A stretch of DNA of 64,000 nucleotides, taken from the NCBI RefSeq assembly GCF_024713975.1, contig NC_091110.1, forward strand, positions 20,093,501 through 20,157,500, given 5' to 3'. Each line of letters starts with the position of its first letter. The stretch's first letter is position 1. Under the pieces are notes generated by a model. The model saw only the letters and a program-made list of their open reading frames with translations. It did not search any database and was not told the DNA's origin. This DNA is from Paralichthys olivaceus. Lineage: Eukaryota; Chordata; Actinopteri; Pleuronectiformes; Paralichthyidae. Positions 1 through 64,000 of the stretch are shown here, in pieces. A program made the position numbers and the translations under genes.

Positions 1-1133
1 TTACCTGCACCTGCTCTACCTGGTGACGCCCTACGACATGATCGGCCAGTGCAAACCCGACTGGAGGATTTACTTCGGACAGGTGCGGAGTCGCTGTCGG
101 ACGCTGTGATGTCACCGTTGTTTGCTCATCTTTGTAAAACTCCGAGTTTTATCTTTCAGTTCACGCGGCTGTCAGAGGCCGAGCAGAAGATGTCCGCAGC
201 CGTCGGCGTGCCGGAGAGTTTCATAGCGAGAAAAGCTGCTGGACAGACGGTGAAAAACGTACGAGAGAGAAAAACCTCTCAGGTGATATTTTACAGTTGA
301 AGTGTTGGAGCTCATGTCGTCTTCTCTGTGGTCGTGTGTCAGAATGTGGACATGATGGTGGCGAGACGCTTGTATCTGGCTCTGGTGCTGAGTTCTCTAC
401 TGAGGGAAACCAACCTGTGGAGTGTGGCGGACAGGTTCCAGCTGAGCCGAGGCTTCGTTCAGACTCTGCTCAGCTCCTCGTCGGCGTTCTGCTCCTGCGT
501 CCTGCACTTCACGGAGGTACCGCCATCGTGTGACGTGTATCTGCAGCCGCTGCGCTCAGCTGTTGAACGTCAATAAATCAGTGTCTTCTTCTGTGTGAGA
601 TCAGGAGCTGGAGGAGTTTTGGCCGTTCAAAGCGTTGCTGACGGAGCTGACGCGGAGGCTGAGTTACTGTGTGAAGGCGGAGCTTATCCCTCTGATGGAG
701 GTGGTCGGAGTCATGGAGGTCAGTGAAGTAAACACGGTGCACCAACATATAAATAACGTTTAGTAATATCGTCACATACAGGTGGTTTACATGCATTTCT
801 TTCTCCTCTAGTCGCGAGCGAAGCAGCTGTACAACGCCGGCTACAAGACGCTGACTCACCTGGCGAACGCCGACCCCGCCTCTCTGTCCAAGACGATAGA
901 AAACCTCAACAAGAAACAGGCCAATCAGATCGTGGCCTCGGCTAAAGTGAGTTGGTCCTGGTGCCTCCACGTGAAGGTGTCAACATGTTCATCGACACGT
1001 GGTCAGGTGACGTGTGTCTGTGTTCCAGATGCTGCTGAATGAAAAGGCGGCGGCTCTTCAGGAGGAAGTGGACGACCTGCTGATGGCGCCGTTAGATCTG
1101 CCCGCTGATTTATCAACGGAGCAACTTGTCTGA
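1..1133 (+). CDS. helq: HELQ helicase (POLQ-like, Hel308 family), 3' end only
   Basis: Carboxy-terminal part of the ATP-dependent 3'-5' superfamily-2 DNA helicase HELQ, a nuclear protein acting at stalled forks and in double-strand-break repair. The gene enters from the left edge, so the helicase motor lies outside the window. Visible coding exons: 1-82 (partial), 160-258, 343-516, 605-718, 812-946 and 1029-1133, ending in TGA at 1131-1133, about 236 residues. Family-specific stretches include [13 protein letters not shown] at the left edge, [11 protein letters not shown] in exon 605-718, and [19 protein letters not shown] with ANADPASL in exon 812-946, which is the helix-hairpin-helix-like end of the protein. 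Splice junctions are in frame throughout. The first visible donor (GTGCGG at 83) is weak. The gene runs in the same direction as hpse, 0.5 kb away, an arrangement also found in other vertebrates. Identification is by recalled family similarity. Confidence 0.93.
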
Positions 1134-1645
1134 GTTTATTTATCACATATATATTTAAACATGTCTTTTATTCTGAACTGCTGCATTTCTGCTTTTTATT
1201 CTTTTATTGGTTTGAAATTCACATGATATTAAAATAATGTGCACGTCGTCATGAACAGTTAATTTATTGATGCAGAAGTTTTATGAACTTCATGATCATG
1301 AAGAGACGTCACAGTCAGAACCATCAGAACCGTTCAGTCTGTAAAACACGTTTCCTTTATTAAAAATCTTCAGAATCACGTGAGTGAACAGGTGAGATGA
1401 TGTTTTCAGTTTATGAACTTAATGTGAAAGATGAGCAGGGTTTATACTGCAGCCAGCCACCAGGGGGCGGTGGAGCTGTCAGGTCTTTCTGTATGGATTG
1501 AGTCAGGGGCCCCTGCAGTTCTCATTAAGGCCCCTGCAGGTGTCATGGCCGCCCCTGTGCCTCCACACTGTGACCAGTGTTCAGACAGAGAAAGTGCGCC
1601 CCCTGCAGGAGGAGCAGACAGTTCAGGAAGTGTCTCAGTGTGATC
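1134..1645. other. helq-hpse intergenic segment
   Basis: A short AT-rich stretch (about 1140-1430) that should hold the helq 3' UTR and polyadenylation site. ATTAAA-like words occur near 1228. It is followed by the 5' flank and 5' UTR of hpse. A piece of an interspersed fish repeat lies at about 1439-1500 and is listed separately. No other gene was seen. Confidence 0.5.
1439..1500 (+). repeat. Truncated copy of an interspersed fish repeat (family A)
   Basis: The words ACTGCAGCCAGCCACCAGGG and GGAGCTGTCA are shared with a longer copy at about 28685-28790. This short, non-coding element is widely dispersed in teleost DNA by my recollection. Here it lies just upstream of the hpse start and may be part of its promoter or 5' UTR. 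The exact limits are uncertain. Confidence 0.55.
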
Positions 1646-4600
1646 ATGAGTCTGCTCCTGCTCCTCTTCCTCCTCCGTCTCTCTGGCGGACTCCGCTTCA
1701 CCAGAGACCCGGGCCGGGTCCCCTCGGACCCGGGCTGGAACACAACCGGCTCCGGGTCTCAGCTCGTCACCGTCACCGCGGATTTAACCTCCATCATCCA
1801 CCGGGTCGACCCGAGGTTCCTGTCCGTCACCATCGACTCCAGCCTGGGGACAGAGGAGAGCTTCATGTACCTGCTGAGGTCAGGGGGGGGGGGGGGGGGA
1901 GTGTGTGAGAGAGAGAGTGTGTGAGAGAGAGAGAGAGAGTGTGTGTGTGAGAGAGAGAGAGAGAGTGTGTGTGTGAGAGAGAGAATGAGGGAGAGAGACT
2001 GTTTGTGTGTGTGTGTTTGTGTGTGAGAGAATGAGAGAGAGTGTGTGTGTGAGAGAGTGTGAGAGTGTGTGTGTGAGAGAGAGAATGAGGGAGAGAGACT
2101 GTGTGTGTGTGTGTGTGTGTGTGTGAGAGAATGAGAGAGAGTGTGTGTGTGAGAGAATGAGAGAGAGTGTGTGTGTGAGAGAATGAGAGAGAGTGTGTGT
2201 GTGAGAGAGTGTGAGAGTGTGTGTTTTTGTGTGTGAGTTTTTGTCTTTGTGTTGTGCGTGTGTGTGTGTGTGTCTTTGTGTTGTGTGTGTGTGTGTCTTT
2301 GTGTTGTGTGTGTGTGTGTGTGTTTGTCTTTGTGTTGTGTGTGTGTGTGTCTTTGTGTTGTGTGTGTGTGTGTGTGTTTGTCTTTGTGTTGTGTGTGTGT
2401 GTTTTTGTGTGTGTGTGTGTGTGTGTGTCTTTGTGTTGTGTGTGTGTGTGTGTCTTTGTGTTGTGTGTGTGTGTGTGTGTGTGTGTGTCTTTGTGTTGTG
2501 TTGTGTGTGTGTGTGTCTTTGTGTTGTGTGTGTGTGTCTTTGTGTTGTGTTGTGTGTGTGTGTGTCTTTGTGTTGTGTGTGTGTTTGTCTTTGTGTTGTG
2601 TGTGTGTGTTAATCTATGTTTTGCTTCAAACAACTTTTATTTTCATTTCTAAAAATCATCAAAACTCAAAAACCCTCTGGTTTCATCTGAATCCGTTTGA
2701 TGAGCTCATGTTTTGTGTTCAGCTCTCAGAAGATCAGGACGTTGACCAAAGCTCTGACTCCATCGTTCCTGAGGTTCGGTGGAACGAGACAAGACTTCAT
2801 GGTTTTCACTCCTCAGAGGAAACATCTGGAAACATCAGGCGTCGCTGCAGGTGACGTTCAGAGCTCCTCCCTCCGCTCGGCTTCTTAAGGAAATAAAAAA
2901 TATGAACAATCAGAAACAACAGGAAGTCTTTTCTTTGCTCTCCGGTGACACCTAGTGGCCGGATGCATGATATTTTCATCTTATCAGTATGTTACTTTCT
3001 TTTGAACACGATATCTCAAGATGAGTCTGAGGGAGTCTCTGCAGATCTTACACAAACGTTCATTTAGACTCACAGATGAGCTGATCAGATTTGGATGGTT
3101 AAAGGTCAGAGGTCACAGTGAAGGAAGGAAGCGTGTGAACCAACGTCCTCTCTGCTCTCGTCAGCTCCGTCCTGTGATGAAGTGGCGTTGCCGTCGTGGT
3201 TGGAGGACAGACTGAAGAAGGAGTGGACGACGCAGCAGCTGATCCTGATGAGAGAAGACGCTCAGAGGAAGTACAGGAAGGTCAAGTTCACAGGTATGAG
3301 CACGTAAACATGTGAACACGTGAACATGTGAACACGTGACGCGCCGACTGACCCTCTTCCTGTGACAGAGCTGACCGTGGACCTGCTGAACTCATTCTCC
3401 AGCTGTTCGGGGACGGATCTGATCTTCGGGCTGAACGCTCTCCTCAGAACAGACGACAACAGCTGGAACAGCAGCAACGCTCGCTCCCTGCTGCAGTACT
3501 GCGAGTCCAGACGCTACGCCGTGTCCTGGGAGCTGGGAAACGGTTCGACGACACGCCAGCTGACGCGCAGCTTCATGTCACGTCTCCACACTGAGGTCGG
3601 AGTTTGACATCTGTCGTGGGTTTTTTCCTCAGAACCCAACAGTTTCGTGAAGAAGGCCGGGATCCGAGTGGACGGACATCAGCTCGGAAAGGACTTCACC
3701 CGTCTCCGAGAGATGATGTCAGAGTCCAAATTTTACCATGGCGCCGGGCTGTACGGGCCGGACGTGGGCCAACCGCGAGACCACAGGATCGACATCCTGG
3801 AGGGGTGAGAGGTCACGCTTACATGGAAACAATAATCTGATATGAACCAGATTTCCTGTTTAACCAGATCTCCTCATGTTCACACACACACGTACATACT
3901 TATACACACATGTACATAATTGTACACACATGTACATACTTATACACACATGTACATACTTATACACACATGTACATACTTATACACACATGTATATACT
4001 TATACACACATATAATTACATATGTACTGTATTTGTATTGGTGTGCAGCAGAGAACAGTCTCAGCGGCCGAGGACGGAGCCGACGTTCTGTGATTAGATT
4101 AGCGTCATGTGAGCTGCACACTTCATCTCATTTGGTCCAGAACGTTTGAACTCTGGTTTTTCCGTCGCTCGGACGCTCGCTGCGCTCGTTCACGTGGATC
4201 ATTCTCCTCCAAGTCTCCATCGAGTTCACGACACAGTGATTTCTGTCCTGTAGGTTCCTGCAGAGCGGAGCGGACGCCATCGACGCCTGTACCTGGCACC
4301 AGTGAGTTCAGCCGTCTCACCCTGTGATGTTTGCACGATGACCATAAAGTTCTTACATTAACACAACTCGTGACTTCACGCTGAGTCACTTCTTTAAACA
4401 TGATGCAGGTAGAAACATTAAGCAGCGTTAACTCGTCCCCCCGTCTCTCAGTTACTATGTGAACGGCAGAGACACGTCCCTGGAGGATTTTCTGGATCCA
4501 GAGATTCTCGACTCTCTGACGTTAAAGGCCAAAGAAGTTCTGAGGGTAAAGACAGTGGACACGTCACAGAGACACTTTGACACGTGTATGCAGATGTTGA

Positions 4601-6306
4601 CATGTGTCCTCTGTTCAGAGAGTAAAGACGGCGTCCCCGGGGAAGGCGGTTTGGCTCGGAGAGACGAGCTCGGCGTACGGAGGAGGAGCTGTGGGTCTGT
4701 CTGACGCGTTCGTCGCAGGATTCATGTGAGAAAAAACCCAAAACGTTCTATTAGAGCTGAGATCAGAACAACGTGTTCATGCACCCGCGTCATGTACAGG
4801 ACTCTAATGAACGTAAAGCTAGCGCACTGATTACCCAGCAGCCCCTGGTCTCATGATAAACATTACCCCCCCCCCACACACACACACACACACACACAGT
4901 GTTACAGTGAGAGTGTGCCCCCTGCAGGTGGCTGGACAAACTGGGCCTGGCAGCCACTCTGGGCCTGGACGTGGTGATGAGGCAGGTGCTCATTGGTTCT
5001 GGAAGCTACCACCTGGTCGACGACAACCTGGACCCACTTCCTGTAAGACCTTCTTCTTCACTGCTTCTCTAAATGTCTGCTGCAGCAGGACGTGTCTCAT
5101 CGTCCCAGTGAGTTAGATGAACCGATTAGTTAACAATCGTAAATGAACGTAGACTGAACGTCCATGTTGGTCGGGACGATAAAGACAAAGCTAAACCCAG
5201 AGCAGGGGCGGTCACTTCCTGACCAATCACAACAGAGCGGACCAGCTGTCCAATCAGAGCACACTGGGCTTTATCAGGAGGGGGGGTCTTAAAGAGACAG
5301 GAGCTAAAACCAAGAGTTTGAGACAGAGGCTGAAGAGAGGAGCTGCAGCGATGGACAGTCTGAGGACACAGATTCTGAACATTAGAGCGTGAATATTTCT
5401 CTCATAACTACTTCCTGTGAGAGTGAACAGAGTTGCTGCTGACCTCACGTGTCGTCTCTCAGGACTACTGGTTGTCTCTTCTCTACAAGAGACTCGTGGG
5501 ACCGGAGGTTCTGAAGATTGAGGCGGTTTCTGCTCTCGGCCGCAGCAAAAGAGTGAGAGTGTATCTGCACTGCTCCAACACAAAGAGGTTCTCTCTCAAC
5601 ATCACCCTGTTTTCTTCTGATGTAACTTCCTGTAATAACCCCGCCCCGCTCTGTCCGTGTCCGCAGCTACAGCAGCGGAGCGCTCACGTTGATGTCCATG
5701 AACCTGAGTAAGAAACCAGCCCAGATCTCGGCTCCTGCGCTCGTCTCCTCGGGCACAGTGGAGGCTTTTGTCCTGCAGGCCGACCGGCCGGGGGAGGAGG
5801 GGCTCTACTCCAGGTGCCTCCGTCAATGTGCCCATTTATCCCTGAGGACTCAGCTCCTCAAGTCACGAGGAGACTCACACTGTGTCACTTAGTTTCAGTG
5901 TTAGAGGAGTTTACAGATTCCTCAGGAGCTTCATTAAAGGAGCAGTCCACCGGATCTAAACACACAGTCACTGCTGCTGCTTCCATCTCATCATAGAAGT
6001 GGAATCAGTGAATGTATCTTAATATTTTGAGGATTTAAATTCGTCTCTGTAGAGTCAGGATATGTGTTTTAGACTAATTGATTAATTGATGAATCAATAA
6101 TGAAAATCTGTCTTTTAATTTTTTGAAGGTCTGTGAAACTGAACGGAGACGTGCTGGAGATGGTGGACGATAAAACTCTCCCCGACCTCAAGGGAGTACG
6201 TCTTCCTCCGGCTGATCACCTGCAGCTTCCTGCGTACTCTCTGGCCTTCTTCGTCTTCACAGACGCTCGAGCCGCCGCCTGTCACGACCACAGACACCTC
6301 CGATGA
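1646..6306 (+). CDS. hpse: Heparanase (endo-beta-glucuronidase)
   Basis: Secreted/lysosomal GH79 enzyme that cleaves heparan sulfate chains. Coding exons: 1646-1878, 2723-2850, 3165-3293, 3369-3542, 3633-3804, 4254-4301, 4452-4545, 4619-4725, 4928-5042, 5463-5587, 5667-5813 and 6129-6306; 549 aa against 543 in human. The 1646 ATG was chosen because it opens directly on a signal peptide ([15 protein letters not shown]). Both catalytic glutamates are present. The proton donor (E222, in WELGN-EPNSF) has its codon split by an intron, and the nucleophile is E341 in [22 protein letters not shown] and the C-terminal beta-sandwich ([10 protein letters not shown]) are also typical. The human pro-enzyme linker corresponds roughly to exons 2723-2850 and 3165-3293. 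NTT and NSS are possible N-glycosylation sites. Donors GTTCGA (3543) and GTTCTC (5588) are weak but required by frame. Intron 1 is almost entirely simple repeat. Confidence 0.96.
1883..2612. repeat. Compound G17 / (GA)n / (GT)n microsatellite filling hpse intron 1
   Basis: A run of 17 G starts 4 bp after the exon 1 donor. It is followed by about 320 bp of GAGA/GTGT mixture and then about 390 bp of GT repeats interrupted by TTTGTCTTTGTGTTGTG. Long open frames on both strands here (for example 1863-2633 on the minus strand) are repeat artefacts. The tract takes up most of intron 1 (1879-2722). Confidence 0.95.
2975..3128 (+). repeat. Interspersed fish repeat (family B), copy 1
   Basis: GAACACGATATCTCAAGA begins a block of about 120 bp with the recurring words ACACAAACGTTCATTTAGACTC, GATGAGCTGATCAGATTTGG and AAAGGTCAGAGGTCACAGTG. 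A diverged second copy lies at about 12966-13085 and a reversed tail at about 28060-28096. Located in hpse intron 2. I recall this element as common in teleost genomic DNA but cannot name its class. Confidence 0.6.
3886..4012 (+). repeat. 20-bp minisatellite in an hpse intron
   Basis: About six imperfect copies of a 20-bp unit, GTACATACTTATACACACAT, with single-base variants at the ends. Confidence 0.9.
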
Positions 6307-6416
6307 CGCCGTGGACAAAGAGACGTCTGTAGACAGAGCTGATCGTCTCTGGACTGAACAGACTTAAACTCAGGTGACGACTTTGAAACGAGGAACTACT
6401 TTCAAAACAAGTTTCT

Positions 6417-6532
6417 AATAAAGTGTTTTTCTAATTCTGTTCACAAAGTGGTGACGTGTTGTAAATAAAGATGGACAACGTGACTTCTGTGAATTACAGA
6501 TCGAGGTTTCCTTCAGTTTTTCTTTCTTTATT
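6417..6532. terminator. Convergent polyadenylation signals of hpse (+) and myl5 (-)
   Basis: Plus-strand AATAAA occurs at 6417-6422 and 6464-6469 downstream of the hpse stop. A minus-strand AATAAA (TTTATT at 6527-6532) lies downstream of the myl5 stop at 6599. Cleavage 15-30 nt past each signal would leave the two 3' ends nearly touching. Confidence 0.6.
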
Positions 6533-6598
6533 TTCATCATTTCATCACAAAGTCTGGAAGCTTCAACGCATCACAACCAAACAGCAGCAGAGACGTTT

Positions 6599-8293
6599 TC
6601 ATTCCTCCTGCTCCTCCCCGTGTGTGATGATGTAACACAGAGATTTGTAATCCAAGTTTCCTGCTGTGTCGATATTTGACGACTGAAACATCTGCTTCAC
6701 CTGAAACGACACACGTTGACAGACGGGTTGTAAGAAACGTAATTTAACTTAAACGTAATAATGTGAAGTGATGAAATCCTTCGATAGACTCATGACGTCA
6801 TCAGAAACCTTCTCTACCTCCTCAGATGAAAACTTGTCGGCCTGTGTCATCAGCAAATTCTGTAATCTGTTCAAATGAAACAGGACACTTAGATTTGTTC
6901 AAACAGCAGAGAGACGTTCGTAAGAGCTGACGACTCACTCGTCCGTGTGAACGAAGCCTTTGGCGTCAGGGTCAAACATTTTGAAAGCGTTTAAGATGGC
7001 GTCCTCAGGGTCAGTGCCTGAAAACACAGAAAACCTTCCGTCAGTTCATGACCTCTGACCCCTCGTCAGCTCCAGTCTCAAAATAAAAACACTATTAGAA
7101 GATTAAACCTCGGAGGAAATATGATTTTCTCACCGTGCAACTTTTCTCCAAACAGGTTGAGGAACATGGTGAAGTTGATGGGACCAGTGGCTTCTCTCAA
7201 CATGTCCTCCACCTCATTGTCCTTCACGTTGAGTTTACCTGAAACACACACACACACACACCTCAGAGATGAATCTGTGTGACGGAGCAGGAAGAATCTG
7301 ATCATGTGTCGGTTTAGCATCGGAGCTACGAACCCAGAGACGCGTACGTGTCCTTCAGATCCTCTTTGTCGATGAATCCGTCTCGGTTCTGATCGATCAG
7401 TGTGAACGCCTGAATCACAAACGTAAAAAATATAAGAACATGTTTCAAATAATAAGTTAAACCTCACGAACGGGACTTTACCTCTTTAAACTCTTGGATC
7501 TGAGTTTGTTCGAACATGGAGAACACGTTGGACGAGGCCCTCTGAGCTCGTTTGGCGCCTCCTTCCTTCTTCTTTGTCTTTCTACTCGCCTGATGACACA
7601 AAAACTCACGTTAGAAACTCACTGAAACTGTCGTTACTGTTAAAAACCGTCCAGAGAAAAGAAACGTTTTCACTTCATAGAATGGAACAAATTCAGTTTT
7701 GGTTTATAAAGATATTTCACCATAGTTGACCTGATAAAACTCCTTTAATATTCACTGATACCTTCATATTTATAATACATGTTACTTCAGTGTTATTTTA
7801 TTATAATACATTCCATGAAATTCCATTCCATTAATAATGATCACACTTTTATCAACAAGAAGAATTTTCACTTTTTCACAACAATTTATTATAAATAGTC
7901 TTTTCTGATTGTGGAGGATTAAATCTGAATATTCTATCTGTATTTTCAAATGAGCTTGTTAGGATTTATTGTGTTTACAGAAATACACAGTGTGCTTATT
8001 AATATAAATAAAATCTATTACACATGTTTAGCACATGACAATGTTAATAAATAGCTGATTTACATTTAATCTTTCAGTAAAAACACTTTAAATTATAAAA
8101 AATATGAATTAGATTCACACATTGTCAACACAAGACCATCAAACATTATGACATTTCATTCATTCTTTGTATTTTTAATCCAGTAAATGTTCGTCTTGGT
8201 TAATTTTGTTTAAACTTTGATCTCCAAGTTTAAATATTTGATTAAAACTGAACTCAACATTTAAAATAAAAACTTGATGTGAGTACGTACCAT
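6599..8293 (-). CDS. myl5: Myosin regulatory light chain, MYL5 type
   Basis: Two-lobed EF-hand protein that binds the IQ motif of a myosin heavy chain and stiffens its lever arm. Coding exons in transcript order: 8293-8291 (ATG only), 7589-7482, 7409-7334, 7238-7134, 7017-6939, 6866-6818 and 6700-6599; 173 aa. The first coding exon carries only the start codon, as in other MYL2/MYL7-type genes. The N-terminus [12 protein letters not shown] matches mammalian MYL5 rather than MYL2 or MYL7. Ser20/Ser21 in QRASSNVF is the expected light-chain-kinase site. The first EF-hand loop (residues 43-54, [12 protein letters not shown]) is intact and should bind Ca/Mg, while later loops are degenerate as is usual for the family. 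The exon at 6866 starts after ACAG; a second AG 6 nt downstream would give a frameshift. A closely related paralogue (myl10 or myl7 type) is the main alternative. Confidence 0.88.
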
Positions 8294-8315
8294 CTCTGCT
8301 CCTCTTCGTCTCTGT

Positions 8316-8358
8316 GATGCCGGCGGTGCAGTGAGCAGAGATTTAAATAGAGCAGCTG
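8316..8358 (-). promoter_or_regulatory. myl5 core promoter: TATA-like box and E-box
   Basis: Reading the minus strand, TATTTAAAT (8349-8341) lies about 50 bp upstream of the ATG. It is preceded by a CAGCTG E-box (8353-8358), the core recognised by myogenic bHLH factors. Transcription would start near 8315, giving a 5' UTR of about 20-25 nt. This is compatible with a muscle-type promoter but is inferred only from motifs. Confidence 0.5.
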
Positions 8359-8740
8359 TCGGGGGTCGACCACAGGGACGGTGATGATGGTCTGAGTGAG
8401 GGGGGGTCCTCAGGGGCCCCTCCAGCCTCGCACTCTTCCCCTTACATGGTCACCAAGTTCTGTAAAACGCTGGTTCTCCTGAGGCTCGGCAACTGCTGCT
8501 GCTGATCAAAACCTTTTACAGTGATTCTATTTACAGTGAGAAGACGGACGGAGGACGGAGGAGAAGATCCTCATCTCTTTATTCTTATCGAACGTAGAGA
8601 AGATCAAACACGGATCAGGTCGTCACCGAGTCACAAAGATAAGAGACGACGATGATGTGAAAAAACCCACACAGTTCCAAACTGTCACAACACGTTAAAA
8701 TCTCACAGTCAGAGTGTTTCCAGACATGAAATGAAGTTCA

Positions 8741-8870
8741 GACATGTTCCTGACATGTTCCTGACATGTTCCTGACATGTTCCTGACATGTGAGAAACAT
8801 GTTCCTGACATGTTCCTGACATGTTAGAAACATGTTCCTGACATGTTCCTGACATGTTCCATCATAGTGC
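8741..8870. repeat. 11-bp minisatellite with p53-half-site-like units
   Basis: About ten copies of ACATGTTCCTG, twice interrupted by GAGAAACATG-type spacers. AAACATGTTC at 8795-8804 and 8828-8837 fits the p53 half-site pattern RRRCWWGYYY exactly. The ordinary units (TGACATGTTC) differ by one base. Confidence 0.85.
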
Positions 8871-9000
8871 TGAGGAGATCCTGAGTGAAGTTTCATTTGT
8901 AATGTAGTGACAGAGTTTATTCAACATGTATCTTACTTTGATTTTCAAACTTTAACTACACCGAGAGCTTTTATTGTGATACTCTACATGAAGCTGATAG

Positions 9001-9312
9001 TTATGTATGTACTGATGTACTTGTACTGATGTACTTGTGTACTGATGTACTTGTACTGATGTACTTGTGTACTTGTACTTGTGTACTTGTACTGATGTAC
9101 TTGTGTACTTGTACTGATGTACTTGTGTACTTGTACTGATGTACTTGTGTACTGATGTACTTGTGTACTTGTACTTGTGTACTTGTACTTGTGTACTTGT
9201 ACTCCAGATAAACTCTTCTGATGTACTTGTGTACTGATGTACTTGTACTCCAGATAGACTCTTCTGATGAACTTGTGTACTTGTACTGATGTACTTGTGT
9301 ACTTGTACTCCA
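9001..9312. repeat. GTACTTGTACTGAT minisatellite
   Basis: Irregular tandem array of the words TGTACTTG and TACTGATG, mixed in blocks of roughly 6-24 bp. It includes two copies of ACTCCAGATA-GACTCTTCTGATG near 9202 and 9246. Confidence 0.9.
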
Positions 9313-10183
9313 GATGTACTCTCTCAGAGTCCGGTGTAATAACAGATGAATCATTAACGACATTAAATCTTAATATCACCAGACAAGTGTTTTGTGCTGA
9401 GTACCCGGATGTGACCCTTCAGTGTTCTGATGCCTGCTCTGTGTCACATGTTCCCTAGTTTCAGATCTGACACTGACATGCTCACTCCTCACGGTGAGCG
9501 GGCCGGATGCGGGTCGGGTGACCGTGTGACGGCGTGACGGCGGTTCGAGTCCGGACCGGAACCGTTCTGAGCGAACAGGCTCCTCAGGTCGGTCGCAGTG
9601 TTTCAGTTTCCCCGCGGTCCGTGAACGCGTCGCATTAGCAGCGCATTAATACTACACTACCCACAAGCCCCCCCGCGCCGAGCCGAGCTGGAGGAAATCC
9701 GCTGCGGGATTATTTCTAATCCGACGCGTCTGGACGAGGAACCGGATCACGACCGGAGGAAGCAGCTCGATCCCGCGGCCTGTGCAGACGCAGCTGCTCC
9801 TTCTGTACCGGGCTAAAGTTGGGATGATCCGCGGCTCCGCTCGCTGCTGCCGCGGCCACTGATCGGCGCTGCTCGGGCCGTTTCCTGGAGCCATCCGTCC
9901 TCTGACAGCGGCTCGGTACCACCGCACCTCGGGGGCAGAGAGGGGACCCGGACCCGCCGCGACTCTGAACACGGCTCCACCTGCTCCGCCGCCGCGTTTA
10001 GCTCCAGCCTGGCTCGGTTCGGCTCGGCTCGGCTCCGGTGTCCTGTCCGCGGACTGAAGCGCTGCTGCAGCTCGCTCTCTGCTAGCTAGCGCGGCTAGCT
10101 CGCTCCAGCTAGCTAGCTGGTGAGGAATTTCTCAAGTTTAGTCCGGAACAGAGTGACCATCCGGCGGCTCATCGGGAGGGAGC

Positions 10184-20817
<10,634 letters not shown>

Positions 20818-21094
20818 GTCCTCCTTCACCTCCCCTCTCCTTCCTCCTCCCCTCTCCTCACCCCTCCTCTCGCTTCTCCTTTCAGAGCAGGAGACAAGGC
20901 AGTTCAGTCCGAGCGAACGTCACCGCGCTTAATTTATTTCATCCATTAAATATCATAGATTCAGACTGAACGGGATAAAATCTCATTGCACTTGGACAAA
21001 TCGCTGCCGTGTTCCATCTGGAGCCTGCGATTTTTTTTATCTTGATTATTTTTCATTTTGTGGAGGAAGTGACGCTCATTGAAACGCTGTGTTT

Positions 21095-21137
<43 letters not shown>

Positions 21138-21148
21138 AACACACACAT

Positions 21149-21181
<33 letters not shown>

Positions 21182-22064
21182 CAGCTCCATCCTTTCTTAT
21201 GCCAATGATAGTGTGACTGAGCTCTGACGAGCGAGTATTGACATTTATATTATATCTGTACATTTTAATTGTTCCCTCTTTTCAATGTGATGGTTTTTTT
21301 TTTACAACCTATTGATTAAGAATTAATTATTCAGAGCGGGGGAGGAGGGGTGAGGGACGAGGGGTGAGGGACGAGGGAGGAGGGGTGAGGGAGGAGGGGG
21401 TGAGGATTTAAAGGGTAATTTCGCTTTATTGCAACTAAAGTCTTGATGAAGTTCATTGGAAACTGTTGGAATCTGAACTCAAGGTCAACTTACCCGCTTC
21501 TGTCTCGTGTTGTCGTGGTAACAACCTTGAGTAAGGACTCTTTACTTTCGTAAATGGCGCGTGACCTCTGACCTGCGGGACGACAGGTTTGTGATTTCCT
21601 GCTCGTAAAAACACAACCGATGCGATTATGAATAGCTATGACATCACAGATCATTATTAGTATTATTATGTATAATCCTTTTCACAATAAAAGGACGTTT
21701 TTACTGTGAAAACTAAAGAAATCAAATCTTCAGATGCGCGGCTGCGTGTTCGTCCCGACAGTCACAGTTTTCCTGTTCGGTTTAGATCCGTGGTTCCAAA
21801 CCTTTTTGTGTTTGTGACGCCTGAACAGGAAGTGATGTCTGAGCAAAGGTTCAAAAAGAATCATGCTAGTTTAGTTTTTTGTCATTTCCTCCTCCAGTGA
21901 TCACGTCGTGGTCCACGCGTCCTTTAATTCGGTTCAATTAGAGTCAGTTTTTTTTTTTTCTCTCTGAACGGAGCCGTCGCACCAAATCTACGCACAAACG
22001 GAGAACGTGAGCTCAGTTCAGTCAGGAGCGAGTTCTGCAGCTGTGACCTTGTCGGTGCTTCATA

Positions 22065-22225
22065 CATGAAGGAGCCACTGATCCTGAACGTTCTCACTCT
22101 ACATCACGTGTCGTGCGTTTCCTGTGAGTGTTGGTTTGACTCCACGGCGAAAGTAAAGGAAGTTCCAAATATGGTCAGGGGTGGGCGTGGTTTGGTCTCC
22201 TGTCAGTTGTCTACGTAATTCAGCA
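22065..22225 (+). repeat. Unclassified interspersed repeat (family C), copy 1
   Basis: Shares GGAGCCAC, CTACATC, GTTTCCTGTG, ATGGTCAGGGGTGGGCGTGG and TTCAGCAC, in the same order, with the block at about 23755-23945. Repeated in-order words imply an old dispersed element. No terminal repeats or coding capacity were seen. Confidence 0.55.
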
Positions 22226-22382
22226 CCTGACCTGAGAACCGAGGTCTGACCGCGCTCGTCTGCCTCAGTTTTCTGTTTCTGTCACAGACGATGAACTAAA
22301 ACTTCACTAGTTAAAGTTGCTCTGAACCGGAATGATCCTTTAAAAGGAGAGCAGTGTGGGAGAAGGAGGCGGTTTCCATGGC

Positions 22383-22413
<31 letters not shown>

Positions 22414-23754
22414 CCGGGTGGGTTTGATTTAATGATTCGTTTTTTTTTGTTTCGGGGAAGTGGGTGGAGTTTGTTGGGATTTTGTCGGGAACATTTCTGA
22501 ACATATCTCACAGAATGTACAGGAAAAAAAAAGATTAAAATCAAGATTTGTTTTTTTCTTTACAGATTACGTTTTGTTGAGTACATGTATCGCGAGGCCT
22601 CATTTATGTAGATGTTTCACTCCATTCAAATAAAAAACAGAAAAGTAACCGTGCCCGTGTCGTTCTGCTGCTTCAGCACCTCAAGGACGTGTTGCAGAGC
22701 GGCTGCCAATCAGAGGCTGGCGTGGGAAGTGTCGCTTTGTTTGGCTTCATCCTGTGAAGAGACGAGTGGCTCCTCACTTTCATGTTTCCATTCAAATGTT
22801 ACTTAGCAACAAAACCCTCCACATTTATTACCTGCAGCTCGAAGCCTCTGCGGCTCGAGGTCGTCAGCGTGAGACAGAAAAGGTTAATGATCAGAAAAAC
22901 ACATGCGGGGGAGTTTGAGCGCAACAAGGCCAACGCAGCAGAATGTGTCACGATTACAGGTGTGAAGGAAGGAAAGAGAGTCAGCTGTGAAACCAGTGAC
23001 GAGTGAGGAAGAGAAAACACGAGAGACGAGCTCAAACGTTAGAAAAATACATTTATTCTTTGAAAGTCGTTCCTGTGAAAACTGATCAAGTTGTTTCGTT
23101 TAAGAAAAGTAATAATTTAATAAACGAAACAGGTGAAAGAAGTTTATTTTGAAAAAGGATGTTGAACTCAGGTGTGAACGGAGCCTTTGTGGTGAAACAT
23201 CAGCAGCTGCAGAGGAATTAAAGTCACGGACGTCTCACGTGATGAAACAGATAAAAAAAAACACCAGATGTTTGATATTATTTCAGATTTATTTGAATTC
23301 CAGTTTGAATGCTTTGAAGGCGTCGGCAGAAGAAAGATGTTTTCTACGTCAACACACGATCCAACACAGACACGTTGATTAGTACGAAGTACTTCTTTAA
23401 AATGTTACCATGAGATTAGTGGTGAAATGTAGGCGGCGAATTAAAGTGATGGGTGATTCATTAAATAAAAAACAACTGTACACCAGAAACTATACTTTCA
23501 ACATAAGAACAGTAATAAATAAATAAAGCTTCACGTAATAAATATATTTTATAATAATTAAGTTACATGTTGAACACGTGACATGACATTTATCAGCTGT
23601 CGTTGAAGTCGGGACACGTCACAGTCGGGTTCTGTTCGGGTTCCTGGTGTCATGGAGCTGGTTCTGTTCACACGTTCGTCTCCTGACGAGATGAAAACAA
23701 ACGAGGTCAAACAGAACAATCGGCTGTTAAAGGTCCGATCAGTGATCGTCTGTC

Positions 23755-23945
23755 CGAGAGGAGCCACCGATAGAAGTTCTCGTGCTACATCGTGTTTCCT
23801 GTGGCTCCTGAAGGAGGTCATGACCAAACATGGTCAGGGGTGGGCGTGGTTTGCCGCTGATGAATGTTCGTTTTATTGTTGGTCAAGAGCTACGATTCCA
23901 CGAGGTGCAGTTCAGCACATGTCCTCTGGGGGCAGTATCACACTG
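23755..23945 (+). repeat. Unclassified interspersed repeat (family C), copy 2
   Basis: Second diverged copy of the element at about 22065-22225. The best conserved word is ATGGTCAGGGGTGGGCGTGG at about 23829. An open frame at 23652-23948 crosses it but shows no recognisable protein. Confidence 0.55.
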
Positions 23946-24840
23946 TAAGGTCAGCAGCCGCCTCGTAGACGAAAAGTAATGAAGCACTTTTGTTGCCGAC
24001 ACTTTTACGAACTTTTGTTACAAAAAACAAAAAGTATTTTTGTGAAACCTCAAAATAATTTCACAATTTCAGGAAGTGACATAGGATTCAAAGCTCAGTT
24101 TCAGAATAAAAGTCTGGACTCTCTCGCTCTTTATAAAACGTCACCATCATATGAAACGGCAGAAATGTGACAACACGCAGGAGCGCAGGCGACCAATGAA
24201 TGAGCTCCGCTCTTAGCGTGTTCTCGGCAGCAGACGCTCACATGATGCTTTTAATGTGGATTCACAGGACATGACAGGAAGTGACATCATCATCAGTGAA
24301 GAACTGATCTGGTTATTAACTCGTGTGTTTGTCCCCGTCAGGTAGCAGTGATGACCTCATTTCCCAGTGATCTGATTGGTCGGCTGCCTCAGACAGTAAC
24401 CAGCTTCATGACACCAGAACACCTGAGCTAACATGCTAACATGCTAATCTGACGTGATACAGACGTCTGCAGGTTAAACTCTGAGGAACCAGACTGATGA
24501 TGATGGTGATGATGATGATGGTGATGATGATGATGATGATGGTGATGGTGATGATGATGATGATGATGATGATGGCGGCGTGCGTGGACACATAATGAGT
24601 GTGATTTGCAAGCAGTGGTGATTATAAGTGCAGCACAGGTAACGAGTGTCAGTGCATCAGTTAGTCAGAGTAAAGGGGTTCATCTCCGTCGGATCCTCAG
24701 GGGGGCGCCACACACCCAGGGTCGTGATTGGTTAGTTAGACGGTCGGACGTGATGATTGGCTCTGGATATCTGCTGTGATGGCCGGCTCCTCCTCCTCTG
24801 ACCTTCATCAAGTATTACTTTGGAACGAGGTCACTTCCTG

Positions 24841-29316
<4,476 letters not shown>

Positions 29317-29706
29317 GTCTGGAGAGGAACCTTCTCCTGGACGAAGTGAAGAGAGGGATCTGAAAAGTATTTGATGAAGAACAAGGAGAAGAAATCAGAG
29401 ACGTGCTGTAAAGAGAGCTTTAGTGTTTGAAGGGGTTGGATCTCCGAGCAGCAGTCGGCCCCTCGGTGACTCTGGGACGTCGGGGACAAGGAGACTGAGT
29501 GTAAAACAACTCTGAGAATCAGATTCAGCTTCGGCTGTTATCAGAGCCTCCTCAGGGGACGGGGGGGGGGGGGGACAGGAAACACACCTTGTACCTAAAC
29601 AACATCAGAGCCTCGGATCAGGAAATCCTCCACCAGAAGACCCCCACTTCCTGTGACCCCCCCCCAACTTCTCTTTCATCTCCGTCCCCCTCCTCCTCCA
29701 TCCTGT

Positions 29707-29742
<36 letters not shown>

Positions 29743-30668
29743 GTTTATCAGCTCGCCCAGCCGGGCCAACGCCCCATCAGTCCTCAGTGCTGTGGTTACA
29801 CTCCTCCCTCCAGAGAGTCAGACGAACACTTCACCTCCTCGTTCGTCTGTTTCTAACGATCAAATGACCCCAGATCAGAGAGAGAGGCTCGCTCTGCCGC
29901 TCGTCCTCAGCTGAACCTGATCTGTGATGAAACTCTCAACATCTGCACAGAACACACAGATGTTCTGGAAACAGACGTCTGGAAACCCTCTCTTCTTTTT
30001 GTCGGAGCTGGAAAACTAAAAATAATCCGTCACTCGATCCTCCTCTTGTCTTTCTTCCTGAAGGTCAGATGTTCATATGAACGCTACACAGTGAACCAGC
30101 AGCTATTAGCTTAGCGTAGCATAGACTAGCCTGCCTCTGCCCAAAGGAAACAACATCCACCTGCTCCTCTAACACTGACTCAGGTTTTATCCTGCGTTGT
30201 TGTTCAAATGCATTGAAATCTGGTTTTCCTATCGAGGGAACTTTCACCTGTCACATACCTGCAGCACTTTTCTATCACATGGTTCTTACACGGAACAAAG
30301 TTCAAAACTCCACACGAGTTCTCGTGTCCCCCCCGTCCTCACAAGTCGAGTTAGATGTTAGTGAAACATCTGAGGAAAAGTTGAAGCTGAAGATATTAAT
30401 GCTTTCAATCACGTTACAAGTAGATCAAGAGTAAAATATTATATTCACCTCCGAACTGTGATGGAGCGGAAATATGAAGAGGCAGAAAATACTCAGATCA
30501 AGTACGAGTGGCTCCTTATTGTCCGTGAGTAAATGTACTTAGTTACTTTGGCCTGTTTCAGTCTCTGAGGACGACGGATGATCTGAGCGGCAGCAGAGTG
30601 AGAGCTCTGTGTCCCATCGTCTTATCTCTAAGAGCTTTTAACTGCCAGAGAGGACGTCAATGAGCTGA

Positions 30669-30706
<38 letters not shown>

Positions 30707-31909
30707 GTGTCCATTAGTCCTCACACACACACACACACGGTTTAAACTCAAGTGATCGATGTAAATTTACAGGATTTTTTACTGCAGCATCAACAGAAAA
30801 CAGTAATTATTTATGGAACTTTTGAGAGATTCATTTATTATTTTCATTATTGTTTCAGCTGTTAATCAGTTTCATTATTTACTGATGATTTGATGAGAAA
30901 ACTCAAGACGACGTCTTTAAATGTCGAGTTTTGTCCGACCAACAATCTCGAACTCATAACATGATGAAATCATAAAACACCACATAACCTGCAGTAACGT
31001 TTTAAATGATGTGTTATTATGGAAAGTTCCACAGTGATGCTGCTTAAGGAATTCCATCTAAAAGATCTGGGAATCAAGTAGATTCATCAATTAGCTGATT
31101 GATGGAAGATGAATCTGAAGATGAATCTGAAGATGAATCTGAAGATGAATCTGAAGATGAATCTGAAGCTGTGTATGATCATTGATTATGTTTCTTTAGT
31201 TTCTTTTAAAACCCGTTAAGCTTCTTAAACATGAATGTGTATATTTCCATGTTGGCTGATGTCATGTTGGACTCTGTGAATCTGTAAACGACAACGTTTG
31301 ATATTTTCTGACATTTTACAGAATAACCAGCTGATAAATCAGGTTAGAGTCGCTGCTTCCTGTTCTGATGAAGATTTGTTGCTGTTCTCTGTTTAACATC
31401 AGAATGAACTGAACACAAGATATTTCATTTTAAATCCTTCTCCTGTTTCTTAAATGAAGAGAAATCTAGAAACCTGAGGATGAAAAAACCGCACAGCTGA
31501 AGAATCATGTGTTTATATCTGCGCGTTTACGCATCAATCCATATATGTGTATATATACATAAATATATATATATATAAATGTGTATATGACCGCAGAATG
31601 AACCGTGTGCTGTGTGTTAATGGTGTGGCTCGATGGAGCAGATGGAGGAGAAGTGATGTCGTCGTTCAGAAGCATGAAACGTGGTGATGGAGCTGCAGGA
31701 TCATGTGGCCTCAGGCGGAGGAGACAAGTGCGTCTGCTGCCTCACGACCACACTCCTCCGCCCTTCAGCCCGGGTTACATCCCGGGTTACATCCCGGGTT
31801 AAACCCGGGTTACATCCCGGGCTAAACAGTTAAACCCGGCAGACACACGCTCCTGATGCTCGGTGTCTATGTTTGTTCTGATTCAGGAGGAAAATGGAGG
31901 ATTCTTACC

Positions 31910-31960
31910 TCTGAACAGCGCAGGAGGAATCTCAGCGTTCCGGCTGGAGGAGAGGTGAGG
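31910..31960 (-). other. dmtn: Possible non-coding first exon of dmtn
   Basis: The minus strand reads AGCCGGAACGCTGAGATTCC and shortly after GTTCAGAG followed by GTAAGAATCC, a strong 5' splice site. It has no ATG-led frame. Placement as a 5' UTR exon is inferred from position upstream of dmtn and the donor only. Confidence 0.3.
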
Positions 31961-32179
31961 ATGAGGAGGATGAAGAGGAGGAGGAGGAGGAATGGGAGGT
32001 GTTCGTGATGGAGCTGCTGTGACCCCCCCCCCACCCTCAAGGATGATGATGATGAAGAGGAAGAGGAGGGTTTCCTGTTGCTCAGTGACCACTCCTCCAT
32101 TACAACGATCACCTCTGGTATTGTGACGTCACATCTCTGAAACATGATCGAGTCTCTGCACAAAAATTCTTATTATCAT

Positions 32180-32570
32180 TATGATATTAATAATAATAAT
32201 AATGTTAACAACACAGACATCACTTTCCATTCTTCTTCTCATTATTATAATATTATTAATAATAATAATTATGATAATAATAATGTTTTATAACAACACA
32301 GACAGCACTTTCCATTCTTCTTCTCATTATTATAATATTAATACTAATAATTATGATAATAATAATGTTAACAACACAGACATCACTTTCCATTCTTCTT
32401 CTCATTATTATAATATTAATAATAATAATAATAATAATGATAATAATATTTTTTTATAACAACACAGACAGCACTTTCCATTCTTCTTCTCATTATTATA
32501 ATATTAATACTAATAATTATGATAATAATAATGTTTTATAACAACACAGACAGCACTTTCCATTCTTCTC
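32180..32570. repeat. ~82-bp AT-rich satellite, 4-5 copies
   Basis: The word ACAACACAGACA followed by CACTTTCCATTCTTCTTCTC recurs at about 32208, 32293, 32371, 32459 and 32541, a spacing of 78-88 bp. The copies are separated by variable-length TAA/TAATAA tracts, which account for the length differences. Confidence 0.9.
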
Positions 32571-33180
32571 CATTCATCCACTCATGTTCCTGTTGATAAA
32601 CAGTTCATCATCATGTTTGTTGTATTTCCTCCTTTTTGATTCCTTGTGATTTTAGTGATGTCATCACGTCACCCTGATCCCAGTGGACACTCCTCTCTGT
32701 ACACGATGCAGCTGCAATCACATGTGGATGTTTCTTTAATTGATGGAAATTTAAAAATCTATTTTCAACATTAACGCTGGTTATTCAGACTTTAGAATAA
32801 ATAATGTTTAAATAAAGGAAAAACAAAAACGAGCCGTGCAAACAAACAACACGTTACTGTTCAGGTGACCACCCACTTTTTTAAAATGACCATTAAAACA
32901 ATCCTGTGTTTGTTAAAGACTCAAATCATCTGAATTTTAATTTGGTTCAATTACAAATGTTCTTTTCTGACGCTGGCCCTTTAAATACGTGACGTCACAG
33001 CGGCGTCAAAGAGCACGGAGAGCTTTTTAAAAACAAGATGGTGACTCGCTTCACGTGAAGCATCGGGTCAGATCAGACTCTGCTGGTTTTATAAAAGGTT
33101 AAAGGAAATGAAATCAACTCAAGTTCGATGTTAAAATATAGAAATAGTTCAAACATTTATATAAATGATGAAATATATAC

Positions 33181-33560
33181 AAACTAATGTTTATGGAGAG
33201 CTGCGTGTGTTTAGCAGCTAGCATGATGCTACACGTGGCGAATTTAACATGCAGGGCGTCAGAGCGCATGCGTCACACAGCGGCGGCGCTCCATCTTGAC
33301 TCTGATGATCTCTGTGTGAGGAAAATGGCGTCCGATGAGGTCCTGTCCTCTCTGGTGAGGATTCAAACTCAAACTGCTCCGTCCACGTGTTGTTCCTTCA
33401 CCTGTTCGACGAGTCACGTGTTGAGGCTGAGTCTGTGAAACTGGTCTGAGCGAAAAACAAAGAACCAAACCGAACACGAACCGTTTAACGAGGCCGGAGA
33501 GTTAGCTCACCGGTGCTAATGCTAGTTAGCCGAGAGGAACACACGTGTAGAAACTGAGCT
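33181..33560 (+). promoter_or_regulatory. pbdc1 promoter and first exon region
   Basis: A CpG-enriched region around the pbdc1 start, with repeated GCTAGC/GTTAGC-type words (33217, 33500-33530). An in-frame ATG upstream (33268) would extend the protein by 19 residues (starting MRHTAAALHL). The ATG at 33325 is preferred because it sits in a better context and gives an N-terminus of family-like length. Confidence 0.45.
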
Positions 33561-35512
33561 GTGAATAACATCTGACACCACGTGTGTTCGTTACAACACA
33601 CATGTTCACGTGTCTCGTCATGTCAAGACAACATGTCTGTATTCATGTGTTTAACATGTTTATCAGGTGACACATGTGACAAGGTGTGTGTGTGTGTGTG
33701 TGTGTGTGTGTTCACAGGGGGTGGAGGGAGCCACAGCTGTAGCTCACGCTCTGTCTCTTCCTGCGGACGCTTACGGAAATGACGTAAGTTATGTTTGTAT
33801 TTTTCAGTTTTCCTTTGACTTTTGAACAGTGAATCACACGAGAAGCAGTGAACATCATACATGACGAGTTCAACACGTCATGGATCAAAAGCTGATAGGA
33901 GACTTTCAGACCTGAGCTGAAGCTCTGACGTGTTCCTCACATGTTCCTCACATGTTCTGCAGGTTCTCTGTGTGAGAACTAATGTCTGAGTCAGTGTCTC
34001 TGGACATGTTCTGGATCTCCCCTCGCCTGAATGTCCCCACATGTTCCTGTTGTTGTGAACAAGTCGACAATCTGCTGCTGCACACACACTGACTACACAC
34101 ACTGACTACACAACATGTCTACACAACATGACTACACAACATGTTACACAGTTCATGTGTGAAAACGTCTCATGGTTTCAGTTGAACCTTTACGGTTGTT
34201 CAAATCAGCTTCATGTCCTGAAATTCAAACATTCATAGTTTGAATATTCTCCCAGTTACGTAGATTTCCTCTGCACTTTGTTGAACTTTGTAAAAGAGTC
34301 TAGAACTTTTATTTTGTCTGAATATATCAAACTGTTTCTTTTTTTCAGCCGCGGCTCGAGGCCATGTGGGCGATGAAGGCGTACAACCACGCCGAGGTTT
34401 ACTTCAACGTAAGATCGTCCGTTAACTCGTTCTTCACATTTCTGTTTTTACGTGTGATGAAATGTACAATATGAAGAGAAATGATTTAAAAAGAAAGAGA
34501 AAACTTCTGTCTCTTCTGTCTGCAGCTCATTTCATCAGTGGATCCAAAGTTCCTGAAACTAACTAAACTGGATGAAAGAATCTACTCGTCCTTCAGAGAA
34601 ACGTTCAAAGATCTCGACATTAAACTCCTGAACCCAGACGACCTGAAATCTGACGAAGCCAAAGAGGTCGGTGACACGACAGAGACACGATCAGATCAGA
34701 GAATGAACCCGGAGCTTTTATTGTAGAGTTTAGTTCTGATCATCATTAAATTCATCATTCGACATTTTATTTCTACTCAGTGTTTGTGTTTTGATTATTC
34801 GATTTAAAAATATGAAAAGAAAACAGTCGTAAACATTGTGAGGAAAAAAACAATTTTACAAGAATGAAGTCGTAATGTTGCAAAGATTTAATGGTTAAAG
34901 TGTAAAATACTCAGAAACACACACACACATGAACACAGTCATGGCTGAACGTCTGTGCTCTGTGAAACAGCGTGTCAGTGGTTTATTGTGTGGTCAGTAA
35001 CTCGGTTGTGTCTGTGCAGCGGTGGCGTCCGTTCTGTAACCAGTTTGACGGACTCATCGAGGATTTCAACTACGGGACTCTGCTGCGTCTGGACTGTGAG
35101 AAAGATTACACGGAGGAAAACACCATCTTCGGTAAGTTTCTATCAGAAACTGATGAAGTAGAGACGAGTGACAGCTGAGACTGACTCACGATTGGTCGAG
35201 AGCATGTATGGGCGGGACCTGGACACCACTACTTCATCACTACTGCACAGACTGTAAATGACATCATCACCACAAGATGACATCGTTTGTATCCGAGATC
35301 TTCGAGCTTCATTTCTGCACAAGTGGATTCACATCATCTTCATTTCCTGTCGTTCTTATTCTGATTCCAACCATTGAGACTAAAGTTAATCTGTCCTTGT
35401 GATTCTCCCTCCAGCCACCAGGGCGCAGTTCTTCGCTGTGGAAATCGCCCGGAACAGAGAAGGTTGTAACGACGCCGTGTTCAAGTCGAAATGTGCGAAG
35501 TTGAGTTCCTAA
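33325..35512 (+). CDS. pbdc1: PBDC1 (polysaccharide biosynthesis domain-containing 1)
   Basis: Small conserved eukaryotic cytosolic protein whose biochemical role is poorly known. It carries the PBDC1 domain over nearly its full length. Coding exons: 33325-33354, 33718-33783, 34349-34408, 34526-34666, 35020-35131 and 35415-35512; 168 aa. Diagnostic stretches are VAHALSLPADAYGND, AMKAYNHAEVYF, LISSVDPKFLKLTKLDE, RWRPFCNQFDGLIEDFNYGT and QFFAVEIARNREG. Human PBDC1 is about 65 residues longer, owing to an acidic low-complexity tail that is absent here. AATAAA signals occur at 35722-35727 and 35749-35754. Exons 4-5 and the 3' flank are repeated 7.8 kb downstream, and the 11-bp satellite begins about 100 bp past the last signal. 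Confidence 0.95.
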
Positions 35513-35854
35513 TGAAACGAATCAGATCCAACGAGGAATCGATCCGGTGATCGATCCGTCAAACGGAGGATTCCACTTTTCAATTTAAATTAAAAAAGTT
35601 TTATGAAACGTTGTCATGTGATATTCAGGTTCATACGTGACGTCAGTTCTGTTTCACATGTGTTTTGTATTTACTGTAAAATTATATTGTACCAATTATA
35701 AGTGCTTGTTTTTTATTTCAAAATAAATGTCAGTGCCTGAAAAGGAAAAAATAAAGAATCACGAAGTTCAACAAAGTGTCGCGTCCATCACGTCTGTAAA
35801 CAACAACTTATTACACTCGATGTTTCAGGACACGCTGAGACGTGTGCACGAAGT

Positions 35855-38800
35855 TTCTATCACGTTTTCAGGAAGCTTTTGTGAAGTTTTTGTCAAGTTT
35901 TCATCACATTTCATTAAGATTTCAGGAAGTTTTTGTGAAGATTTCAGGAAGTTTTTGTGAAGTTTTTCCTCAAGTTTTCATCAAGTTTTTGTGACATTTT
36001 CACAAAGTTTTTGTGATGTTCTCCTGAAGTTTGTACCACGTTTTTGTGAAGTTTTCCTGAAAGTTTTTGTCAAGTTTTCATGACGTTTTCGTCAAGTTTT
36101 CATGACGTTTTCATGATATTTTTGTCAAGTTTTCATCAAGTTTTCCTGAAATTTTCCTGAAGTTTTTATCACGTTTTCATGATGTTTTTGTAAAGTTTTC
36201 ATGATGTTTTCATGACATTTTTATTGTAAAATTTTCGTCAAGTTTTCATCAAGTTTTCCTGAAGTTTTCGTCAAGTTTTCATGACGTTTTTGTCAAGTTT
36301 TCATGAAGTTTTCATGATGTTTTTGTTAAGTTTTTGTCAAGTTTTCATGATGTTTTTGTCAAGTTTTCATGATGTTTTTGTTAAGTTGTTGTCAACTTTT
36401 CATGATGTTTTCATCAAGTTTTCCTGAAGTTTTCGTGATGTTTCCATGATATTTTTGTCAAGTTTTTGTCAAGTTTTCATGATGTTTTCATCAAGTTTTT
36501 GTCAAGTTTTCGTGATGTTTTCATCAAGTTGTTGTCAAGTTTTCATGATGTTTTCATCAAGTTTTAATGAAGTTTTTGTCAAGTTTTCCTGAGGTTTTCG
36601 TAAAGTTTTCATGATTTTTTTGTCAAGTTTTCATGATGTTTTCATCAAGTTTTCATGAAGTTTTCGTGACGTTTTTTTCAAGTTTTTGTCAAGTTTTCGT
36701 CAAGTTTTCCTGAAGTTTTCGTCAAGTTTTCATGAAGTTCTTGTCAAGTTTTCATGACGTTTTCATGATGTTTTTGTTAAGTTTTTGTCAAGTTTTCATG
36801 ATGTTTTCATGACGTTTTCATGACGTTTTCCTGAAGATTTCCTGAAGTTTTCGTGATGTTTTTGTCAAGTTTTTGTCAAGTTTTCATGATGTTTTCATCA
36901 AGTTTTTGTCAAGTTTTCATGATGTTTTCATCAAGTTTTCATGACGTTTTCCTGAAGATTTCCTGAAGTTTTCGTCAAGTTTTCATGACGTTTTTGTCAA
37001 GTTTTCATGATGTTTTCATCAAGTTGTTGTCAACTTTTCATGATGTTTTCATCAAGTTTTCCTGAAGTTTTCATGATGTTTCCATGATATTTTTGTCAAG
37101 TTTTTGTCAAGTTTTCATGATGTTTTCATCAAGTTGTTGTCAAGTTTTCATGATGTTTTCATCAAGTTTTAATGAAGTTTTTGTCAAGTTTTCCTGAAGT
37201 TTTCATGATTTTTTTGTCAAGTTTTCATGATGTTTTCATCAAGTTTTTATCACGTTTTCATCAAGTTTTCATGACGTTTTTGTCAAGTTTTCGTCAAGTT
37301 TTTGTCAAGTTTTTGTCAAGTTTTCGTCAAGTTTTCCTGAAGTTTTCGTCAAGTTTTCATGAAGTTCTTGTCAAGTTTTCATGACGTTTTCATGATATTT
37401 TTGTTAAGTTTTTGTCAAGTTTTCATGATGTTTTCATCAAGTTTTCATGATGTTTTCATCAAGTTTTCCTGAAGTTTTCATGAAGTTCTTGTCAAGTTTT
37501 CATGACGTTTTCCTGAAGATTTCCTGAAGTTTTCGTGATGTTTTTGTCAAGTTTTCATGATGTTTTCATCAAGTTTTTGTCAAGTTTTCGTGATGTTTTC
37601 ATCAAGTTTTCATGACGTTTTCCTGAAGATTTCCTGAAGTTTTCGTCAAGTTTTCATGACGTTTTTGTTAAGTTGTTGTCAAGTTTTCATGATGTTTTCA
37701 TCAAGTTTTCCTGAAGTTTTCGTGATGTTTCCATGATATTTTTGTCAAGTTTTTGTCAAGTTTTCATGATGTTTTCATCAAGTTTTTGTCAAGTTTTCGT
37801 GATGTTTTCATCAAGTTTTTATCACGTTTTCATCAAGTTTTCATGAAGTTTTCATGAAGTTCTTGTCAAGTTTTCATGACGTTTTCCTGAAGATTTCCTG
37901 AAGTTTTCGTGATGTTTTTGTCAAGTTTTCATGATGTTTTCATCAAGTTTTTGTCAAGTTTTCGTGATGTTTTCGTCAAGTTTTCATGACGTTTTTGTTA
38001 AGTTGTTGTCAACTTTTCATGATGTTTTCATCAAGTTTTCCTGAAGTTTTCGTGATGTTTTAATGAAGTTGTTGTCAAGTTTTCATGATGTTTTCATCAA
38101 GTTTTAATGAAGTATTTGTCAAGTTTTCCTGAGGTTTTCGTCAAGTTTTCATGATTTTTTTGTCAAGTTTTCATGATGTTTTCATCAAGTTTTTATCACG
38201 TTTTCATCAAGTTTTCATGAAGTTTTCGTGACGTTTTTGTCAATTTTTCGTCAAGTTTTCGTCAAGTTTTCCTGAAGTTTTCGTCAAGTTTTCATGAAGT
38301 TCTTGTCAAGTTTTCATGATGTTTTCATCAAGTTTTCATGATGTTTTCATCAAGTTTTCCTGAAGTTTTCATGAAGTTCTTGTCAAGTTTTCATGACGTT
38401 TTCCTGAAGATTTCCTGAAGTTTTCGTGATGTTTTTGTCAAGTTTTCATGATGTTTTCATCAAGTTTTTGTCAAGTTTTCGTGATGTTTTCGTCAAGTTT
38501 TCATGACGTTTTTGTTAAGTTGTTGTCAACTTTTCATGATGTTTTCATCAAGTTTTCCTGAAGTTTTCGTGATGTTTTAATGAAGTTGTTGTCAAGTTTT
38601 AATGAAGTATTTGTCAAGTTTTCCTGAGGTTTTCGTCAAGTTTTCATGATTTTTTTGTCAAGTTTTCATGATGTTTTCATCAAGTTTTTATCACGTTTTC
38701 ATCAAGTTTTCATGAAGTTTTCGTGACGTTTTTGTCAATTTTTCGTCAAGTTTTTGTCAAGTTTTCGTCAAGTTTTCCTGAAGTTTTCATGAAGTTCTTG

Positions 38801-41800
38801 TCAAGTTTTCATGATGTTTTCATCAAGTTTTCATGATGTTTTCATCAAGTTTTCCTGAAGTTTTCATGAAGTTCTTGTCAAGTTTTCATGACGTTTTCCT
38901 GAAGATTTCCTGAAGTTTTCGTGATGTTTTTGTCAAGTTTTCATGATGTTTTCATCAAGTTTTTGTCAAGTTTTCGTGATGTTTTCATCAAGTTTTCATG
39001 ACGTTTTCCTGAAGATTTCCTGAAGTTTTCGTCAAGTTTTCATGACGTTTTTGTTAAGTTGTTGTCAAGTTTTCATGATGTTTTCATCAAGTTTTCCTGA
39101 AGTTTTCGTGATGTTTCCATGATATTTTTGTCAAGTTTTTGTCAAGTTTTCATGATGTTTTCATCAAGTTTTTGTCAAGTTTTCGTGATGTTTTCATCAA
39201 GTTTTTATCACGTTTTCATCAAGTTTTCATGAAGTTTTCATGAAGTTCTTGTCAAGTTTTCATGACGTTTTCCTGAAGATTTCCTGAAGTTTTCGTGATG
39301 TTTTTGTCAAGTTTTCATGATGTTTTCATCAAGTTTTTGTCAAGTTTTCGTGATGTTTTCGTCAAGTTTTCATGACGTTTTTGTTAAGTTGTTGTCAACT
39401 TTTCATGATGTTTTCATCAAGTTTTCCTGAAGTTTTCGTGATGTTTTAATGAAGTTGTTGTCAAGTTTTCCTGAGGTTTTCGTCAAGTTTTCATGATTTT
39501 TTTGTCAAGTTTTCATGATGTTTTCATCAAGTTTTTATCACGTTTTCATCAAGTTTTCATGAAGTTTTCGTGACGTTTTTGTCAATTTTTCGTCAAGTTT
39601 TTGTCAAGTTTTCGTCAAGTTTTCCTGAAGTTTTCGTCAAGTTTTCATGAAGTTCTTGTCAAGTTTTCATGATGTTTTCATCAAGTTTTCATGATGTTTT
39701 CATCAAGTTTTCCTGAAGTTTTCATGAAGTTCTTGTCAAGTTTTCATGACGTTTTCCTGAAGATTTCCTGAAGTTTTCGTGATGTTTTTGTCAAGTTTTC
39801 ATGATGTTTTCATCAAGTTTTTGTCAAGTTTTCGTGATGTTTTCATCAAGTTTTCATGACGTTTTCCTGAAGATTTCCTGAAGTTTTCGTCAAGTTTTCA
39901 TGACGTTTTTGTTAAGTTGTTGTCAAGTTTTCATGATGTTTTCATCAAGTTTTCCTGAAGTTTTCGTGATGTTTCCATGATATTTTTGTCAAGTTTTTGT
40001 CAAGTTTTCATGATGTTTTCATCAAGTTTTTGTCAAGTTTTCGTGATGTTTTCATCAAGTTTTTATCACGTTTTCATCAAGTTTTCATGAAGTTTTCATG
40101 AAGTTCTTGTCAAGTTTTCATGACGTTTTCCTGAAGATTTCCTGAAGTTTTCGTGATGTTTTTGTCAAGTTTTCATGATGTTTTCATCAAGTTTTTGTCA
40201 AGTTTTCGTGATGTTTTCGTCAAGTTTTCATGACGTTTTTGTTAAGTTGTTGTCAACTTTTCATGATGTTTTCATCAAGTTTTCCTGAAGTTTTCGTGAT
40301 GTTTTAATGAAGTTGTTGTCAAGTTTTCATGATGTTTTCATCAAGTTTTAATGAAGTATTTGTCAAGTTTTCCTGAGGTTTTCGTCAAGTTTTCATGATT
40401 TTTTTGTCAAGTTTTCATGATGTTTTCATCAAGTTTTTATCACGTTTTCATCAAGTTTTCATGAAGTTTTCGTGACTTTTTTGTCAATTTTTCGTCAAGT
40501 TTTTGTCAAGTTTTCGTCAAGTTTTCCTGAAGTTTTCGTCAAGTTTTCATGAAGTTCTTGTCAAGTTTTCATGATGTTTTCATCAAGTTTTCATGATGTT
40601 TTCATCAAGTTTTCCTGAAGTTTTCATGAAGTTCTTGTCAAGTTTTCATGACGTTTTCCTGAAGATTTCCTGAAGTTTTCGTGATGTTTTTGTCAAGTTT
40701 TCATGATGTTTTCATCAAGTTTTTGTCAAGTTTTCGTGATGTTTTCATCAAGTTTTCATGACGTTTTCCTGAAGATTTCCTGAAGTTTTCGTCAAGTTTT
40801 CATGACGTTTTTGTTAAGTTGTTGTCAAGTTTTCATGATGTTTTCATCAAGTTTTCCTGAAGTTTTCGTGATGTTTCCATGATATTTTTGTCAAGTTTTT
40901 GTCAAGTTTTCATGATGTTTTCATCAAGTTTTTGTCAAGTTTTTGTCAAGTTTTCGTGATGTTTTCATCAAGTTTTTATCACGTTTTCATCAAGTTTTCA
41001 TGAAGTTTTCATGAAGTTCTTGTCAAGTTTTCATGACGTTTTCCTGAAGATTTCCTGAAGTTTTCATGATTTTTTTGTCAAGTTTTCATGATGTTTTCAT
41101 CAAGTTTTTATCACGTTTTCATCAAGTTTTCATGAAGTTTTCGTGACGTTTTCGTCAAGTTTTTGTCAAGTTTTTGTCAAGTTTTTGTCAAGTTTTCGTC
41201 AAGTTTTCCTGAAGTTTTCATGAAGTTCTTGTCAAGTTTTCATGACGTTTTCATGACATTTTTATTGTAAAATTTTCGTCAAGTTTTCATCAAGTTTTCA
41301 TCAAGTTTTCATGACATTTTCCTGAAGTTTTCGTCAAGTTTTCATGACGTTTTTGTTAAGTTGTTGTCAACTTTTCATGATGTTTTCATGAAGTTTTCCT
41401 GACGTTTTCGTGATGTTTCCATGATGTTTTTGTCAAGTTTTCATGATGTTTTCTTGATGTTTTCATGATTTTTTCATCAAGTTTTCCTGAAGTTTTCGTC
41501 AAGTTTTCATGATTTTTTTGTCAAGTTTTCATCAAGTTTTTATCACGTTTTCATCAAGTTTTCGTGACGTTTTTGTCAAGTTTTTGTCAAGTTTTCGTCA
41601 AGTTTTCGTCAAGTTTTCATCAAGTTTTCCTGAAGTTTTCGTCAAGTTTTCATGAAGTTCTTGTCAAGTTTTCATGACGTTTTCATGATGTTTTTGTTAA
41701 GTTGTTGTCAACTTTTCATGATGTTTTCATGAAGTTTTCCTGAAGTTTTCGTGATGTTTCCATGATGTTTTTGTCAAGTTCTTGTCAAGTTTTCATGAAG

Positions 41801-42326
41801 TTTTCATCAAGTTTTTGTCAAGTTTTCGTGATGTTTTCATCAAGTTTTCCTGAAGTTTTCGTCAAGTTTTCATGAAGTTCTTGTCAAGTTTTCATGACAT
41901 TTTCCTGAAGATTTCCTGAAGTTTTCGTCAAGTTTTCATGATGTTTTTGTTAAGTTGTTGTCAACTTTTCATGATGTTTTCATCAAGTTTTTGTCAAGTT
42001 TTCGTGATGTTTTCATCAAGTTTTCCTGAAGTTTTCGTCAAGTTTTCATGAAGTTCTTGTCAAGTTTTCATGACATTTTCCTGAAGATTTCCTGAAGTTT
42101 TCATGAAGTTTTTGTTAAGTTGTTGTCAAGTTTTCATGATGTTTTCATCAAGTTTTTGTCAAGTTTTCCTGAAGTTTTCCTGAAGTTTTCGTCAAGTTTT
42201 CATGATTTTTTTGTCAAGTTTTCATGAAGTTTTTGTCAAGTTTTCATCAAGTTTTCGTGACGTTTTCGTGACGTTTTCGTCAAGTTTTTGTCAAGTTTTC
42301 ATGATGTTTTCATGATGTTTTCATGA
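35855..42326 (+). repeat. 11-bp satellite array, forward arm (about 588 units)
   Basis: An almost unbroken 11-bp tandem repeat, typical units TCAAGTTTTCA, TGATGTTTTCA, TGAAGTTTTCG and TGACGTTTTCC. Every unit keeps G followed by T4 in the middle, while positions 2, 4, 10 and 11 vary. Fixed combinations of variants recur at about 0.85-0.9 kb. The word GTTAAGTTGTTGTCAACTTT is seen near 37998, 38513, 39382 and 40233, and CATGATTTTTTTGTCAAG near 38147, 38640, 39491 and 40393. This is a higher-order repeat. Rare 12/13-bp units with TTTTTATTGTAAAA occur near 36220 and 41263. Open frames here, such as 37172-37384, are periodic artefacts (33 bp = 11 codons). Confidence 0.97.
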
Positions 42327-42363
42327 AAAGTTAGTCATTGGTTAATATGTCGTCCAAAATCAC
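42327..42363 (-). repeat. Single reversed monomer of the 38-bp satellite at the array/pbdc1-copy junction
   Basis: The reverse complement reads AGGTGATTTTGGACGACATA and continues TTAACCAATGACTAACTTTT. This matches the variant 38-bp unit found at 44885-44922 and 45188-45225 with a few substitutions. It separates the forward 11-bp array from the duplicated pbdc1 fragment. Confidence 0.75.
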
Positions 42364-43400
42364 CTGAAACTAACTAAACTGGATGAAAGAATCTACTCGT
42401 CCTTCAGAGAAACGTTCAAAGATCTCGACATTAAACTCCTGAACCCAGACGACCTGAAATCTGACGAAGCCAAAGAGGTCGGTGACACGACAGAGACACG
42501 ATCAGATCAGAGAATGAACCCGGAGCTTTTATTGTAGAGTTTAGTTCTGATCATCATTAAATTCATCATTCGACATTTTATTTCTACTCAGTGTTTGTGT
42601 TTTGATTATTCGATTTAAAAATATGAAAAGAAAACAGTCGTAAACATTGTGAGGAAAAAAACAATTTTACAAGAATGAAGTCGTAATATTGCAAAGATTT
42701 AATGGTTAAAGTGTAAAATACTCAGAAACACACACACACACACCTGAACACAGTCATGGCTGAACGTCTGTGCTCTGTGAAACAGCGTGTCAGTGGTTTA
42801 TTGTGTGGTCAGTAACTCGGTTGTGTCTGTGCAGCGGTGGCGTCCGTTCTGTAACCAGTTTGACGGACTCATCGAAGATTTCAACTACGGGACTCTGCTG
42901 CGTCTGGACTGTGAGAAAGATTACACGGAGGAAAACACCATCTTCGGTAAGTTTCTATCAGAAACTGATGAAGTAGAGACGAGTGACAGCTGAGACTGAC
43001 TCACGATTGGTCGAGAGCATGTATGGGCGGGACCTGGACACCACTACTTCATCACTACTGCACAGACTGTAAATGACATCATCACCACAAGATGACATCG
43101 TTTGTATCCGAGATCTTCGAGCTTCATTTCTGAACAAGTGGATTCTTATGAAACGTTGTCATGTGATATTCAGGTTCATACGTGACGTCAGTTCTGTTTC
43201 TGTTTTGTATTTACTGTAAAATTATATTGTACCAATTATAAGTGCTTGTTTTTTATTTCAAAATAAATGTCAGTGCCTGAAAAGGAAAAAATAAAGAATC
43301 ACAAAGTTCAACAAAGTGTCGCGTCCATCACATCTGTAAACAACAACTTATTACACTCGATGTTTCAGGACACGCTGAGACGTGTGCACGAAGTTTCTAT
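42363..43400 (+). pseudogene. Truncated duplicate of pbdc1 (part of exon 4, exon 5, 3' flank)
   Basis: A near-identical copy of 34552-35850 shifted by about 7.81 kb. It begins 26 nt inside exon 4 (42363-42477), so the exon 4 acceptor is missing. Exon 5 is intact at 42835-42946 with one silent change (GAG to GAA). The region matching 35339-35600, including last coding exon 6, is deleted: GTGGATTC joins directly to TTATGAAACG at about 43146. The 3' flank with both AATAAA words is kept, with a 5-nt deletion near 43200. Only a handful of differences were noticed over about 1 kb, so the event is recent or an assembly artefact. It cannot encode a full PBDC1 protein. Confidence 0.93.
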
Positions 43401-43630
43401 CACGTTTTCATGAAGTTTTCGTGACATTTTTCAGGAAGCTTTTGTGAAGTTTTTGTCAAGTTTTCATCACATTTCATTAAGTTTTCATGACGTTTTTGTG
43501 ATGTTCTCCTGAAGTTTGTACCACGTTTTCGTGAAGTTTTCCTGAAAGTTTTTATCACGTTTTTGTCAAGTTTTCATGACGTTTTTCTGAAGATTTCCTG
43601 AAGTTTTCATCAAGTTTCCATGATGTTTTT
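43390..43630 (+). repeat. Short second stretch of the 11-bp satellite
   Basis: It follows the duplicated pbdc1 3' flank exactly as the main array follows the original. It keeps the words AGGAAGCTTTTGTGAAG and CATCACATTTCATTAAG of the array start. It ends in TGATGTTTTTAGGTGATTTC, which runs straight into the 38-bp satellite. Confidence 0.9.
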
Positions 43631-45227
43631 AGGTGATTTCGGAGGACATGCTAACCTATGACTTTTTTATCATATTTTAAACGACATGCTAACCTATGAC
43701 TTTTTTATCATATTTTAAACGACATGCTAACCTATGACTTTTTTATCATATTTTAAACGACATGCTAACCTATGACTTTTTCATCATATTTTAAACGACA
43801 TGCTAACCTATGACTTTTTTATCATATTTCGGACGACATGCTAACCTATGACTTTTTCATCATATTTTAAACGACATGCTAACCTATGACTTTTTCATCA
43901 TATTTCGGACGACATGCTAACCCATGACTTTTTCATCATATTTCGGACGACATGCTAACCTATGACTTTTTTATCATATTTCGGACGACATGCTAACCTA
44001 TGACTTTTTCATCATATTTCGGACGACATGCTAACCTATGACTTTTTCATCATATTTCGGACGACATGCTAACCTATGACTTTTTTATCATATTTTAAAC
44101 GACATGCTAACCTATGACTTTTTCATCATATTTCGGACGACATGCTAACCTATGACTTTTTTATCATATTTTAAACGACATGCTAACCTATGACTTTTTC
44201 ATCATATTTCGGACGACATGCTAACCTATGACTTTTTCATCATATTTTAAACGACATGCTAACCTATGACTTTTTTATCATATTTCGGACGACATGCTAA
44301 CCTATGACTTTTTCATCATATTTCGGACGACATGCTAACCTATGACTTTTTTATCATATTTCGGACGACATGCTAACCTATGACTTTTTTATCATATTTC
44401 GGACGACATGCTAACCTATGACTTTTTCATCATATTTCGGACGACATGCTAACCTATGACTTTTTTATCATATTTCGGACGACATGCTAACCTATGACTT
44501 TTTCATCATATTTCGGACGACATGCTAACCTATGACTTTTTTATCATATTTCGGACGACATGCTAACCTATGACTTTTTCATCATATTTCGGACGACATG
44601 CTAACCTATGACTTTTTTATCATATTTCGGACGACATACTAACCTATGACTTTTTTATCATATTTCGGACGACATGCTAACCTATGACTTTTTCATCATA
44701 TTTCGGACGACATGCTAACCTATGACTTTTTTATCATATTTCGGACGACATACTAACCTATGACTTTTTTATCATATTTCGGACGACATGCTAACCTATG
44801 ACTTTTTCATCATATTTTAAACGACATGCTAACCTATGACTTTTTCATCATATTTTAAACGACATGCTAACCTATGACTTTTTTAGGTGATTTTGGACGA
44901 CATGCTAACCTATGACTTTTTTATCATATTTCGGACGACATGCTAACCTATGACTTTTTCATCATATTTCGGACGACATACTAACCTATGACTTTTTTAT
45001 CATATTTCGGACGACATGCTAACCCATGACTTTTTTAGGTGATTTTGGACGACATGCTAACCTATGACTTTTTCATCATATTTTAAACGACATGCTAACC
45101 TATGACTTTTTTATCATATTTCGGACGACATGCTAACCCATGACTTTTTTATCATATTTCGGACGACATGCTAACCTATGACTTTTTTAGGTGATTTTGG
45201 ACGACATGCTAACCTATGACTTTTAAA
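43631..45227 (+). repeat. 38-bp satellite array (about 42 copies)
   Basis: The unit starts GACATGCTAACCTATGACTT and continues TTTTATCATATTTCGGAC. Period is exactly 38 bp. Three interchangeable endings occur: CATATTTCGGAC, CATATTTTAAAC and AGGTGATTTTGGAC (near 44885, 45036 and 45189). A T/C variant sits at the end of the T run. The mixing of variants indicates ongoing unequal exchange or conversion. There is no coding frame and no spacer structure. Confidence 0.97.
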
Positions 45228-48200
45228 CGTCACAAAAACTTCATGAAAACATCATGAAAACTTCAGGAAAACTTGAAAAAAATGTCATGAAAACGTGATA
45301 AAAACTTGAGGAAAACTTCAGGAAAACTTCAGGAAAACTAGATGAAAACATGATAAAAACATCATGAAAACTTGACAAAAACATCATGAAAACGTCATGA
45401 AAACTTGACAAAATTTTTACAATAAAAACGTCATGAAAACATCAAGAAAACATCATGAAAACGTGATAAAAACGTCATGAAAACTTCACGAAAACTTGAC
45501 GAAAACTTGATGAAAACACGATAAATACATCATGAAAACTTGACAAGAACGTCATGAAAACTTGACGAAAACTTCAGGAAATCTTCAGGAAAACGTCATG
45601 AAAACTTGACAAGAACTTCATGAAAACTTGACAAGAACTTCATGAAAACTTAATGAAAACATCATGAAAACTTGACAAGAACTTCATGAAAACTTCATGG
45701 AAACATCACGAAAACTTCATGAAAACTTCATGAAAACTTGATGAAAACATCATGAAAACTTCAGGAAAACTTGAAAAAATTTCATGAAAACGTGATAAAA
45801 ACGTGATAAAAACTTTAGGATAACGTCAAGAAAACTTGACGAAAACTTGACAAAAATTTTACAATAAAACTGTCATGAAAACTTGACAAAAATTTTACAA
45901 TAAAACTGTCATGAAAACTTGATGAAAACATGATAAAAACATCATGAAAACTTGACAAGAACGTCATGAAAACTTCAGGAAAACTTGACAAAAATGTCAT
46001 GAAAACGTGATAAAAACTTAAGGAAAACTTCAGGAAAACATCATGAAAACTTGATGAAAACTTGATAAAAACTTCAGGAAAACTTGATGAAAACTTGACA
46101 AAAAAGTCATGAAAACATCACGAAAACTTCAGGAAAACTAGATGAAAACGTCATGAAAACTTGACAAAATTTTTACAATAAAAACGTCATGAAAACATCA
46201 TGAAAACGTGATAAAAACGTCATGAAAACTTCACGAAAACTTGATGAAAACACGATAAATACATCATGAAAACTTGACGAAAACTTCAGGAAATCTTCAG
46301 GAAAACGTCATGAAAACTTGATGAAAACGTCATGAAAACTTCATGAAAACTTGACAAGAACGTCATGAAAACTTCATGAAAACTTGACAAGAACGTCATG
46401 AAAACTTGATGAAAACATCATGAAAACTTGACAAAAACTTAACAAAAACATCATGAAAACTTGACAAAAATATCATGAAAACGTCATGAAAACTTGATAA
46501 AAAACGTCATGAAAACTTGATAAAAAACGTCATGAAAACTTGACAAAAACGTCACAAAAACATCATGAAAACTTGACAAAAACGTCCTGAAAACTTGACA
46601 AGAACTTCATGAAAACTTGATAAAAACTTCAGGAAAACTTGATGAAAACTTGACAAAAAAGTCATGAAAACATCACGAAAACTTCAGGAAAACTAGATGA
46701 AAACATCATGAAAACTTGACAAAAACATCATGAAAACGTCATGAAAACTTGACAAAATTTTTACAATAAAAACGTCATGAAAACTTGACGAAAACTTGAT
46801 GAAAACACGATAAATACATCATGAAAACTTGACGAAAACTTCAGGAAATCTTCAGGAAAACGTCATGAAAACTTGACAAGAACGTCATGAAAACTTGACA
46901 AGAACTTCATGAAAACTTGACAAGAACTTCATGAAAACTTGATGAAAACATCATGAAAACTTGACAAGAACTTAACAAAAACATCATGAAAACTTCATGA
47001 AAACTTCATGAAAACTTGACAAGAACGTCATGAAAACTTGACAAGAACTTCATGAAAACTTGATGAAAACATCATGAAAACTTGACAAAAACTTAACAAA
47101 AACATCATGAAAACTTCATGAAAACTTCATGAAAACTTCATGAAAACTTGATAAAAAACGTCATGAAAACTTGACAAAAACGTCACAAAAACATCATGAA
47201 AACTTGACAAAAACGTCATGAAAACTTGACAAGAACTTCATGAAAACTTGACAAGAACTTCATGAAAACTTGATGAAAACATCATGAAAACTTGATGAAA
47301 ACATCATGAAAACTTGACAAGAACTTAACAAAAACATCATGAAAACTTCATGAAAACTTGACAAAAACTTGACGAAAACATCATGAAAACTTGACAAAAA
47401 CTTAACAAAAACATCATGAAAACGTGACAAAAATATCATGAAAACTTGACAAAAATATCATGAAAACTTCATGAAAACTTCATGAAAACTTGATAAAAAA
47501 CGTCATGAAAACATGATAAAAACATCATGAAAACTTGACAAAAATATCATGAAAACTTGATAAGAACTTAACAAAAACATCATGAAAACTTGATGAAAAC
47601 ATCATGAAAACTTGACAAGAACTTCATGAAAACTTGATGAAAACATCATGAAAACTTGACAAGAACTTAACAAAAACATCATGAAAACTTGACAAGAACT
47701 TAACAAAAACATCATGAAAACTTGATGAAAACATCATGAAAACTTGACAAGAACTTAACAAAAACATCATGAAAACTTGATAAGAACTTAACAAAAACAT
47801 CATGAAAACTTGATGAAAACATCATGAAAACTTGACAAGAACTTCATGAAAACTTGATGAAAACATCATGAAAACTTGACAAGAACTTAACAAAAACATC
47901 ATGAAAACTTGACAAGAACTTAACAAAAACATCATGAAAACTTGACAAGAACTTAACAAAAACATCATGAAAACTTCATGAAAACTTGACAAAAACTTGA
48001 CGAAAACATCATGAAAACTTGATAAAAACGTCATGAAAACTTGACGAAAACATCATGAAAACTTGACAAAAACTTAACAAAAACATCATGAAAACTTGAC
48101 AAAAATATCATGAAAACTTGACAAAAATATCATGAAAACTTCATGAAAACTTCATGAAAACTTGATAAAAAACGTCATGAAAACTTGACAAAAACGTCAC

Positions 48201-49028
48201 AAAAACGTCATGAAAACTTGACAAAAACGTCATGAAAACTTGACAAACATTTTACAATAAAAATGTCATGAAAACTTCAGGAAAACTTGATAAAAACGTC
48301 ATGAAAACATCATGAAAACTTCATGAAAACTTGACGAAAACATCATGAAAACTTGACAAAAACATCAGGAAAACGTCATGAAAACTTGACGAAAACTTCA
48401 TGAAAACTTGAAAAAAATGTCATGAAAACATGATAAAAACGTGATAAAAACTTTAGGATAACGTCAAGAAAACTTGACGAAAACTTGACAAAAATTTTAC
48501 AATAAAACTGTCATGAAAACTTGATAAAAACGTCATGAAAACTTGACAAAAACATCAGGAAAACGTCATGAAAACTTGATGAAAACGTCATGAAAACTTG
48601 ACAAGAACTTCATGAAAACTTGACAAGAACTTCATGAAAACTTGATGAAAACATCATGAAAACTTGACAAGAACTTCATGAAAACTTGACAAGAACTTCA
48701 TGAAAACTTGATGAAAACATCATGAAAACTTGACAAGAACTTCATGAAAACTTGATGAAAACATCATGAAAACTTGACAAAAACATCATGAAAACTTGAC
48801 AAAAATATCATGAAAACTTGACAAGAACTTAACAAAAACATCATGAAAACTTCATGAAAACTTGACAAGAACTTGACGAAAACTTCAGGAAATCTTCAGG
48901 AAAACTTGACAAAAATATCATGAAAACTTGACAAGAACTTGACAAAAACATCAGGAAATCTTCAGGAAATCTTCAGGAAAACTTCATGAAAACTTCATGA
49001 AAACGTGACGAAAACGTGACGAAAACTA
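45228..49028 (-). repeat. 11-bp satellite array, reverse arm (about 345 units)
   Basis: The same 11-bp family in opposite orientation (TGAAAACTTGA, TGAAAACATCA, CAAGAACTTCA). The rare words TTTTTACAATAAAA near 45416, 46168, 46758 and 48247 are the reverse complement of the forward arm's TTTTATTGTAAAA. Sub-blocks with AAAACACGATAAATACATCA recur near 45513, 46246 and 46805. It ends at about 49028 in unique sequence. Confidence 0.97.
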
Positions 49029-51899
49029 AACAAGACCAGACTCAGGAATCTTCTTGAGGCCGAGTGAACGAGTGATGACACCGGTGAGATGTCAGGGGTT
49101 CGGCACACGAGGGTTTTTTCCCCGTTGCCTGGAAAGAGCAAACATAACGTGTGATGTGGATGAAGAGCTGTGACCCAGTCTGAGCTCATGTGAAACTATT
49201 CTGAGGAGATGATGTTGCAAAAAGAATCAGAGGTTTTGTGAAAGTAGTTTGAGAAAAGAGTTTTGTGTTTAGAATTCTGAGAAAAGGAGGATTCAAAAAT
49301 TGTGTTTTAACGATGAAAAACTATAAACATTGAATGGAATCTTTATTTCAAAAACTTTATATTTACATGGGGGGGGGGGGGGGTTTCTCCTAAAACCTTT
49401 TGCATGTTCACGACAGCTGAAGTTCACCACAGGTTCTCCTTCATGTTGGGGAGGGGAGGAGGAAATGAGGAGTGTTCAGCTGCAACATGAAACTTCACCA
49501 ATAGATGTCACTAAATTCTTAACATGAAACACTAGAATTATAAATATATGATAGAAATATAATAAATCATGTGTCTGTTCCACTGATGCCTCACATTGAG
49601 GTCCGGGCACCTCTCTGGTAGTTGTTCCTCACTCTAGCGGAGGATGTTAATGAGGCCCAGTGAATAACGACGATAATTAAAGTTGGATTGATTGAATAAT
49701 GAAGACGTGTTTCTGGAGCTTCAGCAGAAATAAAGTCAAGACAGAAGCATGAATGTAAAAATCAATGAGGTTTATTTGCAGTCACAATGCTTACACTATA
49801 TGTAGCAGACATCCAAACAACTCAAACAGCTATTCACTCTATGGACCCAACACATTCACATCAGGGACACAAACCAAAAACTTAGGAACTCAAGAAACAT
49901 CCATGAGTGCTGACATGTTAGAGATGAGCTAGTTGTCACAAACAGTTAGCAGCAACATCGTAGAGAGTAACACAAGTTGCTAATAGACTCCTCCTGCTTC
50001 TCTTTTTACACTGTTCCGACTCCTACCAAGGTTCAATGCAATTTACTTCAGGTATTTAAAAACTAACTGGATTCCTTCAACGAGCTCTGATGGACACGTG
50101 TTCTGAAAACCGGGGCCGACGGGAGATTTCCCTCCGTTATCACTGATAACATTACGATACTTTTCCCCAACGCGGTGGCACAGACCTTGGCTGTTTGAGC
50201 TCCATCACGAGCACCATGAGACGCCACATACACACCAGGCAACAGAGAACCACACACACACGCACGCACACACACACACACACACGACTCCACTGCAGGA
50301 CCTAAGGAGGGGGGGGGGGGGCAGTCCCAAAACCCGGTCTGAGGAATCCAGAGTGTAAACAAAATGGTGGAAACTGCACCCAGCCTACCAGAGGGGAAAA
50401 TGTAGCCGTGACCATGTTGCTTACACGTCGATCGTCGCAGGGAAACAAGCGAGCGTGTGAACGGGGACTGGAGCGACGCTGCAGGTCTCGTGTTCCGCTT
50501 TGATTCGAGGAGAAAGACGGGGGGGGGGGGGGGGGGGGGGACTAATAATCTGATGTGGAGTTTTTCCCTCATGATTGAGACGATCGATTGTTTTGACAAT
50601 AAAATGTGAGAAACAAGATTCGTCTCTTTCCTGTGAATCAGCTGATCCTCACATCTGGAGACGATCGTTCTGAGACAACGAGCTGATGGTTGAAGTCTAA
50701 TCCAGAAGTTTTCTCCTGATCGGATGTTTCAGTTAATGAGGTTGAAAACTTCCGGGAGAATTAAATCTTAATTGTTTTTCAGACAAAAGACTGAAGATGA
50801 TCTGAAATTTAAAAAACTAATCACTTGAAACCTTTTGGATGATGTAAGAAATTTTCAGGTTGAAGATTCTCAGATTGAATATTTGCTGTAAACTGAATAA
50901 ATTTAGAAATGTTGTTTATCTGAAACATTGAAGCTTCGATTCAGTAATTTCATCAAAATACATTTAGATTTTTGGACCTGAAGCCGCTCGTCGACTCTTC
51001 AGGTCAAACAAACACGATTATTATCGACAGTTTCAACCTTCAGCAGCTCGTCTCCGACAGAATCTCCTCAAACAAAAACGTTTCACGACTCAGACCGGAC
51101 ACGACCACGAGAATCAAACCTCGGTTGATGAAAAGCAGAACTGTCCCTTTAAATCCCGTCGCGCCTGCTGCCACGGGGTCATGTGACTATTTACATCACG
51201 CCAACGACGCCAGAGACTGAGGAAAATGTACAACGTGGACGCTCTGACTCTGTAGGTGTGTTTCTCTGCTTCCTCCGCATCGTGACACGCCCCCACCCCC
51301 CTCCTGCGGCGCCGTGGAAACCTCGCCCCCCCACGCAGACAGACAGTTGCCCTAACTCACTACACTGTAAAAAGCTCAATCACACGATTTTTGTTGTTGT
51401 TTTTTTTTATTTTTCCTCGACTCATCTTTGTGTTTTTAAATTCAATCATCATTATAAACATTGTTCAAAATGTTACGAAAAAAAATGTACACTTGGTTTT
51501 TTGAGTGTTTTTCTATACAAGGCAGGCAGAAGCGGATTATTACGTTTAACCGGCGTTCCTCACCTCGCCCCCGTCCTCACCTCCGTCCTCTGAGTGCTTC
51601 GACATGCGCCCCCTACGGTCGGGACAGCCGCAGCGTCAGACCGATGCAGACTGGCGTTAAAATAGATCTGTATATATTTATATATGCTTCTATCAAAAAG
51701 GGGGAGGAAGGGGTGAGGGGGAGTTACTCGCTGAATTTAATCAACGATCCCGTACGTTGTGAATCCGAGTGAAGAGACGATCCCCAGGCATCCGGGCCTG
51801 GGGGGGGGGGGGGGGACGCTGATGCAGAGAGGGGTGAGGAGGGGTGAGGGGGGTGGGCTCTGTCTGCGGCTGCGTTCTAAGACTCTGATGTGTGGAATG
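49029..51899. other. Region between the satellite complex and xpo7, including xpo7 3' UTR
   Basis: No coding gene was recognised. G runs occur at about 49371-49382, 50309-50320, 50520-50540 (about 21 G) and 51800-51812. The block at about 49560-50100 may be a transposon remnant: its minus strand carries AAATAAACCTCATTG in a setting like an LTR polyadenylation region, but no ends or protein were identified. The xpo7 3' UTR extends leftward from 51899; TTTATT at 51406-51411 (minus-strand AATAAA) is a candidate polyadenylation signal. Confidence 0.4.
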
Positions 51900-54292
51900 T
51901 CAGCTCATCATGTCGTTGCTGTTGACGCCGTACGTCGAGTTCTTCATGCTGTCGTTCACTTCCCTCCTGAACACCGACAGGTTCTGAGTAAACCTGCGCG
52001 CACACACACACACACACACGACATTAACATCTGCAGTGTTTCCATGGTAACAGATAACCAAAAATGAGTCTTAAAGTATTTCTCATCTCAGCAAACTCAA
52101 AAAATAAAAAGACTCATATCAATAAACCAGACTGTGGAATTTGAAATGAGGTCATGTGACGTACCTGTCTCGATTCTTGGTGAGGAGGTTTCTTTCTATT
52201 CCTTCCATCAAGTTCTCGAAACATAAGTGCATGGCCTGCTGCTTCTCCGGAGGCTGACTGTTGACGATGCTGTTCCTCAGGTCAGCGAAATACTGCAGGA
52301 CACACACACACACACGTTACTACACACACACACACACACACGCACAGACGGATGATGGCGGCGTGTGTGAGGTTGTACCTTCTCGTTGAGCAGGATGAGG
52401 CCTAACAGAGGTCGGGACATGGACCACTGGTTCCGACAGTCCTCGAAGATGATGATGTTCAACACTGTGGACAACATCTGCACAACGAGCACCGGTGTCA
52501 CACACTGAAGCTCCTTCACAATAAAAGCATGTTAATGCGGACTCTGGAGGAGGCGTGCTCTCACCTGTTGGATCATCTCCGGGTGCTGCTGCATGATGTG
52601 GAGGAAGCGATCGTCCGTTGCCATGGGAGCCGGACGCTTCTTTGTGGAGCGCGACAGCTGTTTGAACAAGTAGGTGACGATGTGGTCCAGACTGGAGCAG
52701 CAGCCCGTGCACACCATCGTATCTGAAACACACACACACACGTGTAACACCTGCCGTGACGTGCACACTCATTAAAATAAAGCCGGACCTGCCGGGGTCT
52801 CACCGAGCGCCGTGAGTCCCTCTGATATGGAGGACAGGATGTACATGACGACGTGAGGCTCCAGGCTGGCGATGAAGTTCATGTGGTCCTGCGTCAGCAC
52901 CTCCAGCAGCGAGTAGAACGACTGGCTGAGCTTAGGGTAGTCCTGAGGGGGAGGAGTCAGGAGGAGTCATGTGATTAAAACCTTCTAGAACTTTTCCTGC
53001 AGCCGCCTGGTCCAGAAAATGTCAGCGAGGCGTTTCCTGCCACTAGGGGGCTGGCAGGAAAAGTCTGACAACGTCTGAGCAACTGACTCCACCTCCACGC
53101 TCTCATGTGTTTGTGGCGTGTGTTGATTAAATGTGTCGTTGACATGATGAACATAAACACGGTTGAACATACTAGTAAGTCACTGTGGGGGATGGACAGC
53201 AGTAGTTTGATGAACGTCTGCAGGGCGTTGTCCAGCGCGTCGTCGCCGTACAGACGGAAGACGCCGAAGTTAACGTAGTTTCCGCTGAGCACCGCCTTCA
53301 GCATGGCGAAGCACACGCTGACGCCCTTCAGCTTCACCCCGTACACCTGGTCCTTCGGGACCTCCCCCAACGTCAGGATACGATTTCCTGCGAAAAGACG
53401 ATGGATCAGTTTGTTTTAGTTTATTCTGTAAAAAACGATCTGATGATTTCGGTTGTAAAGATGAAAAATATTTATTATATTTCAAGAGAATATTCAACTG
53501 ATGTTTTATGATATAAATTAATTTTCCACAAAGATTCTCAAACATAAAATGTCAAGTAAACAAACGATGACAGACTGTGACGGTTCATCAAATGAAATAA
53601 TTACTGGTTCTTTTGTCCTGATTCAGTCAGTTTTGTGATGAAAAATATAAAAACCAGAGGGAATAATAATTAATAACACTGTAATAAATGATCATATCAG
53701 AAGAATATATATTTTATACTTTAGAAAACTGAGTGAAATGAAAACTTCACTTTAAATACATTGGATTATTATTTGTTCCAGATTTTTGCAGAAGCATCAG
53801 CCACAAACCTCCAGTGGGGAAAAGGAACAAGTTGTTCCCCAGACACATGAATCATCTTTAAATCAGAGTCACAAAAACACTGAACTGATGAAAACTGAGG
53901 ATTCATTCTTTGATAAATAATAATTAATAATAACGTGTGTGCAGTGAGGACTTTTATTTTGGTGAGCGTACCGTAGGTGGTGATCATCTTGCTGGTTTCT
54001 CTGAACAACAGGATTCCGTTTGGTGACGAGACGTCGAACTGAAGCCGCTGGGATCTAAGACGACAACAGATCAGACGAGTTATTGATCAGTTCTAGACTC
54101 GAGTGACTTCTGATTCTTGTTCAATCATCGTCCAACGACATCTTCTGAGCATCTTCACCTGTTGTGAACGAGTTCGGCCATGAGTTTGAGGACAGGCGTG
54201 GTGCATGCTGGGTCGTGGTACCAGAGCTCGATGGCTCGCTGTAAAATAGGCATGTAGGCTGGATATCTGCAGGTGAGGGTTAAGGACAAGTG

Positions 54293-54347
<55 letters not shown>

Positions 54348-57300
54348 TGAATAATGAACATGTCTCAGCTGTGAGGATACATCCAGTCGAAGAGCATCAT
54401 GAAGCTCGTCTTGGCGTTGAAGGCGAACGCGATGCCTCGCAGGTCTCGAACCAAACCCACCAGCGTCCTCTGCAGGAAACAGAAGAAGACGGTGGTTAGT
54501 GGTTTAGATGAAACCTTCAATCGATTGAGTGTGTGTGTGTGTGTGTGTGTGCGTGCGTGCGTCACCTTAGCTTCCTGCTCATTGAAGGTGTTGGTACTCA
54601 ACATCTGAGCCACAGTTTCAAACGCAGCCGTCAAGGGCAACATGAACTGTTCGAACTGGTCCTCGTCTTCTCCTACAGACACATGCACAACAGTCAACTC
54701 GTGTTTTATCTGGTTGTTTATTCGCTGCAGCTTTAAAAGACTCATCGAGCTTCTAACTGTGACGAGACCTGAGCTCGGACTCGTCGTCACTTTCAAACAC
54801 AACAAGCTGCTGTTTTAAAAGTGACATTATTTGAGTCCAGACGTTGTGAGGAGAGTGAACTGCATTTACCCAGATCCACCATTAGCAGGCGCCCCAGTGC
54901 AGTGTAGAAGGTGGTCCGACACCTCATGTCGCTCAGATTCGACTGGTTGTTCACTCCGAGGAAGGAGAAGTGTTCGCTCTGCCACACACACACACACACA
55001 CACAGTTAATGATGATTACATTCAGAGTGAATGGATGCAGATGTGCTGACTGTGGTGAACTCACCGTGTGGTTGTTCAACATGAACTGAACCGCACTGAG
55101 CTTCACCAGCTTCCTCACGCTGCTGTACGTGCACAGGAGGTCAAGGAGAAAACACAGATCCAGAAACACACGAGAGTCTCCACTCTGACACATAAAACCC
55201 CGAGTGTGATGAAAGTGACACGAACACGAAGCAGCGATGTGATGAAATTCAAGATAAGATACAATAAAAATAAGTCCTGATCTTTCTGCCTGTTCTGGTT
55301 CTTACAGAACCTCATGATGTCATAGTGTAGCTGACCTTTAACCATCAGAACTAACAGCCGATAACGTTGATCCACAGCATTTTTGTGAGAATCAGCGACC
55401 GTCTACAAACAGACTGGAACGACACCGAGGTAAGAAACGCTTCACGACACACTAAAGCTTCGTAACGTTCCAGGTGTGGCTGAAGAGTCTGTTTCAGTGA
55501 AGGATATCCTAGTGAGAGGTCGTTTAGTAGCTGCAATGTCTTGGAGGTGATTGGTTCACACTGGCCCCAGTACTTCAAGTTTGTGATGCTGAAAGACACA
55601 AACACACAAACGGATGTTTTCTGATCAATCGTCAATACTTTATCTGTTTCTGGTCATTTGAAAACGTCTCAGTCTTTATCGGCTGCTGCAGTTTGCTCTG
55701 TTGTCATGGTGACTGTTTATCACATGACCCTGGTGAGGAACCAGAGCCATGTGAGGACGTGCACCAAGTGAAAAGTTAAAAAGAAGAAGATCCTTTTAAT
55801 TATTTTCTATGTAATTTAAAATAAACTTTACTTTAGGTTCGAATTCAAGATGTCTGTCAAACTGAGACGTTATTGAAGCAGAGAACTGACTTGTAATACT
55901 CACATCTTCCCTATAAAGACGCTGAGTACCATCGTCTCGTCGTTCAAACCCAGAACTTCTGATAGTCGTCGATAAAGCTGCAGTGAAAAAACACAAACAT
56001 ATAATAATGTAAAAGGAAGAACATGTATGTGTGTAACATCCCACTGAGCTGTAAAGATGCTGTGAGGTTTCATCACCCGTCATAAATGACAACAGCAACA
56101 GTCAGACACAAGAATTCAATTAAAGACGCCCAATTAAAATGATTCACATCAGAGTAAATCTCAGCGCTCAAAGTTCCAACAACGAATTCCAACCATCAAG
56201 ATGGATGAGGTGGGGATGATTTGAATTCTGAGGAGATCACTTGTACAAACATCGTGTTTTATTCATGTTGAAAACGAGACGAAGCAGACGAGGAGTTTTA
56301 GTGTCAGAGGAACAAAAGCAGAACCTGAGACGACGGATACTTGCTGAGTTACAGCTTCAGTTCCTACAACAGACACCAACTGTCACACTGATCCACCTCC
56401 TCAGCCAATCAGCAGCCACAAACTCTCAGAGTTTTATGTGAAGCTGTTCGGGTGAAACTGTCGACTTCTCAACACGTCCTGGATTTAAAGTGTGATGTCA
56501 CCGAACCAGACGGACACATGTTCAGAACAAAGAGAACAGGAAGTCAGTCAGCGTGAAACCGGACGACTACACCACGTCTGAAAACACAACAGTACAACAC
56601 ACTGAGACTGAGCGACTCTAGAAAAATGCAGCCGCCAGCTCGAGCACACGTCAGCGCTCGGGACAAAAGACGTGGCCCCAAAGTGGCCCCCGTCTGACGG
56701 AGCGGACACGAGGGGTCACTGGGGGCGTGAGGCCAGCTCAGGGTTAATGCAACAGTGAGGCGACAGACGGCGACAGCAGCATCGTGGTGCGGTCAAAGCG
56801 GCGCTCACCTTTGATGATTTCTGCACCTGGTCCCCGATGTAGATCTTCCTGAACTGTTCGAAGAAGCTGAGCATGGCGAGCTCCAGCCTCTCGTTCCCTG
56901 CCTGCGCTAACCGGGAGTCGGTCAGATTCATCAGCTGCAGAACCCTGAGTTCAGAAGAAAGAGAGAGAAATCATGTTGCAGCTCATATTTCTGAATATAG
57001 AAAGATGAACTAAATATTTCAACTGTGAAAATGTTTTAGTTTTTGAGTTATGAAACTTTTTCTGGGGGCGCTACACGTTATCAACACGTTACCAACACGT
57101 TATCAACACGTTATCAACACGTTTGTCCCCACATGTAACAAAGCGTGATGTCATCAGGAGCGTACAACATGATGAGAAGATTCTAAAGGTTCTAAATATT
57201 ATCAACAATCTCGGATTTAAACTCAACAACAACATGAGATTCTCAGATTTCTTACCGGCAGACTAACTCTCCGTCCATGGCGTCCTGCTCGTCTGTACTC

Positions 57301-60300
57301 GCAAACGACACCCGTCCGCCGATCACCGCCCCGATTATATAAACCAACCACGTTAACCGACCTGCACACAGAAGCAGAGGAACCGTTGGTCGGAGGGTTT
57401 CGATCCAAAACACCAGGATTCATTAACGATTGATTCACTGAGGATGAAGCCGCATCAACATCCTGTGTCCAACCTGGTTCACTGTAAAAAAGCTACAAGC
57501 TAATCAGGGAACGAGACGACGGTCACGTGTTTGCAGCACGTACCCTCCTGCACGGTGATGTCAGCGGCGCTGGAGTTGGTGGATTGCAGCAGCTCCTGGT
57601 AGGTCTGCGCCGCCTGGTCGAACAGCTGGACGAGCAGAGCGCACGTCTTCTCATACTCGCACCTCCCGATGGTGGACAACTGGTCCAGCTGCTGTTGGAC
57701 GAGGCCGGCGTCATCGAGAGGATCCTCCAAACCGTCTCTGTGGAGCGAACGCATGTGGACACGAGGGTTAACCAGAGAAAGCGCCACAGAGCTGGTTCTT
57801 TGACATGACGCTGACTGTTACCTGAGGATGACGTGGACCGACTCCAGCCGCGATGTGATGTAGGCCTTGGTGACCTCGGGCGTGTACGTCTCCAGCAGAT
57901 GAGGTTCGGTGGCTTTGACGTAGGGGACCGACGCTGCCAGACGCTGCCATAGACTCAACAGGTAGTGGACACTGTTGGGAGCAAACTCCCAGTGCTGCCA
58001 CACGGACCAACAGGATTTTAATGTCATTCAAAATTATACATTTTATGTTTCTGCACTTTCAGGCCAAGTTAAGTTTGAGCTGCTGATGAATGAGATGAAC
58101 GTTTTCAATCCAACCAGTCTCACCTGCAGACTAGTGACAGTGAAGTTTGCTATGAGTCGAATAACCTCAGGGTAGTTTTCTACTTTGACCAGTTCCCCCA
58201 GCTGGTAGTTACTCTTCAGCCTCGCCAGCAGACGACAGAACTCGTGGTAGTTGTTAGGATCCGGTAAACACTGAAACACAACATGTTCCACAGCGTCACA
58301 CAAAGACTGAAGAAGACAAACCAGAGGAGGAGCGGTGCATGTGACCCAGGTGTGTTCCTCACCTGTGGGTTTGCTAATATCCTCTTTACTCCGTCGACCA
58401 AGTGTGAAAGGAACTTTGCTCGTTCTGCGTTGTTGAAGAGAGAGCGTCTGACGGAGGCGATTTGAACTAGACACGACAACACCTGCACACAGGAAGATTC
58501 ACTGGTTATTCTGGATTAACACGTAAAAAACATCATTTCATCCAAACGTTACTGTGTCACTTACCAACGGAGAGAGGGATGGAGGGATGGAATGATATAA
58601 ATTGAAAAAGAGCTGCAGGGTGGAGGAATCAAGAAACGCTGCAGGAGAGAAAGAAAACAGGAAGTTTTAGTACGAGTTCTGCACATGTTGATACTTCAAC
58701 TTGTGTCAATGACATAAAAACACATGGACTGAGCCTGACGTCACTTATAATCACATATAATAAGATGCTCTCAGGAAAAGCTACCTGATCTCCAGGATGT
58801 GGGGATCTGTACAGTGCAGAGGTCGTCCGACGACTCGTCTGTGGAAGTTCCTATGAAGTCGTAGTTGAGGCAATTGTAGCTGAGTTTGAGCAGCTGCATC
58901 AGCAGACCGTGCTGAGACTCATCGTTCAAGTTCAGGTTCTTTCCAGACGCCTGGTGAAAACACAAAAGCTCAGCTCATCATCGGCTTCGGTCGGCGAGCA
59001 GAGGTTTGCTCCTCTCCCATCAGCAGGAAGCCGATTAAAACATTTCATCATCATCATCTCACTCTGAGCTCATTTCAGAAACTCCATTAAATTGTGATCC
59101 TTTGTTTATTGTGCTCCATCTGTGCGACTGTCACACGTGTCATAAACTGATGTTATCCTCAGCCGGTGGCTGCAGGTCGCCCTCTGTCAACAATTAAGCT
59201 CTGGAAGCTTTTCTGGGGGATTTTAAAAGTGAAAGCAGCTCAGCGTTACGTTGTTTACGTCGGCTGTGAAGTCGTTATTCTGTCGAGGCTTCAACTGAAC
59301 GAAATACTGAGTCTGAATGATCATCACATGAAACCAAGGATTCTGTTCCTGTTATTGAACGAGCATGACACAGCAGATGTGACAAACACACATAAGTTTC
59401 TTGCAAGTGCACATTTGCAATTTGCAGGACAGCAGGAAGAGCCCACAGAGGGAGCTGCGTCTTTTGTTTAGATATTTGTTTGTGTACATGAATTTGTCAT
59501 CATGGAAACACACTCCGTTCTCTCGGAATCGTCTCCGACACAGCGCAACAGATCCGGTGTCACGACGTTGTGATCGCACCTCGTCATGATTTCATTTCAC
59601 TGCCTCTGTCTTGTGAAGCCTCAGAGATGAACGCACCTGTTTGAGGAGGTTACAGGACAGAGTGAAGATGTCGAAGAGGGACGAGTCTCTGAACGATGAC
59701 GCGATCTTCCTGTGTTTAGTCAGAGGATGTGTCGTGTCAGCCTGCGGGGGGGGGGCAGACCACGTTAATGAAAAATCAGGGTTCGGTACATTTTCGTTAG
59801 ATGAACCCCGCCCCCCAAAACAAGAGTACCTGATTGATCTCATTGGTCAGCTGGGACAGAATGGTCACCCCTATGATGCAGTGTTCAACACTGTCCTGTA
59901 AAGACACAGCAACAGCTCAACACAAACGTTCCTGCAGCTTTAGCGTCATGTGGTCGATTCCCGCTCTCACCTGTAGGAAGCGAGTCACATCAGCGATGAC
60001 GTTCCTGAAGACGTAGTCATCTTTCTGACAGTCGAACCAGCCCAGCTTGGTGATTCTGGCGTACAGCTGGATCAGAGCCTGGGTCACAAATGCCGCTAAC
60101 TTCGGCCGCGTGGCCAAATAATTCAGAACATAGTTCCCTGAACGACACAAAAACAGTAACAGCCGCTTAGTGAGGCAGGAACAGCGCACCCTAGTGGTTC
60201 TGCAGCAGATTACCTTGCATGTTATTTCATAAGTAAGCGAGTCTCCATGTTCCGAACTGAACAAACTCTGATCGTGAATAAACCGTGTGCAGTTTGAAGC

Positions 60301-61338
60301 GTCCGTGTGTTTTAAGGTGCGAGCGGCGGAGAGATACTCACGTATGTCGATGCGTTGCTCCAGGGGCAGAGGGTTGCTCGTCCGAGAAACTAATTTAGAC
60401 AAACATGTGGCCGCGAGCAGCTGAGAGTACGACGACTGTGACGAGAGATAAACATCAGAACATGACACGTTAAATCATTTCAATACTGGACCGAACAAAA
60501 CCTGCGGCCGCTGACACAAAACGAATTCCTCCAGTGAAACACAAAAGATATTTAAAGTGGATGTTGATGATGAATATTTCATCACTACTCCAGAAATAAA
60601 ATGGTGACGGACGATGGACAGACTCATTATTACCCCCCACACATTGCATGCTGGGAGAATAAAAAAATATGCAATAATAATTTAGTAATATAATATTCAC
60701 TGTGACTGAGTAATTCTACTGCTGACTGAATACTTTTACATATATTTGCTTCATAATACTTAAAAGCTTCTGCTGCAAAATACTGAAAGTTTTTTTATTG
60801 TCACAGGTGATGGACAGGTGATGGACAGGTGAAGGACAGGTGACGGACAGGTAATAGACAGGTAATAGACAGGTAATGGACAGGTAATGGACAGGTGATG
60901 GACAGGTAGTAGACAGGTGACGGACAGGTGAAGGACAGGTGAAGGACAGGTAATAGACAGGTAATAGACAGGTGATGGACAGGTAATAGACAGGTGAAGG
61001 ACAGGTAATAGACAGGTGATGGACAGGTGATGGACAGGTGATGGACAGGTAATAGACAGGTAATAGACAGGTGATGGACAGGTAATAGACAGGTAATAGA
61101 CAGGTGATGGACAGGTGAAGGACAGGTGAAGGACAGGTGATGGACAGGTGAAGGACAGGTGATGGACAGGTGAAGGACGGAGCCTACTCACGCTGCCTCT
61201 CTCCAGCAGCAGCTGACACTTGCTGAGACAGTCGGGGCTGTTGGTGAACTCGACCAGAGCTTTCTCTGCTTGGAGCCGGACGGCGGAGTCGGTCGTCTCG
61301 TACAGCTGCTTACACAGGATCTCCAGCTGGGCAAGGCC
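51900..61338 (-). CDS. xpo7: Exportin-7 (RanBP16), lacking only the first coding exon
   Basis: Importin-beta-superfamily nuclear transport receptor that binds RanGTP and exports proteins, including histones during erythroid maturation. Coding exons in transcript order: 61338-61192, 60435-60342, 60137-59971, 59895-59830, 59741-59637, 58950-58785, 58638-58565, 58482-58363, 58270-58124, 57994-57822, 57737-57544, 57361-57256, 56944-56809, 55977-55904, 55588-55508, 55128-55065, 54978-54870, 54672-54566, 54469-54381, 54266-54159, 54054-53972, 53387-53173, 52942-52804, 52722-52565, 52477-52379, 52292-52165 and 51993-51900. They sum to 1080 aa plus stop; human XPO7 is 1087, so only about six N-terminal residues are missing. 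Landmarks: [17 protein letters not shown] at the start, [33 protein letters not shown] and NSNDMMS at the end. All exons join in frame, provided the junction 55508/55128 is an AT-AC intron. dmtn, its neighbour, is also erythroid. Confidence 0.97.
54296..54344. repeat. (CA)24 microsatellite, xpo7 intron
   Basis: A perfect CA run between the exons at 54266 and 54381. Smaller CA/GT tracts sit at 52003-52018, 52302-52342, 52731-52742, 54530-54552 and 54984-55003. Confidence 0.95.
55129..55507 (-). other. xpo7: U12-type AT-AC (minor spliceosome) intron of xpo7
   Basis: No GT donor exists after the exon ending LNDLSL-GG. On the minus strand the intron instead opens with ATATCCTT (55507-55500), the U12 5' splice site. 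It closes with GCAC at 55129-55132, and TCCTTGAC, the U12 branch-point consensus, lies about 10 nt upstream of the end. Splicing AT-AC here restores [20 protein letters not shown] exactly as in other vertebrate XPO7. Any GT-AG choice breaks the frame or drops conserved residues. Confidence 0.92.
60805..61177. repeat. 11-bp minisatellite in xpo7 intron (about 33 copies)
   Basis: Units GACAGGTGATG, GACAGGTAATA and GACAGGTGAAG alternate irregularly. On the transcript strand each GACAGGTG unit contains a CACCTG E-box core. The array ends about 14 bp from the exon 61192 donor. Confidence 0.95.
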
Positions 61339-63100
61339 CTAGATACAGAGGGGACGACAGGAGACAGCGGACTTATCAGCAAGAGACAGACAAGAAAGTC
61401 CAATGTCATCAGTGTATAACAAGAGACGCACAGAACATCATGTTCTAGTCACTAAAACAGAAAAACGAGTGCAATCATTTCATCCACAGGTTCGAGGAGC
61501 AGTGGTGAGGAGGCAACAGAGAATCGAAGCACATCTGATCATTTATATCATATATATTTTCATTTTGATTTATTTCGTTGTTTCTTTTGAGCAGAAATAC
61601 TAAACTTATTTTTTTCATTAGCACCGTCTCCTCTTCAAACATCATCTTTATCTTTGTTTACCTGCCTTCGCTGTTTCCTCACTTAAAATAGATGAGATCC
61701 ACACGTTTCATCACTTCCTGTTTATATTGTCCTGCTCTGTGTGAGTGAGTGGAGTTAGATTTTCTCACTTAATAATCAAACAGAAACACATGTTTACTCC
61801 CATTCATTCATGTGGTACCCAGGAAAATGCTTAGTCATGCTCCGTCACAGCGAGATGCCAGTTACTTATGAATAAATTCAAACTGGCGGGGCCGCCAGGT
61901 TAGAGGAGGAGATTAGCGGAGGAGGTGGTGGGAGCTGTGGAGTCTGGATTGTTAAGATCTGTGATGTGTTCACTGTCTACATCAGAGTCAGGAGTTTGGA
62001 GAACAGCGCGTGAAGCTCTGCTGGTCTCAGATAAGAGCTCAGCACCAAACCCTGTTGGTCTGCACACGAGCAGAGCAACTCCGAACCCGTGACTTCACGA
62101 TCACTATACATGACAGACACTGACATCACAACACGTTAGACACATGTCAGCACATGGGACGTCTGATTGGTTTCTTCTGATGCTTTCACAGGAATCAGCT
62201 TCAGTGTAAATATTTTACATAAAAAATACGTTTGTTTACTTCATTCAAGTTCTAGATATTTGGTTTTTTTGTTTTCTTTCTACGTAGTTACTTAGTTGAT
62301 AAATAATAATAATAATAATAAATGTCTTCCTCTCTAATATCACACAGCGTGTTGTGGAAAAAGTCATTATATTGTAAGATTATATATCAACTCATTCATT
62401 TGTAAACTTTTTTACTCCCTAATATTTGTACCTGCATCATGTTAAAACCTCTCGCTGTCTCACGTCTGAACTCATCGCTAACTAACGTGTGAAGCAGTAA
62501 ACTGGCGTCTTCATCAGAGATGGTTTTCCAGCTTCCTGCTCACGCCAGGTTACAGATATCTGGATTGAAACAGACGCAGCTTCACGCTGTAGATAGAAAC
62601 TACACAAACGTCATGACCCAGATTATACCCGCTGTCCACGATGGATATTAAATATAAACCTGTGGGAGACCACAAACTGATTTCTAATATTTTTCTCACG
62701 AGAACAGCATCACAGCATCAAACAGATCACATTCATTATTCATAGATATTTTCATTTATATATATATAACTGGTCATTTTGTCTCATGACAGCCTGGTCG
62801 AGTCTTTATCTTCTTTTAAATCACATTCAACATGTTAACACATGAGTTTTCACTGAGCTTCAGGTCTGAACCTTCGTTATGGAAGCTTTACTTTGTCTGT
62901 GGGGGGGTAACTGTTACTGGAGAACTTGGGCCACTCAAATAAAATGAGATTGATTGATATGATTTTTCGTCTTTCACAGAAAAACCTCATGTGACGAACT
63001 TGACAGAGCTGCTGGGGCCTCAGCGTGTGGGGACGTAAAGTGTGGACGGATTAATGAAGGAAATAAAAGGGGAAACACATCCAGACTGTTCAGGGATGAT
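61339..63100. other. Upstream xpo7 intron / spacer
   Basis: AT-rich, with no recognisable exon on either strand. The expected xpo7 start exon (coding for about six residues) was searched for on the minus strand and not found, so it probably lies beyond the right edge. Contains a small (AAT)n at 62303-62320. Confidence 0.5.
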
Positions 63101-63189
63101 TCCTCAGACAGATGTGGATCTTCTGTTCGGAGAATAATAAAAACTGTGTTGGACTCTACATCTGGAAGAGCTTCCTCCTCCAGAGCCCC

Positions 63190-63636
63190 ATGGAGGCTGC
63201 AGCTGACACCGACCTGCTGCATGAGCATCTACTCGGCTTGTGTGGGGGGGAGACGTGGAGCTACAGACCCCCCGAGCTCCACATGCAACAACAACACGGC
63301 TACACCTCCATGCTTCCTGCTCCTCATCATGGAGGAGGCACGTTACTTAACATCGTGGAGGAGGACGCGGTCTCCTCTGCTCCTTCTCCCTCCGCGTTAT
63401 CCCAGACATGTGTTGGAGCAGCTAGCTCCGGGCTGCTAGCTGAACACAGCAGCACCGCTCGGTCCACGCACACAAACGAGCCCCCCCCCGGTGCACCACC
63501 GGCTCCGTGTCCGCCGCCAGCTCCGGCAGCCGCGGGCACGGAGCCCGGGTCACGGACCGGCGCTCCGACAAACCGGACCGTGTTTTCAAACGGGCTCGGG
63601 CGGGAGAAGTGGACGTCTGTGCTAACGTTAGCCTAG
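63190..63636 (+). CDS. Unrecognised open reading frame in CpG island (possible first exon)
   Basis: An ATG at 63190 (in a frame open from 63100) reads 148 codons to TAG at 63634-63636. It begins MEAAADTDLLHEHLLGLCGG, and a Pro/Ala-rich segment follows (PPPGAPPAPCPPPAPAAAG). The first 60 residues look non-repetitive and protein-like (HGYTSMLPAPHH, LLNIVEEDAV), while the rest resembles translated GC-rich promoter DNA. I do not recognise the family. It could be the first exon of a gene running to the right, with a donor before 63636, or a chance frame in the island of xpo7. No splice donor stands out. Confidence 0.25.
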   Translation: MEAAADTDLLHEHLLGLCGGETWSYRPPELHMQQQHGYTSMLPAPHHGGGTLLNIVEEDAVSSAPSPSALSQTCVGAASSGLLAEHSSTARSTHTNEPPPGAPPAPCPPPAPAAAGTEPGSRTGAPTNRTVFSNGLGREKWTSVLTLA

Positions 63637-64000
63637 CTAGCTAACGACCCGCCGCCGCTCGCTGAGCAGAACAACATGTTGTTCCGAGGGTGAACGAGTC
63701 ACACGGAGAATCCGCCCGTGACGGTTCGACACCGGGCGGCTCTCCGAGGTCCAGCGGGGCGCCACACGGATCAGCCCCGGGTCGTTAGCCTGACAGCTAA
63801 CCGCCTCTCCTTTATTGTTTACTTCACTCACATACGGCGCTAACTCGCTCCGTTAGCCCGCTGCCGGGGAGCCTTCCTCCGGCACACGCGCCGGGAACAC
63901 CGCCGGCTCTGCCCCGTCGGCTCCGGGGCTCCTGACCCCCTTCGCCAGCCTGGTTTCAGCCGGTGTGCTCGCAGCTAGCTCCGGCTAACCCAGCCTCCAG
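63400..64000. promoter_or_regulatory. CpG island at right edge
   Basis: GC- and CpG-rich sequence with many GCTAGC/GTTAGC words (63421, 63628-63646, 63785, 63838-63858, 63973). It is likely the promoter region of xpo7 (minus strand), of a divergent plus-strand gene, or of both. Confidence 0.6.

Follow-up and report, generated by a model that had tools for sequence, protein, structure and literature searches.

Minisatellite and satellite arrays evolve by slippage and unequal exchange, and the unit of the alpha-satellite is 171 bp long. Inversions within centromeric alpha-satellite have been compared among primates and, according to the part of that study drawn on here, are far fewer in the marmoset, as in apes, than in the macaque (PMC13041921). 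Templated insertions, together with small inverted duplications and triplications, arise from replication errors in the yeast and cancer cases covered by the excerpts of two further studies (PMC11724301, PMC13334657).

The locus described here was analyzed within a window of 64,000 nucleotides from Paralichthys olivaceus, the window being the whole stretch of DNA under analysis, to which all positions refer. As a tandem-repeat complex it belongs to a known kind, with short units of 11 bp and of 38 bp repeated head to tail over many periods as in a minisatellite array. From left to right, it consists of a forward arm of 11-bp units, one inverted copy of the 38-bp unit, a copy of part of the gene PBDC1, a short stub of the 11-bp array, about 42 copies of the 38-bp unit, and a reverse arm of 11-bp units. 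A search of the open-licence literature found no paper describing this PBDC1-exportin repeat locus.

Results

The stop codons of two convergent genes lie 16.4 kb apart, and the repeat complex (35864-49027) fills about 80% of the interval. The gene on the left is PBDC1 on the plus strand, whose last three coding exons were recognized from their translations (34526-34666, an exon ending at 35131, and 35414-35512 with the stop codon). The joined exons matched the Pfam family PBDC1 (PF04669) with an E-value of 3.1e-57 and 192.4 bits, and this region is the source of the copy found in the centre of the complex. The motif AATAAA at 35750-35755 on the plus strand, about 110 bp 5' of the array, is probably the poly(A) signal of PBDC1. 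The gene on the right, placed at 51900-61338 on the minus strand by conceptual translation (stop codon 51900-51902), is of exportin type and presumably XPO7-like. One of its five pieces matched the Pfam family IBN_N (E-value 1.5e-6) and the other four had no match, and one exportin-like piece, read with its intron, gave no match at 0.001 among solved structures. No Rfam family reached its gathering score within the window, no open reading frame of at least 100 amino acids was present inside the complex, and no tRNA gene was found by a search run with a bacterial-code setting. Elsewhere in the window, a tandem repeat of 82/166 bp (32190-32569) lies upstream of the visible exons of PBDC1, and 0.7 kb of GA/GT-type simple repeats (1907-2609) show a 100-bp higher-order period over part of their length.

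Repeat coordinates were taken from Tandem Repeats Finder, which returned 11-bp-based rows at 35860-42327 (forward), 43404-43630 (a short row), and 45225-49027 (reverse). The forward arm (35864-42330, 6.47 kb, plus strand) is made of units such as GTTTTCATCAA and contains recent internal duplications, and the reverse arm (45225-49027, 3.80 kb, minus strand) carries this 11-bp family the other way round. The orientation is strict: counts of the core word AAGTTTT are 315 for the forward arm, 8 for the stub and 0 for the reverse arm, and those of the opposed word AAAACTT are 165 for the reverse arm and 0 for both the forward arm and the stub. Likewise, the best local alignment between the arms scores 1672 after reverse complementation and 11 without it. 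On the plus strand, T makes up 49% of the forward arm and A makes up 50% of the reverse arm.

The irregular word TTTTATTGTAAAA is found at two places in the forward arm (36219 and 41260) and, reversed, at seven places in the reverse arm (45415, 45857, 45893, 46171, 46759, 48250, and 48495). The initial annotation had described two opposed arms of about 6.5 kb forward and 3.8 kb reverse, a rare word common to both (two forward and four reversed places), and, between the arms, some 42 copies of a 38-bp unit with a duplicated gene piece; these features were all recovered, the last two at 43636-45224 and 42353-43403, and the list of reversed places became longer. The motif AATAAA, lying within the irregular word, occurs 7 times on the plus strand of the reverse arm and 0 times on its minus strand; in the forward arm, it occurs 0 times on the plus strand and twice on the minus strand.

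Three further 11-bp arrays are present in the window, one of them (60803-61178) consisting of 34 copies of ACAGGTGATGG within what looks like an intron of the exportin-type gene, and the others at 8741-8860 and 57073-57123. A kinship of these arrays to the main unit was rejected, as their smallest distances to it are 4, 3, and 4, and a distance of 3 or less was also reached by 524 of 5000 random 11-mers. The occurrence of four unrelated 11-bp arrays within 64 kb is curious.

The 38-bp array (43636-45224, plus strand) was scored by Tandem Repeats Finder at 41.8 copies with 93% matches. The 41 units that were read from it are each 38 bp long and fall into 10 types, and no clear higher-order period was seen at lags 1-11 (mean differences 1.9-2.56). 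A derivation of the 38-bp unit from the 11-bp unit looks plausible by eye but was rejected, since equally high scores came from 23 composition shuffles and 12 Markov shuffles out of 100 of each kind, so that the description of the unit as unrelated to the 11-bp array stands.

The initial annotation did not include a lone inverted 38-bp unit that borders the forward arm on its inner side (42333-42365, minus strand; 3 mismatches in 33). It is the only match with at most 11 mismatches outside the 38-bp array in the whole window, and it runs into the exon of the PBDC1 copy via a shared CCT. Both arms, read from the outside inwards, lead via CATGATGTTTTCATGA-type units to an inverted copy of the 38-bp unit that starts near AAAAGT and ends with TGTCGTCCAAAATCACCT, and the switch from array to 38-bp sequence occurs at nearly equal phase in both. 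The AGGTGATTTTGG type precedes only 3 of the 41 unit boundaries inside the 38-bp array. The two mirrored joints differ by an extra TTA and by a different last unit. The mirrored boundary is good, though not conclusive, evidence for a common ancestry of the arms; its length is small, its joints are not identical, and the arms could have it in common for some other reason.

Exact matches between the arms were in excess of those in 100 shuffles of unit order, with 822 matches of at least 33 bp (shuffle mean 175, maximum 232) and 178 of at least 40 bp (mean 42, maximum 76); the longest match, at 65 bp, was not beyond the same shuffles (mean 58, maximum 75). When 13-mers were called irregular by a regular-unit grammar of our own choice, 354 of 711 distinct 13-mers in the forward arm and 272 of 647 in the reverse arm were irregular, and 69 of these were common to both. 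Since irregular words are shared and the 38-bp boundary is mirrored on the inner sides, a common ancestry of the two arms is supported, and in orientation, shared irregular words and mirrored boundary the arms resemble copies made by an inverted duplication.

The order of units does not bear out that resemblance. The best local alignment of the arms reaches 84.9% identity over 3701 columns, and its score of 1672 was equalled by none of the unit shuffles in two runs (0 of 10 and 0 of 30). However, 5 of 10 and 11 of 30 first-order Markov rebuilds scored as well, as did 5 of 30 rotations of the reverse arm, indicating that conserved order between the copies is not detectable against these controls. 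The best positions of 165-bp windows were also uncorrelated between the arms (23 windows, Spearman 0.11, p 0.60; 39 windows, Spearman 0.19, p 0.24). No 110-bp window was at least 95% identical to any part of the other arm (0 of 68 for reverse in forward, 0 of 116 for forward in reverse; median best identity 0.886 and 0.891), whereas 20 of 68 windows in the reverse arm and 82 of 116 in the forward arm reached that level within their own arm, indicating that each arm has been rewritten on its own. Exact internal repeats extend up to 821 bp in the forward arm and 180 bp in the reverse arm. With collinearity gone, the inverted duplication itself is not visible, only its likely traces. The earlier description of the arms as an inverted duplication of one already diversified array thus holds for common ancestry, given the 822 matches, the 69 shared 13-mers and the boundary, and only as an old origin; for a preserved arrangement it fails, with no conserved order and no window at 95% or above.

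Without gaps, identity between the arms over their full length is 43% at most, with a median of 33%, so a long perfect hairpin cannot form, and a clean multi-kilobase hairpin from the arms is unlikely. Nor is the complex a palindrome with long, nearly perfect arms and a short spacer, in view of the 43% ungapped identity, the 0 of 68 windows at 95%, and a spacer of about 2.9 kb (42331-45224).

The centre of the complex holds a truncated copy of PBDC1 (42353-43403, plus strand), which alignment to its source (34543-35863) shows to contain part of exon 3 in our numbering, exon 4, and the 3' flank. Over 1046 aligned columns, 7 substitutions were found, two of them in the first nine bases and 5 beyond, together with gaps of 1, 4, 5, and 270 bp, and the divergence of the copy from PBDC1 is about 0.5%. 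The 270-bp gap corresponds to source positions 35331-35600, which hold exactly one coding exon of PBDC1, the last, with its flanks. The copy starts partway through an exon, is without the last coding exon, and retains introns, indicating a duplicated rather than a processed pseudogene fragment. At all five substitutions beyond the joint (34877, 35061, 35318, 35763, and 35792) the copy has A, four being G to A and one C to A, numbers too small to judge. Apart from whole-unit gaps, the stub that follows (43404-43630, 0.23 kb, plus strand) keeps collinearity with the forward arm's edge on the PBDC1 side, showing few substitutions and several gaps of about whole units. Among 176 14-mers specific to that edge, 65 recur in the stub and 2 in the reverse arm.

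The divergence of the arms was gauged by simulated copies of forward-arm slices, five per setting, in which the forward arm was left unchanged after the split and its own later turnover was thus ignored. The fraction of windows at 95% or above was 0.033 (median 0.889) with 8% substitutions and 40 unit gaps, 0.012 (median 0.878) with 12% substitutions and no gaps, and 0.089 (median 0.887) with 5% substitutions and 80 gaps; with 0.5% substitutions, 0.305 to 1.0 of the windows stayed at that level. By this rough modelling, the arms would have split at a divergence of about 8-12%, and the inverted 38-bp copy, with its 3 mismatches in 33, points the same way. Set against about 0.5% for the gene copy, such a divergence implies that the gene copy was added later, unless conversion reset it, and the two levels of divergence indicate that the whole complex did not arise in one event. 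The apparent difference in age could be spurious if the gene copies were evened by conversion or if arrays diverge unusually fast, and one observation runs counter to it: next to a gene copy that is only about 0.5% diverged, the stub is set apart from the forward arm's edge by whole-unit gaps.

Discussion

On balance, we lean towards the reading that this is a selectively neutral, intergenic minisatellite complex built stepwise between two convergent genes. The 11-bp array would have grown just past the poly(A) signal of PBDC1 until its far end met the 38-bp sequence, and two mirrored arms would then have come about when the array end was turned round together with its 38-bp boundary, through either an inverted duplication or an inversion. 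Slippage and unequal exchange would have rewritten each arm separately and erased the shared order. Much later, a piece of PBDC1 (the end of exon 3, exon 4, and the 3' flank) may have been copied into the centre along with the near edge of the array, the copied piece losing its last coding exon to become a pseudogene fragment, and the 38-bp unit would have expanded to about 42 copies. The joints may have formed by replication-based template switching via short shared words (CCT at 42365 and a T run, TTTTT, at 43630). What the sequence shows directly are the parts and their orientation, the words and boundary common to the arms, the loss of collinearity, and the two levels of divergence; the order of events and the template switching are inferred, as is neutrality, for which the ground is the absence of evidence for a function.

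The chief competing explanation, which we regard as rather unlikely, is that a block extending from exon 3 of PBDC1 across the array as far as the first 38-bp unit was recently duplicated in tandem, and that the array and 38-bp repeats of the second copy were then inverted in place. The stub and the reverse arm would then be two parts of a second array, with no separate inverted duplication required. The joint at 42365 is such as a tandem duplication would leave, the 38-bp unit passing straight into exon 3 via the shared CCT, and the retention of PBDC1-side edge words in the stub but not in the reverse arm looks as if an array had been split there. It is mainly on age that this explanation fails: the reverse arm should lie about 0.5% from the forward arm, but none of its 68 windows reaches 95%, unlike the simulated copies at 0.5%. 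It could hold only with a very rapid turnover of arrays or with conversion of the gene copies. An improbable alternative is that the arms grew separately from a dispersed satellite family of the Paralichthys olivaceus genome whose members already had the shared variants. This would account for the lack of order in common and for the separate homogenisation of the arms, but it leaves the mirroring of the 38-bp boundary on both arms unaccounted for, and the other three 11-bp arrays of the window show no relation to the main unit beyond chance.

A shade less probable again is an assembly artefact, either a mis-join within the repeats or an end-to-end joining of two haplotypes of a single locus. 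A difference of about 0.5% is a level that alleles can show and is that found between the gene copies; the forward arm moreover contains exact internal repeats of up to 821 bp, and the joints fall at repeats. Against this, the second gene copy starts inside an exon, is missing its last exon, and leads into an array with another order of units. Each of the outer flanks also occurs only once, and no second copy of the right flank was found. Least probable of all, and no better than a long shot, is a working element, whether the arms fold into hairpins or form a hypothetical two-sided transcription stop whose mirrored orientation has been kept by selection. Both neighbour genes point into the complex, and the sense strand of each enters the T-rich form of the repeat (T 49%, and 50% on the other strand), which would face transcription from either side and stop read-through; a transcript crossing one whole arm would, if this were true, meet poly(A) signals (AATAAA) in the other. 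However, the arms match poorly without gaps, at 43% at most, and random orientation easily yields such an arrangement.

The data point to no function for the complex. If the assembly is right, the locus offers a compact, dated example of opposed satellite arms forming and then losing their common order, datable because the central gene fragment provides an independent, younger clock. It also illustrates that shared rare words can outlive collinearity.

Compared with known systems, the complex resembles the minisatellite and satellite arrays treated in the relevant sections of a review (PMC5615363) in its short unit, its most diverged edge units, its local homogenisation, and its higher-order duplications, and differs from the arrays in those sections in having two opposed arms that enclose a gene fragment and another tandem repeat unrelated to their own. 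As with primate alpha-satellite in the portion of the study cited above (PMC13041921), one satellite family occurs in both orientations within one block; the alpha-satellite described there is centromeric and of megabase scale, whereas the present complex has an 11-bp unit, spans 13 kb, and lies between genes, beside one of them. With the replication-error rearrangements in the cited excerpts (PMC11724301, PMC13334657), it has in common that pieces were copied and attached, in one orientation or the other, where short words are shared, and, unlike in those yeast and cancer cases, the mechanism proposed here is read from one static sequence.
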